This document shows positions 1 to 64,000 of a stretch of 64,000 nucleotides of DNA, piece after piece. The translations under genes were made by a program, and so were the position numbers. Source of the DNA: Micromonospora cremea (GTDB lineage Bacteria; Actinomycetota; Actinomycetes; Mycobacteriales; Micromonosporaceae); NCBI RefSeq assembly GCF_900143515.1, contig NZ_FSQT01000002.1:1-64000 (forward strand), read 5' to 3'. Every line of letters begins with the position of its first letter. Position 1 is the stretch's first letter. The notes beneath the pieces are model-generated. The model worked only from the letters and a program-made list of their open reading frames with translations. It had not been told where the DNA came from and made no database searches.

Positions 1-766
1 CATAGTGGAGCTGGCCGAGCGCAGCGGGACGTCCCCGGCGACCATCACCCGTTTCTGCCGGGCGATGGGCTTCGAGGGCTACGCCGACCTGCGGCTGGGC
101 ATCGCCTCCGAGACCGGCCGGGCACGCTCGGCCGGCTGGACCGTCGACATCGGTCGGGAGATCCAGCCCAGCGACCCGCTGGCCCGGGTGCTCGACCAGA
201 TCATGGCCGCCGACACCCGGGCCATGCACGACACCGCCGCGCTGCTCGACCTCGCCGAGGTGGAGCGGGCCGCGGTGGCGATCGCCGGTGCCAGCAGGGT
301 GAACATCTTCGGCGCCAGCGGCAGCGCGCTGGTCGGCGAGGAGATGCAGTTCAGCCTGCACCGCATCGGGTGGCCGCGTGGGCCTGGAACGACGTGCACG
401 AGGGGCTGGCCAGCGCCGCGCTGCTGCGTACCGGAGACGTGGCGCTGGGCATCTCGCACACCGGCCAGACCCGGGAGACGATCGAGATGCTCGCCGAGGC
501 GGGCAGCCGGGGCGCCACCACGATCGCCCTCACCGGCTTCCCCCGCTCACCTTTGGCCGAGCTGGCCGACATCGTGCTGCTCACCGCCAGCCAGGCGACC
601 ACCTTCCGGCCGGACGCGCTCTCTGCCCGCCACCCCCAGCTGGTGGTGCTCGACCTGCTCTACATCGCCGTCGCCCAGCGCACCCACGACCGCGCCCCAC
701 GCGGCCTTCCGGCGTACCGCGCAGGCCGTCGACGGGCACAAGGCCGCGAAGGGAGCCCTCGCATGA
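1..766 (+). pseudogene. RpiR-family regulator, partial left-arm copy with indels
   Basis: Mirror copy of the regulator at 8732-9694, lacking its first ~66 codons because the window starts inside the gene. The helix-turn-helix segment (SPATITRFCRAMGFEGYADL) and the start of the SIS domain read correctly. A missing G near 368 shifts the frame and an extra C near 697 restores it just before the stop. The downstream SIS gene start overlaps the stop (ATGA, 763-766), as in the right arm. I regard the breaks as sequencing errors, not a real pseudogene. Confidence 0.8.
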
Positions 767-1508
767 TCAGCGCCCAGGGGTACGCGGACGCGGTCCGCCC
801 GGTGCTCGACCGGCTGCTCGACACCGAGGCCGACGGCATCACCCGGGCCGCCGACCTGATCGCCGGAGCCTGCGCGCCGGCGGTGTGCTCCAGGCGTTCG
901 GCGCCGGGCACTCCGAGGCGTTCGCCGCCGAACTGGTCGCCCGGGCCGGCGGGTTGGTCCCCACCAACCGGCTTTCGGTGCGTGACCTGGTGGTGCACGG
1001 CGACGCCCCGCCGGACGTGCTCGCCGACCCCAAGCTGGAACGCGACCCCTCCATCGCCCACCAGATCTACGCGCTCGCGGCGCCCCAGCCGCGCGACGTG
1101 TTCGTGTGGCGTCCCAATCCGGCATCAACGGCTCGGTGGTCGAGCTGGCGGCGCTGGTCACCGAGCGCGGTCATCCGTTGATCGCGGTCACCTCGGTCGA
1201 GCACACTGCACGGGTCGCCCCGCGGCACCCGTCCGGTCGACGGCTCGCCGACCTCGCCGACGTCGTGCTGGACAACGGCGCGCCGTACGGTGATGCACTG
1301 CTGCCGCTCGAGGCGGCGGCGCGGTCTGTGCGGTCTCCTCGGTCACCACTGCGCTGCTGGCGCAGCTGCTGACCGCGGAGGTCGTACGACGGTTCCATCA
1401 GGCCGGAGAGGTGCCCCCTATCTACCTCTCGGCCAACGTCCCCGCGGGGACGAGCACAACATCGCCCTCGAGTCGCGGTACGCCGGGCGTCTCCGGCGCA
1501 CCGCCTGA
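763..1508 (+). pseudogene. UPF0309 SIS-domain protein, left-arm copy with frameshifts
   Basis: Mirror copy of the intact gene at 7986-8735. Four single-base deletions (near 868, 1107, 1311 and 1443) split it into short pieces in three frames. All lie in G/C runs and all are absent from the right arm, so the right copy should be taken as the real sequence. Confidence 0.8.
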
Positions 1509-1534
1509 CCCGAATTCCACAAGGAGAGACGACG

Positions 1535-2985
1535 ATGTCGATTACCCCCGAGCACCCGGCCGAACTCGACCGCCGCACGGTGCTGCGTCGCGCCGCCGCC
1601 GTGGGCATGCTCGCCACGCCGGCCATCGGCCTGCTCAGCGCCTGCGCCACCAGCAGCGGTGACGAGAAGAACGAGCAGGTCTCCGGCGGCACGAAGAGCG
1701 CGGCCAACCCGCTGGGCGCCAAGGAGGACGCCCCGATCGAGGTGGTCATCTTCAACGGCGGTTACGGCGAGAAGTACGCCACCGACGTGCACGAGCCGCT
1801 CTACAAGAAGGCGTTCCCAAGTCCGAGGTGAAGCACCAGGCGACCCAGGCGGTCTCCACGGTGCTGCAGCCGCGGTTCGCCGGCGGCAACCCGCCGGAGT
1901 TCGTCAACAACTCGGGCGAGAAGTTCCTCGACTTCGGTGCGCTCGTCAACGACGGCCAGCTGCAGGACCTCACCGAGCTGTGGGACGCGCCTTCGGTCGA
2001 CGACCCGAGCAAGAAGGTCCGCGACACCGTCATCCCGGGCGTTGTCGAGCAGGGCATGTTCAACACCGCCGACGGGGGGCGCAAGCCGTTCGTCCTGTAC
2101 TACGTCTCGACGGTCTACGGGATCTGGTACTCGGGCAAGCTCTTCAAGGACAACGGTTGGACCGCGCCCACCAACTGGGAGCAGTTCAAGGCGCTCTGCG
2201 AGCAGATCAAGGCCAAGGGCATCACCCCGTACGGCTACGCCGGGGCGAACGCGGCCTACTACCAGTGGAACGTGATCCTCACCCAGGCCGCGAAGATCGG
2301 CGGCACCGACGTTCTGAAGAACATCGACAACCTGGAGGACGGCGCCTGGAAGCAGGACGCTGTCAAGCAGGCCGCGGAGGCGTGGGCCGAGATCGGCGCG
2401 AAGTACTCGGACAAGAGCTTCGAGGGGCTCAAGCACACCGACGTGCAGCTGCGGCAGAACCAGGGCAAGGTCGCCTTCTACCCGTCCGGCGACTGGCTGG
2501 AGAACGAGCAGAAGAAGGACACGCCGGCGGGCTTCACCTACCAGCTCATGCCGGTGCCCAGCCTCACGGCGTCGGACAAGCTGCCGGCGGCCGCTATCCG
2601 GGCGGCCGGTGGCGAGGGATACTTCGTCTCGTCCAAGAGCAAGAACCCGCGTGGTGGCATGGAGTACATGCGCCAGATGCTCTCCAAGGCGGGCGCCCGG
2701 GGCTTCACCGAGACCGTCGGTGCGGCCACGGTCGTGCCGGCCGGCAGCGAGGGCTTCCAGTTCCCGCCGGGTGTGGCCAGCGCTCAGGCCGCGCTGAAGG
2801 CAGCCGGCAAGGACGTGTTCAACATGCTCTTCGACAACTGGTACAAGGAGCTCGACACGGAGGCGCGGACCGCCACCAACGAGCTGATGTTCGGTCGGAT
2901 CAAGGCGGACGCGTTCGTGGAGCGGATCCAGAAGCGCGCCGACGCGATCAAGAAGGATTCCTCCGTCACCAAGTTCAAGCGCTGA
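1535..2985 (+). pseudogene. NgcE-type sugar-binding lipoprotein, left-arm copy with one frameshift
   Basis: Mirror copy of 6508-7959. A missing C near 1818 (the right arm reads four C where this arm has three) ends the first frame at 1831. The rest of the protein continues from about 1828 to 2985 in another frame. Ribosome-binding site AAGGAGAG precedes the ATG, as on the right. Apart from the one base the two copies appear identical. Confidence 0.85.
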
Positions 2986-3001
2986 TCGGAGCGTAGGGGT
3001 C

Positions 3002-3910
3002 ATGCGGCACGGCAAGTATCCGTTCGTGATCGGGTTCCTGTTCGCCCCGGTCACGCTGTACGTGGTCTTCGTCATCGCGCCGTACGCGCAGGCGTTCCAG
3101 ATCTCGATGACCAACTGGCGGGGGCTGTCGGCCCCGCAGTGGGTGGGCTTCGACAACTACCGGAGGCTGTTCGACGACGGCAGCTTCTGGAAGGCGGTCC
3201 AGCACCACGGCGTACTGCTGCTTGCCCTGCCGCTGATCACCATCGCCATCGCCCTGTTCTTCTCGTTCCTGCTCAACGTGGGCGGCAAGAGCAGCGGCGG
3301 GCAACGCCAGGGGGTCTGGGGGGCGAAGTTCTACCGGGTGGTGTTCTTCTTCCCCCAGGTCCTGGCGGTGGCCATCATCGCGGTGCTGTTCCAGATGGTC
3401 TACCGGCCCAACGAGTCCGGTCTGATCAACGGCGTGCTGATGAAGCTCGGCTTCGATCCGGTGCTCTTCCTGATCCGGCCGAACCTGGCCCTCTGGTCGA
3501 TCATCGCGGTGCTGGTCTGGCAGGCGGTCGGCTTCTACGTGGTGCTCTTCTCGGCGGGGATGGCCTCCATCCCGGGTGAGATCTACGAGGCCGCCGAGAT
3601 GGACGGGGCGACCAAGGTGACGCTCTTCTTCCGGGTCACCCTGCCGCTGCTCTGGGACACCCTCCAGGTCGCCTGGGTCTACCTGGGCATCGCGGCGTTC
3701 GACGCGTTCGCCATCGTCGCGGTGCTCTCGGTGGACGGTGGCGGCCCGGACGGCGCCACGACGGTCCTGGCCATGGAGATCTACCGCAACGCCTTCGTCT
3801 ACTCGAAGTACGGCTACGCCTCCGCGATGGGTGTGGCGCTCTTCTTCCTGACCCTCACGTTCGCGGCGCTGACGCTGCGGCTCACCAAGCGGGAAAGCGT
3901 GGAGTACTGA
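3002..3910 (+). CDS. ABC sugar permease, NgcF-type (left-arm copy, intact)
   Basis: A 302-residue inner-membrane permease of the binding-protein-dependent sugar transporter family (MalF-like). It begins MRHGKYPFVIGFLFAPVTLY and has about six hydrophobic segments. The EAA loop contacting the ATPase is visible around EIYEAAEMDGATKVTLFFRV. It pairs with the second permease, whose start overlaps its stop (TGATG, 3908-3912). This is the only uninterrupted copy: the mirror copy at 5585-6491 carries two one-base deletions. It should be used as the true sequence for the right-arm locus. Substrate (N-acetylglucosamine or chitobiose) is inferred from the NgcE-like binding protein. No ATPase gene is present here, which fits NgcEFG systems that share the MsiK ATPase encoded elsewhere. 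Confidence 0.85.
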   Translation: MRHGKYPFVIGFLFAPVTLYVVFVIAPYAQAFQISMTNWRGLSAPQWVGFDNYRRLFDDGSFWKAVQHHGVLLLALPLITIAIALFFSFLLNVGGKSSGGQRQGVWGAKFYRVVFFFPQVLAVAIIAVLFQMVYRPNESGLINGVLMKLGFDPVLFLIRPNLALWSIIAVLVWQAVGFYVVLFSAGMASIPGEIYEAAEMDGATKVTLFFRVTLPLLWDTLQVAWVYLGIAAFDAFAIVAVLSVDGGGPDGATTVLAMEIYRNAFVYSKYGYASAMGVALFFLTLTFAALTLRLTKRESVEY

Positions 3911-4744
3911 TGACGCAGTCGACGCTGCCGCCGACGCCGGCGGCGCTACCGCCGAAGACCGGCGACCCGGGTGCCTCCGGCGGGCGGGGCGGAAGAGCCC
4001 CCACTCGGAGGCGCGGCTCTTCGCCGGCCTGGGGCACATCGCGCTCGCCGTGTGGGCGGTGATCGTGATCGTGCCGATCCTCTGGACCTTCCTCGCCGCG
4101 TTCAAGAACACCACCGAGATCTTCAGCAGCCCGTGGACGCTCCCCGCGGAGCTGCGCTGGGAGAACTTCAGCCGGGCCTGGACCACCGCGCACGTCGGCC
4201 GGTACTTCATCAACAGCGTCATCGTGGTCGGATGCAGCACCTTCGGCACCATGCTGCTCGGCTCGATGGCGGCGTACGTGCTGGCCCGATACAAGTTCTG
4301 GGGCAACCGGGCGATCTACTACCTCTTCGTCTCCGGACTGGCCTTCCCGGTCTTCCTGGCCCTGGTGCCGCTCTTCTTCGTGGTGAAGAACCTGGGCCTG
4401 CTGGACACCCACACCGGGGTGGTGCTGTCTACATCGCGTACTCGCTCGTTCACGATCTTCTTCCTGCGCGTTCTCAAGACGCTGCCGTCGTCGGTGGCGA
4501 GGCGGGTTGATCGACGGCTGTGGCACACCCGCTGTTCTTCCAGGTCATGATGCCGATGGCGAAGCGGCCTGATCAGCGTCGCGATCTTCAACATCATCGG
4601 TCAGTGGGCGCAGTACCAACTTCCCCTGGTGCTGCTCAGCAACGCGAAGGACAAGTGGTGCTCACCCAGGGCATCGCGGACATCTCAGTGAACGCGGCTA
4701 CGAGGCGGACTGGTCGGGCTGTTCGCTGGTGACCGATGATCTCC
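3910..4744 (+). pseudogene. ABC sugar permease, NgcG-type, left-arm copy, broken and cut at the pivot
   Basis: Mirror of 4745-5585. The start ATG overlaps the upstream stop. A deletion near 3985 moves the frame; the reading continues well from 4050 to about 4425 and then breaks repeatedly as the pivot is approached. Residual codons up to about 4735 still match the C-terminal part of the paralogue at 12265-13170 (KWVLTQGIADISVNA region). The last ~45 residues of the real gene are not present in the window in any intact form. Confidence 0.8.
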
Positions 4745-5585
4745 GAGATCATCGTGTACGCGGCGAACCAGCCGACCAGTCCGCTCGTACCGCGTTCACT
4801 GAGATGTCCGCGATGCCTGGGTGAGCACCCACTTGTCTTCGCGTTGCTGAGCAGCACCAGGGGAAGTTGGTACTGCGCCCACTGACCGATGATGTTGAAG
4901 ATCGGACGCTGATCAGGCCCGGCTTCGCCATCGGCATCATGACTGGAAGAACAGCCGGTGTGCCCACAGCCGTCGATCAACCCGCCTCGGCCACCGACGA
5001 CGGCAGCGTCTTGAAGAACGCGGCCAGGAAGAAGATCGTGAACGGCAGCGAGTACGCGATGTAGACCAGCACCACCCCGGTGTGGGTGTCCAGCAGGCCC
5101 AGGTTCTTCACCACGAAGAAGAGCGGCACCAGGGCCAGGAAGACCGGGAAGGCCAGTCCGGAGACGAAGAGGTAGTAGATCGCCCGGTTGCCCCAGAACT
5201 TGTATCGGGCCAGCACGTACGCCGCCATCGAGCCGAGCAGCATGGTGCCGAAGGTGCTGCATCCGACCACGATGACGCTGTTGATGAAGTACCGGCCGAC
5301 GTGCGCGGTGGTCCAGGCCCGGCTGAAGTTCTCCCAGCGCAGCTCCGCGGGGAGCGTCCACGGGCTGCTGAAGATCTCGGTGGTGTTCTTGAACGCGGCG
5401 AGGAAGGTCCAGAGGATCGGCACGATCACGATCACCGCCCACACGGCGAGCGCGATGTGCCCCAGGCCGGCGAAGAGCCGCGCCTCCGAGTGGGGGCTCT
5501 TCCGCCCCCGCCCGCCGGAGGCACCCGGGTCGCCGGTCTTCGGCGGTAGCGCCGCCGGCGTCGGCGGCAGCGTCGACTGCGTCAT
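4745..5585 (-). pseudogene. ABC sugar permease, NgcG-type, right-arm copy truncated at the pivot
   Basis: Starts with ATG at 5585 (MTQSTLPPTPAALPPKTGDP) and reads cleanly to about 4977 (some 200 residues, through the loop SVAEAG). It then loses frame near the pivot at 4744. It is the MalG-like partner of the NgcF-type permease. Family proteins are about 300 residues and the paralogue at 12265-13170 has 301, so roughly the last fifth is unreliable or missing. The break coincides exactly with the fold-back, so it need not reflect a broken gene in the organism. Confidence 0.8.
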
Positions 5586-6491
5586 CAGTACTCCACGCTT
5601 TCCCGCTTGGTGAGCCGCAGCGTCAGCGCCGCGAACGTGAGGGTCAGGAAGAAGAGCGCCACACCCATCGCGGAGGCGTAGCCGTACTTCGAGTAGACGA
5701 AGGCGTTGCGGTAGATCTCCATGGCCAGGACCGTCGTGGCGCCGTCCGGGCCGCCACCGTCCACCGAGAGCACCGCGACGATGGCGAACGCGTCGAACGC
5801 CGCGATGCCCAGGTAGACCCAGGCGACCTGGAGGTGTCCCAGAGCAGCGGCAGGGTGACCCGGAAGAAGAGCGTCACCTTGGTCGCCCCGTCCATCTCGG
5901 CGGCCTCGTAGATCTCACCCGGGATGGAGGCCATCCCCGCCGAGAAGAGCACCACGTAGAAGCCGACCGCCTGCCAGACCAGCACCGCGATGATCGACCA
6001 GAGGGCCAGGTTCGGCCGGATCAGGAAGAGCACCGGATCGAAGCCGAGCTTCATCAGCACGCCGTTGATCAGACCGGACTCGTTGGGCCGGTAGACCATC
6101 TGGAACAGCACCGCGATGATGGCCACCGCCAGGACCTGGGGAAGAAGAACACCACCCGGTAGAACTTCGCCCCCCAGACCCCCTGGCGTTGCCCGCCGCT
6201 GCTCTTGCCGCCCACGTTGAGCAGGAACGAGAAGAACAGGGCGATGGCGATGGTGATCAGCGGCAGGGCAAGCAGCAGTACGCCGTGGTGCTGGACCGCC
6301 TTCCAGAAGCTGCCGTCGTCGAACAGCCTCCGGTAGTTGTCGAAGCCCACCCACTGCGGGGCCGACAGCCCCCGCCAGTTGGTCATCGAGATCTGGAACG
6401 CCTGCGCGTACGGCGCGATGACGAAGACCACGTACAGCGTGACCGGGGCGAACAGGAACCCGATCACGAACGGATACTTGCCGTGCCGCAT
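5585..6491 (-). pseudogene. ABC sugar permease, NgcF-type, right-arm copy with two one-base deletions
   Basis: Same gene as 3002-3910 but two bases shorter: one C is missing in a C run near 6140 and one G in a G run near 5833. Each deletion shifts the frame, leaving three overlapping fragments. Because the other arm is intact at both places, these look like base-calling errors. The gene lies 16 bases after the binding-protein stop and its stop overlaps the NgcG-type start. Confidence 0.85.
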
Positions 6492-6507
6492 GACCCCTAC
6501 GCTCCGA

Positions 6508-7959
6508 TCAGCGCTTGAACTTGGTGACGGAGGAATCCTTCTTGATCGCGTCGGCGCGCTTCTGGATCCGCTCCACGAACGCGTCCGCCTTGATCCGACC
6601 GAACATCAGCTCGTTGGTGGCGGTCCGCGCCTCCGTGTCGAGCTCCTTGTACCAGTTGTCGAAGAGCATGTTGAACACGTCCTTGCCGGCTGCCTTCAGC
6701 GCGGCCTGAGCGCTGGCCACACCCGGCGGGAACTGGAAGCCCTCGCTGCCGGCCGGCACGACCGTGGCCGCACCGACGGTCTCGGTGAAGCCCCGGGCGC
6801 CCGCCTTGGAGAGCATCTGGCGCATGTACTCCATGCCACCACGCGGGTTCTTGCTCTTGGACGAGACGAAGTATCCCTCGCCACCGGCCGCCCGGATAGC
6901 GGCCGCCGGCAGCTTGTCCGACGCCGTGAGGCTGGGCACCGGCATGAGCTGGTAGGTGAAGCCCGCCGGCGTGTCCTTCTTCTGCTCGTTCTCCAGCCAG
7001 TCGCCGGACGGGTAGAAGGCGACCTTGCCCTGGTTCTGCCGCAGCTGCACGTCGGTGTGCTTGAGCCCCTCGAAGCTCTTGTCCGAGTACTTCGCGCCGA
7101 TCTCGGCCCACGCCTCCGCGGCCTGCTTGACAGCGTCCTGCTTCCAGGCGCCGTCCTCCAGGTTGTCGATGTTCTTCAGAACGTCGGTGCCGCCGATCTT
7201 CGCGGCCTGGGTGAGGATCACGTTCCACTGGTAGTAGGCCGCGTTCGCCCCGGCGTAGCCGTACGGGGTGATGCCCTTGGCCTTGATCTGCTCGCAGAGC
7301 GCCTTGAACTGCTCCCAGTTGGTGGGCGCGGTCCAACCGTTGTCCTTGAAGAGCTTGCCCGAGTACCAGATCCCGTAGACCGTCGAGACGTAGTACAGGA
7401 CGAACGGCTTGCGCCCCCCGTCGGCGGTGTTGAACATGCCCTGCTCGACAACGCCCGGGATGACGGTGTCGCGGACCTTCTTGCTCGGGTCGTCGACCGA
7501 AGGCGCGTCCCACAGCTCGGTGAGGTCCTGCAGCTGGCCGTCGTTGACGAGCGCACCGAAGTCGAGGAACTTCTCGCCCGAGTTGTTGACGAACTCCGGC
7601 GGGTTGCCGCCGGCGAACCGCGGCTGCAGCACCGTGGAGACCGCCTGGGTCGCCTGGTGCTTCACCTCGGACTTGGGGAACGCCTTCTTGTAGAGCGGCT
7701 CGTGCACGTCGGTGGCGTACTTCTCGCCGTAACCGCCGTTGAAGATGACCACCTCGATCGGGGCGTCCTCCTTGGCGCCCAGCGGGTTGGCCGCGCTCTT
7801 CGTGCCGCCGGAGACCTGCTCGTTCTTCTCGTCACCGCTGCTGGTGGCGCAGGCGCTGAGCAGGCCGATGGCCGGCGTGGCGAGCATGCCCACGGCGGCG
7901 GCGCGACGCAGCACCGTGCGGCGGTCGAGTTCGGCCGGGTGCTCGGGGGTAATCGACAT
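6508..7959 (-). CDS. Extracellular sugar-binding lipoprotein, NgcE-type
   Basis: A 483-residue solute-binding protein for a carbohydrate ABC importer. The N-terminus has a twin-arginine pair and a lipobox (DRRTVLRRAA... ending LLSAC near residue 37), so it should be exported and lipid-anchored. The mature part contains the segment VVIFNGGYGEKYA, which I associate with the N-acetylglucosamine/diacetylchitobiose-binding protein NgcE. A second, clearly homologous binding protein lies at 14138-15553. The start is supported by AAGGAGAG eight bases upstream. It is the third gene of an operon rpiR - SIS - ngcE - ngcF - ngcG read leftward. Substrate assignment is by family resemblance; related alpha-glucoside-type sugars cannot be excluded. 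Confidence 0.85.
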   Translation of the reverse strand: MSITPEHPAELDRRTVLRRAAAVGMLATPAIGLLSACATSSGDEKNEQVSGGTKSAANPLGAKEDAPIEVVIFNGGYGEKYATDVHEPLYKKAFPKSEVKHQATQAVSTVLQPRFAGGNPPEFVNNSGEKFLDFGALVNDGQLQDLTELWDAPSVDDPSKKVRDTVIPGVVEQGMFNTADGGRKPFVLYYVSTVYGIWYSGKLFKDNGWTAPTNWEQFKALCEQIKAKGITPYGYAGANAAYYQWNVILTQAAKIGGTDVLKNIDNLEDGAWKQDAVKQAAEAWAEIGAKYSDKSFEGLKHTDVQLRQNQGKVAFYPSGDWLENEQKKDTPAGFTYQLMPVPSLTASDKLPAAAIRAAGGEGYFVSSKSKNPRGGMEYMRQMLSKAGARGFTETVGAATVVPAGSEGFQFPPGVASAQAALKAAGKDVFNMLFDNWYKELDTEARTATNELMFGRIKADAFVERIQKRADAIKKDSSVTKFKR

Positions 7960-7985
7960 CGTCGTCTCTCCTTGTGGAATTCGGG

Positions 7986-8735
7986 TCAGGCGGTGCGCCG
8001 GAGACGCCCGGCGTACCGCGACTCGAGGGCGATGTTGTGCTCGTCCCCGCCGGGGACGTTGGCCGAGAGGTAGATAGGGGGCACCTCTCCGGCCTGATGG
8101 AACCGTCGTACGACCTCCGCGGTCAGCAGCTGCGCCAGCAGCGCAGTGGTGACCGAGGAGACCGCACAGACCGCGCCGCCGCCCTCGAGCGGCAGCAGTG
8201 CATCACCGTACGGCGCGCCGTTGTCCAGCACGACGTCGGCGAGGTCGGCGAGCCGTCGACCGGACGGGTGCCGCGGGGCGACCCGTGCAGTGTGCTCGAC
8301 CGAGGTGACCGCGATCAACGGATGACCGCGCTCGGTGACCAGCGCCGCCAGCTCGACCACCGAGCCGTTGATGCCGGATTGGGACGCCACCACGAACACG
8401 TCGCGCGGCTGGGGCGCCGCGAGCGCGTAGATCTGGTGGGCGATGGAGGGGTCGCGTTCCAGCTTGGGGTCGGCGAGCACGTCCGGCGGGGCGTCGCCGT
8501 GCACCACCAGGTCACGCACCGAAAGCCGGTTGGTGGGGACCAACCCGCCGGCCCGGGCGACCAGTTCGGCGGCGAACGCCTCGGAGTGCCCGGCGCCGAA
8601 CGCCTGGAGCACACCGCCGGCGCGCAGGCTCCCGGCGATCAGGTCGGCGGCCCGGGTGATGCCGTCGGCCTCGGTGTCGAGCAGCCGGTCGAGCACCGGG
8701 CGGACCGCGTCCGCGTACCCCTGGGCGCTGATCAT
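7986..8735 (-). CDS. UPF0309-family SIS-domain sugar-phosphate protein
   Basis: A 249-residue cytoplasmic protein with a sugar isomerase (SIS) fold. The phosphate-binding loops AFGAGHSEAFAAE and SQSGINGSVVE are visible. It resembles the UPF0309 family of Streptomyces SCO4393, a protein I recall being linked to N-acetylglucosamine-6-phosphate metabolism and toxicity. An action on an amino-sugar phosphate fits its place between the RpiR regulator and the transporter genes. Its ATG overlaps the regulator stop (ATGA, 8732-8735), implying translational coupling. The exact reaction is not deducible from sequence. Confidence 0.8.
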   Translation of the reverse strand: MISAQGYADAVRPVLDRLLDTEADGITRAADLIAGSLRAGGVLQAFGAGHSEAFAAELVARAGGLVPTNRLSVRDLVVHGDAPPDVLADPKLERDPSIAHQIYALAAPQPRDVFVVASQSGINGSVVELAALVTERGHPLIAVTSVEHTARVAPRHPSGRRLADLADVVLDNGAPYGDALLPLEGGGAVCAVSSVTTALLAQLLTAEVVRRFHQAGEVPPIYLSANVPGGDEHNIALESRYAGRLRRTA

Positions 8736-9694
8736 GCGAGGGCTCCCTTCGCGGCCTTGTGCCCGTCGACGGCCTGCGCGGTACGCCGGAAGGCCGCGTG
8801 GGCGCGGTCGTGGGTGCGCTGGGCGACGGCGATGTAGAGCAGGTCGAGCACCACCAGCTGGGGGTGGCGGGCAGAGAGCGCGTCCGGCCGGAAGGTGGTC
8901 GCCTGGCTGGCGGTGAGCAGCACGATGTCGGCCAGCTCGGCCAAAGGTGAGCGGGGGAAGCCGGTGAGGGCGATCGTGGTGGCGCCCCGGCTGCCCGCCT
9001 CGGCGAGCATCTCGATCGTCTCCCGGGTCTGGCCGGTGTGCGAGATGCCCAGCGCCACGTCTCCGGTACGCAGCAGCGCGGCGCTGGCCAGCCCCTCGTG
9101 CACGTCGTTCCAGGCCCACGCGGCCACCCCGATGCGGTGCAGGCTGAACTGCATCTCCTCGCCGACCAGCGCGCTGCCGCTGGCGCCGAAGATGTTCACC
9201 CTGCTGGCACCGGCGATCGCCACCGCGGCCCGCTCCACCTCGGCGAGGTCGAGCAGCGCGGCGGTGTCGTGCATGGCCCGGGTGTCGGCGGCCATGATCT
9301 GGTCGAGCACCCGGGCCAGCGGGTCGCTGGGCTGGATCTCCCGACCGATGTCGACGGTCCAGCCGGCCGAGCGTGCCCGGCCGGTCTCGGAGGCGATGCC
9401 CAGCCGCAGGTCGGCGTAGCCCTCGAAGCCCATCGCCCGGCAGAAACGGGTGATGGTCGCCGGGGACGTCCCGCTGCGCTCGGCCAGCTCCACTATGGTG
9501 GATCGGGCGGCGGCCTCCGGGTCGCTCAGCACGTGCTCGGCGACCCGGCGCAGCGCACCGGTCAGCTCACCGAGCCCGTTGCGGACCCGGGCCAGCACCC
9601 CGTCGGAGGCGGACCCGAGCGCGCCCCGCCGGTCGAACGCGTCGGCGTCGACCACCGCGGTCCCCGCGGAGGTGTCCACCTCGTGATCAACCAT
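8732..9694 (-). CDS. MurR/RpiR-family transcriptional regulator
   Basis: A 320-residue regulator. The RpiR helix-turn-helix lies at about residues 60-100 (TIVELAERSGTSPATITRFC) and a SIS domain follows (VNIFGASGSALVGEEMQF and ALGISHTGQTRETIE). Family members sense phosphosugars through the SIS domain and repress or activate sugar-use operons. Here it heads the amino-sugar operon and is divergent from the amino-sugar kinase at 9900, so it most likely controls both from 9695-9899. The start ATG has a weak purine-rich site (GGAAAGG) upstream. The first 50 or so residues are a variable extension. Confidence 0.87.
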   Translation of the reverse strand: MVDHEVDTSAGTAVVDADAFDRRGALGSASDGVLARVRNGLGELTGALRRVAEHVLSDPEAAARSTIVELAERSGTSPATITRFCRAMGFEGYADLRLGIASETGRARSAGWTVDIGREIQPSDPLARVLDQIMAADTRAMHDTAALLDLAEVERAAVAIAGASRVNIFGASGSALVGEEMQFSLHRIGVAAWAWNDVHEGLASAALLRTGDVALGISHTGQTRETIEMLAEAGSRGATTIALTGFPRSPLAELADIVLLTASQATTFRPDALSARHPQLVVLDLLYIAVAQRTHDRAHAAFRRTAQAVDGHKAAKGALA

Positions 9695-9899
9695 GCGACG
9701 CCTGACCTTTCCGAAAAGCTTGTTAACTGTTAGTGGTAAAATTTCTTACTGAACGCCCCTCCATGTCAAGACTGTGGGCGAAGTTTTCAAACTGTTACCT
9801 GGCGCACAGCCCGCCGCGCCGGCCACATCTTGCTCCGCGCGACGGCGCCGCCCAGCATGAACAGGCCCGATCGCCGCGCAGCGCAAGGAGGCCGTGCCG
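9695..9899. promoter_or_regulatory. Divergent promoter/operator region between rpiR-type and kinase genes
   Basis: A 205-base divergent spacer that is much more A/T-rich than its surroundings at 9715-9800. It contains GTTAACTGTTA, an imperfect dyad GTAAAATTTCTTAC (9736-9749), and GAAGTTTTC (about 9780). These are candidate operator half-sites for the RpiR protein. AAGGAGG at 9885-9891 is the kinase ribosome-binding site. Which dyad is bound is not established. Confidence 0.45.
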
Positions 9900-10889
9900 A
9901 TGTCCGACACCGTCGTGGTTGGTCTCGACGTCGGGGGTACGTCCACCCGGGCGACCGCCCTGACCCTCACCGGCGAGCGCCTCGGCACCGGCCGTGCCGG
10001 CGGTGGCAACCCCACCAGCCACGGCGCCGAACGGGCCGCCGCAGAACTGCTGAGGGCCCTGCGCGGTGCGCTCGCCAACGTCGACCCGACCCGGGTGGCG
10101 GCCGGCACCATCGGGCTGGCCGGGGCGGCCCGGCTGCTCGCCGACCCGGCCGGCCGGGCCGCCTTCGACCGGGCCTGGCGGGACGCCGGGCTGCGCTGCC
10201 CGTACGCCGTGCACGGCGACGCCCTGGTGGCCTACGCCTCCGGCACCGCCGCCCCGGACGGCACGGTGCTCATCGCCGGCACCGGGGCGATCACGGCGCA
10301 GGTCCGCGACCTGCGGCTGGACCGGGTCGCCGACGGACACGGCTGGCTGCTCGGCGACGCCGGGTCCGGCTTCTGGCTGGGCCGCGAGTCGGTCCGCCGG
10401 CTGCTCGCCGACCTGGACGCCGGCCGCACCCCCGGTGCGCTGGCCACGGCGGTGCTCACCGAACTGATGGGCAGCGCCGAGATCGCCGCCCGCCCACGGG
10501 ACACCGTGGACGCCACGATCCAGACGGTGACCCGCCGCCCCCCGATCGAGCTGGCCCGGCTGGCGCCGCTGGTCGTCACCGCCGCTGCCGACGGCGAACC
10601 GGTCGCCACCGCGCTGGTCGCCGAGGCCGCCGCGCACCTGGTCGACAGCGTGGGCCGGATCCGCCCGGCCGGGGCGGTCACACCGGTCGTGCTCGGCGGC
10701 GGGCTGCTCACCGGGGACACCCCGCTGGCCGCCGCCGTCCGGGCCGAGGTCGGCCGGCACTGGCCGGCCGCGCCGCTGCGTACCGCCGGCGACGGGGCCG
10801 CCGCCGCGGCCTGGCTCGCCGCCCGCGAACTGCCCGAGGTCACCGACCCGACGGCCCTGCACGCCCGCCTCTTCCCCACCACGCCCTGA
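9900..10889 (+). CDS. BadF/BadG-family amino-sugar kinase (N-acetylglucosamine kinase-like)
   Basis: A 329-residue ASKHA-fold kinase predicted to phosphorylate an imported amino sugar in the cytoplasm. Motifs: phosphate-1 loop GLDVGGTSTRA (about residues 7-17), phosphate-2 loop LIAGTGAI, and the GDAGSGFWLGRESV segment typical of BadF-type N-acetylglucosamine kinases. ATG at 9900 is chosen over GTG at 9894 because AAGGAGG at 9885-9891 gives an 8-base spacing only for the ATG. Divergent from the RpiR/transport operon, it would supply the phosphosugar that the SIS protein and regulator act on. Exact substrate (GlcNAc, MurNAc or glucosamine) is an inference from context. Confidence 0.82.
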   Translation: MSDTVVVGLDVGGTSTRATALTLTGERLGTGRAGGGNPTSHGAERAAAELLRALRGALANVDPTRVAAGTIGLAGAARLLADPAGRAAFDRAWRDAGLRCPYAVHGDALVAYASGTAAPDGTVLIAGTGAITAQVRDLRLDRVADGHGWLLGDAGSGFWLGRESVRRLLADLDAGRTPGALATAVLTELMGSAEIAARPRDTVDATIQTVTRRPPIELARLAPLVVTAAADGEPVATALVAEAAAHLVDSVGRIRPAGAVTPVVLGGGLLTGDTPLAAAVRAEVGRHWPAAPLRTAGDGAAAAAWLAARELPEVTDPTALHARLFPTTP

Positions 10890-10965
10890 CCCCGCCCTTC
10901 ACCGCGCCCCCTTCACCGCGCCCCCGCCGCGGCACCCGCCGCCGCGAGGCGCCGCTGGCGCCGCG

Positions 10966-11043
10966 CATGATCGCGCTCGAACCAGGATGTATGCCCCTCC
11001 CGCCGCAAGGAGGGGACTCTTTCCAGGATCGAGCACGATCATG
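10966..11043. terminator. Long imperfect hairpin between convergent genes (GATC family)
   Basis: Outer arms CATGATCGCGCTCG (10966-10979) and CGAGCACGATCATG (11030-11043) pair at 13 of 14 positions. An inner stem is CCCCTCC (10994-11000) with GGAGGGG (11009-11015). It lies between the 3' ends of the kinase and the SRPBCC gene and probably acts as a bidirectional terminator. Confidence 0.6.
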
Positions 11044-11094
11044 GGGTTGCAAGACGCGACGCCGTGGCAGCGCGCGGCGCGAAGGCGCGGTGCG

Positions 11095-11523
11095 CTAGGA
11101 CTCGATGGCGCCGAGGACCCTGGTCAGGCGGCGCCAGACGTGCGAGCGCCAGCCGCCGTCGAGCAGGGCATAGGTGCGCTGTTGGAGCGGGTCGTCCGGG
11201 TCGAAGCCGGAGTGTTCCAGGAAGAGCCGGGTGCCCCGGCCCTCGGCGGCGAGGGTCCAGGTCACCACCGTGTCCAGCGATCCGCCCCGCCAGGACCAGC
11301 GCAGCAGGCGTTGCGGGTCCAGGTCGAGCACCTCGCAGCGCACGATGCCGTCGAATCCGGGGCGCGGGTCGGTGCGGAAGGTGAACCGGTGGCCGACGAC
11401 CGGCACGAAGTCGGTCTGCATCAGCCAGCGCGCGATGAGATCAGGATCGGTCAGCGCCCGCCAGACCTTTGCTGGCGGGTGGGGCAGGAACTGATCCACC
11501 CGGATGGTGCCGCGCTCACTCAT
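11095..11523 (-). CDS. SRPBCC (AHSA1-like) domain protein
   Basis: A 142-residue START/SRPBCC-fold protein (MSERGTIRVDQFLPHPPAKV). It has the AHSA1-like pattern: ...VWRALTDPDLIARW near the N-terminus and a C-terminal helix GGWRSHVWRRL. Such proteins form hydrophobic ligand pockets and are commonly encoded next to ArsR regulators, as here. The ligand is unknown. Its ATG overlaps the ArsR gene end by 8 bases, so it is the last gene of a VOC-ArsR-SRPBCC operon. Confidence 0.85.
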   Translation of the reverse strand: MSERGTIRVDQFLPHPPAKVWRALTDPDLIARWLMQTDFVPVVGHRFTFRTDPRPGFDGIVRCEVLDLDPQRLLRWSWRGGSLDTVVTWTLAAEGRGTRLFLEHSGFDPDDPLQQRTYALLDGGWRSHVWRRLTRVLGAIES

Positions 11524-11836
11524 CGTCGAGCTCGTCCAGGACGTCGCGCAGCGCACCGAGTCGACCGCGCCAGTACGCCTCGTACGGGCTGAGCCAGTCG
11601 GCGACCTCGCGCAACGGCTCCGGCCGCAGTGCGTACAGCCGCTGCCGGCCGACCGGCCGCTCGACCACGAGGCCGGCCTCCTTGAGCACCTTGAGGTGCT
11701 CGGACAGGCTCGGCCGACGCATGTCGAAGTGGTCCGCGAGTCGCTGCACCGGCTGCTGGCCGCCGTCGCGCAGTAGCCGCAGCAGCTCGCGGCGGGTCGG
11801 GTTAGCCAGCGCCGCGAAGACGTCCGACTCAGACAC
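11516..11836 (-). CDS. ArsR-family winged-helix regulator
   Basis: A 106-residue SmtB/ArsR-type repressor (FAALANPTRRELLRLLRDGG; recognition helix around MRRPSLSEHLKVLKEAGLV). I see no cysteine metal-binding motif in the recognition helix, so it is probably of the non-metal-sensing SdpR-like type that accompanies SRPBCC proteins. Overlaps VOC by 8 bases and SRPBCC by 8 bases. Likely binds the inverted repeat at 12220-12237 and represses its own operon. Confidence 0.88.
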   Translation of the reverse strand: MSESDVFAALANPTRRELLRLLRDGGQQPVQRLADHFDMRRPSLSEHLKVLKEAGLVVERPVGRQRLYALRPEPLREVADWLSPYEAYWRGRLGALRDVLDELDDE

Positions 11837-12206
11837 GGGTCGCCTGGAGGACGATGCCGTTGCCGTCCGGGTCGTCGAAGGTGGCGTACCGGCCCCAGGG
11901 GGCGGACCGGATGCCCCCGTCGGCGAAGTCCACCCCTCGTTCCCGGAGTCGGGCGACGTCCGCGTCCAGGTCGTCGGTCTCCAGCACCAGGCCCTTGAGC
12001 GACCCGGGCGCCATGGTCGGGAACCAGGTGACCAGGGTGAGGGCGGTGGCGGCGCCGGGGGGCGCGACCTGCACCCAGCGCCCGCCGTCGGGGCCCATCG
12101 GGTTGTCCCAGATCAGGTCGAACCCGAGAACGTCGACGTAGAAGTCGCGGGCCCGGTCCTGGTCGGCGACCGGTACGGAGACGAGTTGCACGTGGGTCAC
12201 GGTCAT
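11829..12206 (-). CDS. VOC-superfamily (glyoxalase/bleomycin-resistance fold) protein
   Basis: A 125-residue VOC protein (MTVTHVQLVSVPVADQDRA), a single-domain metal-dependent fold used by glyoxalases, dioxygenases and antibiotic-binding proteins. It contains FYVDVLGFDLIWD and a C-terminal DPDGNGIVLQ segment. ATG at 12206 is preferred over GTG at 12215 because a -10 box TATTGT (12219-12214) lies 7 bases upstream, a leaderless arrangement, and there is no ribosome-binding site. First gene of the operon. Function unassigned. Confidence 0.82.
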   Translation of the reverse strand: MTVTHVQLVSVPVADQDRARDFYVDVLGFDLIWDNPMGPDGGRWVQVAPPGAATALTLVTWFPTMAPGSLKGLVLETDDLDADVARLRERGVDFADGGIRSAPWGRYATFDDPDGNGIVLQATRV

Positions 12207-12213
12207 GCCGACC

Positions 12214-12237
12214 ACAATAGGTAGGAGATTTCCTACC
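12214..12237 (-). promoter_or_regulatory. Promoter -10 box with adjoining ArsR operator
   Basis: On the minus strand a perfect 7-bp inverted repeat GGTAGGA-4-TCCTACC (12237-12220) abuts the -10 box TATTGT (12219-12214), so a bound repressor would sit in the -10/-35 spacer. The pattern is close to TAGGA-n4-TCCTA sites known for ArsR regulators that pair with SRPBCC proteins. Confidence 0.72.
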
Positions 12238-12264
12238 GGTCAAGCCGGACCAGAACGGCGCGAC

Positions 12265-13170
12265 CTACTTGAGCTGGCCCGCGGTCAGCCCGGTCTGCAC
12301 CTGCCGCTGGAAGCCCACGTACACGGCCAGCACCGGCAGCACGGCGATGCTCAGCCCGGCGAAGAGCCGGGCGTAGTCGCCGGCGTAGCCCTGGCTGACC
12401 GAGAGGGCGAACAGCCCCTGGGCGAGCACCCACTTGGACTCGTCGCCCTGCATCAACACCTGCGGTAACAGGAACTGGTTCCAGTGGCTGAGGAAGTTGA
12501 AGATCGCCACACTGATCAGTCCCGGACGCGCCATCGGCAGCATCACCCGAAAGAACAGCCGGAAGTGACCGCAGCCGTCGACCATCGCGGCCTCGGCCAC
12601 CGAGGTCGGCAGGGTCCGGAAGAACGCGGTCAGGAAGAACACCGTGAATGGCAGCGAGTAGGCCGAGTACACCAGGATCAACCCGGTCCAGGTGCCGAAG
12701 AGGCCGGCGTTGCGGACCACGAAGAAGAGCGGCACCAGGGCGAGGAACACCGGGAACATCAGGCCGCCGACGAAGAGGTAGTAGGCGAACTGCCGGCCGC
12801 GGAACTCGTACCGGGCGAAGACGTAGGCGGCGGTGGATCCCATCAGCATGGTGAGGCTGACCGAGCCGGCCACCACGACCATGCTGTTGAGGAAGTACCG
12901 CCCGATGTGCGCGCCGGTCCAGGCCCGCTCCCAGTTGTCCCAGTGCAGCGCCCCGGGCAGCCCCCACGGGTCGGCCAGGATCTCGCCGTTGGTCTTGAAC
13001 GAGCTGATGAACATCCACAGCAGCGGCAGAACGGTGAGCAGGCCCCAGAGCAGCAGGAAACCGTGCGAGAAGACGTTGGCCACGCCGAGTTCCCGGCGCA
13101 GGGGGCGGTCCCGACCGGCGACCGGCGTCGGTGAGGTGGCGGCGGGGGCGGGCTTGTCCAGTGTGGTCAC
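12265..13170 (-). CDS. ABC sugar permease, NgcG-type (second system)
   Basis: A 301-residue MalG-like inner-membrane permease starting GTG (VTTLDKPAPAATSP). It has six hydrophobic segments and the EAA loop in SVAEAAMVDGCGHFRLF. It is a close paralogue of the permease cut by the pivot at 4744. The start overlaps the upstream stop (GTGA, 13167-13170). Last gene of the second ngcEFG-like operon; no ATPase follows. The C-terminal part shows what is missing from the first system. Confidence 0.85.
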   Translation of the reverse strand: MTTLDKPAPAATSPTPVAGRDRPLRRELGVANVFSHGFLLLWGLLTVLPLLWMFISSFKTNGEILADPWGLPGALHWDNWERAWTGAHIGRYFLNSMVVVAGSVSLTMLMGSTAAYVFARYEFRGRQFAYYLFVGGLMFPVFLALVPLFFVVRNAGLFGTWTGLILVYSAYSLPFTVFFLTAFFRTLPTSVAEAAMVDGCGHFRLFFRVMLPMARPGLISVAIFNFLSHWNQFLLPQVLMQGDESKWVLAQGLFALSVSQGYAGDYARLFAGLSIAVLPVLAVYVGFQRQVQTGLTAGQLK

Positions 13171-14075
13171 GAGAACTCGATCCGTTCGCGCCGGCCGACC
13201 CGCAGCGACAGCACCGCCACCGAGAGGGTCAGGAAGAACATCACCACGCCGATGGCCGAGGCATAGCCGAATTTGGTCTCGCTGCCGAAGGCGGTGTCGT
13301 ACATCCGTACGCCGATCACGTCCGTGGAGAAGTTCGGCCCGCCGTTGGTCATCAGCTGCACGAGGATGAACCCGTCCAGGGCGAAGATGGCCAGGTAGAC
13401 CCAGGCGACCTGGACGGTGTCCCAGAGCAGCGGCAGCGTGACCCGGCGCAGCGTGGTGAACCGGGACGCGCCGTCGAGCAGCACCGCCTCGTAGATCTCC
13501 TTCGGCACCGCCGACATCGCCGCGCCGAACAGCACCACGTAGAAACCGACGTTGCTCCAGACCATCACCGCCAGCACACACCAGAAGGCGGTCGCCGGGT
13601 CGCCGAGCCAGGTCGGCGCGGGTAGGCCGAGGGCGTGCAGGGCGCTGGTGAGCAGGCCCTGGTTCGGGTGGTAGACCTCCTTCCAGAGCAGCGCGATGAT
13701 CACCACGGAGAGCACCTGCGGGAAGAAGTACACCGTGCGGTAGAGCGCGCCGCCGCGTACCCCGGTCACCCCGGCGCGGCCCTTGCGCCCGCCCATGGCG
13801 AGCATGGTGGCGAAGAAGAGCCCGAGCACGATGGTCAGCACGGGCACCAGGGCCAGCAGGACCGCGTTGTTCTGCAACGCGTTCCAGACGTACCCGTCGT
13901 GCCACAGGGCCTTGAAGTTCGCCAGGCCCACCGAGTTGGCGTCGGCCGAGTAGCCGAGCCAGTCGGTGGTGGAGATCTGGAACGCCTGCAGGTACGGCGA
14001 CACGACGAAGACGACGTACAGCAGCACCGGCGGCACCAGGAAGGTGACGATCAGCGGCCACTTGCCATGTCTCAC
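13167..14075 (-). CDS. ABC sugar permease, NgcF-type (second system)
   Basis: A 302-residue MalF-like permease (MRHGKWPLIVTFLVPPVLLY), the same length as its paralogue at 3002-3910 and sharing its N-terminal signature. EAA loop at KEIYEAVLLDGASRFTTLRR. GTG start at 14075, 62 bases after the binding-protein stop; that gap holds a strong hairpin (14101-14131). Predicted to import an amino sugar or chito-oligosaccharide together with the neighbouring subunits. Confidence 0.85.
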   Translation of the reverse strand: MRHGKWPLIVTFLVPPVLLYVVFVVSPYLQAFQISTTDWLGYSADANSVGLANFKALWHDGYVWNALQNNAVLLALVPVLTIVLGLFFATMLAMGGRKGRAGVTGVRGGALYRTVYFFPQVLSVVIIALLWKEVYHPNQGLLTSALHALGLPAPTWLGDPATAFWCVLAVMVWSNVGFYVVLFGAAMSAVPKEIYEAVLLDGASRFTTLRRVTLPLLWDTVQVAWVYLAIFALDGFILVQLMTNGGPNFSTDVIGVRMYDTAFGSETKFGYASAIGVVMFFLTLSVAVLSLRVGRRERIEFS

Positions 14076-14100
14076 GATGAGGACCTACTTCCCGTGGTGC

Positions 14101-14131
14101 GGCCGGTGGGGACGGTCCGCCCCCACCGGCC
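14101..14131 (-). terminator. Intra-operon hairpin between binding-protein and permease genes
   Basis: Perfect 11-bp arms GGCCGGTGGGG and CCCCACCGGCC around a 9-base loop, right after the binding-protein stop and before the permease start. No T run follows. Such hairpins in sugar-transport operons stabilise the upstream mRNA or attenuate readthrough, giving more binding protein than permease. The same gap in the first system (6492-6507) has no hairpin. Confidence 0.6.
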
Positions 14132-14137
14132 GGGGTG

Positions 14138-15553
14138 TCACGCAGCCCGCTTGTACTTCTTGACCGAGGTGTCCTGGGCGATCGAGTCGGCGCCCTTCTG
14201 GCACTGGTCGAGGAAGTCCGCCGGGCCGATCCGCCCGCTGAAGAACTCGCCACACGCGGCGTCGACGAGGTTGCGCTCCAGCTTGCGGTAGTAGTTGTTG
14301 TACACCCAGTTGAACCCGTTGGCGCCGGACGCGTCGAGGGCCTTGACCACGCTGGTCAGCCCGTACGGCAACTCGACGCCCTCGGTCGCGCCAGCGACCA
14401 CGGTGAGGCTGGCGACCTTCCGGGTGAAGTCCTGGGCGCCCTTCTTCGACAGCATCGTGCGGAAGTACTCCAAGCCGCCGGCGACGTTGCGGGCCTTGGC
14501 CGGCACCATGAACGGCTCACCGGCGGTGCCCCGGATCGCCTCGAACGGCAGCTTGTCGCCGCTGCCCAGGCTCGGCGTCGGCGCGATGGTCATGTTGAAC
14601 CCGGCCGGGGTGACGTCCTTCTGCTCGCTCTCCAGCCAGGAACCGCAGGAGATGAAGGCGGCCTTGCCCTGGCACCAGGCCGTCTGCGACTGCTTGTGGT
14701 CCAGGCCGGGCGAGCCCTCCAGGATGTACTTGTCCTTGACGATCTGGTGCCACGCGTCGGCGGCGGCCTTCATCGCGTCGGACTTCCAGGCGTTCGGCTC
14801 CAGGTTGTCGAGCGCGAGGGCCACCGACGGGCCACCGAACTTGATCGCGGTGGAGATCAGCGGCCAGCTCATGTAGCGCGGGTGGATGCCGGCGTACGTC
14901 CAGGGGGCGATGCCGGCAGCCTTGATCTGCTTGCAGAGCGCGATGTGCTCGTCCCAGGTCTTGGCGTACTCCCACTTGCGCTCGGTGAACAGCTTGTTGG
15001 AGTGCCAGATGCCGTAGGCGGTGTAGGTGTAGTTCAGCACCAGGAACTTGCCGTCGTACGAGCCGATCTCGACCGCGCCGGGCAGCAGGGTGTCCTTGAC
15101 CGTCTTGCCGGGCACGTCGAGGCTCGGGGCGGCGAGCAGCTCAGCCAGGTCGGCGAGGGCGTTCTGGCTGACCAGGCCGTTGAAGTCGATCTGGCCGGTG
15201 CCGGAGTTGTTGACCACGTCCGGCGGGGAGCCGTCGACGAAGCGCGGCTGGAGGGTCTTGCTGATCTCCTGGGTGGCGGAGTGCTTGATCTTCGCCTTCG
15301 GGTACTTCTCGGTGTACATGGCCTCGTGGGCCTTGGCGTACTCCTCGCCGAACCCACCGCTGAAGATGACCACCTCGAGCGGGGCGTCTTCCTTGACGCC
15401 GAGCGGGTTCTGCTCGCTCTTGGTGCCCTTGTAGGCGGCGTTGTCGTCGTTGTCGTCGCCGCCGCCGGTGGCGCAGCCGGTCAGCAGGCCGGCGGCCGGG
15501 GTGGCCAGCAGGCCGGCGGCGGCGCTGCGTCGCAGGATGTCACGCCTGTTCAT
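14138..15553 (-). CDS. Extracellular sugar-binding lipoprotein, NgcE-type (second system)
   Basis: A 471-residue solute-binding protein with twin-arginine signal and lipobox (MNRRDILRRSAAAGLL... ending LLTGC). The mature N-terminus LEVVIFSGGFGEEYA matches the first-system protein, as do LQPRF and NNSG further on. ATG at 15553 is chosen because GAGGAG lies 6 bases upstream; the 34-codon upstream extension lacks any site. Likely binds N-acetylglucosamine or chitobiose by family resemblance. The clear divergence from the first-system protein (6508-7959) suggests different ligand preference. Confidence 0.85.
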   Translation of the reverse strand: MNRRDILRRSAAAGLLATPAAGLLTGCATGGGDDNDDNAAYKGTKSEQNPLGVKEDAPLEVVIFSGGFGEEYAKAHEAMYTEKYPKAKIKHSATQEISKTLQPRFVDGSPPDVVNNSGTGQIDFNGLVSQNALADLAELLAAPSLDVPGKTVKDTLLPGAVEIGSYDGKFLVLNYTYTAYGIWHSNKLFTERKWEYAKTWDEHIALCKQIKAAGIAPWTYAGIHPRYMSWPLISTAIKFGGPSVALALDNLEPNAWKSDAMKAAADAWHQIVKDKYILEGSPGLDHKQSQTAWCQGKAAFISCGSWLESEQKDVTPAGFNMTIAPTPSLGSGDKLPFEAIRGTAGEPFMVPAKARNVAGGLEYFRTMLSKKGAQDFTRKVASLTVVAGATEGVELPYGLTSVVKALDASGANGFNWVYNNYYRKLERNLVDAACGEFFSGRIGPADFLDQCQKGADSIAQDTSVKKYKRAA

Positions 15554-15746
15554 GATTTCTCCTCGGGTCGGGTCGGGCGGTCGCCGGGTGATGGGGGTGG
15601 CGTCCGTCGCATCGAGGCGCTGGGGGATGTTGTGTTGCTTGTCTTCATTTGACACAAAGGCGTTGAAGAATTTCTACGGCAGCGACGCGCGGACTTCAAC
15701 CCCCGGCAGCCGAACCGTTATCACCACCGGCCAGCACCCGGTCGCA

Positions 15747-15758
15747 TAGCCTGAGGCG
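15747..15758 (+). promoter_or_regulatory. -10 box TAGCCT for a leaderless transcript
   Basis: TAGCCT (15747-15752) lies six bases before ATG 15759 and no ribosome-binding site is present, so transcription probably begins at the start codon. Confidence 0.5.
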
Positions 15759-17156
15759 ATGCGCCGCCTGCGCCAGCTCGCGGAGCGCACCCCGCCCGGC
15801 CGGGAGCGGTACGTCGACCTGCTCCGCGCGCTGGCCATCACCATGGTCGTTCTCGGACACTGGGGCGTCACGGTGATCGAACGGGACGCCGCCGGCCGGC
15901 CCAGCGGGCACTCCGCGCTCGGCGACCTGCCCTGGGCGTACCCGCTGACCTGGGTGGCCCAGGTGATGCCGGTCTTCTTCCTGGTCGGCGGCTACGCCAA
16001 CGCGGCCTCGCTCACCCGGCTGCGGGCCCGGGACGGCGACGCCGCCGGCTGGTTGGTCGACCGCAGCGCCCGACTGGTGCGCCCCACCAGCGTGCTGGTG
16101 CTGGTGCTCAGCGCCGCGGCAGCGGTGGCCCGGCTGCTCGACGCCGACCCGACCCGGATCCGCGAGGTGGTCTGGTTCGCCACCATCCCGCTCTGGTTCC
16201 TGGTCGCCTACCTGGCGGTGGTCGCGCTCACCCCACCGATGTACGCGCTGCACCGCCGCTTCGGACTGGCCGTCCCGCTGGTGCTGGTCGCCCTGGTCGG
16301 CGTCGGCGACCTGCTCCGGCTGACCGGGCCGGAAGAGCTGGCGTACGGCAACTACCTGTTCGGCTGGCTGGCCGTACACCAGCTCGGCTTCGCCTGGCAC
16401 GACACCCGCGCCGCCCCGCCCGGCGTGACCGACCCCGCCGGGCCGTCGGCACCCGACCGTCCGGGGGTACGCCGACGCCGGCTGCCCATCTCCCGCCGGG
16501 CCGGCGTGGTGTTCCTGGCCGGCGGGCTGGCAGCGCTGCCGCTGCTCACCGTGCTCGGCCCCTGGCCGGTGGCCATGCTGCACGTGCCCGGCGAGCGGCT
16601 GGACAACGCCGCGCCGCCCAGCCTCGCGCTGCTGGCCGTCGCCGCCACCCAGCTCGGCCTGATCCTGCTGCTGCGCGGCCCGGCGGAGCGCATGCTGCGC
16701 CGCACCGGCCCGTGGCAGCTCGTGATCGGCGTCAACCTGGTGGTGCTGACCATCTTCCTCTGGCACCTGACCGCCGCCGTCCTGCTGGTCGGCCTGCTCG
16801 ACGCGACCGGGACGCTGCCCACCCCGGCGGTCGGCTCGGCCGCCTGGTGGGCGTGGCGGGTGCCCTGGCTGCTGCTGCTCGCGGTCGTCCTGGCGGTCCT
16901 GGTCGCCATCTTCGGGCCGGTGGAGGCGCGCAGCACCCGGCACCGCACCGGGCGCCGGGCCGGGCGGGGCACCAGGACCCGGTTGGTGCTGACCGTGGCC
17001 GGCTACGCCGCCGTGGTGGCCGCGCTGCTGATCAACAGCGCGACCCCGGCGAAGGCCCCGGAGCCGCTCGGCACGCCCGTCCCGGCGCTGCTGGCGTACC
17101 TGGCCGGGGCGGGCGTGCTGCGGCTGCTCAGGTCTGGGTGGGGAACCCGAGGTTGA
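15759..17156 (+). CDS. Acyltransferase-3 family membrane protein
   Basis: A 465-residue polytopic membrane protein of the OafA/YrhL acyltransferase-3 family. The N-terminal motif RYVDLLRALAITMVVLGHW contains the characteristic histidine, and many hydrophobic segments follow. Family members transfer acetyl or other acyl groups to surface sugars or lipids. Substrate unknown. Divergent from the second transporter operon. Its 3' end overlaps the convergent MmsA gene by 29 bases. Confidence 0.82.
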   Translation: MRRLRQLAERTPPGRERYVDLLRALAITMVVLGHWGVTVIERDAAGRPSGHSALGDLPWAYPLTWVAQVMPVFFLVGGYANAASLTRLRARDGDAAGWLVDRSARLVRPTSVLVLVLSAAAAVARLLDADPTRIREVVWFATIPLWFLVAYLAVVALTPPMYALHRRFGLAVPLVLVALVGVGDLLRLTGPEELAYGNYLFGWLAVHQLGFAWHDTRAAPPGVTDPAGPSAPDRPGVRRRRLPISRRAGVVFLAGGLAALPLLTVLGPWPVAMLHVPGERLDNAAPPSLALLAVAATQLGLILLLRGPAERMLRRTGPWQLVIGVNLVVLTIFLWHLTAAVLLVGLLDATGTLPTPAVGSAAWWAWRVPWLLLLAVVLAVLVAIFGPVEARSTRHRTGRRAGRGTRTRLVLTVAGYAAVVAALLINSATPAKAPEPLGTPVPALLAYLAGAGVLRLLRSGWGTRG

Positions 17157-18621
17157 CCCCGCCGTGGCGCGGGTCCAGCCACCGGCTGGTGACCACCTTG
17201 CCCCGGGTGAAGAAGCGCACCCCGTCCTCGCCGTGCGCGTGCAGGTCCCCGAAGAGCGAGGACTTCCAGCCGCCGAACGAGTGGTACGCCATCGGCACCG
17301 GGATCGGCACATTGATCCCGACCATGCCCACCTCCACCTCGTGCTGGTAGCGCCGGGCCGCACCGCCGTCATTGGTGAAGATCGCCGTGCCGTTGCCGTA
17401 CGGGCTGGCATTGACCAGTTCCACCGCCTCGTCGTACGAGCCGACCCGGACCACGCCGAGCACCGGCCCGAAGATCTCGTCCGTGTAGATGGACATCTGC
17501 GGGGTCACCCGGTCGAACAGCGTCGGCCCCAGCCAGAAGCCGGCCGGATCGCCGTCCGGCGTCACGTCCCGCCCGTCCACCACCGGCACCGCGCCGTCGG
17601 CCACCCCGGCGTCCACGTAGGAGCGCACCTTCGCCGCGTGCGCGGCCGTGACCAGCGGACCCATATCGCAGCCGCGCCGGCCATCGCCGGTGCGCAGCCC
17701 GGCCATCCGGGCGGCGATCCGATCGACCAGCGCGTCGGCCACCGGCTCCACCGCCACCAGCACCGAGATGGCCATGCACCGCTCCCCCGCCGAGCCGAAC
17801 CCGGCGTTGACCGCCGCGTCGGCGGCCAGGTCCAGGTCGGCGTCGGGGAGCACCACCATGTGGTTCTTCGCCCCGCCGAGCGCCTGCACCCGCTTGCCGG
17901 CGGCGGTGCCGCGCTGGTAGACGTACCGGGCGATCGGGGTGGAGCCGACGAACGACACCGACCGCACCTCCGGGTGGTCCAGCAGCGCGTCCACCGCCTC
18001 CTTGTCCCCGTTGACGACGTTCAGCACCCCGTCGGGCAGGCCCGCCTCGGCGAACCACTCGGCCAGCAGCAGCGCCGCGCTGGGGTCCTTCTCGCTCGGC
18101 TTGAGCACCACCGCGTTGCCGCAGGCCACCGCGACCGGCACGAACCACAGCGGCACCATCACCGGGAAGTTGAACGGGGAGATCACCGCGACCACCCCGA
18201 GTGGCTGCCGGATCGTGTACGAGTCGACCTCGGTGGAGACGTTCTCGCTGAACGCGCCGCGCAGCGCCGACGGCAGGCCGCAGGCGTACTCGATCACCTC
18301 CAGGCCGCGCTGGACCTCCCCGGCGGCGTCGGCGAGCACCTTGCCGTGCTCGGCGGTGATCACCTCGGCGAGCCGTTCCCGGCGGGCGTGCACCAGCTCC
18401 CGGAAGGCGAACAGCACCGCCGACCGCTTCGCCAGCGACGCGTCCCGCCAGGCCCGGGCGGCGAGGGCCGCGGCCCGCACCGCGACGTCGACGTCCGCGG
18501 CCGAGGCCAGCTCCACCTCGGCGGTACGCCGACCCGTCGCCGGGTCGAACACGTCGCCCCGCCGCTCGGACGTGCCGCCGACCCGCTTACCGTCGATGAA
18601 GTGCCCGATCCGGGTGCTCAC
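17128..18621 (-). CDS. mmsA: CoA-acylating methylmalonate-semialdehyde dehydrogenase
   Basis: A 497-residue aldehyde dehydrogenase converting (methyl)malonate semialdehyde to propionyl- or acetyl-CoA with NAD+, in valine, beta-alanine or inositol catabolism. The catalytic cysteine lies in FGSAGERCMAIS. The usual Glu of ALDHs is replaced as in this subfamily (QALGGAKNHMVV). The C-terminal signature FGGWKSSLFGDLHAHG is diagnostic of MmsA. GTG start at 18621 overlaps the aminotransferase stop (GTGA, 18618-18621), so the two form a coupled operon. The pair suggests beta-alanine or a similar omega-amino acid as substrate. Confidence 0.9.
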   Translation of the reverse strand: MSTRIGHFIDGKRVGGTSERRGDVFDPATGRRTAEVELASAADVDVAVRAAALAARAWRDASLAKRSAVLFAFRELVHARRERLAEVITAEHGKVLADAAGEVQRGLEVIEYACGLPSALRGAFSENVSTEVDSYTIRQPLGVVAVISPFNFPVMVPLWFVPVAVACGNAVVLKPSEKDPSAALLLAEWFAEAGLPDGVLNVVNGDKEAVDALLDHPEVRSVSFVGSTPIARYVYQRGTAAGKRVQALGGAKNHMVVLPDADLDLAADAAVNAGFGSAGERCMAISVLVAVEPVADALVDRIAARMAGLRTGDGRRGCDMGPLVTAAHAAKVRSYVDAGVADGAVPVVDGRDVTPDGDPAGFWLGPTLFDRVTPQMSIYTDEIFGPVLGVVRVGSYDEAVELVNASPYGNGTAIFTNDGGAARRYQHEVEVGMVGINVPIPVPMAYHSFGGWKSSLFGDLHAHGEDGVRFFTRGKVVTSRWLDPRHGGVNLGFPTQT

Positions 18622-19916
18622 GCCGCCACCCCCGCCGCCAAGCGGATCGCGTCGACGAGGATCGCCAGGCCCTCGCGGGCCTCCTCCTCGGTCAGCGTCA
18701 ACGGTGGACCCATCCGCAGCACGTTGCCGTACAGGCCCCCCTTGCCGGCGAGCAGGCCACCCTCCCGGCACGCCTCGAAGACCCGGTTGGTCAGCGCCGC
18801 GTCCGGCTCGCTGGTGCCCGGCCGGACGAACTCGACGCCGAGCATCAACCCCTTGCCGCGCACCTCCGCGACGCAGTCCAGCCCGCCGACCGAGGCGCGC
18901 AGGCCGTCGGCGAGGATCGCGCCGACCCGGGCCGCGTTCGCCTGGAGGTCGTGCGCGATCAGGTAGTCGAGCACCGCGTTGCCGGCCGCCGTGGAGATCG
19001 GGTTGCCGCCGAACGTGGAGAAGCTGATCGCCGGCACCGACTCCAGCACCTCGGCCCGCCCGACGACCCCGGCCAGCGCGAACCCGTTGCCGATGCCCTT
19101 GGCGAAGGTGAGCAGGTCGGGGGTCACCCCGTGCGCCTGGTAGCCCCAGAAGTGCTCCCCGGTACGCCCCCAGCCGGTCTGCACCTCGTCGGCGATGAAC
19201 AGGATGCCGTGCTCGTCGAGGACCTTCTTCCAGCCGGCGAAGAGCCCGTCCGGCGGATGCACGAAGCCACCCACCCCCTGGATCGGCTCGGCGATCAGCG
19301 CCGCCACGTCGCCGGCGGTCTGGGTGGCCAGCACCTCGCGCAGGTCCTCCACCGCCGCGTCGACCTGCTCCTCGGCGCTCAGTCGGGCGAGCAGGCCACG
19401 CACCCGGTCACCCGAGTGCAGCCAGGCCACCTGGAGCGGGTTGAGCCCGCTGGCCGACCAGTTGCGGTTGCCGGTGACGCCCATCGCCGCGTACGACCGG
19501 CCGTGGTAGCTGTTCCGCACCGCCAGGATCTGGTGCGAGCGCCGGTGGTTGGTGGCGACCAGCAGCGCCGCCTCGTTCGCCTCGGTGCCGGAGTTGGTGA
19601 AGAACACCCGGGCGTCCGGGATGCCGGAGCGCTGCGCGATCTTCTCGGCCAGCTCCACCTGCTGCCGGATCAGGTAGAGCGTCGAGCTGTGCACGATGCC
19701 GCTGGCGAGCTGCCGCTCGACCGCCTCGCGGATCTCCGGGATGTCGTAGCCGATCATGTTCGTCAGCACGCCACCGAAGAAGTCCAGGTAGCTGCGGCCC
19801 TGAGCGTCGGTGACCCGGCGGCCCGAGCCGGAGACCAGCTCGATCGGCTCGGCGTAGTACAGCGGCATCCAGGACGGGAGCACGGCCCGGTGCCGGGCCA
19901 GCAGGTCGTCGGTCAT
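18618..19916 (-). CDS. Class III PLP-dependent aminotransferase
   Basis: A 432-residue fold-type I, class III aminotransferase. Cofactor lysine is in LLTFAKGIGNG; also seen are FTNSGTEANEAAL and the metal-like ...FIADEVQTGWGRTG segment. It would convert an omega-amino acid (for example beta-alanine with pyruvate or glyoxylate) to a semialdehyde. That semialdehyde is the substrate of the MmsA-type enzyme encoded immediately downstream with a 4-base overlap. A GAAGGG site precedes the ATG. Exact amino donor is inferred from the neighbour. Confidence 0.87.
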   Translation of the reverse strand: MTDDLLARHRAVLPSWMPLYYAEPIELVSGSGRRVTDAQGRSYLDFFGGVLTNMIGYDIPEIREAVERQLASGIVHSSTLYLIRQQVELAEKIAQRSGIPDARVFFTNSGTEANEAALLVATNHRRSHQILAVRNSYHGRSYAAMGVTGNRNWSASGLNPLQVAWLHSGDRVRGLLARLSAEEQVDAAVEDLREVLATQTAGDVAALIAEPIQGVGGFVHPPDGLFAGWKKVLDEHGILFIADEVQTGWGRTGEHFWGYQAHGVTPDLLTFAKGIGNGFALAGVVGRAEVLESVPAISFSTFGGNPISTAAGNAVLDYLIAHDLQANAARVGAILADGLRASVGGLDCVAEVRGKGLMLGVEFVRPGTSEPDAALTNRVFEACREGGLLAGKGGLYGNVLRMGPPLTLTEEEAREGLAILVDAIRLAAGVAA

Positions 19917-20159
19917 CGTGGCAACCCTTCAGCGGCATTCGTGGATACCGCACGCTCCCACCGGCGGCCGGTGTGGACAACTGCCACTGTGTAGCGCAGC
20001 GCGCGTCCGCTCCTGACAGTGCGTCAGCCGGGCGGCAGGCCGCCGGCGGGCAGCGCCGCGCACCTGGTCGGTGGAGCAAATCGGCCATCGAGGTACCTCC
20101 CGGGCGCCGGCCGCCGCCAGGGTACGACGGGACGACAACGACCCCGTCCCGTCGGCCGG

Positions 20160-20171
20160 TACGATCCGGCG
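20160..20171 (+). promoter_or_regulatory. -10 box TACGAT for a leaderless transcript
   Basis: TACGAT (20160-20165) is six bases before GTG 20172; no ribosome-binding site. A short dyad CTGAC-5-GTCAG at 20013-20027 lies in the same spacer. Confidence 0.5.
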
Positions 20172-21149
20172 GTGCCCGAGCTGCCCGTACCGCTGCCGAT
20201 CGCGGCGCCGGGCGAGCCGACCGACGGGATGGCCGCCGGCATCACCGGGTGGGTCTGCGCGGAGCCGATGCGCCGGCTGGTGGAGCGTTTCGGCGGCAGC
20301 TGGCCGGACGGCGACCTCACCGACGTGCTCCGATTCCTGGACGAGTTCTCCGCCCGACACTGGGACTTTCGGGCCGGTCGGGAGCGGCCCGACGCCCGGG
20401 AGCCCGACCTCGACCCCGGCACCGCCGAACTGGTGCTCGCGTCGGCGGCCGCGCTCGGCCTGACCCGGCCGGTGCCGCCGGTTCGCCCGGCGTACGCCCA
20501 CCTGGTGGTGCTCGGCGGCCTGGCGCACGCCTGCGTACGCCGGGTCAGATACGCCGCGCACCTGCTGCGCGCCGGCCTGCGGGTGGAAGGCGAGGTCGCC
20601 GTGCTGGGCAGCTTCCGGCAACTGGCCGACTGGGAACGCCGGACACTGGCCGACGCCGGCCTGCCAGCCGACGACACCGAGGTGGACGTGCTCGACTCGG
20701 CGGTCCGGCGGGTGTTCCAGGTGACCGCCCCGGCCGAGCAGGACGGTGTCGACGCCGGGCACCCGCACCACTCCTGGTCGTCGCGGACCTACCGGCCAGC
20801 CGGCCTGCCACCGGTACGGGTGCTCGCCGCGCCGTCCAGCGAACCGCACCGGCGGCGCGCCCACACCGCCGACACGCAGCGGTTCTGGGCGGGGCACGTC
20901 CAGCTCGCCCCGGGCGACGAGGTGCTGATGGTCACCGCGCCGATCTACGTGCCGTTCCAGCACTGCGACGCGCTACGCACCCTGGCCGTGCCGTACGGCT
21001 GCGGCATCGACACCGTCGGGGTGGACCCGGCGCTGGCCGACCTGGCCGTGCTGCCCGAGCAGACCCTCACCCCGGGGCGCTACCTGCAGGAGATCCGCTC
21101 GGCGATCCGCTCGATGCGCGCCCTGCACGACCGGCCCGACCCGCGCTGA
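20172..21149 (+). CDS. Hypothetical protein, 325 residues
   Basis: I do not recognise this protein. It starts VPELPVPLPIAAPGEP, has no signal peptide or membrane segment, and appears soluble and arginine-rich. A central HAHL/CVRRVRYAAHLL region and a C-terminal segment with PYGCGIDTVGVDPALADL are visible. GTG start chosen from the leaderless -10 box; a longer upstream reading frame lacks a start signal. It lies alone between the aminotransferase (divergent) and murD (convergent, 18-base gap). Codon use is typical, so it is probably real. Confidence 0.7.
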   Translation: MPELPVPLPIAAPGEPTDGMAAGITGWVCAEPMRRLVERFGGSWPDGDLTDVLRFLDEFSARHWDFRAGRERPDAREPDLDPGTAELVLASAAALGLTRPVPPVRPAYAHLVVLGGLAHACVRRVRYAAHLLRAGLRVEGEVAVLGSFRQLADWERRTLADAGLPADDTEVDVLDSAVRRVFQVTAPAEQDGVDAGHPHHSWSSRTYRPAGLPPVRVLAAPSSEPHRRRAHTADTQRFWAGHVQLAPGDEVLMVTAPIYVPFQHCDALRTLAVPYGCGIDTVGVDPALADLAVLPEQTLTPGRYLQEIRSAIRSMRALHDRPDPR

Positions 21150-21167
21150 GCCCGGCCGGCCGAGGCG

Positions 21168-22517
21168 TCAGGCCCCGGCCGTGTCGGCGACGGCCTGGGC
21201 GAAGACCTCCGAGCGGTGCTCGAAGTTGCGGAACTGGCCATAGCTGGGGGCGGCCGGTGACAGCAGCACCACGCCGCCGGCCGGAGTGAGCTTGCGGGCC
21301 AGCCGGACGGCCGCCACCAGGTCCTCGACCAGCTCCGTACGCACCCCGGGAAGCCCGTCCAGGGCGCCCACGATCCGGGTACCGCTGTCCGGGATGCCGA
21401 TCACGGTCAGCTCCCGCTCCGCCAGGTGCTCGGCCAGCGGCGTGTAGTCCAGACCCCGGTCGTTGCCCCCGACGATCACGGTCAACGGCCGGCCGTCGTA
21501 CGCGTCGATGGCGTGCATGGCCGCGTACGGGCTGGTGGCCAGGGTGTCGTCGACGAACGTCAGCCCGGACGGGTCGGTGATCTCGGTAAGCCGGTGGGCC
21601 AGCCCCTGGAACTCGGCGACCGCGACGGCGAGGCTGTCCTTGTCGGCCACCACGTCCACGCCGAGCGCGTCGAGCACGGCGAGCGCGACACAGAGGTTGC
21701 CCTCGTTGTGCCGGCCGACCAGCGGCAGCACGGCGCGCGGGAACAGCGGCCGGTCGCCGAGGTGGAACCAGGGCGCGCCGTCCGCCCCGGTGGCGACGTT
21801 GGTGGTGTCGGGGCGACCGGTACGGACCGCCGGGCGGTCACCCAGCTCGGCGGCGAGCCGGGGGTCGGCGCCGTTCACCACGATCGTCTCCGGGTCGTGG
21901 GCGAGCAGGTTGAGCTTGTCCCGGTAGTACTCCCGCTCCCCGCCGTGCGCGTCCAGGTGCTCCGGGAAGAGCGCGGTGACCACGGCCACCCGGGGCGAGT
22001 CGGTGAGGTCGCTGCACTGGTAGCTGGACAGCTCCAGCACGTACAGCTCGGCCTCGGGCAGGTCGAGGGTGGGCACCCCGATGTTGCCGCCGAAGACGTT
22101 CGGCCGGCCCATCGCGGTGAGCAGGTGGCTAATCAGGCTGGAGGTGGTGCTCTTGCCCTTGCTGCCGGTGACCCCGACGGTGCGCGCGGCGTGGTCGGCC
22201 ATCCACAGCGCGGTGCCCTGGGTGACGGTGACGCCGCGCCGGCGCAGCTCGACCAGCCACGGGTGGGTCTGCGGCACGCCTGGCGAGCGGACCACCACGT
22301 CGGCGGCGGCCAGCCGCTCGAATCCCGCCTCGCCAGTGACCAGCGGGGCCGCCTCGGCCAGCGGGCCGTCCCACGGCAGCGAGAGGAAGTTGGCGCTGTC
22401 GTCGACGGCGACCAGCTCGGCCGGGCCGTGCGCGGCGATCGCGGTCACCGCGGCCCGGCCCTCGCGGCCGGTCCCCCAGACGGCGACGGTACGTCCGCGC
22501 AGGTCAGACAGGCGCAC
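21168..22517 (-). CDS. murD: UDP-N-acetylmuramoyl-L-alanine-glutamate ligase (MurD/MurD2 type)
   Basis: A 449-residue Mur ligase that adds glutamate to UDP-MurNAc-L-Ala in the cytoplasm, ATP dependent. N-terminal Rossmann-like domain (VWGTGREGRAAV), P-loop GVTGSKGKSTTSSL, then the Mur ligase central and C-terminal domains (GLDYTPLAEHL region). GAGGAG precedes the GTG start at 22517. The divergent neighbour is a MurL-type epimerase, so this is probably the MurD2 variant that uses L-glutamate, with MurL converting the product to the D form. Ordinary D-glutamate specificity cannot be excluded from sequence. Most actinobacteria carry murD in the dcw cluster, so an isolated copy beside murL supports the alternative. 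Confidence 0.85.
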   Translation of the reverse strand: MRLSDLRGRTVAVWGTGREGRAAVTAIAAHGPAELVAVDDSANFLSLPWDGPLAEAAPLVTGEAGFERLAAADVVVRSPGVPQTHPWLVELRRRGVTVTQGTALWMADHAARTVGVTGSKGKSTTSSLISHLLTAMGRPNVFGGNIGVPTLDLPEAELYVLELSSYQCSDLTDSPRVAVVTALFPEHLDAHGGEREYYRDKLNLLAHDPETIVVNGADPRLAAELGDRPAVRTGRPDTTNVATGADGAPWFHLGDRPLFPRAVLPLVGRHNEGNLCVALAVLDALGVDVVADKDSLAVAVAEFQGLAHRLTEITDPSGLTFVDDTLATSPYAAMHAIDAYDGRPLTVIVGGNDRGLDYTPLAEHLAERELTVIGIPDSGTRIVGALDGLPGVRTELVEDLVAAVRLARKLTPAGGVVLLSPAAPSYGQFRNFEHRSEVFAQAVADTAGA

Positions 22518-22597
22518 GGGGCTCTCCTCGGTGGTCGCGGCGGCGGTGGAGCGGGCACGGTCCGGCGCAGCCGGACACGGCCGGACGAACCAGGGCC

Positions 22598-22608
22598 TAG
22601 TATGGCGT
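22598..22608 (+). promoter_or_regulatory. -10 box TAGTAT for murL in the divergent murD-murL spacer
   Basis: TAGTAT (22598-22603) precedes GTG 22609 by five bases, a leaderless arrangement. The 91-base spacer 22518-22608 must also hold the murD promoter. Confidence 0.5.
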
Positions 22609-23958
22609 GTGCCCAACGAGCAGCTCCGGCGGATGGACGCCTTCGCCTTCCCGTCCTACTCGATCGACTTCGCCACCGGCGAGGTGTTGTTCGACTACGC
22701 CCTGACCGGCCCGGCCGGCGAGCAGCGGTTCACCGAGGTGATCACCCTTCCGCTGCCGGCGGAGCCGCCGTCGGACGAGACGGTGGCCACCCTCGGTCGG
22801 GTGCTGGAGCTGCTGCACCTCGTCGCCGGGGTCAGCTACTACAAGGCCGCCGCGCCGCCCCGGCTGGTGCTGCCGGCGCCGCTGGGCGCGGCCACCGCCG
22901 ACTACGTCACCGCCGTCTACACCAAGGGCCTGGCGGAGTACGCGTACCGCAACCAGCTCCCGCACGTGCTGGAGCTGCGCCCGGAGGTGCCGGCCGGTGA
23001 GGTGACGCCGGCACGGGTGTACGACAACTCCGACCGTCGCCCGCTCTCCGCTGTCGGCGGCGGCAAGGACTCCATCGTCAGCCTGGAGGCGCTGCGCCGG
23101 GCCGAGCTGGACCCGGTGCCGTTCTCGGTCAACCCGAACCACGTGATCGTCTCGGTCAACGAGGCGTCCGGACTGACCCCGCTGGCCGCCCGGCGGCGGA
23201 TCGACCCGGTGCTGTTCGACCTGAACGCGACCGGCGCGCTGAACGGCCACATCCCGGTCACCGCGATCAACTCGCTGATCGCGGTCGCGACCGCGGTGCT
23301 GCACGGGCTCGGCCCGGTGGTGATGTCCAACGAGCGCTCGGCGTCCGACCCGAACCTGGTCTGGAACGGTCATGAAATCAACCACCAGTGGTCCAAGGGC
23401 GTCGAGGCGGAAGGGCTGCTGCGCGCGGCGCTGGCCGAGCACGCCGGCCTGACCGAGCCGTACTTCTCGCTGCTGCGCTCGCTGTCCGAGCTGCACATCG
23501 CCCGGCTGTTCGCCGAGTTCACCCGGTACGACGACGTGGTGACCAGCTGCAACTCCGCGTTCAAGCTGCGCAACGCGAGCGAGCGCTGGTGCCGCAACTG
23601 CCCGAAGTGCCGGTTCGTCTTCCTGGCCATGGCGCCGTTCATGCCACGGGAGCGGGTCACCCACATCTTCGGCGGCGACCTGCTCGCCGACCCCGAGCAG
23701 ATCCCCGGCTACCGGGAGCTGCTCGGCGTGGACGGGCACAAGCCGTTCGAGTGCGTGGGCGAGGTCGAGGAGTCGGTGGTGGCTCTGGGCCTGCTCGCCG
23801 AGCAGGACCAGTGGCGCGACGCCCCGGTGATCCGCGCCCTGGTCGACGCCGTCCCCGCCACCGCCTGGTCGGCCGTGGCCACCTCGGACGTCTTCACCCC
23901 CGGCGGCCCCAACCACATCCCCGACACCTACGCCAAGGCCCTGACCTCCCTCACCTGA
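22609..23958 (+). CDS. murL: UDP-MurNAc-L-Ala-L-Glu epimerase (MurL-type)
   Basis: A 449-residue cytoplasmic protein starting VPNEQLRRMDAFAFPSYS. It has a PP-loop-like ATP site (LSAVGGGKDSIVSLEAL, around residue 145) and a cysteine cluster (WCRNCPKCRFVFLAM, around residue 330). This combination and length match MurL, which epimerises the terminal L-Glu of UDP-MurNAc-L-Ala-L-Glu and was described in Xanthomonas with MurD2. The divergent MurD here completes that pathway. The GTG start follows a -10 box by five bases and lacks a ribosome-binding site. Assignment rests on recalled family features, not a search. Confidence 0.8.
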   Translation: MPNEQLRRMDAFAFPSYSIDFATGEVLFDYALTGPAGEQRFTEVITLPLPAEPPSDETVATLGRVLELLHLVAGVSYYKAAAPPRLVLPAPLGAATADYVTAVYTKGLAEYAYRNQLPHVLELRPEVPAGEVTPARVYDNSDRRPLSAVGGGKDSIVSLEALRRAELDPVPFSVNPNHVIVSVNEASGLTPLAARRRIDPVLFDLNATGALNGHIPVTAINSLIAVATAVLHGLGPVVMSNERSASDPNLVWNGHEINHQWSKGVEAEGLLRAALAEHAGLTEPYFSLLRSLSELHIARLFAEFTRYDDVVTSCNSAFKLRNASERWCRNCPKCRFVFLAMAPFMPRERVTHIFGGDLLADPEQIPGYRELLGVDGHKPFECVGEVEESVVALGLLAEQDQWRDAPVIRALVDAVPATAWSAVATSDVFTPGGPNHIPDTYAKALTSLT

Positions 23959-23994
23959 CCCGCACCCCCTCCCGTCCCCTCGCCCGCTCCCTGG

Positions 23995-24050
23995 TGATCA
24001 AGAGGTTTGCGTCACCAGGGACGGGGTTGCCGACGCGAACCTCTTGATCA
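23995..24050. terminator. Long hairpin between convergent murL and pucR-type genes (GATC family)
   Basis: Perfect 13-bp arms TGATCAAGAGGTT (23995-24007) and AACCTCTTGATCA (24038-24050), extended inward by GCGTC/GACGC pairing. Located between two gene 3' ends; probable bidirectional terminator. Confidence 0.65.
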
Positions 24051-24068
24051 ACAAGGGGAGGCCGGGGT

Positions 24069-25838
24069 TCAGGGGGTGCGGACCGCGTCCAGGGCCAGTA
24101 GGGCCACGTGCAGGGAGAGGGAGGCTTCGACCGAGTCGAGGTCGACGTCGAGGATGCGGGCGATGCGGGCCAGGCGCTCGTAGAACGCCGGCCGGGACAG
24201 GTGCGCGGCGGCGGCGCCGGCGGACTTGTTGCGCCCCTGTTCCAGGTACGCGCGCAGGGTGTCGAGCAGCTGCTCCCGGGGGTGCCGCGCGTCGTACTCC
24301 AGCAACGCCCCCAGCTCACGCTCCACGAACGTCTGCAACCGGGGCTCGTCGCGCAGCAGGTGCAGCAGACCGGCCAGGCCGACGTGCGGCAGCCGGAAGA
24401 TCGGCAGGTCACGCCGGTCCCGGCGGGCCGCCTCGGCGATCTGGCGCGCCTCGACCAGTGACCGTCGCGCCTCCCGCAGGCTGCCCACCCCGGATCCGGC
24501 CGCCACGATCATCCCGCCCGGAGCACCGCCGGCAGCCCGGGACGGGTCGGCGCCGGACACCAGCCGGGACGCGTCCGCGCCGGACACCGTGCGGACCGCG
24601 CCGGCGTCGAGGCGTACCCGGCGCAGCGCGGCGGCGAACGCGGACAGTGCGCGGTCCTCGGCGGCCGGGTCCGGCAGGGCCAGCAGCGCGCCCACCGAGT
24701 GGTCGTCGACCGCGCTGGTCAGCGCGGTCAGCTTCGCCTCCCGCAACGCCTGGCCGACCGCCTCGGACAGGTCCCGCAGCCGGGCCGGGCCCGCCTCGGG
24801 GCCACCCTCGCCGGCCGGGTCGTCGGCCCGGTGCCGGACCATCACGCCGACGAGGTGCCGGCGCTCCAGCACCACGCCGAGCGCCCTGGCCCGCAAGGCC
24901 ACCTCGTCCACGGGCCGGGAGTGATCGAGCAGCGCGGTCAGCAGGGTGCGGTGGATCTGCCGTTCCAGCCCCTCGGCGTCGCGGCGGATCAGCCGGCCCA
25001 ACGCGAGGGTGGACGCGGCCCGCTCGATCAGGATGGTGAGCCGGGTCGGCGGTCCGCTGCCGGGGCGAGCGTCGGGCCCCCCCGGGTCGACGCCCCGGCG
25101 GCTGGGCAGCTCCCCGCCGGACGGCCAGCGCAGCAGCAGTCGCCCCCAGTCCTGCCCCCGGGCGCCGACGACCGTCACCAGCCAGCCACTGTCGGGGTCG
25201 TACGCGGTCCGCCCCGCCGGCCGGATCCGCCGGGAGTGCTGCTCCCAGCCGTCCAGCAGCAGCTCGGCGCTTTCCCCCGCCGGGTCGTACCCCAGCACCT
25301 GCCGGGACAGGTTCTCCAACACCACCGGGCAACCGGACAGCTCGGCGGCCTGCCGGATCACCTCGGCGGCGTCGGCGCCCTCGACGGAGAGGTCGGTGAA
25401 ACGCTGGTGGATCTCCTCGGTGGCGCGCAGCTCGGTGAGCTGCGCGTCGACGATCAGCGCGTGCACCGCCTCGGTGATCCGTACGAACGGGGTGGCCCGG
25501 CGCAGCTCCACCAGGGGCAGGCCGCGCCGCTCGGCGGCGGCGGCCATCACCCGGGGCACCCCGCTGACGTACCGGCGGCCCAGCTCGACGACGAGCCCGG
25601 AGACGCCGACGTCGGCCAGGTCGCCGATGAACGCGCGCAGCCCCGCGTCGTCGCCGGGCAGCCCGATGCCGGTGGTGAGCACCAGCTCGCCACCGCCGAG
25701 CAGGGTGGCGATGTCCGGCACCTCGGCGACGTGCACCCAGCGGACCGGCCGCTCCAGCCCGCCGTCCCCGGCCACGACGCGCGGCGCGCCGTGGCGGACG
25801 GGGTCGAGGGCAAGGACCTCACGGACGGTAGGGAACAC
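24069..25838 (-). CDS. PucR-family transcriptional regulator
   Basis: A 589-residue regulator. Domains: N-terminal PucR purine-catabolism domain (FPTVREVLALDPV; WVHVAEVPDI; LVLTTGIGL), a central GGDEF-like CdaR region, and a C-terminal PucR helix-turn-helix (YLEQGRNKSAGAAAAHLSR... LARIARILDVDLDS). Family members activate purine, GABA or amino-acid catabolic genes. GTG at 25838 is chosen because PucR proteins normally begin right at this motif and the -10 box TAGCGT lies seven bases upstream. A 10-bp inverted repeat spans promoter and start, suggesting autoregulation. Target genes are not evident nearby. Confidence 0.85.
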   Translation of the reverse strand: MFPTVREVLALDPVRHGAPRVVAGDGGLERPVRWVHVAEVPDIATLLGGGELVLTTGIGLPGDDAGLRAFIGDLADVGVSGLVVELGRRYVSGVPRVMAAAAERRGLPLVELRRATPFVRITEAVHALIVDAQLTELRATEEIHQRFTDLSVEGADAAEVIRQAAELSGCPVVLENLSRQVLGYDPAGESAELLLDGWEQHSRRIRPAGRTAYDPDSGWLVTVVGARGQDWGRLLLRWPSGGELPSRRGVDPGGPDARPGSGPPTRLTILIERAASTLALGRLIRRDAEGLERQIHRTLLTALLDHSRPVDEVALRARALGVVLERRHLVGVMVRHRADDPAGEGGPEAGPARLRDLSEAVGQALREAKLTALTSAVDDHSVGALLALPDPAAEDRALSAFAAALRRVRLDAGAVRTVSGADASRLVSGADPSRAAGGAPGGMIVAAGSGVGSLREARRSLVEARQIAEAARRDRRDLPIFRLPHVGLAGLLHLLRDEPRLQTFVERELGALLEYDARHPREQLLDTLRAYLEQGRNKSAGAAAAHLSRPAFYERLARIARILDVDLDSVEASLSLHVALLALDAVRTP

Positions 25839-25859
25839 GGCCGCCACGCTACCGTCCGT
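25821..25859 (-). promoter_or_regulatory. Leaderless promoter plus 10-bp inverted-repeat operator of the PucR-type gene
   Basis: ACGGACGGTA (25821-25830) and TACCGTCCGT (25850-25859) form a perfect inverted repeat with a 19-base spacer. The -10 box TAGCGT (25851-25846, minus strand) and the GTG start at 25838 lie between or on the arms. A dimeric regulator bound here would block transcription. Confidence 0.6.
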
Positions 25860-25949
25860 GACGCCGGAACTCGACATGCCGCCGCCGGCGGGCACGGTCA
25901 CCGGACGAATCCGATCCGCGTCCACCGGCTGACGAGGGCGTCACCGCCC

Positions 25950-26376
25950 TCACCAGGGGTCGTCGCGGCTCAGCTCCCAGCAGGCCACGGCCGTAGCGGC
26001 GGCCACGTTGAGTGAGTCGACGCCACGGCGCATCGGGATGACCACCCGGACGTCGGCGGCGTCCATGGCGGCCCGGGTCAGGCCGGCGCCCTCGGCGCCG
26101 AGCAGCAGCGCCGAGCGGGCCCGCTGGGCGGCGTCGAGGCGTTGGACAGGCACCGCGTCCGGCGCCGGGGTCATCGCCAGCACGGTGAACCCGGCCGCCC
26201 GGACCTCGGCGAACGCGTCCGGCCAGGGATCCAGCTTCGCGTACGGCACGGCGAAGACCTCGCCCATGCTCACCCGGACGCTGCGCCGGTAGAGCGGGTC
26301 GGCGCAGCTCGGCGAGAGCAGCACCGCGTCCACCCCGAGGGCCGCCACCGCCCGGAAGATCGCGCCGAGGTTCGTG
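25950..26376 (-). pseudogene. TrmH/SpoU RNA methyltransferase, 3' half of the interrupted native gene
   Basis: Encodes the C-terminal SpoU methyltransferase domain: NLGAIFRAVAALGVDAV, LLLGAEGAGLT and the SAM-knot motif VVIPMRRGVDSLNVAAA. These match the complete copy at 26443-27249. The missing N-terminal half is at 30141-30545 on the same strand, 3.8 kb upstream. At 26374-26376 the native sequence stops at the core GTG and element sequence begins. An open frame continues through the junction to 26417, so a 155-residue hybrid fragment could be made, but it lacks the RNA-binding half. Confidence 0.9.
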
Positions 26377-26390
26377 CACAACTCCAAACT
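26364..26390. other. Attachment site junction (left end of the element)
   Basis: Host sequence ...gaggttcGTG meets element sequence cacaactccaaactg. The three bases GTG (26374-26376) recur at the other end (30160-30162). Joining the outer flanks gives gaggttcGTGtggttgttg, which restores the NNHTNLGA codons of the methyltransferase gene, as expected for attB. Confidence 0.82.
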
Positions 26391-26430
26391 GCACCCCAGC
26401 CCTCCTCCCCAGCTCACGCAGCCGATGAGC

Positions 26431-26442
26431 CAGACTCGGCGG
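26431..26442 (+). promoter_or_regulatory. -10-like box CAGACT for the element-borne methyltransferase gene
   Basis: CAGACT (26431-26436) lies six bases before GTG 26443. The native gene has CAGAAT at the same distance from its GTG (30557-30552), supporting both starts. Confidence 0.4.
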
Positions 26443-27249
26443 GTGACCGTAGAGCTGATCTCTGACCCGGCGGACGAGCGGATCGCCGACTACCGCGCCC
26501 TGACTGACGTGGAGCTGCGCACCAGGTGGGAGCCGCCGCACGGGCTGTTCATCGCCGAGGGGGAACTGGTGCTGCGCCGGGCGCTGCGGGCCGGGTATCA
26601 GCCGCGGTCCTTCCTGGTGGACGCGAAGCGGGTGGACCAGCTCGGCAGCCTGCTCGACCACGGGCCGGCGTACGCGGCCAGTCAGGAGGTGCTGGAGGCG
26701 GTCACCGGCTTCCATGTCCACCGGGGCGTACTTGCCAGCTTCCACCGCAAGCCGTTGCCGGCGGCAGAGGAGGTGTTGGCCGGCGCCCGCCGGGTGGCGG
26801 TGCTCGAAGGGATGAATAACCACACGAACCTCGGAGCTGTGTATCGGGGCGCAGCCGCCCTGGGCATCGACGCCGTGCTGCTGTCGCCGACGTGCGCGGA
26901 CCCGCTCTACCGGCGCAGCGTGCGCGTGAGCATGGGCGAGGTGTTCGCGGTGCCGTACGCGAAGCTGGACCCGTGGCCGGCGGGGCTGGAGCTGGTGCGG
27001 GCGGCTGGCTTCACGATCCTCGCCATGACGCCGGCACCCGACGCCGTGCCGATTCAGCGCCTCACCGCGGCTCAGCGAGCGAAGGCCGCCCTGCTGCTGG
27101 GAGCCGAAGGCCCCGGCCTGACGGAGGCGGCGCAGGCGGCCAGCGACGTGCGGGTGGTCATTCCGATGCGGCGCGGCGTCGACTCCCTCAACGTGGCGGC
27201 GGCTGCTGCTGTGTCGTTCTGGGAGCTGGGCCGCGAGGATGAGGGCTGA
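26443..27249 (+). CDS. TrmH/SpoU-family RNA 2'-O-methyltransferase carried by the element
   Basis: A complete 268-residue SpoU methyltransferase that would methylate a ribose in tRNA or rRNA using SAM. N-terminal substrate-binding domain (IADYRALTDVELRTRWEPPH), then the SPOUT domain with NNHTNLGAVYRGAAALG, LLLGAEGPGLT and VVIPMRRGVDSLNVAAA. It is closely related to, but clearly diverged from, the split native gene on both sides, so it came in with the element and is not a tandem duplicate. GTG at 26443 is chosen by alignment with the native start. Codons around the attachment-site equivalent (26806-26853) are unusually A/T-ending (GAA, AAT, GGA, GCT, TAT, GCA). It probably restores the function lost by insertion. 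Confidence 0.88.
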   Translation: MTVELISDPADERIADYRALTDVELRTRWEPPHGLFIAEGELVLRRALRAGYQPRSFLVDAKRVDQLGSLLDHGPAYAASQEVLEAVTGFHVHRGVLASFHRKPLPAAEEVLAGARRVAVLEGMNNHTNLGAVYRGAAALGIDAVLLSPTCADPLYRRSVRVSMGEVFAVPYAKLDPWPAGLELVRAAGFTILAMTPAPDAVPIQRLTAAQRAKAALLLGAEGPGLTEAAQAASDVRVVIPMRRGVDSLNVAAAAAVSFWELGREDEG

Positions 27250-27324
27250 CGTTTTCCCAGGTCAAGCGTTGGTCCATGTCACCAACTATCGTATAGCCGG
27301 GCTAGTCGGACGTATCGTGCCAAT
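27250..27324. promoter_or_regulatory. Short A/T-richer spacer with dyads after the methyltransferase gene
   Basis: Contains TTGGT-7-ACCAA and CTAT-CGT-ATAG dyads and a possible -10 TATCGT near 27288. It may promote the small gene that follows; nothing here is decisive. Confidence 0.25.
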
Positions 27325-27573
27325 GTGTGGCAACTCACTGCGGGTGATCTCGCGTACTAGCTCGACGGCGAGCGACGCCCCGTCCGGTGCCGGGTCGAGC
27401 TGGTGACCGACACCCGCGTCTACCTTCGAGCCACCGCGAAACGACTACGGCCGGCGCAAGGACGAGGTCTGGTACGAGGCGCGGCTATCCCGGCGCGTGG
27501 CCCCGCGCGGAGCGGTCTACATCCGCGACGGCAAGGGCCACTTCGACTGGCGGTCGGTCGACATCGCCGCGTG
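27325..27573 (+). pseudogene. Broken small gene in the element
   Basis: One frame reads VWQLTAGDLAY, a TAG stop at 27358, then LDGERRPVRCRVELVTDTRVY. It continues best in another frame as FEPPRNDYGRRKDEVWYEAR and on to ...IRDGKGHFDWRSVDIAA with a stop at 27571-27573. Together this looks like one ~80-residue protein interrupted by a stop and a frameshift. I do not recognise the family; the tail resembles small accessory proteins I associate with actinobacterial prophages and integrative elements. Sequencing error is possible. Confidence 0.45.
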
Positions 27574-27597
27574 ATTTTCCAAATGGGAAAGGGCAAC

Positions 27598-27636
27598 AAA
27601 AAAGGCCCGGCCCCCCAACACGGGGAGGCCGGGCCT
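27598..27636 (-). terminator. Intrinsic terminator for leftward element genes
   Basis: Perfect stem AGGCCCGGCC / GGCCGGGCCT with a C/G-rich loop. On the minus strand it is followed by TTTTTTG, a classical T run. It lies about 20 bases after the stop of the 85-residue gene. Confidence 0.85.
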
Positions 27637-27653
27637 CTTGTCTTGCTGTTCGG

Positions 27654-27911
27654 TTAGTCGGTGATGAGGACCCTGACGGGCTCGGCCGGCAGGCGCAGGT
27701 TCCGGGCCAGCCCGGCGATGCCGGCCGCCCCGATCTCGCGTGCCTCGTCCTCCGTCTTGGCGGTCACCGAGGCGACGATGCGGGTCTTGCTGGTCCCGTC
27801 CACCGTCATGCTGGCCAACTCCACCCGCTCGTCAAGCGCTGGACCCTCTTCGGGGTACGGCGTGACGGGCGCACCTTGGTACTCGACTGCCACGCCCCAC
27901 GTCTTGTCCAT
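27654..27911 (-). CDS. Small element protein, 85 residues
   Basis: Starts MDKTWGVAVEYQGAPVTPYP with TAGGATCAG just upstream. A soluble, acidic, beta-rich sequence with VELASMTVDGTSKTRIVASV and a helical end (EAREIGAAGIAGLARNLRLP). No family recognised; the pattern suggests a small alpha/beta domain. It follows the truncated gene by 8 bases, is followed by a strong terminator, and has intact coding statistics, so it is probably a real gene of the element whose promoter may have been lost with the upstream deletion. Confidence 0.7.
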   Translation of the reverse strand: MDKTWGVAVEYQGAPVTPYPEEGPALDERVELASMTVDGTSKTRIVASVTAKTEDEAREIGAAGIAGLARNLRLPAEPVRVLITD

Positions 27912-27919
27912 GCCTGATC

Positions 27920-28270
27920 CTACTTCTTGGGCTTCGGGCAGGACACGATCCGCGCCTGCGGCTTCTCGTCGGGGCTGAAGGCGTACGGCGTGCCGCTCGG
28001 CCCGGTGCCGGTCACCATCGCCCGCGTCCGCCACTTGCCGGGCAGGCAGAAGTAGCTGACGAAGGAGCAGGACACCCAGGCGCCGGCCGGCGGGATCTCC
28101 TCGCAGGCCGCCTTAGCGTCACCCTTCGGCGCCCACAGGCCCCACTCGCCGTTGAGTTCCTTCTCCAGCCAGACCTGCGCCTTGTGGCTGACCGGCGGCA
28201 TGTCGCAGGTGCTCTCGGCCTCGGCGATCACCGCCGCCTTGCCGGAGACCAGCTTCGCGACCGGCGGCAT
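27920..28270 (-). pseudogene. 5'-truncated element gene, cysteine-rich protein
   Basis: The frame reads from MPPVAKLVSGKAAVIAEAES to IVSCPKPKK (116 codons). It has paired cysteines (TCDMPP, AACEEIPP, SCSFVSYFCLPGKW, VSCPKP), typical of an exported domain, but there is no signal peptide. The upstream sequence on this strand is out of frame and antisense to another gene remnant. I infer that the gene lost its 5' end at about 28268. It could also be a shorter genuine gene using the ATG at 28270, but no ribosome-binding site is visible. Confidence 0.6.
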
Positions 28271-28365
28271 GCCCCTACTGCGGCCGGGTCTGGCGCCCGA
28301 AGTACGTCGAAGCCTTCGGCGACGGCGTCTGGTACTGGACGCCGACAAAGCTGGTGGCGGAGTGA
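28267..28365 (+). pseudogene. 3' remnant of a zinc-ribbon protein gene
   Basis: In this frame the sequence reads ACPYCGRVWRPKY and ends ...VWYWTPTKLVAE with TGA at 28363-28365. The CPYCGR knuckle suggests a small zinc-binding protein. There is no start codon or upstream coding; the remnant begins exactly where the leftward gene at 27920-28270 also loses its 5' end. Confidence 0.5.
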
Positions 28366-28500
28366 GCACACCGTCCAAGGCCGAGTGCTTCGACCGATTC
28401 TGGGACGTGATCGCCATGGCCCAGAAAAACCTCAGCCGGCGCAAGGCGGCCGAGGCAGCCCGCCCGGGCACCCGCAACGCCAGCCAAGTAATACGGAAGC
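28362..28500 (+). pseudogene. Small reading frame coupled to the zinc-ribbon remnant
   Basis: GTG at 28362 overlaps the previous stop (GTGA). It encodes VSTPSKAECFDRFWDVIAMA and then a basic stretch. There is no stop in frame before the terminator at 28502, whereas a TAA lies one frame off at about 28490, so a one-base indel near the end is likely. Function unknown; possibly a small DNA-binding protein, given its basic C-terminus (NLSRRKAAEAARPG). Confidence 0.4.
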
Positions 28501-28501
28501 C

Positions 28502-28535
28502 CCCCGTTGGCCTCAATCGGTTGGCGGGGGGCCTT
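28502..28535 (+). terminator. Hairpin terminator between convergent element genes
   Basis: GCCCCCCGTTGGCC pairs with GGTTGGCGGGGGGC around a 6-base loop. Four central pairs are G-U on the plus-strand RNA but A-C mismatches on the other strand, so it works for rightward transcripts. CCTTTCC follows. Confidence 0.65.
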
Positions 28536-28545
28536 TCCGTGTTTC

Positions 28546-30102
28546 TCAGGCGGCTTCCTTGGCCCACTTCGGCACAGGGACCACCTTCTTGCCCGGCTCA
28601 TACGGCCCAGGCATGACCTTGATGGTGGTCACCAGGGTAAGCAGCGCCTCTCGACGCTCGGCCGGGGTGTACTCGTGCCACACGTCCCGCAGGACGCTGA
28701 ACTTCTGCTGAGCGTAGGCGCCGGCAGCCTCGGACCGGGACACGGCGGAGTCCCGCTTCTCCTCGGCGGCCTCGATCTCCTTCTTCAGCACGTCCCGCCT
28801 CCGCTGGTAGTCCGCCTTGTCCAGGTCGCCCTCGGCGTACATCTCCTGGTATCGGGACAGCTTGGCCTTCAGCTTGCGGATCTCCCGCTCCAGCTCAGTA
28901 GCATCCGCCACCGCCTCACGGCCCGCCCGAAGGCGCTCCCGCCGCTCCTCGATGTCCTCGCCGCCCTCGGCCTCCCGGTCCAGCCAGGCGAGCACGTCGG
29001 CCTCGGCGCGGGTGTTGGACACCGAGTTGAACGGGTGCTCCTTGCGGTCGCGCGCCCGGTAGCAGGTCCAGGAGTGCTTCTTGTTCCGGCCCGAGTACAC
29101 GGACACCATCGGGCCGCCGCAGCCCTCCCAGGCGCACGTCATGATGCCGGACAGGGAGTGCACCGCGGTCCGCAGGCGGGGCGCCATCGTCGCCTGCTCG
29201 TCGCGGCGCTTCTTGTAGGCGTCCCACGTCTCACGCTCGATGATCGGCTCGTGCTTGCCCTCGCGCCAGAGGTCGAAGCACCAGATCGAGCGCCCGTTGC
29301 TCCCGCCGGTATCGCTGGAGGTGGGCGGCTCGGTGCGCTCGCGGATCAGGCCGGCGGCGAAGCCGGTGTCCATCATTCTGGAGATCGACTGAAGGGACCA
29401 GCGGTTGCCCTTGACGGTGGTCAGCCCCATGGCGTTCCACTCCATGGCTAGGGCGCGCATGGACTCGCCGGCCACGTACCGCTCGTAGGCGTTCTTCAGG
29501 GCCTTCGCCTGGTCCTGGTTGACGGTGTAGCCGGTCCGCCTCTCGTAGTCGTAGCCGAACCGGGGAGCCCCGGTGTGCGGTAGGCCGTCGCGGCGCCGCT
29601 TGGCCTGCGCCTCCTTCCAGGAGTCGGCGATCATGTCGGACTGAAGCTCGGCGATGAGCAGCATCTGGTTGCGGCTGAACTTGCCGATCGACGTCTTGGG
29701 GTCGAAGTCCTCGGTCGCCGCCCGGACCTTCCCGCGCGCCTCGTCCTCGACCATGCTGAGGTAGATCAGCGACTCCTTCATGTTGCGGCCCCAGCGGGAC
29801 CACTTCCACAGGATCACGATCTTCCAGTGACCCGCGTTGATGCCGGCCACGGTCTCGTTGACCCGGCGCTTGGTGAAGTTGCGACCCGACTTGTCGATGT
29901 CGTAGATCCAGGCGACGATCACCAACCCTTCGCGGTCGGTCAACGTCTTGATCGAGTGCTCCTGGATCTCGGGCGAGATAAGGTCGTCACCTCGCCCGTG
30001 CACATCCGAGACGCGGACGTAGCCGAGCACCCGCTTAGCGAGCGGGATACGCTCCAGCTCCTCCGGGGACACCAACCACTGGAGGCCCTGCTTCTCCGGC
30101 AC
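28546..30102 (-). CDS. Large serine recombinase (integrase)
   Basis: A 518-residue serine integrase. The N-terminal resolvase domain has RVLGYVRVSDVHGRGDDLIS with the nucleophilic serine in YVRVSD, and the arginine-bearing ILWKWSRWGRN. Then come the recombinase domain (GLPHTGAPRFGYDYERRTGY), a zinc ribbon (MTCAWEGCGGPMVSV...WTCYRARDRKEH) and a coiled coil (ELEREIRKLKAKLSRYQEMY). Such enzymes integrate phages and elements between attP and attB without accessory factors. GTG at 30102 is preferred over 30108 because GGGAGG ends six bases before it. It ends 50 bases from the right attachment core and appears intact. Confidence 0.93.
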   Translation of the reverse strand: MPEKQGLQWLVSPEELERIPLAKRVLGYVRVSDVHGRGDDLISPEIQEHSIKTLTDREGLVIVAWIYDIDKSGRNFTKRRVNETVAGINAGHWKIVILWKWSRWGRNMKESLIYLSMVEDEARGKVRAATEDFDPKTSIGKFSRNQMLLIAELQSDMIADSWKEAQAKRRRDGLPHTGAPRFGYDYERRTGYTVNQDQAKALKNAYERYVAGESMRALAMEWNAMGLTTVKGNRWSLQSISRMMDTGFAAGLIRERTEPPTSSDTGGSNGRSIWCFDLWREGKHEPIIERETWDAYKKRRDEQATMAPRLRTAVHSLSGIMTCAWEGCGGPMVSVYSGRNKKHSWTCYRARDRKEHPFNSVSNTRAEADVLAWLDREAEGGEDIEERRERLRAGREAVADATELEREIRKLKAKLSRYQEMYAEGDLDKADYQRRRDVLKKEIEAAEEKRDSAVSRSEAAGAYAQQKFSVLRDVWHEYTPAERREALLTLVTTIKVMPGPYEPGKKVVPVPKWAKEAA

Positions 30103-30140
30103 AACCACCCTCCCTGACCTGGGGAAATGACGGGTGCACT

Positions 30141-30545
30141 TTAGCGCCTCCCACGTTTAGTGTGGTTGTTGACGTCCTCCAGGATCACCACCCGGCGTGC
30201 GGCGGCGAGCACCTCGGCCGCCGTTGGCAGCGGCCGGCGGTGGAACGACGCCAGCACCCCCCGGTGTACGTGGAAGCCGGTGGCCCGTTGCAGCACGTCC
30301 TGCGTCGCCGCGTAGACCGGCGCGTCGCCGGTGTCCAGGTCGGCGAGCTGGTCGATCCGCTTGGCGTCGACCAGGTACGACCGGGCCGGGTAGCCGGCGC
30401 GCAGCGCGCGGCGCAGCACCAGTTCGCCCTCGGCGATGAACAGGCCGTGCGGCGGTTCCCAGCGGGTGCGCAGTTCGACGTCGGTGAGCGCGCGGTAGTC
30501 GGCGATCCGGTCGTCGTTGGGGTCGGTGATCTGGTGGACGGGCAC
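30141..30545 (-). pseudogene. TrmH/SpoU RNA methyltransferase, 5' half of the interrupted native gene
   Basis: Encodes the N-terminal RNA-binding half from GTG 30545 (VPVHQITDPNDDRIADY) to the codons for DVNNHT. It then reads six element-derived codons (KRGRR, stop at 30141). The SAM-binding half is at 25950-26376. A -10-like CAGAAT lies six bases before the start, so the fragment may still be transcribed toward the integrase. Confidence 0.9.
30148..30175. other. Attachment site junction (right end of the element)
   Basis: Element sequence cccacgttta meets host sequence at the core GTG (30160-30162) followed by tggttgttgac. Joining the two inner flanks gives the predicted attP cacgtttaGTGcacaactc, which is partly self-complementary around the core. 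Confidence 0.82.
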
Positions 30546-30633
30546 CCGACGATTCTGCCGGACGGCGGGCCCGGCGCTCCGGGGCCGGTCGAGACCGCGG
30601 CATCGAGGGCGTTTTGTCCGGGAGGGAAGGGGA

Positions 30634-32523
30634 ATGGCGGGCGGCGTACCGGACCCGACGGGAAGGACCAGCCAGGTGAGCGCAGACCACACCGCGCCGG
30701 GCGAAGCGGGCACCCTGCCCCGGCATCCGACCGTCGCGGACCACATCGTCTCCCGCCTCTTCAGCTGGGGCGTGCACCGTTACTTCGGCTACCCCGGTGA
30801 CGGCATCAACGGCCTCACCTCGGCGCTGCAACGCACCAACGAGCGGGCCCAGTTCGTCCAGGTGCGGCACGAGGAGACCGCCGGCTTCGCCGCCTCGGCG
30901 CACGTCAAGTACGGCGGCGGGCCGCTGGGCTGCGCGCTGGTGACCAGCGGTCCGGGTGCCATCCACCTGCTCAACGGCCTGTACGACGCCAAGCTCGACC
31001 ATCAGCCGGTGGTCGCCCTCGTCGGGCACACGGCGGTCACCGCCGAGGGTGGCGGCTACTACCAGGAGGTCGACCTGCTCGCCCTCTACAAGGACGTGGC
31101 CGCGGCGTTCCTGGCCCAGCTCGACCACCCGGCGCAGGTCCGCCACCTGGTCGACCGGGCGTGCCGTACGGCGCTGGCCCGGCGTACCGTCACCGCGCTG
31201 GTGCTCCCCTCGGACCTTCAGGACGAGCCGGCCGTGCTGGACCCGCCGCACGCGCACGGCTACTACCAGACCAGCAACGTGCCGAGCAGCACGCCCACCG
31301 TGCCGCCGGAGGCCGACCTGCGTCGGGCCGCCGAGGTGCTGCGCGGCGGCGAACGGGTGGCGATGCTGGTGGGGCAGGGCGCGCTCGGCGCGCAGGACGA
31401 GGTCCGCGAGATCGCCCACCGGCTCGGTGCCGGGGTGGCGACCGCGCTGCTCGGCTTCACCGTCGTCGATCACCGGGAGCCGTGGGTGACCGGCGCGATC
31501 GGGCTGCTCGGCACCCGGCCGAGCTGGCAGCTGATGACCGGCTGCGACCGGCTGTTGATCGTGGGCAGCAACATGCCGTACTCGGAGTTCTACCCGCCGC
31601 CCGGCCAGGCTCGCGGGGTGCAGATCGACGTGGACGGCACCCAGCTCGGGCTGCGGTACCCGACCGAGGTGAACCTGACCGGCGATGCCGCTCCCACGCT
31701 GCGGGCGCTACTGCGCGAGCTGGGCCCCGGTCCCGGGCCGACCGCCTGGCGCGCCGAGATCACCGAGGCCACCACGGCGTGGCGCCGCGTGCAGCGCGAC
31801 CTGGCCGAGCAGCCCGCCGACCCGGTCAACCCGCAGTTGCTGTTCAGCACGCTCAGCGAGCGGCTGCCCGAAGACGTGATGCTCGCCGTGGACTGTGGCA
31901 CCGCGACCGCCTGGTACGCCCGGCACGTGCTGGTCCGCCCCGGGATGCTGGCCAGCCTGTCCGGCACGCTGCTGTCCATGGGCGGCGCCATGCCGTACGC
32001 GCTGGGCGCCAAGTTCGCCAACCCCGACCGGCCCCTCGTCGCGCTGATCGGCGACGGCGCGATGCAGATGAACGGGGTCAACGAGCTGATCACCGTGGCC
32101 AAGTACTGGCGGAGCTGGGCCGACCCACGGTTCGTGGTGCTGGTGCTCAACAACCGGGATCTGGCGTTCGTCAGCTGGGAGCAGCGCTCCAGTGAGGGGA
32201 CGCCGATGTTCCCGGACAGTCAGCAGCTGCCGGACATCGGCTACCACCAGTGGGCGCAGGTGCTGGGGTTGCACGGCGAGCTGGTCGACTCCCCCGATCA
32301 GGTGCCGCAGATCTGGGAGCGGGCCCTCGCGGCCGACCGGCCCGTGGTGATCAACGCACTGGTCGACCCGGCCGAGCTGATGCTGCCACCGCACTTCACG
32401 GCCGAGCAGGCGCGCAAGACCGCGGCGGCGGTGCTGCGCGGCGACACCGACTGGGCCGGGATCATCCGACGCGGCCTACCCGCGACCCTCGCCAGCTACC
32501 GGCCCCGCCGCCGCGAGCGCTGA
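30634..32523 (+). CDS. Thiamine-pyrophosphate enzyme, pyruvate oxidase/dehydrogenase type
   Basis: A 629-residue TPP-dependent enzyme of the acetolactate synthase/pyruvate oxidase superfamily. The N-terminal PYR domain includes GYPGDGINGL and the catalytic Glu region VRHEETAGFAASAH. A central domain follows, then the PP domain with the cofactor motif GDGAMQMNGVNELI...VLNNRDL. It resembles PoxB-type proteins that decarboxylate pyruvate to acetate, but lacks clear assignment among family members. ATG at 30634 has a strong GGAGGGAAGGGG site; a second possible start is GTG 30676. Divergent from the native methyltransferase 5' half. Confidence 0.82.
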   Translation: MAGGVPDPTGRTSQVSADHTAPGEAGTLPRHPTVADHIVSRLFSWGVHRYFGYPGDGINGLTSALQRTNERAQFVQVRHEETAGFAASAHVKYGGGPLGCALVTSGPGAIHLLNGLYDAKLDHQPVVALVGHTAVTAEGGGYYQEVDLLALYKDVAAAFLAQLDHPAQVRHLVDRACRTALARRTVTALVLPSDLQDEPAVLDPPHAHGYYQTSNVPSSTPTVPPEADLRRAAEVLRGGERVAMLVGQGALGAQDEVREIAHRLGAGVATALLGFTVVDHREPWVTGAIGLLGTRPSWQLMTGCDRLLIVGSNMPYSEFYPPPGQARGVQIDVDGTQLGLRYPTEVNLTGDAAPTLRALLRELGPGPGPTAWRAEITEATTAWRRVQRDLAEQPADPVNPQLLFSTLSERLPEDVMLAVDCGTATAWYARHVLVRPGMLASLSGTLLSMGGAMPYALGAKFANPDRPLVALIGDGAMQMNGVNELITVAKYWRSWADPRFVVLVLNNRDLAFVSWEQRSSEGTPMFPDSQQLPDIGYHQWAQVLGLHGELVDSPDQVPQIWERALAADRPVVINALVDPAELMLPPHFTAEQARKTAAAVLRGDTDWAGIIRRGLPATLASYRPRRRER

Positions 32524-32535
32524 CCAGCCCGCCCT

Positions 32536-32600
32536 CCGCGATCCTGCACGTGCCGCCCGGGCCTTTCCGGGCGCACCGACGACCGGGTACAGGATCGCGG
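32536..32600. terminator. Long hairpin between convergent genes (GATC family)
   Basis: Perfect 11-bp arms CCGCGATCCTG (32536-32546) and CAGGATCGCGG (32590-32600), with an inner GCCCGG/CCGGGC stem. Sits between two gene 3' ends. Confidence 0.65.
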
Positions 32601-32619
32601 GCAACGGGCGAGGCGGCGG

Positions 32620-34818
32620 TCAGCCGCGCCGGTCGAGCCAGCGCTGGAGCAGCGACCGGGGGTCGTCCCGGTCGGACCGGCGGTCGGGGACGACGGGAGC
32701 CCGCTCGACCGGACGGCGCGGTTCGCCGGCCAGCTCGCGGCTGGGCGCGACGAACGCCTTCTCCGGCTGGCCCTTGACGGCGGTGGCGATGACCCGGGCG
32801 ACCGCGTCGATCACCTTTGCCTGCACCGCGGAACCCACCGAGTCGGTCGGGTCGTCCGGGTTGGCGGCGATGCCGGCGACCGCGACCTGCGGGGTGAAGC
32901 CGACGAACGTCTCGGTGGCGTTCTCCTCCGAGCTACCGGTCTTACCGGCCACCGGGCGGCCGTCGAGGATGTCGTTCACGCCGGTGGCGGTGCCACCGTT
33001 GCACTGCCCGTACGGCGACTGCTGCCCGACCGGGCAACGGGCGGCGTCGGCCGCGGCGCGGGCCACGTCGGCGTCGAGTACCCGCTTGCAGGAGGGCTGC
33101 CCGACCGGCACCTTCGCGCCCTTCGCGTCGGTCACCGAGATCACCGGCACCGGCGTGCAGTAGGTGCCCTCGGCGGCCACCGTGGCGTACGCGTTGGCCA
33201 GGTCCAGCGGGGTGGTGGCGGCCACGCCGAGCGTGAACGAACCCCAGTTGGCGGCATCGTTCTTGGCGAAGGCGGCGTCCGTGTCGGCGCGGAAGGTGAT
33301 GCCCAGGCGCTGCGCCATCTCCACCACCTTGTCCTGGCCGACCTGCTCGGCGAGCCAGACGAAGTAGGTGTTCACCGAGCGGCCGAAGCCGTCCCACATC
33401 ATCCGGTACCCGTCCATCCAGTCCGGGTTGGCGTTGGCCGGGCACCAGTGGCCGTCGCAGCTGCCCGGGCCCTCGGCGGCGTACCGGGTGGGTAGCTTGG
33501 CGGGCGCGTCGAAGCCGGTGGAGAGGGTACGGCCCGACTCCAGCGCGGCGAGCATGGTGAACAGCTTGAAGGTGGAGCCGGCCTGGTACCCGTCGACGCT
33601 GGCGCCGCCGGAGATCAGCGGGTTGACGGTGTTCGGGTAGTTGGCCTGCCCGGCGGGGTTGTCGGCCAGGCTGTAGTGCCGGTTGACCGCCATCGCCAGC
33701 ACCTGCCCGGTGCCCGGCTGCACGGCGGCGATCGGCAGGGCGCGCTTGTTGTCGTACCCGTAGACCTTGGTGGCCTGCTGCTGCGCGGTGGCCTGGACCT
33801 GCGGGTCCAGCGAGGTGACCACCGTGTAGCCGCCCGCGCGCAGGGCCTGCTCGCGCTCCGGCACGGTCGCCCCGAACGCGGGCTGGGTCACCCACCAGCG
33901 ACGCAGGTAGTCACAGAAGTAGCCCCAGTCGTCGTGGCCCTGAGCCACCGCGGTGCAGCCGTTGGGCTGCGCGGTGGGGTGCAGGGTCAGCGGCTCCGCC
34001 TTGGCCTGCGCGGCCTGAGCGGCGGTGATCGCCCCGGTGTCGGCCATCGAGTCCAGCACGTACGACCGGCGGGCCAGCGCCGCGTCGGAGTCCCCGTCGA
34101 TCGGGCTGTACGCGTCCGGGGACTGCACCAGGCCGGCGAGCAGGGCCGACTCGGCGAGGGTCAGCTGCGCCGGAGGCTTGCCGAAGTATTTCTGGCTGGC
34201 CGCCGCGATCCCGTACGCGCCGGAGCCGAAGTAGGCGATGTTCAGGTACCGGTTGAGGATCTCGTCCTTGCCGAGGCTCTGCTCCAGCGCGCTCGCGTAC
34301 CGGATCTCCTGGATCTTGCGCCCGATGGTGGGATCGGTGGCGGCGGCGCGCTCCTCGGCGGTGCGGGTGGGATCGGTCTTGAGCACGTTACGGACGTACT
34401 GCATGGTCAGCGTCGAGCCGCCCTGCTCGGTCTCGCCACCCTTGACGTTGGCCACCAGAGCGCGGGCCAGGCCGCGCAGGTCAGCGCCGCCGTGCGAGTA
34501 GAACCGCCGGTCCTCGGCCGCCACGATCGCCTGCCGCATCACCGGGGCGATGTCCGCCAGTGCCACGTCGGTGCGGTTCACGTCGTAGAACGTCGTGATC
34601 AGCGTCTTGCCGTCGTTGGCGTAGAGGTAGGAGCGCTGCGGGGTGGCCGGGGTGCGCAGCGAGTCCGGCAACGCGGCGTACGACCCGATCGCGGAACGGG
34701 TGGCGAGCCCGAGCAGCAGGTTGCCCGGCAACGCGGCGACCGCCAGGGCGAGCCCGGCCAGCAAGCCGGCGAGCAGCACGGTGAACAGCCGCGACAGCGG
34801 CGAGCGAGAGGCGGCCAT
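32620..34818 (-). CDS. Bifunctional penicillin-binding protein (glycosyltransferase GT51 plus transpeptidase)
   Basis: A 732-residue class A PBP that polymerises and cross-links peptidoglycan outside the membrane. One N-terminal membrane segment (LFTVLLAGLLAGLALAVAAL); GT51 motifs EDRRFYSHGG (with catalytic Glu) and GGSTLTMQYVRN at about residues 100-135. Transpeptidase motifs: SxxK in AGSTFKLFTML, SxN in RSVNTYFVW, and KTG in VAGKTGSSEEN. ATG at 34818 is taken over a TTG at 34848 that lacks a site. Proline/arginine-rich tail after the transpeptidase domain. Encoded singly downstream of a membrane-protein gene and a long hairpin. Confidence 0.9.
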   Translation of the reverse strand: MAASRSPLSRLFTVLLAGLLAGLALAVAALPGNLLLGLATRSAIGSYAALPDSLRTPATPQRSYLYANDGKTLITTFYDVNRTDVALADIAPVMRQAIVAAEDRRFYSHGGADLRGLARALVANVKGGETEQGGSTLTMQYVRNVLKTDPTRTAEERAAATDPTIGRKIQEIRYASALEQSLGKDEILNRYLNIAYFGSGAYGIAAASQKYFGKPPAQLTLAESALLAGLVQSPDAYSPIDGDSDAALARRSYVLDSMADTGAITAAQAAQAKAEPLTLHPTAQPNGCTAVAQGHDDWGYFCDYLRRWWVTQPAFGATVPEREQALRAGGYTVVTSLDPQVQATAQQQATKVYGYDNKRALPIAAVQPGTGQVLAMAVNRHYSLADNPAGQANYPNTVNPLISGGASVDGYQAGSTFKLFTMLAALESGRTLSTGFDAPAKLPTRYAAEGPGSCDGHWCPANANPDWMDGYRMMWDGFGRSVNTYFVWLAEQVGQDKVVEMAQRLGITFRADTDAAFAKNDAANWGSFTLGVAATTPLDLANAYATVAAEGTYCTPVPVISVTDAKGAKVPVGQPSCKRVLDADVARAAADAARCPVGQQSPYGQCNGGTATGVNDILDGRPVAGKTGSSEENATETFVGFTPQVAVAGIAANPDDPTDSVGSAVQAKVIDAVARVIATAVKGQPEKAFVAPSRELAGEPRRPVERAPVVPDRRSDRDDPRSLLQRWLDRRG

Positions 34819-34943
34819 GCTCCCCAGGATTGCCACGAAAGCCGCCAACCGACCACCCCCGGCCGCCGATTGTCAGCAACTTCACCGCCCCCCACCAGCA
34901 ACTTCCCACCAAACCCCACTCCCCGCCCAGCCCCAACCCTGGT

Positions 34944-34998
34944 GATCATGAGGTTGGCGGGGAATTCGGTGATCGAACTCCCCGCCAACCTCATGATC
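34944..34998. terminator. Long perfect hairpin upstream of the PBP gene (GATC family)
   Basis: Arms GATCATGAGGTTGGCGGGG (34944-34962) and its exact complement (34980-34998), 19 bp, the longest of the series. It lies after the stop of the 35069-35836 gene and before the PBP gene, both leftward, so it probably ends the upstream transcript. Confidence 0.65.
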
Positions 34999-35068
34999 GC
35001 TGAAGCGGGGCGGGCGCAGGGCCGAGCGCGGGGCTCGGGCCGGGCCGGCCGGGTGGGGTGGGGTGGGG

Positions 35069-35836
35069 TTAGGGGGTTGGGGTGGAGAGGCTGGCGCTGG
35101 CGGCGTCGCGGGCCGTTTCGCGGGGCATCAGGCGGCCGGAGCGGTAACCGATCCCGATGCCGGCGATGAGCACGAAGATCGCGCCGAACGTCTGCAACGA
35201 GCCGATCAGGGCGCCTCCCAGGCCGAGCAGCGGCGCCGCGATGATCAGCATGACGCCGTCGCCGAGGCTGAAGGTGCCCGAGCGGGCCACCGCCCACCCG
35301 GTGAGGACCCAGCCCACGCTGTAGAAGGTCGCGCCGACCAGGACCAGCGAACGCGCGGTGGTGCCGAAGACCGGTGTCTGTTCGGCGAGCCCGGCGAAGG
35401 GCAGCATCAGCACGGTGCCGGCGATGCTGACCAGCAGCCCGGCGGTGGCCACCCGGCGGCTGCGGGTCGCGGCCAGCAGCCCGGTGAGGGCCAGCAGCGC
35501 GAGCAGGCCGAGCCAGACCGCGGCCACCCAGCCGATCAGGTACGCCGCCTGGCCGTCCGCCGGATACGGGTCGTTGCCCACCCCGCCGTCGCTGGCCATC
35601 GCCATCGCGCCGTAGAGGATGGCGTACGCGGGCAGCAGCCACACCGCCGCCCGCGCGAATCGGCGTACCGACCAGGCCCAACTGGCGTTCGTTGCCGGCC
35701 CGGCCGGGGCCGGATCGCCGACGAACGGCAGTACGCCGAAGCCACCGCCGGTACGCCGGGAGCCCAGGGGGCCGGCGGGGTCGTGCGCGCCGGGCACCGG
35801 GGCCGAGGACCACATCCGATTCGCCGGATCCTTCAT
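35069..35836 (-). CDS. Hypothetical multi-pass membrane protein
   Basis: A 255-residue protein with a ~60-residue soluble proline/glycine-rich N-terminus and about six hydrophobic segments (ARAAVWLLPAYAILYGAMAM; LIGWVAAVWLGLLALLALTG; VATAGLLVSIAGTVLM and others). I do not recognise the family. GAGGTG lies four bases before the ATG. It stands alone between the SPFH gene and the PBP gene. Confidence 0.75.
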   Translation of the reverse strand: MKDPANRMWSSAPVPGAHDPAGPLGSRRTGGGFGVLPFVGDPAPAGPATNASWAWSVRRFARAAVWLLPAYAILYGAMAMASDGGVGNDPYPADGQAAYLIGWVAAVWLGLLALLALTGLLAATRSRRVATAGLLVSIAGTVLMLPFAGLAEQTPVFGTTARSLVLVGATFYSVGWVLTGWAVARSGTFSLGDGVMLIIAAPLLGLGGALIGSLQTFGAIFVLIAGIGIGYRSGRLMPRETARDAASASLSTPTP

Positions 35837-35987
35837 GCGTCACCTCGCTCGTCCACGAGCGGTGCGGGACGCGCCGGGGCGCCCCGATTGCCTGGTCACC
35901 ACCCGTCCTAGGACTGATCGTGGCAGGCGTCGGAGCGCCCCATGAGTCTTTCTCGCATTTAGCCGGCCGGACGGCCGGCGTACTCGA

Positions 35988-37094
35988 TCACTCGCGCTCG
36001 CGCTGGTCGGTCGGGTCGTTGACCAGGCTGGCCGGGGAGACCGGCTCCGGCGCGGGCAGCCCCTGCGGCCCCTTGCCGCCGGTGGCCTGCGCCTCGGCGA
36101 CGCGTACCTCGTCGTGGATCTGCTGGGCGGCGGCCGCCGCGGCCTGTGCGGCCTCCGCGGCCTCGCGCTCGACCTGACTCGCGTGGTCGGCCGCCTCCGG
36201 CGCGGGCAGGTCCCCCACCATCTTGCTCAGCCCGCCGAGCGCGCCACCCATCCCCTCCAGAGCCTTGGTCAGCTCGGCCGGCACGATCCAGACCTTGTTG
36301 GCGCTGCCCTGGGCGATCTGCGGCAGGGCCTGCAGGTACTGGTAGGCGAGCACCTTCTGGCTCGGGTTCGCCTGGTGAATCGCGTCGAACACGGTCCGGA
36401 TCGCCTTCGCCTGGCCCTCGGCCTGCAGAATCCGGGCCTGCCGGTCACCGTCGGCCCGCAGCACCGCCGACTGCTTCTCACCCTCGGCGGTGAGGATCTG
36501 CGACTGCTTGTGCCCCTCGGCGGTGAGGATCGCCGCGCGACGGTCCCGCTCGGCGCGCATCTGCTTCTCCATCGAGTCGCGGATGCTGGCCGGCGGCTCG
36601 ATCGCCTTGATCTCCACCCGGGTCACCTTGATGCCCCAGCGGCCGGTGGTCTCGTCCAGCACCCCGGAGAGGTGCCGGTTGATCTCGTCCCGGCTGGTCA
36701 GCGCCCGCTCCAGGTCGAGCGAGCCGATCACGTTACGCAGCGTGGTGACGGTGAGCTGCTCGATGGCCTGCAGGAAGCTGGAGATCTCGTAGGTCGCCCG
36801 GACCGCGTCGACCACCTTGAAGTAGAGCACCGTGTCGATCGAGACCACCAGGTTGTCCGAGGTGATCACCGGCTGCGGCGGGAAGCTGACCACCTGCTCC
36901 CGCATGTCGACCTTGGTGCGTACCGCGTCGACGAAGGGCACCAGCAGGTTGAGGCCGGGGCTGAGAGTGCGCTTGTACTTACCGAGCCGTTCCACCACGT
37001 CCTGACGCTGCTGCGGCACGATCCGCACCGCCTTGGCCAGCGTCACGACAGCGATCAACGCCACCGCGAGCACCAGCACGCCTATGACCGTCAT
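35988..37094 (-). CDS. SPFH/band-7 membrane protein (QmcA/stomatin-like)
   Basis: A 368-residue membrane-anchored SPFH protein: one N-terminal transmembrane segment (MTVIGVLVLAVALIAVVTLA), the band-7 domain (VERLGKYKRTLSPGLNLLVPF; RWGIKVTRVEIKAIEPP), then an Ala/Glu/Gln-rich coiled coil and a disordered tail. Such proteins form large cages with NfeD partners and influence membrane quality control. ATG 37094 with GAGAGG upstream is chosen; the longer frame runs into the NfeD gene. Five bases separate it from the NfeD stop, so the two are co-translated. A G/C stem (35962-35979) after the stop may terminate. Confidence 0.9.
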   Translation of the reverse strand: MTVIGVLVLAVALIAVVTLAKAVRIVPQQRQDVVERLGKYKRTLSPGLNLLVPFVDAVRTKVDMREQVVSFPPQPVITSDNLVVSIDTVLYFKVVDAVRATYEISSFLQAIEQLTVTTLRNVIGSLDLERALTSRDEINRHLSGVLDETTGRWGIKVTRVEIKAIEPPASIRDSMEKQMRAERDRRAAILTAEGHKQSQILTAEGEKQSAVLRADGDRQARILQAEGQAKAIRTVFDAIHQANPSQKVLAYQYLQALPQIAQGSANKVWIVPAELTKALEGMGGALGGLSKMVGDLPAPEAADHASQVEREAAEAAQAAAAAAQQIHDEVRVAEAQATGGKGPQGLPAPEPVSPASLVNDPTDQRERE

Positions 37095-37099
37095 CCCGT

Positions 37100-37573
37100 T
37101 CACCCTCTCGCTTCCGGCAGCTCGCCGGCGGAAGAAACGTCGTCCTGCCAGACCAGGGCGGTCGCGCCCCGGACCTTTATCACCCGCACCCGTTGACCAG
37201 GTTCGTACGTCTGCGTCGTGTCGTACGGCCGGGCACTCCACAGCTCGCCGTCGATCTTGACGAGGCCGTGCTCGGTGTCCACCCGCTCCAGCACCAACGC
37301 TGTGGAGCCCTCGATCGCCTCCACGCCGAACGGCTGCTCGCCGCTCTCCAGAGCCGACCTCCGGTGCCGGCGGATGACGGGCCGGGCCACCAGCAGGCTC
37401 AGCGCCGACACCACCGCGAAGACCAGCGCCTGCACCGCCGCCGGCGCGCCCAGGGCCGCCGCGCCCGCGGCGGCGAACGCGCCCACCCCGAACATGATCA
37501 GGAAGAGCGTCGTCGTGAAGACCTCGGCGACAACCAGTAGCACACCCAGAACGATCCAGACCACGGCATCCAC
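37100..37573 (-). CDS. NfeD-family membrane protein
   Basis: A 157-residue protein with two or three hydrophobic segments (VVWIVLGVLLVVAEVFTTTL; VQALVFAVVSALSLLVARPV) and a C-terminal OB-fold (EHGLVKIDGELWSARPYD; RVRVIKVRGATALVW). NfeD proteins act with SPFH proteins such as the one encoded next. GTG 37573 is chosen from a -10-like CACGAT six bases upstream. Confidence 0.88.
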   Translation of the reverse strand: MDAVVWIVLGVLLVVAEVFTTTLFLIMFGVGAFAAAGAAALGAPAAVQALVFAVVSALSLLVARPVIRRHRRSALESGEQPFGVEAIEGSTALVLERVDTEHGLVKIDGELWSARPYDTTQTYEPGQRVRVIKVRGATALVWQDDVSSAGELPEARG

Positions 37574-37703
37574 ACCACGATCGTGACACGCAAATGCACG
37601 CGCGGCCGACCCGCGATGATCAGTAGGCTCGGCGAACCCCACCTGGCCCGCCGAAACACCCCAAGTTGGCGGCCCGCCCGAGCCGACGAGCGAGGAGATC
37701 CCG

Positions 37704-39020
37704 TTGACCCTGCTGCCCGAGACCGCCCGACAGATCGACGCCCAGGTGGCCCAGGCACAGGTCGACGGCCGTGCTCCCTCGCTGGTGCTGGGCGTGGTCC
37801 GCGACCGCACGCTGGTGCACCTGGCCGCCGCCGGCGAGCATCCCCGTCCGGACATCGACCTGCAGTACCGACTGGGCTCGATCAGCAAGACGATGACCGC
37901 CGCGCTGATCATGCAGTTGCGCGACGCCGGCCGGCTGGCCGTGAACGACCCGCTGGAACGGCACCTGCCGGGCACCGGCGTCGGCACGCTCACCCTGCGC
38001 CAACTGCTCGCGCACGCCAGCGGCATCCAGCGTGAACCGGAGGGCGACTGGTGGGAGCGGACCGCTGGCGCCGACCTGACCACCCTGCTCGCGGGGCTGA
38101 CCGCCGACAAGATCGCCTACCCGGCGCACGCCACGTACCACTACTCCAACCTGGCGTACGGGCTGCTCGGCGGGGTGCTCGAACGGCTCACCGGGACGCC
38201 CTGGGCGGACCTGCTCGGAGAGCGGATCCTCACCCCGCTGGGGATGCGCCGCACCACGTACGCGGCCACCGAACCGTTCGCCCGCGGCTACGTCGTCCAC
38301 CCCTGGCACGACACGCTGCGCGAGGAGCCCCGTACCGACACCGGGGCGATGGCCCCGGCCGGGCAGCTCTGGTCGACGATCGAGGACCTGGGCCGCTGGG
38401 CGGCGTTCCTGGCCGACCCGGACCCGTCGGTGCTGGCCGCCGAGACGCTGACCGAGATGTGCTCCCCCGTGGTGATCAGCGACCTGGAGTCCTGGACCCA
38501 CGGGCACGGCCTCGGGCTGGAACTCTTCCGGGAAGGCGACCGGGTGTACGTCGGGCACGGCGGCTCCATGCCCGGCTACCTAGCATCGCTGGCCGTCCAC
38601 CGGCCCACCCGCACCGCCGTGGTCGGCTTCGCCAACTCGTACGGCCTGCGCACCGGGCACCTCGGCGCGCTCGGCCGGCGGCTGCTCACCCTGGTGCTGG
38701 ACGCCGAACCGGCGCCGGTCACCCCGTGGCAGCCGGCGGCAGCCGTACCGCCCGCCGAGCTCGCCGAGCTGACCGGCCGCTGGTGGTGGATGGGCACCGA
38801 GATCGAGGTGTCCGCGGACGCCGCCGGCGAGCTGCGCGCCGGCCCGGTCGGCGGCGCGCCGGACCTGCGCTTCGTCGCCGAGGGACCGGACCGCTGGCGG
38901 GGCCGCGCCGGTGGACAGGACGGCGAGATCCTCACCGTCCTGCGCGACGAGCAGGGCCGGGCGGTCGCCCTGGACATCGCCACCTTCGTCCACACCCGCA
39001 CCCCCGACCAGGAGCCCTGA
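37704..39020 (+). CDS. Class C beta-lactamase-fold serine hydrolase
   Basis: A 438-residue hydrolase of the beta-lactamase/D-alanyl carboxypeptidase family. Catalytic SxxK is in YRLGSISKTMTAAL (about residue 60), and YxN in HYSNLAYGLLGG. An HGG-type motif is in VGHGGSMPGYL, and there is a C-terminal lipocalin-like domain. No signal peptide, so it is probably cytoplasmic and an esterase or peptidase, not a resistance enzyme. The start is TTG 37704 with GAGGAG six bases upstream. Ends near a GATC-type hairpin. Confidence 0.85.
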   Translation: MTLLPETARQIDAQVAQAQVDGRAPSLVLGVVRDRTLVHLAAAGEHPRPDIDLQYRLGSISKTMTAALIMQLRDAGRLAVNDPLERHLPGTGVGTLTLRQLLAHASGIQREPEGDWWERTAGADLTTLLAGLTADKIAYPAHATYHYSNLAYGLLGGVLERLTGTPWADLLGERILTPLGMRRTTYAATEPFARGYVVHPWHDTLREEPRTDTGAMAPAGQLWSTIEDLGRWAAFLADPDPSVLAAETLTEMCSPVVISDLESWTHGHGLGLELFREGDRVYVGHGGSMPGYLASLAVHRPTRTAVVGFANSYGLRTGHLGALGRRLLTLVLDAEPAPVTPWQPAAAVPPAELAELTGRWWWMGTEIEVSADAAGELRAGPVGGAPDLRFVAEGPDRWRGRAGGQDGEILTVLRDEQGRAVALDIATFVHTRTPDQEP

Positions 39021-39078
39021 CCCGCTGCCCTGACGGTCGGCTACCGGCGAGATCGGTCCTCCCGGCGGCCGCCTCCTG

Positions 39079-39120
39079 CCCAAGATCCGCGCAACATCGC
39101 GGAAGTTGCGCGATCTTGGG
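39079..39120. terminator. Hairpin between convergent genes (GATC family)
   Basis: CCCAAGATCCGCGCAAC (39079-39095) pairs with GTTGCGCGATCTTGGG (39105-39120) with a single bulge. Between the serine hydrolase and DUF3097 gene ends. Confidence 0.65.
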
Positions 39121-39165
39121 CCGCGCCGGCGGGGCGCGGGGTGGCGCGGGCGCGTAGCGGGTCGG

Positions 39166-39978
39166 TCAGGCTGGCTCGGTGACGAAGTCGATGAGGCGTT
39201 CCATGGCGTTGATCAGGGGGGTCTCGACGTCGGCGAAGCTGTTCACCCGGGACAGGATGTGCCGCCACATGTCGGCCGGCTCGGCCACCCCGAGGGCGGC
39301 GCAGACCCCCTCCTTCCACGGCCGCCCCGGCGGCACCACCGGCCACGCCGCGATGCCCAGCGCCGCCGGCTTGACCGCCTGCCAGACGTCCACGTACGGA
39401 TGCCCGGTCACCAGCACATAGGGCGAGGTCACCCGGGCCACGATCCGGCTCTCCTTGCTGCCGGGCACCAGGTGGTCGACGAGTACGCCGAGTCGCCGGG
39501 TCGGGCCGGGGGCGAAGTCGCGCACCTCGGCGTCGAGAGCGTCGATGCCGTCCAGCGGCTCCACGACCACGCCCTCGATCCGCAGGTCGTCGCCCCAGAT
39601 CCGCTCGACCAGCGCCGCGTCGTGGATGCCCTCCACCCAGATCCGGCTGGCCTTGGCCACCTGGGCGCGGACGTTGTCCACCGCCACCGAGCCGGACGCG
39701 GTGCGCCGGCGGGCCGCCGGCACCGGCGCTCGGGTCGGGCGGCGCAACGTCACCGGGCGACCGTCGAGCAGGAACGCCGCCGGCAGCAGGGGGAAGTTGC
39801 GCCGCCGGCCGTGCCGGTCCTCCAGCACCACCGCACCGGCCTCGAAGCCCACCACCGCCCCGCAGAACCCGGAGTCGGCGTCCTCCACCACGAGATCCGG
39901 CTCGGCGTCCACCTCGGGGGTGACCTTCCGCCGCCGCCAGTCGCCCGCCAACACGTCCTCGCCGTATCGCCCCACCAT
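39166..39978 (-). CDS. DUF3097 family protein
   Basis: A 270-residue soluble protein of the actinobacterial DUF3097 family (MVGRYGEDVLAGDWRRRK). It has a Toprim-like central segment (SRIWVEGIHDAALVERIWGDDL) and a conserved end (SFADVETPLINAMERLIDF). Function unknown; a nucleic-acid role is suggested by the Toprim resemblance only. ATG 39978 lies seven bases after the -10 box TAGCGT, so the transcript is probably leaderless. Confidence 0.85.
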   Translation of the reverse strand: MVGRYGEDVLAGDWRRRKVTPEVDAEPDLVVEDADSGFCGAVVGFEAGAVVLEDRHGRRRNFPLLPAAFLLDGRPVTLRRPTRAPVPAARRRTASGSVAVDNVRAQVAKASRIWVEGIHDAALVERIWGDDLRIEGVVVEPLDGIDALDAEVRDFAPGPTRRLGVLVDHLVPGSKESRIVARVTSPYVLVTGHPYVDVWQAVKPAALGIAAWPVVPPGRPWKEGVCAALGVAEPADMWRHILSRVNSFADVETPLINAMERLIDFVTEPA

Positions 39979-39991
39979 GTCGATCACGCTA
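39979..39991 (-). promoter_or_regulatory. -10 box TAGCGT for a leaderless transcript
   Basis: TAGCGT (39991-39986 on the minus strand) is seven bases upstream of ATG 39978 and no ribosome-binding site is present. Confidence 0.5.
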
Positions 39992-40238
39992 ACCCCGCCA
40001 CCCCCGGCCACCATCCCGACACACCGCCGCGCCCTTCACCCCCACCGTCCACCCCGCCGATCAGGGAGTTGCGGTGCCCCGCGAAACGCCACGAATCAGC
40101 CGGGACCGCCCACCGCTGCCCCATGATCGACCCGAGCAGAGGGCGAGCCGTGACGGGCCAAGAGTGGGGCGAAGGGGGCAGTTCGGGGCAGGCAGGGCGG
40201 CCGGAGCGGCAGTCGAGACAGGGCCGCCGGTGACCACG

Positions 40239-40250
40239 TACCCTTTCGGC
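40239..40250 (+). promoter_or_regulatory. -10 box TACCCT for a leaderless transcript
   Basis: TACCCT (40239-40244) is six bases before ATG 40251. The remaining spacer 40015-40238 shows nothing else I can support. Confidence 0.45.
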
Positions 40251-41045
40251 ATGTCCACCCCCACAGCGGGCGCGGCCACACTCACGCCGCGCCGGTCGAG
40301 CCGGTTCGTCGCCTGGGTGCGCGCGTGGCGCGCCGGGTTGGTGCCGTACGACGAGGTCGCCGACGCCATCGCCGGCGACGAGGAGCACCTGGTGGCGGAC
40401 GCCCCCGGCACCTGGACCGACGTCCCGCTGGGTGCCGCGCTGCCCACCCTGGCCAAGCTCTCCCCGGACGAGATCCGCCTGGTGCTGCCCGCTCCGGGCG
40501 ACCCTCGGGGGCTGCCCGGCCCCGGCGACTTCGCCGGCGCGGCGCTGGTTGCGGGCGAGGCGGTGGTGGCCGGTGGGCTCGGGTTGATCCCGCAGGTCCG
40601 GCTGCACACCTCCGGCTCGGGGGACTGTTTCGAGACGGTGCTCTGGCGGGTCTACCCGCTGCCGGCCAACGCGCCCGCCGCCTCACTGTCGCTGCCCGGC
40701 GCCGCCGAGGCGGAGGCCGAGCTGGCCGCCGCGCTGGCCGAGACCACCGCTGCGTTGACCCGTCTCGACGTCGCCCAGTGGCGGCCCGAGCTGGCCGGGG
40801 CGCTGGCCGCGCTGCGCCGCCCGGACGGCGCCACCGACCTGCCACCCGGCTTCGACCCCCGGGCCCGCCGACTCTTCGCCCGCGCCGCGGTGCTCGACCG
40901 GGTGCTCGCGCTGGCCGGGCACTCCGCGCCCGGTGGCGCGATCAACAACTACGAGGCGCAGCAGCGCGACGCGGCGCTCCGCCCGCTCACCACGGCCTGC
41001 CGGCAGGCGCTGGTGGCCGCCTGCAACGCCCCGCTGCGCCCCTGA
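40251..41045 (+). CDS. Hypothetical actinobacterial protein, 264 residues
   Basis: Begins MSTPTAGAATLTPRRSSRFV. Soluble, alanine-rich, with WVRAWRAGLVPYDEVADAI near the N-terminus and a long Ala/Glu helix (AEAEAELAAALAETTAALTR). No recognised domain and no membrane segment. Followed after 12 bases by a tiny membrane-protein gene with its own GGGAGG site. Confidence 0.75.
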   Translation: MSTPTAGAATLTPRRSSRFVAWVRAWRAGLVPYDEVADAIAGDEEHLVADAPGTWTDVPLGAALPTLAKLSPDEIRLVLPAPGDPRGLPGPGDFAGAALVAGEAVVAGGLGLIPQVRLHTSGSGDCFETVLWRVYPLPANAPAASLSLPGAAEAEAELAAALAETTAALTRLDVAQWRPELAGALAALRRPDGATDLPPGFDPRARRLFARAAVLDRVLALAGHSAPGGAINNYEAQQRDAALRPLTTACRQALVAACNAPLRP

Positions 41046-41057
41046 CGGGAGGCAACA

Positions 41058-41213
41058 ATGCTCGGCACCGCAGTCTTTCTGCTATTCGCCGCCGCCGAGA
41101 TGCTGTTCTTCGTCTGGATGATCATCGTGGTACGCCGGCAGCACCGGCGTATGGCGGCGACCCGCCGAGGCCGGTCGGTCAGACCTCGTCAAGCAGGTCC
41201 GCGACCGAGTTGA
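41058..41213 (+). CDS. Small single-pass membrane protein, 51 residues
   Basis: GGGAGG lies five bases before ATG 41058. The product has one transmembrane helix (TAVFLLFAAAEMLFFVWMII) and a very basic tail (RRQHRRMAATRRGR), so it should insert with its C-terminus inside. It overlaps the convergent HAD gene by 35 bases. Unknown function. Confidence 0.6.
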   Translation: MLGTAVFLLFAAAEMLFFVWMIIVVRRQHRRMAATRRGRSVRPRQAGPRPS

Positions 41214-41958
41214 TGATCCGCGACGGGCGGTACGGGTAGCGCTCCGCCTCGGTGCGGCTGCTGATCCCGGTGAGCACCAGGATGGTCTCCAGCCCGGCCT
41301 CCAGGCCGCAGAGGATGTCGGTGTCCATCCGGTCGCCGATCATCGCGGTGCTCTCGGAGTGCGCGTTGATGGTGTTCAGCGCCGAGCGCATCATCATCGG
41401 GTTCGGCTTGCCGACGAAGTACGGCTCGACCCCGGTCGCCTTGGAGATCATGGCGGCGACCGAGCCGGCGGCGGGCAGCGCACCCTCCGCCGACGGGCCG
41501 GTGACGTCGGGGTTGGTGCAGATGAACCGGGCCCCGTCGTTGATCAACCGGACGGCCTTGGTGATCGCCTCGAAGCTGTAGGTGCGGGTCTCACCGAGCA
41601 CCACGTAGTCCGGGGCGAAGTCGGTGAGCACGTAACCGACCGCGTGCAGCGCCGTGGTCAGCCCGGCCTCCCCGATCACGTACGCGGTGCCGCCCGGCCG
41701 CTGGTCGGCGAGGAACTGGCCGGTGGCCAGCGCCGAGGACCAGATCGACTCCTCCGGCACGTCCAGCCCCATCCGGCTCAGCCGGGCGGTCAGGTCGCGC
41801 GGGGTGTAGATCGAGTTGTTGGTCAGCACCAGGAACGGCTTGCCCGAGGAGCGCAGCCGGTTGATGAACTCCGGTGCGCCGGGCACCGGCTGGCCCTCGT
41901 GCACGAGCACGCCGTCCATGTCGGTCAGCCAGCTCTGCACGGGCTTACGGTCCTGCAT
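41179..41958 (-). CDS. HAD-IIA family phosphatase (NagD-like)
   Basis: A 259-residue cytoplasmic hydrolase. Motif I DMDGVL (nucleophile Asp), motif II in FLVLTNNS, cap domain, and motif III/IV in GKPNPMMMRSAL and MIGDRMDTDILCG. NagD-like enzymes dephosphorylate nucleotides or small sugar phosphates. ATG 41958 chosen because homology starts here; the ribosome-binding site is weak. Downstream of hemH with a 37-base gap, probably one operon. Confidence 0.87.
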   Translation of the reverse strand: MQDRKPVQSWLTDMDGVLVHEGQPVPGAPEFINRLRSSGKPFLVLTNNSIYTPRDLTARLSRMGLDVPEESIWSSALATGQFLADQRPGGTAYVIGEAGLTTALHAVGYVLTDFAPDYVVLGETRTYSFEAITKAVRLINDGARFICTNPDVTGPSAEGALPAAGSVAAMISKATGVEPYFVGKPNPMMMRSALNTINAHSESTAMIGDRMDTDILCGLEAGLETILVLTGISSRTEAERYPYRPSRIINSVADLLDEV

Positions 41959-41995
41959 TCGGTGATCCCCGGGGTGTCGGTGGGCGGGTGGACGG

Positions 41996-43033
41996 TCAGG
42001 GGCGGCGGGTCGGCACGCAGCACACGGTGGGGCAGGTGTCCCACATCGGCAGCTCGCCCAGGCGGCGGCGCAGCTGCGCACCGTCCGGGTCGATCCGCTC
42101 GGTGACCAGCTCGCGCACCATGGCCACGAAGCGCGGGTCGATGCCGGGGGTGTCGGCCCGGACGAAGTCCAGGCCGAGTTGCTTGGCCGTCTCCAGCGCC
42201 TCGGTGTCCAGGTCCCACACCACCTCCAGGTGGTCGGAGACGAACCCGATCGGGCTGACCACCACGCCGGTGGTGCCGCCCTGCGCGAGGGTCGCCAGGT
42301 GGTCGTTGATGTCCGGCTCCAGCCACGGCACCTGCGGCGGACCCGAGCGGCTCTGCCACACCAGGTCGTACGGCAGGTCGGGGGCGGCGGCCGCGGCCAC
42401 CAGCCGGGCCGTCTCGTGCAGCTGCGCCTCGTACCGGCCGCCGTGCGGGCCTGCGTTTGCCGCCATCGAGGTGGGGATGGAGTGGGCGGTGAAGACCAGC
42501 CGGGTGGTGTCCCGCTTCGCCGGGTCGAGCTGCCCCAGAGCGGCCCGGACCGCGTCGACGTGCGGTTCGACGAAGCCGGGATGGTCCCAGAACTGGCGCA
42601 GCTTCTCGATCACCGGGGCGTCCGGGCCCACCGCGGCCCGGGCGGCGGCGATGTCCTCCTGGTACTGACGGCAGGACGAGTAGCCGCCGTACGCGCTGGT
42701 GACGAAGGCGAGCGCCCGGGTGACGCCGTCGTCGCGCATCTGGGTCACGGTGTCCGCGAGCAGCGGGTCCCAGTTGCGGTTGCCCCAGTAGACGGGCAGG
42801 TCGAGACCGTGTGCGGCGAAGTCGGCCCGGACGGCGGCCAGCAGGTCACGGCACTGCTGGTTGATCGGGGACACCCCGCCGAAGTGCAGGTAGTGCTCGG
42901 CGACCTCGGTCAGCCGCTCGGGGGGCACGCCCCGGCCCCGGGTCACGTTCTGCAGGAACGGCATCACGTCCTCGGGCCGCTCCGGCCCACCGAAGGACAC
43001 CAGCACCACCGCGTCGTACGCCATGGGGTCCAT
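41996..43033 (-). CDS. hemH: Ferrochelatase (coproporphyrin type)
   Basis: A 345-residue ferrochelatase inserting iron into a porphyrin at the end of haem synthesis. In actinobacteria the coproporphyrin III route is usual. Signature: YDAVVLVSFGGPERPEDVMPF at the N-terminus, AFVTSAYGGYSSCRQYQED, and FTAHSIPTSM with the catalytic His. A cysteine in SSCRQY and a C-terminal cluster (DTCPTVCCVPTRR) match the spacing of [2Fe-2S] ligands known in mycobacterial ferrochelatase. GGGAGG precedes ATG 43033. It follows FabI on the same strand, separated by a hairpin. Confidence 0.92.
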   Translation of the reverse strand: MDPMAYDAVVLVSFGGPERPEDVMPFLQNVTRGRGVPPERLTEVAEHYLHFGGVSPINQQCRDLLAAVRADFAAHGLDLPVYWGNRNWDPLLADTVTQMRDDGVTRALAFVTSAYGGYSSCRQYQEDIAAARAAVGPDAPVIEKLRQFWDHPGFVEPHVDAVRAALGQLDPAKRDTTRLVFTAHSIPTSMAANAGPHGGRYEAQLHETARLVAAAAAPDLPYDLVWQSRSGPPQVPWLEPDINDHLATLAQGGTTGVVVSPIGFVSDHLEVVWDLDTEALETAKQLGLDFVRADTPGIDPRFVAMVRELVTERIDPDGAQLRRRLGELPMWDTCPTVCCVPTRRP

Positions 43034-43098
43034 TCTTGCCTCCCGGCCGGGACTGCCCGGCGACGCCCCCTGGTCCGGGTGATCCCCGGTGTTGAGAA

Positions 43099-43136
43099 GG
43101 GCCCCCTGCTCTACCGCAGGCGTTGACAGGGGGCCC
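43099..43136. terminator. Hairpin between fabI and hemH
   Basis: Perfect 10-bp arms GGGCCCCCTG (43099-43108) and CAGGGGGCCC (43127-43136), 18-base loop. It lies just after the fabI stop and upstream of hemH, probably separating the two transcripts. Confidence 0.6.
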
Positions 43137-43145
43137 GTCCCTACG

Positions 43146-43913
43146 TCAGGCGCCGATGGCGTGGTAGCCGCCGTCGACGTGCACGATCTCGCCGGTGGTG
43201 GCCGGGAACCAGTCGGACAGCAGCGCCAGGCAGGCGCGGGCGGCGGGCTCCTGGTCGGTGAGGCTCCAGCCGAGCGGGGCCCGCTCGGTCCAGGCGTCCT
43301 CGAACTGGTCGAAGCCGGGGATCGACTTGGCGGCGATGGTGCGCAGCGGCCCGGCGGCGACCAGGTTGCTGCGGATGCCCTGCTTGCCCAGGTGCAGCGC
43401 CAGGTAGCGGGACGCGGACTCCAGGCCGGCCTTGGCCACGCCCATCCAGTCGTAGACCGGCCACGCCTTCGTCGCGTCGAAGGTCAGGCCGACCACCGCG
43501 CCGCCGGCGGACATCAGTGGCAGCGCCGCCATGGCCAGCGACTTGTACGAGAAGGTGGATACGTGCAGGGCGGTCGCCACGTCCTCCCAGGGGGCGTCGA
43601 GGAAACCGCCGCCCAGGCAGCTCTGCGGGGCGAAACCGATCGAGTGCACGACGCCGTCGAGCCCGTCGACGTGCTCGCGGACCCGGTCGGCGAGGTTGGC
43701 CAGGTGCTCCGTGTTGGTCACGTCCACCTCGATCACCGGGGCCGGCTCGGGCAGCCGCTTGGCGATCCGCTCGACCAGGGAGAGCCGGCCGTAGCCGGTG
43801 AGCACGACCTGGGCGCCGTTCTCCTGAGCGAGCTTCGCCACCGAGAAGGCGATCGAGGCGTCGGTGATGACACCGGTGACGAGCAGCCGCTTACCGGCGA
43901 GCAGTCCGGACAT
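43146..43913 (-). CDS. fabI: NADH-dependent enoyl-ACP reductase (FabI/InhA)
   Basis: A 255-residue short-chain dehydrogenase catalysing the last step of fatty acid elongation (trans-2-enoyl-ACP to acyl-ACP). It has the InhA-type glycine-poor cofactor loop LLVTGVITDASIAFSVAKLA and the catalytic Tyr/Lys pair in VYDWMGVAKAGLES. IRSNLVAAGPLRTIAAKSI and the C-terminal GEIVHVDGGYHAIGA also fit. Separated from fabG by 36 bases on the same strand, as in mycobacterial fabG-inhA operons. Confidence 0.93.
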   Translation of the reverse strand: MSGLLAGKRLLVTGVITDASIAFSVAKLAQENGAQVVLTGYGRLSLVERIAKRLPEPAPVIEVDVTNTEHLANLADRVREHVDGLDGVVHSIGFAPQSCLGGGFLDAPWEDVATALHVSTFSYKSLAMAALPLMSAGGAVVGLTFDATKAWPVYDWMGVAKAGLESASRYLALHLGKQGIRSNLVAAGPLRTIAAKSIPGFDQFEDAWTERAPLGWSLTDQEPAARACLALLSDWFPATTGEIVHVDGGYHAIGA

Positions 43914-43949
43914 CCGGGGGTTCCTCCGTACGTTGTCGAAGAGCGCTGG

Positions 43950-46044
<2,095 letters not shown>

Positions 46045-46048
<4 letters not shown>

Positions 46049-46707
46049 TCCGGGTTCTGATCGCGGACGACCAGGCGATGGTCCGGCAGGGCTTCGGCGC
46101 GCTCCTCGCCGCCCAGCCGGACCTGCTGGTGGTGGGTGACGCCGCCGACGGCGCGCAGGCCGTCGCCGCCGCCCGCCGGCTCGATCCGGACGTGGTGCTG
46201 ATGGACGTGCGGATGCCGGTGCTGGACGGGCTGGCCGCCACCCGCAAGCTGCTCGGCGACCGGTCGGCGCAGCGCCCCCGGGTGCTCATCCTGACCACCT
46301 TCGACCTGGACGACTACGTGTACGAGGCGCTGCGCGCCGGGGCCAGCGGCTTCCTGCTCAAGGACGCCCCGGCGGCCGACCTGGTGCAGGCGGTGCGGGT
46401 GGTGGCGGCCGGGGATGCGCTGCTCGCCCCGGCGGTCACCCGCCGGCTGATCGCCGAGTTCGCGGCCCGCCCGGACCGTCGCCGACCCCGCCCCACCGAC
46501 CTGGCCGCACTCACTCCTCGGGAGACCGAGGTGCTGCGGTTGATCGCCCGGGGTCGCAACAACACGGAGATCGCCGGCGACCTGGTGGTGGCCGAGCAGA
46601 CGGTCAAGACGCACGTCGGGCGGATCCTGGCCAAGCTGGGGCTGCGCGACCGGGCCCAGGCCGTGGTGCTGGCGTACGAGACGGGTCTGGTCGCCGCGGG
46701 CGAGTAG
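46045..46707 (+). CDS. NarL/LuxR-type response regulator
   Basis: A 220-residue two-domain regulator. The receiver has acidic residues IADDQAMVRQ, phospho-Asp in VVLMDVRMPVLDG, Thr in LTTFDLDDYV and Lys in LLKDAPAADL. The C-terminal LuxR helix-turn-helix (LTPRETEVLRLIARGRNNTE ... VKTHVGRILAKLGL) binds DNA. Coupled by a 4-base overlap to the kinase. Target genes not evident; the adjoining hydrolase/acyltransferase pair is a candidate by position only. Confidence 0.92.
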
Positions 46708-46775
46708 CTCCACGGAGCCAGCCCGGGAACGGCTCCCCGGGACGACGCGCGAGCGCCGCCCACCAGCGCACCCTG

Positions 46776-46797
46776 CCTCCGGAGAACATTCCGGAGG
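46776..46797 (+). promoter_or_regulatory. Hairpin that can mask the ribosome-binding site of the hydrolase gene
   Basis: CCTCCGGA (46776-46783) and TCCGGAGG (46790-46797) pair perfectly around a 6-base loop. The 3' arm contains the GGAGG core of the ribosome-binding site for ATG 46804, so folding would hide it. Confidence 0.5.
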
Positions 46798-46803
46798 GAG
46801 AAC

Positions 46804-47706
46804 ATGATGCGACGACGACGTGCCGGCCGACTGGCGCTGGCCGCGCTGCTCGGCGTGAACCTCGTGCTGCCGACCCGACCCGAGCCCGTCGCGGCGGCCG
46901 GGTTCGTCGAGGCGTACCCGGTCACGGCGGCGGCGATGCGCGCGGCCGGCCCGCCGTACGCGGACTGGGCAGCCGGCGGGCGCCGGTTCCTGATGTTCGA
47001 TCCGCGCGGCGACGGCCGTGCCGTCGAGGTGCTCGGCGACCTGGCCGACGCGGACCGGATCGCGGTGCTGGTGCCCGGGGTCGGCAGCACGCTGGCCGAC
47101 TTCGACCGTGGGCTGAGCGGGGTGGCCCGCCGGGCGCCGGCGGAGCAGGCCGGGCAGCTGTACCGGGAGCTGCGGGCGGCCGACCCGACGGCGCGGGTCG
47201 CGGTGCTGGCCTGGCTCGGCTACGACCCGCCCGACGGGGTGATGACCGCCGCCACCGGCACCAGCGCCCGGCGGGGCGCGGACGGCCTGGCCGCACTGCT
47301 GCGGGAACTGGCCGGGCGCCGCCCCACCGCGACGATCACCCTGGTCGGGCACAGCTACGGGGCGCTGGTGGTGTCGCTGGCCGCGGCGCACGCCCCGCCG
47401 CAGGTCGGTGACGTGGTCAGCCTCGGCGGGATCGGCGCCGGAGTGCAGCACGCCGACGAGCTGCGCGGCGGGCGGCGGTTCTGGGCGGCCGAGGCGCCCA
47501 CCGACTGGATCCGGCGGGTGCCGTCGGTGCGGCTGCCCGGCCTCGGGTACGGCCGCCGCCCCGGCGACGCGGCGTTCGGCGCCCGGCCGTTGCCGGTGGG
47601 TGGGGTGGCCGGGCACGACGGCTACCTGGTGCCGGGCAGCGCCACGTTGGTCGCGGTGGCGGCGGTCGTGCTGGGCGGCGCCGACCGGGACGGGAACGCC
47701 CGGTGA
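46804..47706 (+). CDS. Secreted alpha/beta hydrolase (DUF1023 type)
   Basis: A 300-residue protein with a signal peptide (MMRRRRAGRLALAALLGVNL ... AAA) and an alpha/beta-hydrolase fold of the DUF1023 family. The nucleophile elbow is LVGHSYGALVV, the oxyanion region VLVPGVGSTLADF, and a late His lies in GGVAGHDGYLVPGSA. Probably a lipase- or esterase-like enzyme acting outside the membrane; the substrate is unknown. It overlaps the next acyltransferase start (GTGA, 47703-47706), suggesting joint action on a cell-surface lipid or sugar. Confidence 0.8.
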   Translation: MMRRRRAGRLALAALLGVNLVLPTRPEPVAAAGFVEAYPVTAAAMRAAGPPYADWAAGGRRFLMFDPRGDGRAVEVLGDLADADRIAVLVPGVGSTLADFDRGLSGVARRAPAEQAGQLYRELRAADPTARVAVLAWLGYDPPDGVMTAATGTSARRGADGLAALLRELAGRRPTATITLVGHSYGALVVSLAAAHAPPQVGDVVSLGGIGAGVQHADELRGGRRFWAAEAPTDWIRRVPSVRLPGLGYGRRPGDAAFGARPLPVGGVAGHDGYLVPGSATLVAVAAVVLGGADRDGNAR

Positions 47707-48887
47707 GCCGCGACCGCGCGGTCGACGCGCTACGGGCGTACGCCATCGGCGGGGTGGTGCTCGGGCACTGGCTGGTCACCGGGCTCGTGCTGGCCTCCGA
47801 CGGCGGGCTGCGCCAGGCCAGCCCGCTGACCGCGCTGCCTGATCTGGCGCCGGTGACGTGGGTGTTGCAGACGCTCGGGTTGTTCTTCTTCACCGCCGGG
47901 TTCGGCTCGGCCCGGTCGCTGGCGCGCCACCGGGGCGGGCCGGGCGGCTGGCTGTCCCGCCGACTGCGCCGGCTGCTGCTGCCCGCGCTGGCGTTGCTGG
48001 GCGCGGGTTCCGCCATGCTGCTCGCCGCCACCGTCGCCGGCATCCCGGACGACACGCTCGCCGTCGCGCTGCGGCTCGCGGTCAGTCCGCTGTGGTTCCT
48101 GCTGCCGCTGCTGCTCCTCGTCGCGGCGACCGGCCCGCTGCGCGCCGCCGTCGCGCGGTGGGGGGTGGCCCGCTGCGTCGCGCCGGCGGCGGCCGTGGTG
48201 GCGGCGGCCGACCTGGCGGTCCGGCTGCTGCCGGCCGGCACCGACCTGCCGCCGGTCACCGTGGTCGCGGCCTGGGCGGTGCCGTACCTGCTCGGCCTGG
48301 CGCACGCCGAGGGGCGGCTGGCCGGCCGGCGGGTGGCGGGTGCGCTGGCCGCCGGCGGGGGCGCGGCGTTGGCCGCGCTGCTGGCGTTGGGCTATCCGCT
48401 CAGCGCGGTCGGGGTGCCCGGGGCCGGGGTGTCCAACCTGAACCCGCCGTCGCTGCTGGCGGTGGCGCTGGCCGTCACCCAGGTCGGGGTGGGGCTGCTC
48501 GCCCGGCCGGCGCTGGAACGGCTGCTGGCCCGTCCGTTGCCGGGCCGGGCGGTGACCGAGGTGAACCGGAACGCGGTGCGGATCTACCTGTGGCACCAGC
48601 CGGTCCTGGTCGCGGTGACCGCGCTCGTCGCCCGCGGTGGGGTGGCCCTGCCGGGGCTGCACACCGCACCGGACTCTCCGGGCTGGGTGCTCGCGCGGTT
48701 CTGCTGGCTGCCGCTGTTCGCCGCGGTGCTGGTCACGCTGGTGCGGGCGAGCCGCCGGCCGGCCCGCCGGACGGGGTGGCGACGGCCGGGCGGTGGAGGG
48801 GTCGCCGGCCGGTCGGCCGAGTGCGTCCCGTCGGCACTGCAGGTGTACGATGATCGACGTTCCGGCCCGCCCGACTTCAGGAGGTGA
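47703..48887 (+). CDS. Acyltransferase-3 family membrane protein
   Basis: A 394-residue polytopic membrane protein. RDRAVDALRAYAIGGVVLGHW carries the conserved His, and about ten hydrophobic segments follow. It is related to the protein at 15759-17156 (the VQ..G.FFF..GF/Y and NLNPPSL/NNAAPPSL regions are similar). GTG start coupled to the hydrolase. The last 30 or so codons are rich in Arg/Gly and overlap a likely promoter for the following leader. Confidence 0.82.
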   Translation: MSRDRAVDALRAYAIGGVVLGHWLVTGLVLASDGGLRQASPLTALPDLAPVTWVLQTLGLFFFTAGFGSARSLARHRGGPGGWLSRRLRRLLLPALALLGAGSAMLLAATVAGIPDDTLAVALRLAVSPLWFLLPLLLLVAATGPLRAAVARWGVARCVAPAAAVVAAADLAVRLLPAGTDLPPVTVVAAWAVPYLLGLAHAEGRLAGRRVAGALAAGGGAALAALLALGYPLSAVGVPGAGVSNLNPPSLLAVALAVTQVGVGLLARPALERLLARPLPGRAVTEVNRNAVRIYLWHQPVLVAVTALVARGGVALPGLHTAPDSPGWVLARFCWLPLFAAVLVTLVRASRRPARRTGWRRPGGGGVAGRSAECVPSALQVYDDRRSGPPDFRR

Positions 48888-48971
48888 TCGCTGTGCGAGA
48901 TAGCGATCCTCCCAGTCGTGGCCGGGCCGATGGTCAGCCCCGCTGAGCCACGACTCAGTCTGGTGAGCTGA
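48846..48971 (+). other. Structured leader-like region with one or two tiny reading frames
   Basis: A -10-like TACGAT (48846-48851) is followed by AGGAGG (48879-48884), itself inside a hairpin (GATCGCT 48886-48892 with AGCGATC 48902-48908, extended by GGAGG/CCTCC). A second perfect hairpin follows: AGTCGTGGC (48914-48922) with GCCACGACT (48947-48955). The site could start GTG 48893 (17 codons, VRDSDPPSRGRADGQPR) or CTG 48891 (26 codons, LCEIAILPVVAGPMVSPAEP...). It may be a regulatory leader, a small RNA or a small-protein gene. I recognise no known riboswitch. The rest of the spacer to 49136 shows nothing I can support. Confidence 0.4.
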
Positions 48972-49136
48972 CCCCGCTCCGCTCCCCGCCACCCGGCCCA
49001 CGCCGAGGTGCGCGTGCCGCGCCGTCCGATCCCGGACGGTCGCCGGGAGCCGCCCGGTCACGACTTCGTGTGCGCGTCCCCACCCCTGCGGTCCGCCCCC
49101 GCACGCGGACCGTCCAGCCGCCACCCGGAGCCGTCC

Positions 49137-49223
49137 ATGAGCCGCTACGTCGCCCCGCTGGGCTTCACCCTCGCCGCCGTCTGGGTGGCCATCGTCTTCG
49201 TGCTCGCCGGCGGCGGGCACTGA
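49137..49223 (+). CDS. Tiny membrane protein, 28 residues
   Basis: ATG 49137 with GGAG seven bases upstream. The product begins MSRYVAPLGFTLAAVWVAIV and is one hydrophobic helix ending FVLAGGGH. It is short but a good single-span membrane peptide; its stop is 28 bases from the convergent VWA gene. Function unknown. Confidence 0.45.
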   Translation: MSRYVAPLGFTLAAVWVAIVFVLAGGGH

Positions 49224-49251
49224 CCCACCACCAGCCCGGGCACCGCCCGCC

Positions 49252-50202
49252 TCACAGCATCCGGGACGACCAGAGCAGGCTGAGCGCGCCGGCGCAGAGC
49301 GCCAGCAGCAGCGCCACCCCGGCGTACCACTGGGTCACCTCGCGCGGCTCGGTGCGGAACCCGATCGAGCTGCCCATGTCCTGGTAGACCTGCTTCAGCT
49401 CGCTCACCGAGGCCGCCTCGTAGAAGTAGCCCTCGGTGGTCTCGGCCAGCTCGGCCAGGGCCAGCCGGTCCACCGGCACCCGCTGGAGCTGGCCGCCGAT
49501 GTCGACCTGCCCCGTGTCGGTGCCGAAGGCGATGGTGGAGACCGGCACGTTGGCCGCCTGCGCGGCCGCCGCCGCCTCCTCCATCGACCGGCCCGACGTG
49601 CGGAACCCGTCGGAGAGCAGCACGATCCGGGCCGGTGGGATGCCCGCCGCGCCGTCGGCCGGCACCGACCGGATCGCCTCCAGGCAGGTGAACACCGCCT
49701 CGCCGGTCGCGGTCGCCTCGGCGAGCACCAGCCCGTCGATCGCACTGGTCACCGCCGCCCGGTCCTTGCCCGGTGGCACCAGCACGTTGGCCGCCTTGGC
49801 GAACGACACCAGCCCCAGGTTGTAGCTCTCCGGCAACTCACCGACGAACTGTTTCGCCGCTTCCTGGGCCGCCTCCAGGCGGTTCGGCGCCACGTCGTCG
49901 GCCTGCATCGACAGCGACACGTCGATGGCGAGCATCACGGTGGCCCGCTCCAGCGGCTCCTTGGTGTCCACCGCGGGACGGGCCAGCGCGGTGGCCAGCA
50001 CCAGCAGGCAGAGCAGGAACGCGGTCGCCGGGACGTGCCGCCGCCAGCCCAGCCCCTTCGGCGCCACGGTGCGCAGCAGATCCACATTGGTGAAGCGCAT
50101 CGCGTACGCCCGGCGGTTCAGCTGCCGCCAGAGGTAGAACCCGGCGAGGGCGAGCACCGGCAGCACAGCCAGCAGCCACCACGGTTGCATGAAACGGATC
50201 AT
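49252..50202 (-). CDS. Membrane VWA-domain protein (BatA-like)
   Basis: A 316-residue protein with an N-terminal membrane segment (WWLLAVLPVLALAGFYLW), a second one near residue 60, the VWA domain with its MIDAS motif (MLAIDVSLSMQADD), and a C-terminal membrane segment. It belongs with the DUF58 and MoxR genes upstream (ATGA overlap, 50199-50202). In known cases MoxR-VWA systems act as chaperones that assemble or load metal into protein complexes. The target here is unknown. Confidence 0.87.
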   Translation of the reverse strand: MIRFMQPWWLLAVLPVLALAGFYLWRQLNRRAYAMRFTNVDLLRTVAPKGLGWRRHVPATAFLLCLLVLATALARPAVDTKEPLERATVMLAIDVSLSMQADDVAPNRLEAAQEAAKQFVGELPESYNLGLVSFAKAANVLVPPGKDRAAVTSAIDGLVLAEATATGEAVFTCLEAIRSVPADGAAGIPPARIVLLSDGFRTSGRSMEEAAAAAQAANVPVSTIAFGTDTGQVDIGGQLQRVPVDRLALAELAETTEGYFYEAASVSELKQVYQDMGSSIGFRTEPREVTQWYAGVALLLALCAGALSLLWSSRML

Positions 50203-51182
50203 CTAGTCGTCCCCCGGGTGCGGGCGTGCCGCTGCGCGGCCACGAAACGCACCATGTCCAGCAGCCAGTCTCGGTCGGTACGCAGGCGCAGGTGGGCGGC
50301 GCCGGCGCCGCGCAGCGCGGCGGCGATCGCGGCCCGCTGGGCGGCGGCGGCCTCGGCGTAGCGCTGACGCAGCCGCGGGTCGGCGGTCTGCACCTCGTGC
50401 AGCTCGCCGCTCTCCGGGTCGACCACCGGCAGCACACCCACGTCGGGCAGCTCCAGCTCCCGTGGGTCGACCACCTCGATCGCCAGCACGTCGTGCCGGA
50501 CCCGCAGCTTGCGCATCGGCCGGGACCACTGCTCGGCTGGCGCGAGGAAGTCCGAGACCACCACGGCCACCCCCCGCCGTCGGGGCGGGCGGTTGAGCAT
50601 CTCGATCAGGGCGCCCAGGTCGCCCCGGCCGGGCTGGATCGCGGTGCCGGCGACGGCGCGCAGCAGGCCCTGCGCCTCCTTGCGGCCGGAGCGGGCCGGC
50701 AGGCGGGTGAGCACTCCGGGCCCGGCCGGCGGCGGCCCACCCCGCCAGCGCCGGGCCGGGGCGGGCGCGCCGCTGCCAGTGCCGATCACCGCGCCGATCC
50801 GGTTACCGCCGCGCACGGTCAGGTGGGTGATCGCGGCGGCGGCGGCCACCACGACCTCCCGCTTGAGCCACTGCCCGGTGCCGAAGTCCAGGCTGGCCGA
50901 GAGGTCCAGCGCCAGCCAGGTCTCCAGCTCCCGGTCAGCCACCGTACGTCGCACGTGCGGCGTCGTGGTCCGTGCGGTGACCGGCCAGTCCATCCGGCGC
51001 ACGTCGTCGCCGGGGCGGTACTCCCGCGACTCCCCCGCCTCGCTGCCCGGCCCGGGCAGCAGGCCGGCGTAGTCGCCCTGGAGCAGACCGTCGAGCTTGC
51101 GGGTGACCAGCAACTGGAGCCGGGACAGCACGGCCTCGCTGCGGTCGGGGACGGGGGCGGGTCGAGGGGTGGATGAGGTCAC
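50199..51182 (-). CDS. DUF58 domain protein
   Basis: A 327-residue soluble protein with the DUF58 core (GDYAGLLPGPGSEAGESREY; RPGDDVRRMDWPVTARTTTP) and a VWA-like C-terminal part. Genes of this kind almost always stand between moxR and a VWA gene, as here, with 4-base overlaps on both sides (GTG 51182 with the MoxR stop). Presumed adaptor of the MoxR ATPase. Confidence 0.87.
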   Translation of the reverse strand: MTSSTPRPAPVPDRSEAVLSRLQLLVTRKLDGLLQGDYAGLLPGPGSEAGESREYRPGDDVRRMDWPVTARTTTPHVRRTVADRELETWLALDLSASLDFGTGQWLKREVVVAAAAAITHLTVRGGNRIGAVIGTGSGAPAPARRWRGGPPPAGPGVLTRLPARSGRKEAQGLLRAVAGTAIQPGRGDLGALIEMLNRPPRRRGVAVVVSDFLAPAEQWSRPMRKLRVRHDVLAIEVVDPRELELPDVGVLPVVDPESGELHEVQTADPRLRQRYAEAAAAQRAAIAAALRGAGAAHLRLRTDRDWLLDMVRFVAAQRHARTRGTTR

Positions 51183-52285
51183 GGCAGCTGCCCGGGCCAG
51201 CCAGCGCCCGGCGGCGGGGCGGTCGACGACGGGCTGGCCTGCTGCCGGGGGGCGACCGCCGGGAGCGGGATGGTGGACATCACCCGGTGCACGATGTGGT
51301 CGGCCGGCACGTCGTCGGCGAGCGCGTCGTAGCTGAGCACCAGCCGGTGCCGCAGGATGTCCGGGGCGATGTCCTGCACGTCCTGCGGCAGCGCGTAGTC
51401 CCGCCCGCGCAGCAGCGCCAGCGCACGGGTGGCCCGGACCAGCCCGAGTGAGGCGCGCGGGCTCGCCCCGTACTGGATCAGCTGGGCGACGTCGGGCATG
51501 CCGTGCTCGGCCGGCGCGCGGGTGGCCAGCACCAGCCGGACCGCGTAGTCCACCAGGGCGTTGTGCACGAAGACCTGGTCCGCCTTGCGCTGCAGGGCGA
51601 TCAGGTCGGGCGTGTCGAAGATCGCCGCCGGCTCCGGCGAGGCGACGCCCATCCGGTAGACGATCTCCCGCTCCTCGGCGTCGGTCGGGTAGCCCACCAC
51701 GATCTTCATGAGGAACCGGTCCCGCTGCGCCTCCGGCAGCGGGTAGACGCCCTCCTGCTCGATCGGGTTCTGGGTGGCCATCACCAGGAACGGGTCGGGC
51801 ACCCGGTGGCTCTCCCCGCCGATGGAGACCTGCCGCTCGCTCATCACCTCCAGCAGCGCCGACTGCACCTTGGCCGGAGCCCGGTTGATCTCGTCGGCGA
51901 GCAGGAAGTTGACGAAGACCGGGCCCAGCTCGACGTCGAACTTCTCGCTCGACTGCCGGTAGATGCGGGTGCCCATGATGTCGGACGGCACCAGGTCCGG
52001 GGTGAACTGCACCCGGGCGAAGGACCCGCCGACAACCTTGGCGAGGGTCTCCACGGCCAGGGTCTTGGCCACCCCGGGCACCCCTTCGAGCAGGCAGTGG
52101 CCGCGGGAGAGCAGCGCGACGAACATCCGCTCCACCATCCGGTCCTGCCCGACGATGACCCGTTTGATCTCGAACAGCGCCCGCTCCAGCAGGGTGGCGT
52201 CCTGCGCGGGTGTGGTCACCGGCGCGGGGTCCGCCGGGGCCGCCCCGTTCGGCGTCGGGGCGTCGGGCATGGTCGGCTGGGCCAC
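51179..52285 (-). CDS. MoxR-family AAA+ ATPase
   Basis: A 368-residue AAA+ ATPase: Walker A region EGVPGVAKTLAVETLAK, Walker B NFLLADEINRAP, sensor 1 MATQNPIEQEGVYPLPEAQ, arginine finger DRFLMK. It drives ATP-dependent remodelling by the DUF58/VWA partners. GTG 52285 is chosen because GGAGG lies four to five bases upstream. Low-complexity Ala/Pro N-terminus. First gene of a three-gene coupled operon. Confidence 0.93.
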   Translation of the reverse strand: MAQPTMPDAPTPNGAAPADPAPVTTPAQDATLLERALFEIKRVIVGQDRMVERMFVALLSRGHCLLEGVPGVAKTLAVETLAKVVGGSFARVQFTPDLVPSDIMGTRIYRQSSEKFDVELGPVFVNFLLADEINRAPAKVQSALLEVMSERQVSIGGESHRVPDPFLVMATQNPIEQEGVYPLPEAQRDRFLMKIVVGYPTDAEEREIVYRMGVASPEPAAIFDTPDLIALQRKADQVFVHNALVDYAVRLVLATRAPAEHGMPDVAQLIQYGASPRASLGLVRATRALALLRGRDYALPQDVQDIAPDILRHRLVLSYDALADDVPADHIVHRVMSTIPLPAVAPRQQASPSSTAPPPGAGWPGQLP

Positions 52286-52514
52286 CGGTCCTCCACAGCG
52301 TTGGTCGGTCGTCGCGGCTGGTGCGGTATCAAGACTCGCACGCCTTCCTGAGTGTCGAGGCGGGGAGAAGCCGATTTTCGCCGCGCCGTCCCCAGCAGCC
52401 GAATCGCCCGTCGCGGGGTGGACACGGACCGGCCCGCCGCGTGTACCATTCACCCCGTCGCCGGGCGGCTCCCCCCGTGGCCGCCCGGCGCTCAAGCCCT
52501 CCGGCCCGCCGCCC

Positions 52515-52527
52515 TAGACTGGCCCGG
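52515..52527 (+). promoter_or_regulatory. -10 box TAGACT for a leaderless transcript
   Basis: TAGACT (52515-52520) is seven bases before ATG 52528, with no ribosome-binding site. Confidence 0.5.
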
Positions 52528-52758
52528 ATGAGCAACCCCTCTCCCGCCGGCGAGGCCCTGATCTGCTCGGCCCGCGGCTGCCGCGCCCCCGCTGTCTGGG
52601 CGCTGGAGTGGAACAATCCCCGTCTGCACAACGCCGAGCGGCGCAAGACCTGGCTTGCCTGCGGCGAGCACCGGGGCAGCCTCGGCGACTTCCTGGACGC
52701 ACGCGGCTTCCTGCGCGCCGTCAATCCGGTGCCCGGATCGCCTACCCTCGACATGTGA
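52528..52758 (+). CDS. Small cysteine-containing conserved protein, 76 residues
   Basis: Begins MSNPSPAGEALICSARGCRA and has C..RGC near residues 13-18 and CGEH near residue 45, a possible zinc site; WALEWNNP..H is also typical of a small actinobacterial family. Function unknown; I recall such proteins being labelled acetone carboxylase in databases, which the sequence does not support. Likely leaderless. Upstream of the PH-domain pair, perhaps co-transcribed. Confidence 0.75.
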   Translation: MSNPSPAGEALICSARGCRAPAVWALEWNNPRLHNAERRKTWLACGEHRGSLGDFLDARGFLRAVNPVPGSPTLDM

Positions 52759-52858
52759 GCGCGCAGCGAGCGAACAACTGGGCACAGCAGCGTGGCGTCT
52801 CGCGCCGCCGCCGAGCGGAACGAGGCGGCAGCGTGAGCGCGCGGAACGGATCCCATCG

Positions 52859-53695
52859 GTGAGCGCGGAGGACCGCGCCGACCCACCGGCCTCCCCCGGC
52901 CCCGCCTCCCCGTCCTGGCCGCCCACCCCGGCCACCGCACCACCTCCACCGCCCGGCGTCCTGCCGCCGCCCGGCGCGTTTCCGGCGCCCGGCACGCTCG
53001 GCCCGGACCCTGCCCCGCCCGACGCGTCATCACCCGCCCCGCTGCCGCCCGGCGCCCTACCATCGGCCGGCGGGTACGACGCCGACCCCCGCCCGCCCGA
53101 CCTGCCAGCGCCCGGCCTGTTGCCCTCCGGCCCGTCGTCGGCCGCCGGTGCACCGGGCGCGGCCTCCGGCGTACCCGGCCCTGTGTTGACGGACGGGTCG
53201 GTGGGGCGGGGGCCGCTGGAGCCCTGGCCCGACACGGTCCGCTGGCAGCCGATCTCCTCCGACCTGATCTGGGTGGAGCTGATCCGGCTGGCCGTGGTGC
53301 TCGCCATCGGGCTGGCGGTGACGGCGATCGGCTGGGCATTGAGCGGTCAGGGCCTGTTCGGGCTGGCCCTCGCCGCCGTGCTGGTGTTCGGCGCGTGGCG
53401 GGCCGTGGCGATCGTCCGCGCGGTCCGCGCGTGGGGGTACGCCGAGCGGGAGGACGACCTGCTGGTCCGGCACGGGCTGCTGGTCCGGCGGCTCTCCATC
53501 GTGCCGTACTCCCGGATGCAGTTCGTCGACGTCAGCGCCGGGCCGCTGGAGCGCGCCTTCAACCTGGCCACCGTGCAGTTGCACACCGCGGCGGCGGCGA
53601 GCGACGCCCGGGTGCCGGGGCTGCGCCCGGCGGAGGCGTCCCGGCTACGCGACCGGCTCACGGCGCTCGGCGAGGACCGGGCGGAGGGGCTGTGA
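52859..53695 (+). CDS. Bacterial PH-domain membrane protein (YdbS-like)
   Basis: A 278-residue protein. The first ~120 residues are a proline/glycine-rich disordered stretch, followed by two hydrophobic segments (ELIRLAVVLAIGLAVTAIGW; GLFGLALAAVLVFGAW) and one bacterial PH (bPH2) domain (LLVRHGLLVRRLSIVPYSRM; RAFNLATVQLHTAAA). Forms a pair with the longer protein downstream, like Bacillus YdbS/YdbT. GTG start at 52859; similar GTGAGCGCG strings occur at 52757 and 52833, so the exact start is uncertain. Confidence 0.8.
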   Translation: MSAEDRADPPASPGPASPSWPPTPATAPPPPPGVLPPPGAFPAPGTLGPDPAPPDASSPAPLPPGALPSAGGYDADPRPPDLPAPGLLPSGPSSAAGAPGAASGVPGPVLTDGSVGRGPLEPWPDTVRWQPISSDLIWVELIRLAVVLAIGLAVTAIGWALSGQGLFGLALAAVLVFGAWRAVAIVRAVRAWGYAEREDDLLVRHGLLVRRLSIVPYSRMQFVDVSAGPLERAFNLATVQLHTAAAASDARVPGLRPAEASRLRDRLTALGEDRAEGL

Positions 53696-53738
53696 ACGCG
53701 CGTCCGGGCGACCGCCGGCCGCGCCGGGGGCCGGCCCG

Positions 53739-55220
53739 ATGACCGACCGTCCCGCCGAGCCGGGCACCGGACCGCCCCGACCACCAGGCGGTGCGCCTCC
53801 GACCGGCCCGCCCCCGGGGGGCGCGGCGCCGCCCTACACGCCCGGCGGCGCGGCACCCTATCCGGCTGCGCCACCCGGGGTGCCCTGGCCGGCGGCGGGT
53901 GGCGACGGCGAGCCGCGTCAGCGACTGCACCCGCTCAGCCCGCTGTTGCACGGGGCCAAGTCGCTGGTCGTGGTGATCGCCGGGCTGTCCTGGTCGACGC
54001 TGTCCCGGGTCGGCTTCGGCTGGTTCGCGGCCATGGTGGTGGTGCTGGCGCTCGGCGCGACCGTGCTGTCGGTGATCAGCTGGTACAACACCGGCTACCA
54101 CGTGGTGGGCCGCGAACTGCGGGTGTACGAGGGGCTGCTCTGGCGGCGTACCCGGGCGATTCCCCTGGAGCGGTTGCAGGCCGTGGAGGTGGTCCGGCCG
54201 CTGCTCGCCCAGCTCACCGGCCTGGCCGAGCTGCGGCTCGAGGTGGTCGGCGGGGGCAAGACCGAGGCGCCGCTGGCGTACCTCGGGGTGACCGACGCGG
54301 CCCGGCTGCGCGAGCGGCTGCTGGCGCTCGCCGGCCGGGCGTCACAGCCGCCCGCGCCGGGCCTCACGGCGCCCTCGACGGCCCCGGGGGCGGTGCCGCC
54401 GGCCGCGCCGGGCCGGCCGCTGCACGCGGTACGCAACCAGAGCCTGCTGGTCAGCCAACTGCTCACCCCGCAGGCGTTCCTGCTCCCGTTCGGCCTGGCC
54501 TTCGTCGTGGTGCAGTTCGTCACCGCGGGGTCGTGGTCGTTCGTCGCGGTGGCGAGCACGCTGACCGCGATGGCCGGTGTGCTGCTGCAACCGATCCGCC
54601 GGGTCCTCGACGACTGGAACTTCCGGCTGGCCCGCGACGGCGGCACGCTGCGGGTGCACAACGGCCTGCTGGAGACCCGGGCGCAGACCGTGCCGCTGGA
54701 CCGGGTGCAGACCGTACGGGCGACCTGGCCGCTGCTCTGGCGGATGAAGGGCTGGCTGCGGCTGCGGCTGGAGGTGGCCGGGTACTCCGTCGCGGAGGCC
54801 GACGACCGCAACCGGCCAGACCGCCTGCTGCCGGTCGGTGACCTGCCGACCGCGACGATGATCGTCACCGAGGTGCTGCCGGGCGTACGCCTCGACGCGC
54901 TGGCGCTGAGCCCACCGCCGCCCCGGGCCCGCTGGGTGCACCCACTGGGCCGGGGCGCGCTCGGCGCCGGCCTGTTCGAGCGGGTCTTCGCCACCCGGTC
55001 CGGGCTGCTGACCCGGCAGGTGGCGATCGTGCCGTACGCCCGGATCCAGAGCGTGCGGGTGGTGCAGGGGCCGGCGCAGCGCCGGCTCGGGCTGGCCACC
55101 GTCCACGCCGACACCGCGGGTGGGTCGGGCGCGGCGGCCCATGACCGGGATCTGGCAGAGGCGTGGGGCCTGGCGGCCGAGCTGACCGCCCGCGCGCACG
55201 CCGCCCGCCGCTCCGGCTGA
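53739..55220 (+). CDS. Bacterial PH-domain membrane protein (YdbT-like)
   Basis: A 493-residue membrane protein with a proline-rich N-terminus and paired hydrophobic segments alternating with bPH2 domains (VVGRELRVYEGLLWRRTRAI; RVHNGLLETRAQTVPLDRVQ; VFATRSGLLTRQVAIVPYAR), three in all. It presumably works with the shorter PH protein 43 bases upstream. In Bacillus such pairs have been linked to envelope stress; here the role is not shown by sequence. Confidence 0.83.
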   Translation: MTDRPAEPGTGPPRPPGGAPPTGPPPGGAAPPYTPGGAAPYPAAPPGVPWPAAGGDGEPRQRLHPLSPLLHGAKSLVVVIAGLSWSTLSRVGFGWFAAMVVVLALGATVLSVISWYNTGYHVVGRELRVYEGLLWRRTRAIPLERLQAVEVVRPLLAQLTGLAELRLEVVGGGKTEAPLAYLGVTDAARLRERLLALAGRASQPPAPGLTAPSTAPGAVPPAAPGRPLHAVRNQSLLVSQLLTPQAFLLPFGLAFVVVQFVTAGSWSFVAVASTLTAMAGVLLQPIRRVLDDWNFRLARDGGTLRVHNGLLETRAQTVPLDRVQTVRATWPLLWRMKGWLRLRLEVAGYSVAEADDRNRPDRLLPVGDLPTATMIVTEVLPGVRLDALALSPPPPRARWVHPLGRGALGAGLFERVFATRSGLLTRQVAIVPYARIQSVRVVQGPAQRRLGLATVHADTAGGSGAAAHDRDLAEAWGLAAELTARAHAARRSG

Positions 55221-55223
55221 CCC

Positions 55224-55281
55224 GTTCCGCCGCGGCCGGCCGATCCGGCCGACCTGTTCCGCCGCGGCCGGCCGATCCGGC
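55224..55281. repeat. Two tandem 26-bp direct repeats
   Basis: An identical 26-base unit, starting gttccgccgcggccggccga, occurs at 55224-55249 and 55256-55281 (period 32) between two convergent gene ends. Each unit contains the palindrome GGCCGGCC and could fold, so it may serve as a terminator. Confidence 0.75.
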
Positions 55282-55285
55282 GGCG

Positions 55286-56404
55286 TCAGCGGTCGGCGGG
55301 TACCGCGGGCTGGTCGGCGGCGCCCGGCCGGACCGGCGCGGGTTGCCCGCTGGCCGGCCGATCCGACGTTGTTTCCGGCGGGCCCGCGGTGCCGTCCGGC
55401 CCGGTGATCTTTGCCGGCGGCGGCCCGACAGCGGCCGGGGTCGGTCCGGCGCGACGGGCCCGCAGCGCCGCCCACCCGCGCTCGGCCAGGCCGACCACCA
55501 GGAAGGTCAGCCCGACGTACGTCCAGCCGACCAGCACGTCGATCACGTAGTGCTCACCCGAGTAGACCAGGGTGAAGGTCATCGCCAGCGGGTACGCGAG
55601 CAGCAGCGGCCACCAGCGGCGGCGGGTGGTGTGCAGGAAGAAGAGCACCACGAACAGCGCCCACGCGGTGTGCAGCGACGGCATCGCGGCGACCGGGTTC
55701 GAGGCGATCTGGCCGGCGTTGAGCACGTTGCCGGCGCCGTGCATGCCGAACGCCTTCCACCCCCGGGTGGAGATCCGGGCGACCTCGGTGAGCAGGCCGT
55801 TCTGCGCCGCCCACCACGGCGGCGCCGCCGGGTAGATGAAGTAGGTGGCCAGGCCGGCGGCGCAGAGGAAGCCCCAGCGCCGCATGTACGCCGCCCAGCG
55901 GTGCCGGTCCCGCAGCCAGAGCACCGCGGCGGCGGCCAGCGCGACCACGAAGTGCGAGAAGTACACCCAGCTCGCCGCGACGTCGTACCACTGCAGCTGC
56001 GGGTGGTAGAGGTGCTCCTGCAACCAGATGGTGGGCACCTCGCCGCCGGTGGCCCAGCCGAACATGAACCGGTCGGCGACGATCAGCTCCATCGCGTGCG
56101 GGGTGGCCCCGTTGTCGGCGAACCCCCGCGAGAGGTTGTACGCGGCGAGCAGCAGCACCACCGGCACCCAGTCCCGGGCGAAGCGCAGGTGACTTCGCCA
56201 CGGCCGGTCGCTGTTCCAGGCGACGGTGCCGGCCCAGATCCAGACGAACGCGTACGCGGGGTCGGTGGGCAGCCCGATGCCCAGCCAGGCGGCGACGAAG
56301 GCGACCGCCCAGATCGACATGGCGGCGATGCGCCGACGGCCCCCGTCCGGGGACGCGGGCGGGTCGGTCCGGGCGGGGGGTTGGGGGTCAGTCACGACGG
56401 CCAT
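55286..56404 (-). CDS. PAP2-superfamily membrane protein (inositol phosphorylceramide synthase-like)
   Basis: A 372-residue membrane protein with about six transmembrane segments and PAP2_3 motifs: AAMPSLHTAWALFVV and YSGEHYVIDVLVGW with the catalytic histidines. Family members transfer or remove phosphate head groups on lipids. C-terminal proline-rich cytoplasmic tail. ATG 56404 chosen; TAACCT eight bases upstream may be a -10 box. The longer frame overlaps the divergent thioesterase gene and is rejected. Confidence 0.83.
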   Translation of the reverse strand: MAVVTDPQPPARTDPPASPDGGRRRIAAMSIWAVAFVAAWLGIGLPTDPAYAFVWIWAGTVAWNSDRPWRSHLRFARDWVPVVLLLAAYNLSRGFADNGATPHAMELIVADRFMFGWATGGEVPTIWLQEHLYHPQLQWYDVAASWVYFSHFVVALAAAAVLWLRDRHRWAAYMRRWGFLCAAGLATYFIYPAAPPWWAAQNGLLTEVARISTRGWKAFGMHGAGNVLNAGQIASNPVAAMPSLHTAWALFVVLFFLHTTRRRWWPLLLAYPLAMTFTLVYSGEHYVIDVLVGWTYVGLTFLVVGLAERGWAALRARRAGPTPAAVGPPPAKITGPDGTAGPPETTSDRPASGQPAPVRPGAADQPAVPADR

Positions 56405-56541
56405 CGCGGTCAAGGTTAACGACGGGTGCGGCATCGACCGACGGCGACCACCCGCAGGACCCGTCCGCAGGTGGGCGACGGCGGGCCCTGACGGGTGCGG
56501 CGGGATCGCCGGGCGAGTGCTCGGCGGGCTCGGCGAGCACC

Positions 56542-56554
56542 TAGGCTGGCGACC
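56542..56554 (+). promoter_or_regulatory. -10 box TAGGCT for a leaderless transcript
   Basis: TAGGCT (56542-56547) is seven bases before ATG 56555; no ribosome-binding site. Confidence 0.5.
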
Positions 56555-56959
56555 ATGCAGGAGCAGCCCGAGCCGGCCTTCGCGCCGGGTCTGACCGCCC
56601 AGGTCGAGTTGACCGTCACCGACGCGGACACCGCCCAGGCGGTCGGTTCCGGGGACGTACCGGTGCTCGGCACACCCCGGGTGCTCGCGCTGGCCGAGGC
56701 GGCCACCGTCGCGGCGACCGCGACCACGATGCCGTCCGGGTCGACCACCGTGGGGACCCGGGTCGAGCTGGAGCACCTGGCGCCGACCGTGGTCGGCCGG
56801 ACGGTCCGGGCCAAGGCCCTGCTGGCGGCCGTCGACGGTCGCCGGCTGTCGTTCGAGGTCACCGTGACCGACGGCGACGAGACGGTGGCCCGGGGTCGGG
56901 TGGACCGCATCCTGGTGGACCGGCAACGCTTCGTCGACCGCGCCGGGCGGACGTCATGA
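56555..56959 (+). CDS. Hot-dog-fold thioesterase (FlK-like)
   Basis: A 134-residue hot-dog protein (FAPGLTAQVELTVTDADTAQ; VLALAEAATVAATATTMPSG; VGTRVELEHLAPTVVGRTVR) resembling fluoroacetyl-CoA thioesterase-type proteins. The acyl-CoA substrate is unknown. Coupled to the next gene by ATGA (56956-56959). Confidence 0.82.
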   Translation: MQEQPEPAFAPGLTAQVELTVTDADTAQAVGSGDVPVLGTPRVLALAEAATVAATATTMPSGSTTVGTRVELEHLAPTVVGRTVRAKALLAAVDGRRLSFEVTVTDGDETVARGRVDRILVDRQRFVDRAGRTS

Positions 56960-57786
56960 CCGGCGGATTCGTCGAGGTCGCCGACCGGGTGCACGTGCTG
57001 CGCGAGCCGCTGCTGCGGGTCAACGTCACCCTGGTCGTCGGCGACGACCAGGCGCTGCTGGTGGACACCCTCTCCTCGGCGGCCCAGGCCACCCAGCTGG
57101 CCGCCGCCGTCCGGGCGGTCACCGACCGTCCGCTGACGCTGGTCAACACCCACCACCACTACGACCACTGCTTCGGCAACGCCGTCCTGGCCGGCGACCC
57201 GCCCCGCCCGGTGTACGCGCACGCGCTGGCCGCCGCGGCCCTGCGCGAGGAGCCGGAGCGGCTGCGCCGGGAGGCGTACGACGAGGTGCGCGAGGAGCAC
57301 CCGGCGCTCGCCGCCGAGCTGGCCGACACGCCGCTGCTCGCCCCGACGCACACCGTGCACACCGAGACGGCACTCGACCTGGGCGGCCGGCGGGTGCTGC
57401 TGCGTCACCCCGGGCGGGGGCACACCGACGCCGATCTGGTGGTGCACGTACCCGACGCGGACGTGCTGGTCGCCGGGGACCTGGTGGAGCAGAGCGGCCC
57501 GCCCGCCTTCGAGGACTCGTACCCCCTGCAGTGGCCGGACGCGGTCGCCGACCTGCTCCGGCTGACCGCCGTGGGCACGGTGGTGGTGCCGGGCCACGGC
57601 GACCCGGTGGACGTGGAGTTCGTCCGCGCCCAGCACGCCGAGCTGGCGAAGCTGGCCTGGCTGATCCGCGCCGGGCACACCGGCGGGGCGCCGCCGGAAC
57701 GGGTCGCCGCCGAGGCGCCCTTCGGCGCCCGCGCCGCCCTTATCGCCGCCCGCCGCGGCTACAAAGAACTCGACGGCACCCCCTGA
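56956..57786 (+). CDS. Metallo-beta-lactamase-fold hydrolase
   Basis: A 276-residue MBL-fold enzyme. Metal motif NTHHHYDHCFGN (HxHxDH), further ligands in LLRHPGRGHTDADLVVHV, VLVAGDLVEQSG and VVPGHGDPV. The length and overlap with a thioesterase suggest a hydrolase of thioesters or lactones, but the substrate is not evident. Confidence 0.87.
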   Translation: MTGGFVEVADRVHVLREPLLRVNVTLVVGDDQALLVDTLSSAAQATQLAAAVRAVTDRPLTLVNTHHHYDHCFGNAVLAGDPPRPVYAHALAAAALREEPERLRREAYDEVREEHPALAAELADTPLLAPTHTVHTETALDLGGRRVLLRHPGRGHTDADLVVHVPDADVLVAGDLVEQSGPPAFEDSYPLQWPDAVADLLRLTAVGTVVVPGHGDPVDVEFVRAQHAELAKLAWLIRAGHTGGAPPERVAAEAPFGARAALIAARRGYKELDGTP

Positions 57787-57824
57787 ACCCCTGCCCTCTC
57801 CCCCTGCCCCCTCCCTCACCTCGC

Positions 57825-57893
57825 CGATCTTGCACTTGCTGCCCGGGCAGAAGGCGCAAAGCGGGCGAAGCGTCGACCGAAAGCGCAAGATCG
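57825..57893. terminator. Hairpin between convergent genes (GATC family)
   Basis: Arms CGATCTTGC (57825-57833) and GCAAGATCG (57885-57893) are perfect; the interior has further G/C pairing. Between the metallo-hydrolase and PfkB gene ends. Confidence 0.55.
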
Positions 57894-57917
57894 ACGCGGG
57901 AGGGTGCGGGAGGGTGG

Positions 57918-58853
57918 TCAGTCTTTGAAGCGGCGCTGGACGTCGGCGCGGGTGGGCATGGCGGTGGCGCCGCCCGGTGACTCGCAGACCAGGCCGGCCA
58001 CCCGCAGCGCGAACGCCACCCGCCCGACCCAGCCCGCCGGGTCGGCCGGCTCGCCGTCGAGGAGCAGGTCGGCGATCAACGCGGCCATCACCGAGTCGCC
58101 GGCGCCGGTGGCGTCGACCGCGTTGACCCGGGGGGCCGGCACCCGGACCGGGTCGGCGTCGGCGGCGGCCAGCACCGCGCCGGCCGCGCCGAGCGTCACC
58201 ACGACCGTCGCGGCGCCCAGCTCGCGCAGGTACGCGGCCACCCCCTCGACCGGCTCACCCGGGTAGAGCACCTCGGCGTCGGCGGTGCTCAGCTTGACCA
58301 GGTGCGCGCCGGCTGCGAACTCGGCCACCACCTCGCGCAGCCCCGCCAGCGCGCCCGGCCCGCCCAGGAGCCGGGGGCGCACGTTCGGGTCGAAGACCCG
58401 CAGGCCGGTGGCGAGCGCCCAGGCACGCCGGGCGGCCGCCAGCGTGCGGGGTTGGAGCAGCACGACGGAACCGCAGTAGAGCACGTCGGCCCCCTCCAGC
58501 AGCGCCAGCTCCAGATCGTCGGCGGCGAGCAGGCCGTAGGAGGGCGGCTCGCCGTAGAAGCGGAAGTCGGGTTCCGGGCCGGCGAAGGTGACCACCGCGA
58601 GGGTGGTCGGCGCCGGCACCGTGACCGCGCCGGCCAGCCCCACATCGGCCGCGGTCAGGAAGGCGCGAATCCGCCCGGCCAGCACGTCGTCGCCGAGTGA
58701 ACCGACGAACTGCGCCGCGCCGCCGAGCCGGGCCACGCCGACGGCGACGTTGAGCGGCCCGCCGCCGATCGCCTGCCGGTAGACCCGCTCGCCGTCCCGC
58801 TCGGTGTCGAGCAGATCGACGAGCGCCTCGCCGAGCACCACCGCGTATCCCAT
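57918..58853 (-). CDS. PfkB-family carbohydrate kinase (fructokinase-like)
   Basis: A 311-residue ribokinase-fold kinase: VVLGEALVDLLDTERDG and GGGPLNVAVGVARLGG at the N-terminus, FDPNVRPRLL in the middle, and the ATP/anion-hole signature VDATGAGDSVMAALI. Fructose is the likely substrate from the family pattern, but nucleosides or other sugars are possible. ATG 58853 with GAAGGGA upstream. No transport or regulator genes adjoin it. Confidence 0.87.
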   Translation of the reverse strand: MGYAVVLGEALVDLLDTERDGERVYRQAIGGGPLNVAVGVARLGGAAQFVGSLGDDVLAGRIRAFLTAADVGLAGAVTVPAPTTLAVVTFAGPEPDFRFYGEPPSYGLLAADDLELALLEGADVLYCGSVVLLQPRTLAAARRAWALATGLRVFDPNVRPRLLGGPGALAGLREVVAEFAAGAHLVKLSTADAEVLYPGEPVEGVAAYLRELGAATVVVTLGAAGAVLAAADADPVRVPAPRVNAVDATGAGDSVMAALIADLLLDGEPADPAGWVGRVAFALRVAGLVCESPGGATAMPTRADVQRRFKD

Positions 58854-58992
58854 GCCGGTCCCTTCGTCGTCGCCAGCCGCCCACCGCCCACCTCGGCAAT
58901 CGGCGTGGCACCAGGCTGGCACAACGCACGGCCCGGTGGGCCCCGAAGAGCACGGGTCCGACCGACCGGACACGGGCGAGAGGGCCGGCGCG

Positions 58993-60180
58993 CTACCCCG
59001 CCCGGTGGATCGGCCCGCCGAGTGCCGTCAGGGGACGACCGGTCCCGCCCCAGCGGCCCGCGACGATCTGCGCGGCCACGCTCACCGCGGTCTCCTCCGG
59101 GGTACGCCCACCGAGATCCAGCCCGATCGGCGAGGCGAGCCGGGCGAGCTGCTCCGCGCTCAGCCCCGCCTCGCGCAGCAGCTTCTGCCGCTCGTCGTGG
59201 GTGCGCCGCGACCCCATCGCGCCGACGTACGCCAGCCGGTGGCGCAGCGCCAACGCCAGCAGCGGCACGTCGAACTTCGGGTCGTGGGTCAGCACGCAGA
59301 CCACCGTCCGCCCGTCGACACGGCCGGCGTCCAGCTCCGCCCCCAGGTAGCGGTGCGGCCACTGCACCACCACCTCGTCCGCCTCGGGGAAACGCCGAGC
59401 GGTGGCGAAGACCGGGCGGGCGTCGCAGACGGTCACCCGGTAGCCGAGGAACGCGCCGATCCGGGCCACCGCGGCGGCGAAGTCGATCGCCCCGAAGACG
59501 ATCATCCGGGGCGGGGTGGCGTACGCGGCCACGAAGAGGCTCAGGCCGCTGCCCCGGCGCTGCCCGTGGTAGCCGTACCGGAGCACGCCGCTGTGCCCGG
59601 CGGCGAGCAGCCCGAGGGCGTCGGCCGTTGCGGCGGCGTCCAGCCGGTCAGCGCCGAGCGAGCCGGTCACCCGCTGCCCGGTCAGCACCAGCCGCCGGCC
59701 CAGTCGTCCCGCCGGGTCGACCGGCACCGCGCCGGGCGGATCGCCGGCGTCGGCCGCCACGCAGGTGACCACCGCCACCGGCTGGCCGGCCCGGCGCGCC
59801 GCGTCGACCGCGTCCAACTCCACGAGACGGTCGCCGTCGATCCGCTCCACGAACACGTCGAGCACCCCGCCGCAGGTCAGGCCCGCGGTGTACGCGGCGT
59901 CGTCGCTGACTCCGTAGCGGGTCAGCTCGGGGGCGCCGGTGTCGAGCACGCGGCGGGCCCGTTCGTAGAGGTCGGCCTCGACGCAGCCGCCGGAGACGCT
60001 GCCGGTCACCGCGCCGTCGGCCGTGACCAGCATGCTGGCGCCCGGCGGCTGTGGCGCGGACCGCCACGTGGCCACGACGGTGGCCAGGGCGACCGCCTCG
60101 CCGGCGCGGCAGCGGCGGTGCACCTCGTCGAACACGTCCGGCACGCGCTGCCCCGTTACGTCGTGAAAGGAGGAAAACAT
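58993..60180 (-). CDS. XdhC/CoxI-family molybdenum cofactor maturation factor (PaoD-like)
   Basis: A 395-residue protein that binds the molybdenum cofactor and matures molybdenum hydroxylases. N-terminal XdhC domain (ATVVATWRSAPQPPGASMLV; the characteristic SVSGGCVEADL cysteine; GLTCGGVLDVF) and C-terminal Rossmann domain (MIVFGAIDFAAAVARIGAFL; VGAMGSRRTHDERQ). Divergent from the oxidoreductase operon by 48 bases, it is the expected partner, as PaoD is for PaoABC. Confidence 0.9.
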   Translation of the reverse strand: MFSSFHDVTGQRVPDVFDEVHRRCRAGEAVALATVVATWRSAPQPPGASMLVTADGAVTGSVSGGCVEADLYERARRVLDTGAPELTRYGVSDDAAYTAGLTCGGVLDVFVERIDGDRLVELDAVDAARRAGQPVAVVTCVAADAGDPPGAVPVDPAGRLGRRLVLTGQRVTGSLGADRLDAAATADALGLLAAGHSGVLRYGYHGQRRGSGLSLFVAAYATPPRMIVFGAIDFAAAVARIGAFLGYRVTVCDARPVFATARRFPEADEVVVQWPHRYLGAELDAGRVDGRTVVCVLTHDPKFDVPLLALALRHRLAYVGAMGSRRTHDERQKLLREAGLSAEQLARLASPIGLDLGGRTPEETAVSVAAQIVAGRWGGTGRPLTALGGPIHRAG

Positions 60181-60228
60181 TCTTATGTGAAGGATATGGT
60201 CGATTTCGTCATGAGGGGGTGTGAGTCG

Positions 60229-60777
60229 GTGAAGTCCTACCAGGCACTACGAACGGCGCCGACCCCGGACCACGCGGTGGTCCGGGGTCCCGGCGAGGTG
60301 GCGGTCCACCTGCAGGTCAACGGCGAAAGCCGGACGACAGCCATCGAGCCGCGGGTCAGCCTGCTCGACGCCCTCCGCGACCGGCTCGAGCTGACCGGCA
60401 CCAAGAAGGGCTGCAACCAGGGCGCCTGCGGCGCGTGCACCGTGTGGGTGGACGGGCGCCGGGTGCTGTCCTGCCTGACCCTGGCGATCACCTGCGAGAA
60501 CCGCGAGGTGACCACGATCGAGGGACTGTCCGACGGGGACACGCTGCACCCCATGCAGCAGGCGTTCCTGGACTGCGACGCGTTGCAGTGCGGCTACTGC
60601 ACCCCCGGGCAGATCATGTCCGCGGTGGCGCTGCTCGCCGAGGGGCACGCCGGCGACGACACCGAGATCCGGGAGTGGATGAGCGGCAACATCTGCCGCT
60701 GCGCCGCGTACCCGCACATCCGCGCGGCCGTCCGCCGCGTCCGCGACCAGGGGGAGCCGGGCGATGCGTCCCGTTAG
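60229..60777 (+). CDS. Aldehyde oxidoreductase [2Fe-2S] subunit (PaoA-like)
   Basis: A 182-residue iron-sulfur subunit of a molybdenum hydroxylase. Plant-type ferredoxin cysteines are in KKGCNQGACGACTVWVDGRR and SCLTLAITC; the second cluster is in LQCGYCTPGQIMSAV and GNICRCAAYPHI. GTG 60229 is preferred because GAGGGGG lies about nine bases upstream; ATG 60211 is an alternative. It passes electrons from the molybdenum centre to FAD. Unlike E. coli PaoA I see no twin-arginine signal, so the complex is probably cytoplasmic. Confidence 0.88.
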   Translation: MKSYQALRTAPTPDHAVVRGPGEVAVHLQVNGESRTTAIEPRVSLLDALRDRLELTGTKKGCNQGACGACTVWVDGRRVLSCLTLAITCENREVTTIEGLSDGDTLHPMQQAFLDCDALQCGYCTPGQIMSAVALLAEGHAGDDTEIREWMSGNICRCAAYPHIRAAVRRVRDQGEPGDASR

Positions 60778-61759
60778 CTACTCCCGCGCCACCGACGTCG
60801 CCACCGCGATCGGCGCGGTGAGCGCCGACCCGGAGAGCACCTTCCTGGCCGGTGGCACCACCCAGGTCGACCTGCTGCGCATCTACGTCGAACAGCCGCA
60901 GCGCCTGGTCGACATCAACGACCTGCCGCTGAACCGGATCGAGGAGCTGCCCGGCGGCGGGTTGCGACTCGGTGGGCTGGCCCGGATGAGCGACGTGGCC
61001 GGGGAGCCGGAGCTGGTCCGGCGCTACCCGATGGTCGCCGAGGCGCTGCTGCTCGGCGCCTCCCCGCAGCTGCGCAACATGGCCACCATCGCCGGCAACC
61101 TCATGCAGCGGGTGCGGTGCAGCTACTTCCGGGACGTCGCGGCCGGCTGCAACAAACGGGCACCGGGCACCGGATGCAGCGCGCTCGACGGAATCAACCG
61201 GGGGCACGCGGTGCTCGGCACCAGCGACTGCTGCATCGCCACCCACCCCTCGGACCTCGGCGTGGCCCTGGTCGCACTCGACGCGGTGGTTCAGACCGAA
61301 GGCCCGGCCGGGCAGCGGAGCATCCCGATCGACGACTTCTTCCTGCTCCCCGGGCAGACGCCGGAACGGGAGCACCCGCTGACGCACGGCGAACTGGTGA
61401 CCGGCATCGACCTGCCTCCGACGCCGGCCGCGGCCACCTCCCGCTACATCAAGATCCGCGACCGCGAGTCGTACGAGTTCGCGCTCGCCTCCGTCGCGGT
61501 GGCCATGTCGGTTGCCGGCGGTCGGATCACCGAGATCCGGCTGGCCCTGGGCGGGGTGGCCACCAAACCGTGGCGGGCCCGGCAGGCCGAGCGGCTGCTC
61601 GACGGCGCACCAGCGACCACCGAGTCGTTCACCCGCGCCGCCGAGGCGGAGCTGGCGCCAGCGGTGCCGCACGGAATGAACGCCTTCAAGGTCGAGCTGG
61701 CCCGGCGAACCATGGTCCGGGCCCTGGAGAGCATGGCGCAGCGGGAGGGAACGACATGA
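60764..61759 (+). CDS. Aldehyde oxidoreductase FAD subunit with [4Fe-4S] insertion (PaoB-like)
   Basis: A 331-residue FAD-binding subunit (CoxM/XdhB fold): FLAGGTTQVDLLRIYVEQPQ, then NMATIAGNLMQRVRCSYFRD. The insert RCSYFRDVAAGCNKRAPGTG, followed by GCSALDG and SDCCIATHPSD, carries the cysteines that bind the extra [4Fe-4S] cluster in E. coli PaoB, a feature of the Pao subfamily. GGGAG precedes ATG 60764, which overlaps the [2Fe-2S] gene by 14 bases. Confidence 0.88.
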   Translation: MRPVSYSRATDVATAIGAVSADPESTFLAGGTTQVDLLRIYVEQPQRLVDINDLPLNRIEELPGGGLRLGGLARMSDVAGEPELVRRYPMVAEALLLGASPQLRNMATIAGNLMQRVRCSYFRDVAAGCNKRAPGTGCSALDGINRGHAVLGTSDCCIATHPSDLGVALVALDAVVQTEGPAGQRSIPIDDFFLLPGQTPEREHPLTHGELVTGIDLPPTPAAATSRYIKIRDRESYEFALASVAVAMSVAGGRITEIRLALGGVATKPWRARQAERLLDGAPATTESFTRAAEAELAPAVPHGMNAFKVELARRTMVRALESMAQREGTT

Positions 61760-63990
61760 GCCCGGCGATCGGCGCGACCCTCAACCGGGTGGACGGCCGA
61801 TTCAAGGTACGCGGCGAGTCGCGTTATTCGGCCGAGGTCCCGGTGCCCAACCTGGCGCACGCGGTGGTGGTGAACGCGAAGATCGCCAGCGGCCGGATCA
61901 TCGCGATCGACACCAGCCAGGCCGAGCGGGCCGACGGTGTGCTCGCCGTGCTCACCCACCGCAACCTGGCCCGGGTCGCCACCGTGCCGAAGCTGCTCCC
62001 GTCGCTGGCCGGGCTGGCCGCACCGGGGCAGACCTTCTTCCCGATGCAGGACGAGACGATCCACTACGCCGGCCAGCCGGTCGCCATCGTGGTCGCCGAC
62101 ACCATCGAACGCGCCGACCACGCCGGCACCCTCATCCGCTTCGAGTACGCCGCCACGCCCGCCACCACCCTGCTGGACCAGGCCCGGGACCAGGCGTACG
62201 TGCCCGAGCGGATCTTTGGCGGGCTGCTGCCCGGGCACGCGTCCCGGGGTGACGTGGCCAAGGCGCTAACCGACGCGGACGTGTGCGTGGACGCCACCTA
62301 CCGCTTCGCGCCCAACCACCACAACCCGATCGAGCCGTCGGCCAGCACCGCGGTCTGGGAGGACCTCGACCGGCTGACCGTCTACGACTCGACCCAGGGG
62401 CCGAACTCCGTCCAGTTCACCCTTGCCGAGCTGCTCGGCCTGCCACCCATCTCGATCCGGGTGGTCAGCCATGCCGTGGGCGGCAGCTTCGGTTCCAAGG
62501 CGATGGTCTGGCACCACCCGGCGTTGGCCGCGCTGTCCGCCCGGCACGTGGGCCGGCCGGTGCGACTGGTACTCACCCGGGAGCAGATGTTCACCTCCTG
62601 CGGGCACCGCGAGGAGCAGGAGCAGCGGATCACTCTCGCCGCGCGGGCGGACGGCCGGATCACCGCGCTACGCCACCACAAGCTCTCGCTCACCTCTCCG
62701 TTCGACGACTGGGCGGAGCCGTCGTTGCAGAGCCCGTCGGTGGCCTACACCAGCCCGAACTATGAGGGGATCTACCACCTGGTCCGGGGGAACACCATCA
62801 CACCGACCTTCACCCGGGCCCCCGGCGAGGCGACCGGGATGTTCGCGCTGGAGTGCGCGATGGACGAGCTGGCCGAGCGGATCGGCGTTGATCCGCTGGA
62901 GCTGCGACTGCGCAACTACTCGGCGACCGACCCGGAGAGCGGCAAACCGTGGTCGAGCAGCGGGTTGACGGAGTGCTACCAGCGGGCCGCCGAGCTGTTC
63001 GGCTGGCACGACCGCCCGCTGCCCCGATCCCGGCGGGAGGGGAACTGGTTGATCGGCACCGGCATGGCCAGCGCTCTCTACCCGGTGACCCAGCCGGTGA
63101 ACCCGCAGCGGGCCCGGGCTCGGCTCTACAACGACGGCACCGCGGTGGTCGAGGCCGGCGTCTCGGAGTTCGGCACGGGGGTCTTCACCGCGATGACCCA
63201 GGTCGCCGCGGACGGGCTGGGCATTCCGGTGGAGCGGGTGCGGTTCGTGGGCGGCAGCAGCGACCTGCCGAACGTCACCGCCGCGGTGGGTTCCGCCGGC
63301 ACCAGCGCGGTGGGCTCAGCCGTACACCTGGCGACGACCCAGCTACGCGACGAGCTGATCCGACGGGCGGTGGCCGACGACCACTCGCCGCTGCGCGGCG
63401 CGGACCCGGCCGCCGTGCAGGTCCGCGACGGCAAGATGGTGCTGCGCGACCGGCCCGACGTCGGCGAGACGTACGCCGACCTGATGCATCGCACCTTCGT
63501 GCCGGACGTGGAGGTGCTCGGCACCTGGAACCCGCCGCCGCAGGACGCCGGGTACGGGGTGCACACCTTCGGCGCGCAGATGGCCGAGGTGGCGGTGGAC
63601 GCCGACCTCGGCGTGGTCCGGGTACGCCGGATGGTCGGCGTGTTCGCGCCGGGCCGGGTGCTCAACCGCAAGACCGCGCACAGCCAGCTCATGGGCGGGA
63701 TGCTCTGGGGGCTGGGCCAGGCGCTGCTGGAGGCCACCCGGATGGACCCACGGCTTGGCCGCTGGGCCAACGCCAGCCTCGGCGACTACCTGGTGCCGGT
63801 CAACGCGGACGCGCCGGACGTGGTGGTGGACACCATCGAGGTGCGCGACGAGGCGGTGAACCCGCTCGGCATGAAGGGCGTCGGGGAGATCGGTGTGGTG
63901 GGCGTGGCGGCCGCGATCGCCAACGCCGTGTACGACGCCACCGGGCGCCGGCAGTACGAGCTGCCGATCACCCTGGAGAAGCTCCTCTGA
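61756..63990 (+). CDS. Aldehyde oxidoreductase molybdopterin subunit (PaoC-like)
   Basis: A 744-residue molybdenum-binding subunit (LNRVDGRFKVRGESRYSAEV). Motifs: molybdopterin contacts in SHAVGGSFGSKAMVWHH, FTRAPGEATGMFALECAMDE, AVGSAGTSAVGSAVHLATTQ; catalytic glutamate in GMKGVGEIGVVGVAAAIANA near the C-terminus. ATG 61756 has GGAGGGA upstream and overlaps the FAD-subunit stop (ATGA). Together the three subunits would oxidise aldehydes, probably aromatic ones as for PaoABC. Xanthine-type substrates are less likely given the [4Fe-4S] insert in the FAD subunit. Complete, ending 10 bases before the window edge. Confidence 0.9.
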   Translation: MSPAIGATLNRVDGRFKVRGESRYSAEVPVPNLAHAVVVNAKIASGRIIAIDTSQAERADGVLAVLTHRNLARVATVPKLLPSLAGLAAPGQTFFPMQDETIHYAGQPVAIVVADTIERADHAGTLIRFEYAATPATTLLDQARDQAYVPERIFGGLLPGHASRGDVAKALTDADVCVDATYRFAPNHHNPIEPSASTAVWEDLDRLTVYDSTQGPNSVQFTLAELLGLPPISIRVVSHAVGGSFGSKAMVWHHPALAALSARHVGRPVRLVLTREQMFTSCGHREEQEQRITLAARADGRITALRHHKLSLTSPFDDWAEPSLQSPSVAYTSPNYEGIYHLVRGNTITPTFTRAPGEATGMFALECAMDELAERIGVDPLELRLRNYSATDPESGKPWSSSGLTECYQRAAELFGWHDRPLPRSRREGNWLIGTGMASALYPVTQPVNPQRARARLYNDGTAVVEAGVSEFGTGVFTAMTQVAADGLGIPVERVRFVGGSSDLPNVTAAVGSAGTSAVGSAVHLATTQLRDELIRRAVADDHSPLRGADPAAVQVRDGKMVLRDRPDVGETYADLMHRTFVPDVEVLGTWNPPPQDAGYGVHTFGAQMAEVAVDADLGVVRVRRMVGVFAPGRVLNRKTAHSQLMGGMLWGLGQALLEATRMDPRLGRWANASLGDYLVPVNADAPDVVVDTIEVRDEAVNPLGMKGVGEIGVVGVAAAIANAVYDATGRRQYELPITLEKLL

Positions 63991-64000
63991 GGATCGCCCG

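Follow-up and report, generated by a model that had tools for sequence, protein, structure and literature searches.

A site-specific element that splits trmH in Micromonospora cremea and very probably carries a foreign full-length replacement

Our analysis indicates, with high confidence, that a site-specific element splits the sole trmH gene of Micromonospora cremea and carries a foreign full-length replacement for it. In the window, i.e. the whole stretch of 64,000 nucleotides analysed (positions 1 to 64,000 of contig NZ_FSQT01000002.1), 3,783 bp of inserted DNA (26377..30159) interrupt the native trmH/SpoU gene, and the flanks rejoin cleanly to give an uninterrupted gene of 269 aa. Direct reading of the junctions places the break between the NNH-T and NLGA codons, at a short CAC core (30160..30162 on the integrase side and 26374..26376 on the copy side) made up of the only bases common to both halves, with no long direct repeat. 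The 5' half (30160..30545, minus strand) and the 3' half (25950..26376, minus strand), the latter with an intact reading frame and a SpoU_methylase domain (PF00588, 1.5e-31 in Pfam), flank the insert as originally predicted, with the refinement that the 5' half proper ends at 30160 and only its read-through ORF enters the insert. This ORF stops at 30141 after five foreign codons (ending NNHT-KRGRR), with no in-frame fusion to an element-borne 3' part.

The joined native gene groups within the host genus in our tree, and its 5' half is about 90% identical in nucleotides to the corresponding stretch of the intact G237 gene. Its neighbours are also those of relatives: the downstream PucR-type regulator (PF07905; 24069..25925, minus strand) adjoins trmH elsewhere, and the upstream, divergent thiamine-pyrophosphate enzyme, which is acetolactate-synthase-like (30676..32523, plus strand), adjoins intact trmH in other genomes of the genus. 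The dN/dS of the native halves is 0.07-0.09 against two close relatives, which suggests a recent insertion without decay. A homology search of the M. cremea genome matched the element-borne copy, the two native halves and four weaker sequences at 32-40% identity, and no second full trmH besides the copy. Across the genus, trmH is matched in 158 of 160 genomes at 1e-40, with exactly one match in 155, and no element-free relative with two full trmH genes side by side was found among the 160; a possible exception is G144, with two identical-scoring matches in opposite orientation 4 kb apart on one contig. Two full paralogues occur in G547 and G687, on separate contigs. The description of trmH as an important gene has to be softened, as 5/354 family genomes are without a match at 1e-22 (including one assembled as a single contig, which has distant paralogues only), as are 56/374 genomes of the class at 1e-20; compensation for its loss may thus not be strictly needed.

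The attribution of the insertion to a serine integrase is borne out by a 520-aa ORF (28546..30108, minus strand) with Resolvase (PF00239, 1.1e-16), Recombinase (PF07508, 8e-13) and Zn_ribbon_recom (PF13408, 2.1e-6) domains in Pfam. The ORF has the orientation of the native 5' half, with 51 nt between it and the junction. An arginine and a serine near the N terminus of this large serine integrase are invariant across nine aligned integrases. Beyond the integrase, the sequence reads as an arm motif, CTAAAGTGCAC (30134..30144, minus strand), and AAAGTGCA is found also just within the 5' junction of the G009 insert described below and adjoining the integrase of G098. On the copy side, comparison with other junctions delimits the CAC core plus an attachment arm, GTGCAGTTTGGAGTTGTGCAC (26374..26394, minus strand). 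The motif GCAGTTTG is at an identical offset in three trmH junctions, those of M. cremea (G000), G011 and G237, and an exact-pattern scan of our genome contigs (genome_contigs) gave five matches, of which only those in G237 and G011 occur with trmH. Between the copy and the integrase lie an 85-aa ORF (27654..27911, minus strand) without a Pfam match and an ORF region without a family match (27920..28567, minus strand) that is probably decayed cargo. A relative of the 85-aa ORF, at 80% identity, adjoins a different serine integrase in G237, and a search for relatives in phages gave no match. Structural, replication and transfer genes had no Pfam or NCBIfam match among the insert ORFs tested, and a prophage, plasmid or conjugative element was rejected on this ground. 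We take the insert to be a small site-specific integrative element, probably partly decayed.

The second claim of the original prediction, a 3.8-kb element with a complete diverged methyltransferase copy near its end, also holds. This trmH copy (26425..27249, plus strand; 274 aa, with an alternative start near 26443) lies on the strand opposite to the native gene, its ATG 48 nt inside the element end; the GTG that corresponds to the native start in the alignment is some 67 nt from that end. It contains a SpoU_methylase domain (PF00588, 2.5e-29 in Pfam), has solved structural relatives (7qiu, 9h1k, 4x3l) and retains the NNHTNLGA core, i.e. the same codons as the attachment site, so that the copy might itself be recognised by the integrase. 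The tree indicates that the copy is of foreign origin, since it is sister to the gene of G313, a member of another genus (support 98/85). Its two halves differ in their nearest relative (G313 at 87% for the 5' half, genus g1 at 90% for the 3' half) and give separate trees that disagree; the copy may be a mosaic, and this discordance makes the placement with G313 insecure for the 3' half. With dN/dS of 0.13 against G313, 0.23 against L033 and 0.23 against the native gene, the copy is evidently under purifying selection. A promoter of its own, which had also been proposed, finds no support: a sigma-70 scan gave 0 sites where 0.2 were expected.

The copy could be carried for its own sake, as a variant methyltransferase that alters ribosome or tRNA modification and acts alone once the native gene is disrupted. 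The superfamily does include the NshR/TsnR resistance methyltransferases, and the authors describing a recA island in Vibrio argue similarly on the removal of the native partner (PMC4405046). We nevertheless consider this explanation very unlikely, because the copy clusters in the tree with the family's ordinary chromosomal trmH genes and matches NshR/TsnR only weakly, scoring 50 and 39 bits where the cut-offs are 425 and 500. In the explanation that we favour, the integrase would have recombined its attP with an attB located at the SpoU motif-1 codons (NNH-T/NLGA), thereby cutting the only trmH of the host in two, and the foreign trmH beside the attachment site, on the opposite strand, would keep the host's RNA methyltransferase during integration. 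Such a role supposes that the copy is expressed and enzymatically equivalent to the native gene product, and we infer that it is the reason for carriage and that the element would still be mobile.

A similar arrangement recurs in two cases, both in one other genus. In Actinoplanes aureus (G011), trmH is broken at the same codon with the same layout: a 5' remnant, a full opposite-strand copy and the GCAGTTTG arm motif. Here the native 3' half is frameshifted, the native gene is decaying and no recognised integrase is left in the locus. The G011 and M. cremea copies fall in different clades, which rules out one shared element-borne trmH lineage and indicates that the two are of different origin; in a search for a captured chromosomal segment around both copies, only trmH itself matched, with some 32 bp more at the 5' end of the G011 copy. 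The suggestion of an addiction-like trait is not supported, as the native gene of M. cremea would be regained by precise excision; lock-in would apply only after decay of the native halves, as in G011.

In G009 the target is different. The 5' and 3' parts of an MFS transporter gene lie about 16 kb apart and share TTCGT, and the insert carries a full 426-aa opposite-strand copy of the transporter with 80% and 70% identity to the split parts and dN/dS of 0.17 and 0.25 against them; this copy, too, is under purifying selection. A relative of the M. cremea integrase (44% identity) is found inside this insert (L026, L317, L318), 6 kb in and off the junction; it lies next to the copy in the middle of the insert, whereas in M. 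cremea the two are at the element ends. The spare in G009 matches its target, and the full-length opposite-strand replacement that had been predicted is carried by other elements too, in one for trmH and in another, with a related integrase, for a transporter. The finding of the G009 case raised our confidence in the favoured explanation. Counting against it are the lack of a spare around most integrase relatives in the stretches fetched, the missing integrase in G011 and the off-junction integrase in G009.

These integrase relatives bear on whether the trmH copy is accidental cargo, a chance chromosomal pick-up unrelated to tolerating the insertion. None of 11 relatives' loci has trmH; relatives of the integrase that use other sites and lack trmH, an outcome that the original prediction named as refuting it, do exist, yet this is compatible with cargo matched to the target. 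Apart from L026, the relatives (L020-L025 and L027-L030) are 45-52% identical where full length, with partial relatives at 63-65% (L028 and L030) and one at 30% (L029), and sit in other genes: L025 in a PHB-depolymerase-type esterase gene, the rest as read by eye. No clear spare of the target was seen at these loci in the stretches fetched, and among the extended regions of ten integrase relatives (18-54 kb each) only G009 has a split/full pair around the integrase, which nonetheless rules out the idea that such relatives never carry spares. G052 has two neighbouring paralogues, 80% identical over 603 aa, which both match its broken target weakly and may include a spare of it. The G043 region contains paralogous gene pairs. 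A peptide-pattern search of genome_contigs confirmed no further integrase relatives, a search of viral_contigs confirmed no trmH, and 10 viral integrase relatives have no trmH within the stretches fetched. The rarity of spares around the relatives and the few lineages without trmH would suit accidental cargo, but the same cargo, each time on the opposite strand, in two genera whose copies differ in origin, a third insert with a spare of its own different target, the absence of trmH from the relatives' loci and the purifying selection on the copies together make it highly improbable.

The NNHTNLGA codons of trmH are also the site of classical insertions. G011 has a full-length trmH there; in G237, G458 and G480 only a 3' fragment is carried, to which the native 5' half is fused in frame, so that the expectation of a full trmH at each such insertion holds in part. 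Partial trmH remnants adjoin other insertions in G170 and G255. In the Streptomyces phages Sitrop and Kamino (MT701598, PP750867), a serine integrase likewise adjoins trmH sequence, close to the same place in the gene, but the phages have just the 3' portion, starting around residue 119, and the Sitrop integrase is 26% identical to that of M. cremea; TrmH is unmentioned in the available passages of the Kamino paper (PMC11536984). These insertions, like the different nearest relatives of the two copy halves, could mean that the element was formerly of the 3'-fragment kind, gained the rest of the gene and was then rearranged. We regard this as exceedingly doubtful, since beyond the junction the native 5' half is followed by non-coding DNA, the copy is complete, with its own start, and differs from both native halves, and G011 and G009 also have full opposite-strand copies.

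The original prediction presented this as a different way to tolerate integration, but the principle is already known from the recA mobile element (RME) of Vibrio cholerae S24 (PMC4405046), which is 32.8 kb long and has a phage integrase plus XerS. Its excision and both orientations were shown experimentally, and its authors consider that the carried recA copy renders the disruption harmless. The two elements share the traits of a replacement-gene island: a conserved housekeeping gene split at a specific site, with the integrase at one end of the element and an entire, diverged copy of that gene at the other. They differ in target and size (recA and 32.8 kb against trmH and 3.8 kb), and the element described here, characterised from sequence, has a large serine integrase. 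The attB-29 prophage site of Mycobacterium abscessus, used by a serine integrase, lies in a SpoU-like methyltransferase gene, but at the sixth codon; the available text reports no replacement copy, and its authors are unsure about restored expression of the target (PMC10654092). The rumA IMEs of streptococci are also serine recombinase elements within an RNA methyltransferase gene; this target is disrupted as dispensable, with no replacement reported in the available text (PMC5704250). Our search, which covered mainly freely accessible literature, found nothing on a serine integrase with a trmH attB or on TrmH as an integration site of genomic islands, and only the M. abscessus paper on a SpoU attB with an integrase; the only described full-spare mobile element that it found is the Vibrio recA element.

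The trmH slot of Actinoplanes suggests a broader reading. Over 36 genomes it has undergone at least eight switches from one to the other of two diverged alleles, which mostly face opposite ways. It is conceivable, and we propose it only tentatively, that a serine-integrase group carries full opposite-strand spares of its targets as a strategy, recaptured from hosts, and that these spares outlive the elements and drive host-gene turnover, M. cremea being a fresh insertion, G011 an intermediate and the other Actinoplanes the end state. Native remnants around flipped type-E Actinoplanes genes gave only weak matches (E of 0.007 or more; five in-frame queries of six) and the GCAGTTTG arm is absent from 29 loci and from ten 8-kb type-E loci, which counts against this proposal. 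The principle of the full spare was established by the Vibrio element (PMC4405046); what would be new is a group of serine-integrase elements that differ in target and carry the spare to match. The full-spare elements described here number three, in two genera and with two kinds of target; the serine integrases of two are related, and one trmH codon allows rescue by a full spare to be compared with rescue by a 3' fragment. With an attB that is defined and lies in a conserved gene, the 520-aa integrase could serve as an integration tool in actinomycetes. Such elements offer a testable route for the foreign replacement of housekeeping genes, of which inverted orientation would be the telltale.

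Our analysis showed that the native trmH gene of Micromonospora cremea (genome G000; 7.76 Mb, two contigs), encoding a SpoU RNA methyltransferase, is split by a 3,783-bp serine-integrase insert (26377-30159) that carries a full-length trmH in the opposite orientation, as originally noticed; both halves, the insert and the copy can be read in the sequence. The native 5' half (30545-30160) and 3' half (26376-25950) lie on the minus strand, and CAC is the sole sequence common to both at the junctions. Removal of the insert in silico yields a 269-aa TrmH protein reading ...EDVNNHTNLGAIFRAVAAL.... The large serine integrase, with three Pfam domains (28546-30108, minus strand), occupies the 5'-half side of the insert, and the complete copy (26425-27249, plus strand), 81% identical to the native 3' half and 74% to the 5' half, the 3'-half side. 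Between them lie an 85-aa ORF (27654-27911) and ORF regions without a family match. The 85-aa protein, with an 80% identical counterpart at another fetched locus (L091, 531-782), occurs downstream of two different serine integrases, the second confirmed by Pfam; to name it a candidate excision factor is pure guesswork. Elsewhere in the window, a scan begun at 1500 revealed an inverted repeat (1500-7994) with arms of 2.9 kb or more and a 639-bp spacer, duplicating transporter-like genes; its five abutting stretches are each 100% complementary, and it is either a recent palindrome or an assembly artefact.

The element's trmH is the only full copy in the genome, the other matches being paralogues at 32-40% identity. 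Within the genus, trmH is matched at 1e-40 in 158 of 160 genomes, exactly once in 155; there are three matches in G000, two each in G237 (Micromonospora sicca) and G144, and none in G255 and G260. The C-terminal half of TrmH is matched at 1e-22 in 349 of 354 genomes of the family, and trmH at 1e-20 in 318 of 374 of the class; the single-contig assembly G348 gave distant paralogues only. Since matches are missing in some genomes of the genus, family and class, this gene, assumed at the outset to be important, is conserved yet not indispensable. The sole close trace of trmH in G255 (L118) is a C-terminal fragment of ~40-70 residues, reflecting either gene loss or an assembly gap, and the two matches of equal score and opposite orientation on one contig of G144 (C59, 4370-5182 and 8973-9785) are probably an assembly palindrome or an inverted duplication. 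An argG gene (95-98% identical) lies 3' of trmH in 14 of 16 fetched neighbourhoods (L301-L316), chosen mostly for the presence of argG, and is absent there in G000.

A tree built from 114 TrmH proteins, whose bootstrap was not fully settled, places the joined native protein within the host genus, next to G261 (L082) and G144 (L083), and the copy outside it, as sister to G313 of genus g26 (98/85). The 5' part of the copy is nearest to G313 (87%), and its 3' part most resembles sequences from the host genus (90%, compared with 86.5% for G313). Quick trees of the two halves conflict, so the copy may be mosaic, and the native sequence of the host itself corresponds to neither half. The dN/dS of the copy is 0.13 relative to G313 and 0.23 relative both to locus L033 and to the native gene. 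The native halves give 0.07 and 0.09 against two close relatives and, because this resembles the 0.07 between those relatives, the comparison points to a recent insertion in G000.

A second case was found in Actinoplanes aureus (G011), where a native 5' remnant (residues 9-41) is followed by ~15 kb, a full opposite-strand trmH, 212 bp, the attachment-site arm GTGCAGTTTG and a native 3' half beginning at the same codon as the split in G000. G000, G011 and G237 all have the arm at an identical offset from the CAC core. An exact-pattern scan of one genome per species (84,980 species, possibly omitting records close to the genome of the window) yielded five hits, those in the records of G237 and G011 and three more in metagenome bins where tblastn found no trmH. 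The native gene of G011 is decaying, its 3' half frameshifted near its start and its 5' half truncated, and there is no integrase relative at the locus, the genome's single one lying on another contig; here, the element has decayed and the replacement trmH has persisted. The G011 copy nests among type-E trmH genes of Actinoplanes (99/84) and that of G000 does not, which argues that the two elements gained their copies independently.

Actinoplanes has two trmH lineages of ~70% identity, type N, mostly with EDVNNHTNIGAVFRG, and type E, with EGLNTHTNLGALFRS (EDLNTHTNLGALFRS in one); 43 of 67 genomes were typed, 30 as E, including G011, and 13 as N. Scored against three neighbours (SISQ, RibD and DOWN, our labels), type E is opposite to SISQ in 17/17, to RibD in 5/5 and to DOWN in 27/28 scorable genomes, and type N is co-oriented with them in 10/12, 11/11 and 4/8, respectively. 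A host tree was built from ferrochelatase and FabI, the latter absent from 6 of 49 rows. On it, the grouping of all E genomes in one clade is rejected (p-AU 2.8e-48), and no fewer than eight E/N changes are needed for 36 genomes (23 of type E and 13 of type N, without G011). Orientation follows type in about five of six independent pairs and never the reverse, which is not significant in a sign test (p 0.0625; 34 genomes, coded by us). Type N is intact and forward in G066 (99/94), the nearest sampled relative of G011, and G011 is thus a type N turned towards E via insertion. For the other switches, homologous exchange between two old alleles is no less likely an explanation, because the surroundings of E genes gave no convincing native remnants or arms, the markers lie 7-50 kb from trmH on the same contig in most of these genomes, and type E also appears flipped in genera g11 and g24, which could reflect one old inversion.

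Other solutions occur at the same trmH codon. The trmH of G237 is a mosaic, with a 5' part 90% like the native type of G000 and G144 and a 3' part 89% like G154 and 79% like G000; it is followed by argG (PF00764/PF20979), which here accompanies a foreign trmH 3' part. Next comes a 3' remnant of native type (87-88%), adjacent to the arm. Two genomes of other families, G458 and G480, have an in-frame trmH fusion whose junction bears a short repeat; native 3' remnants starting at residues 131-135 lie 7.6 and 10.1 kb away, respectively. The G458 island (L166) contains the type I restriction-modification genes HsdM, HsdS and HsdR, and that of G480 (L167) at least HsdM. In the Camvirus-type phages Sitrop (L080) and Kamino (L081), a trmH 3' part from ~residue 119 adjoins a serine integrase; the Sitrop annotation lists no gene for it.

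Relatives of the integrase also occupy other sites: they were matched at 1e-30 in 11 of 353 other family genomes, and trmH cargo was present at none of the 11 loci fetched (4 kb for one, 18 kb for each of the others). Targets were called by eye as a secreted GH5-like gene (L021, L028) and a DUF418-like gene (L030), and as an esterase at L024/L025 (PF10503 for L025); at these five loci with readable targets the integrase is co-oriented with the broken 5' part and lies just downstream of it, as though borrowing the target's promoter. G000 has this arrangement too, and G009 (L026) is the exception. Among ten regions examined further (18-54 kb), only G009, from Actinoplanes, has a split/full pair around the integrase, with G052 a possible second. 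In G009, a ~16-kb insert containing an integrase relative (44%) splits an MFS transporter gene (L317-L318, G009:C25:60000-96000, 7116-24366), whose 5' part ends ...FAYVSGSSFV and 3' part begins FQDEYG..., with TTCGT common to both junctions. Directly downstream of the integrase, and on the strand opposite to the split gene, the insert carries a full-length MFS gene of 426 aa, with identities of 80% and 70% to the 5' and 3' parts (dN/dS 0.17 and 0.25). The motif AAAGTGCA, found just inside the G009 5' junction, near the integrase-side junction of G000 and beside the G098 integrase, is otherwise rare (14 occurrences, including these sites, across the 1.9 Mb of sequence fetched). Unlike in G000, the G009 integrase is not co-oriented with the target and lies 6 kb from the junction; we infer that it made the MFS insertion.

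A full replacement gene had been proposed as a different way of tolerating integration. As a principle this is not new: the recA mobile element of Vibrio cholerae S24 works in this way too, using another integrase and another target gene (PMC4405046). Serine integrases are likewise described as targeting RNA methyltransferase genes (PMC5704250, PMC10654092); the literature searched held no paper that connects trmH with serine integrases and attB. Most probably, integration cuts trmH within SpoU motif 1, and the complete copy would keep trmH function. In G000, the integrase starts 51 nt past the junction and lies downstream of the point where native trmH begins, and so may be expressed from the target's promoter; no promoter-like site was found for the copy, which had been credited with its own. 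With regard to a possible escape from its own integrase, the copy retains the NNHTNLGA core, differing from the native gene at 3 of 24 nt; in the 16-codon window around it, 16 of 48 nt differ, compared with a mean of 10.7, and 6.7% of windows are as high. Precise excision would bring back native trmH, so the element is not an addiction module at first; the addiction-like trait originally suggested would arise only later, when decay of the native halves, seen in G011, makes the insertion irreversible.
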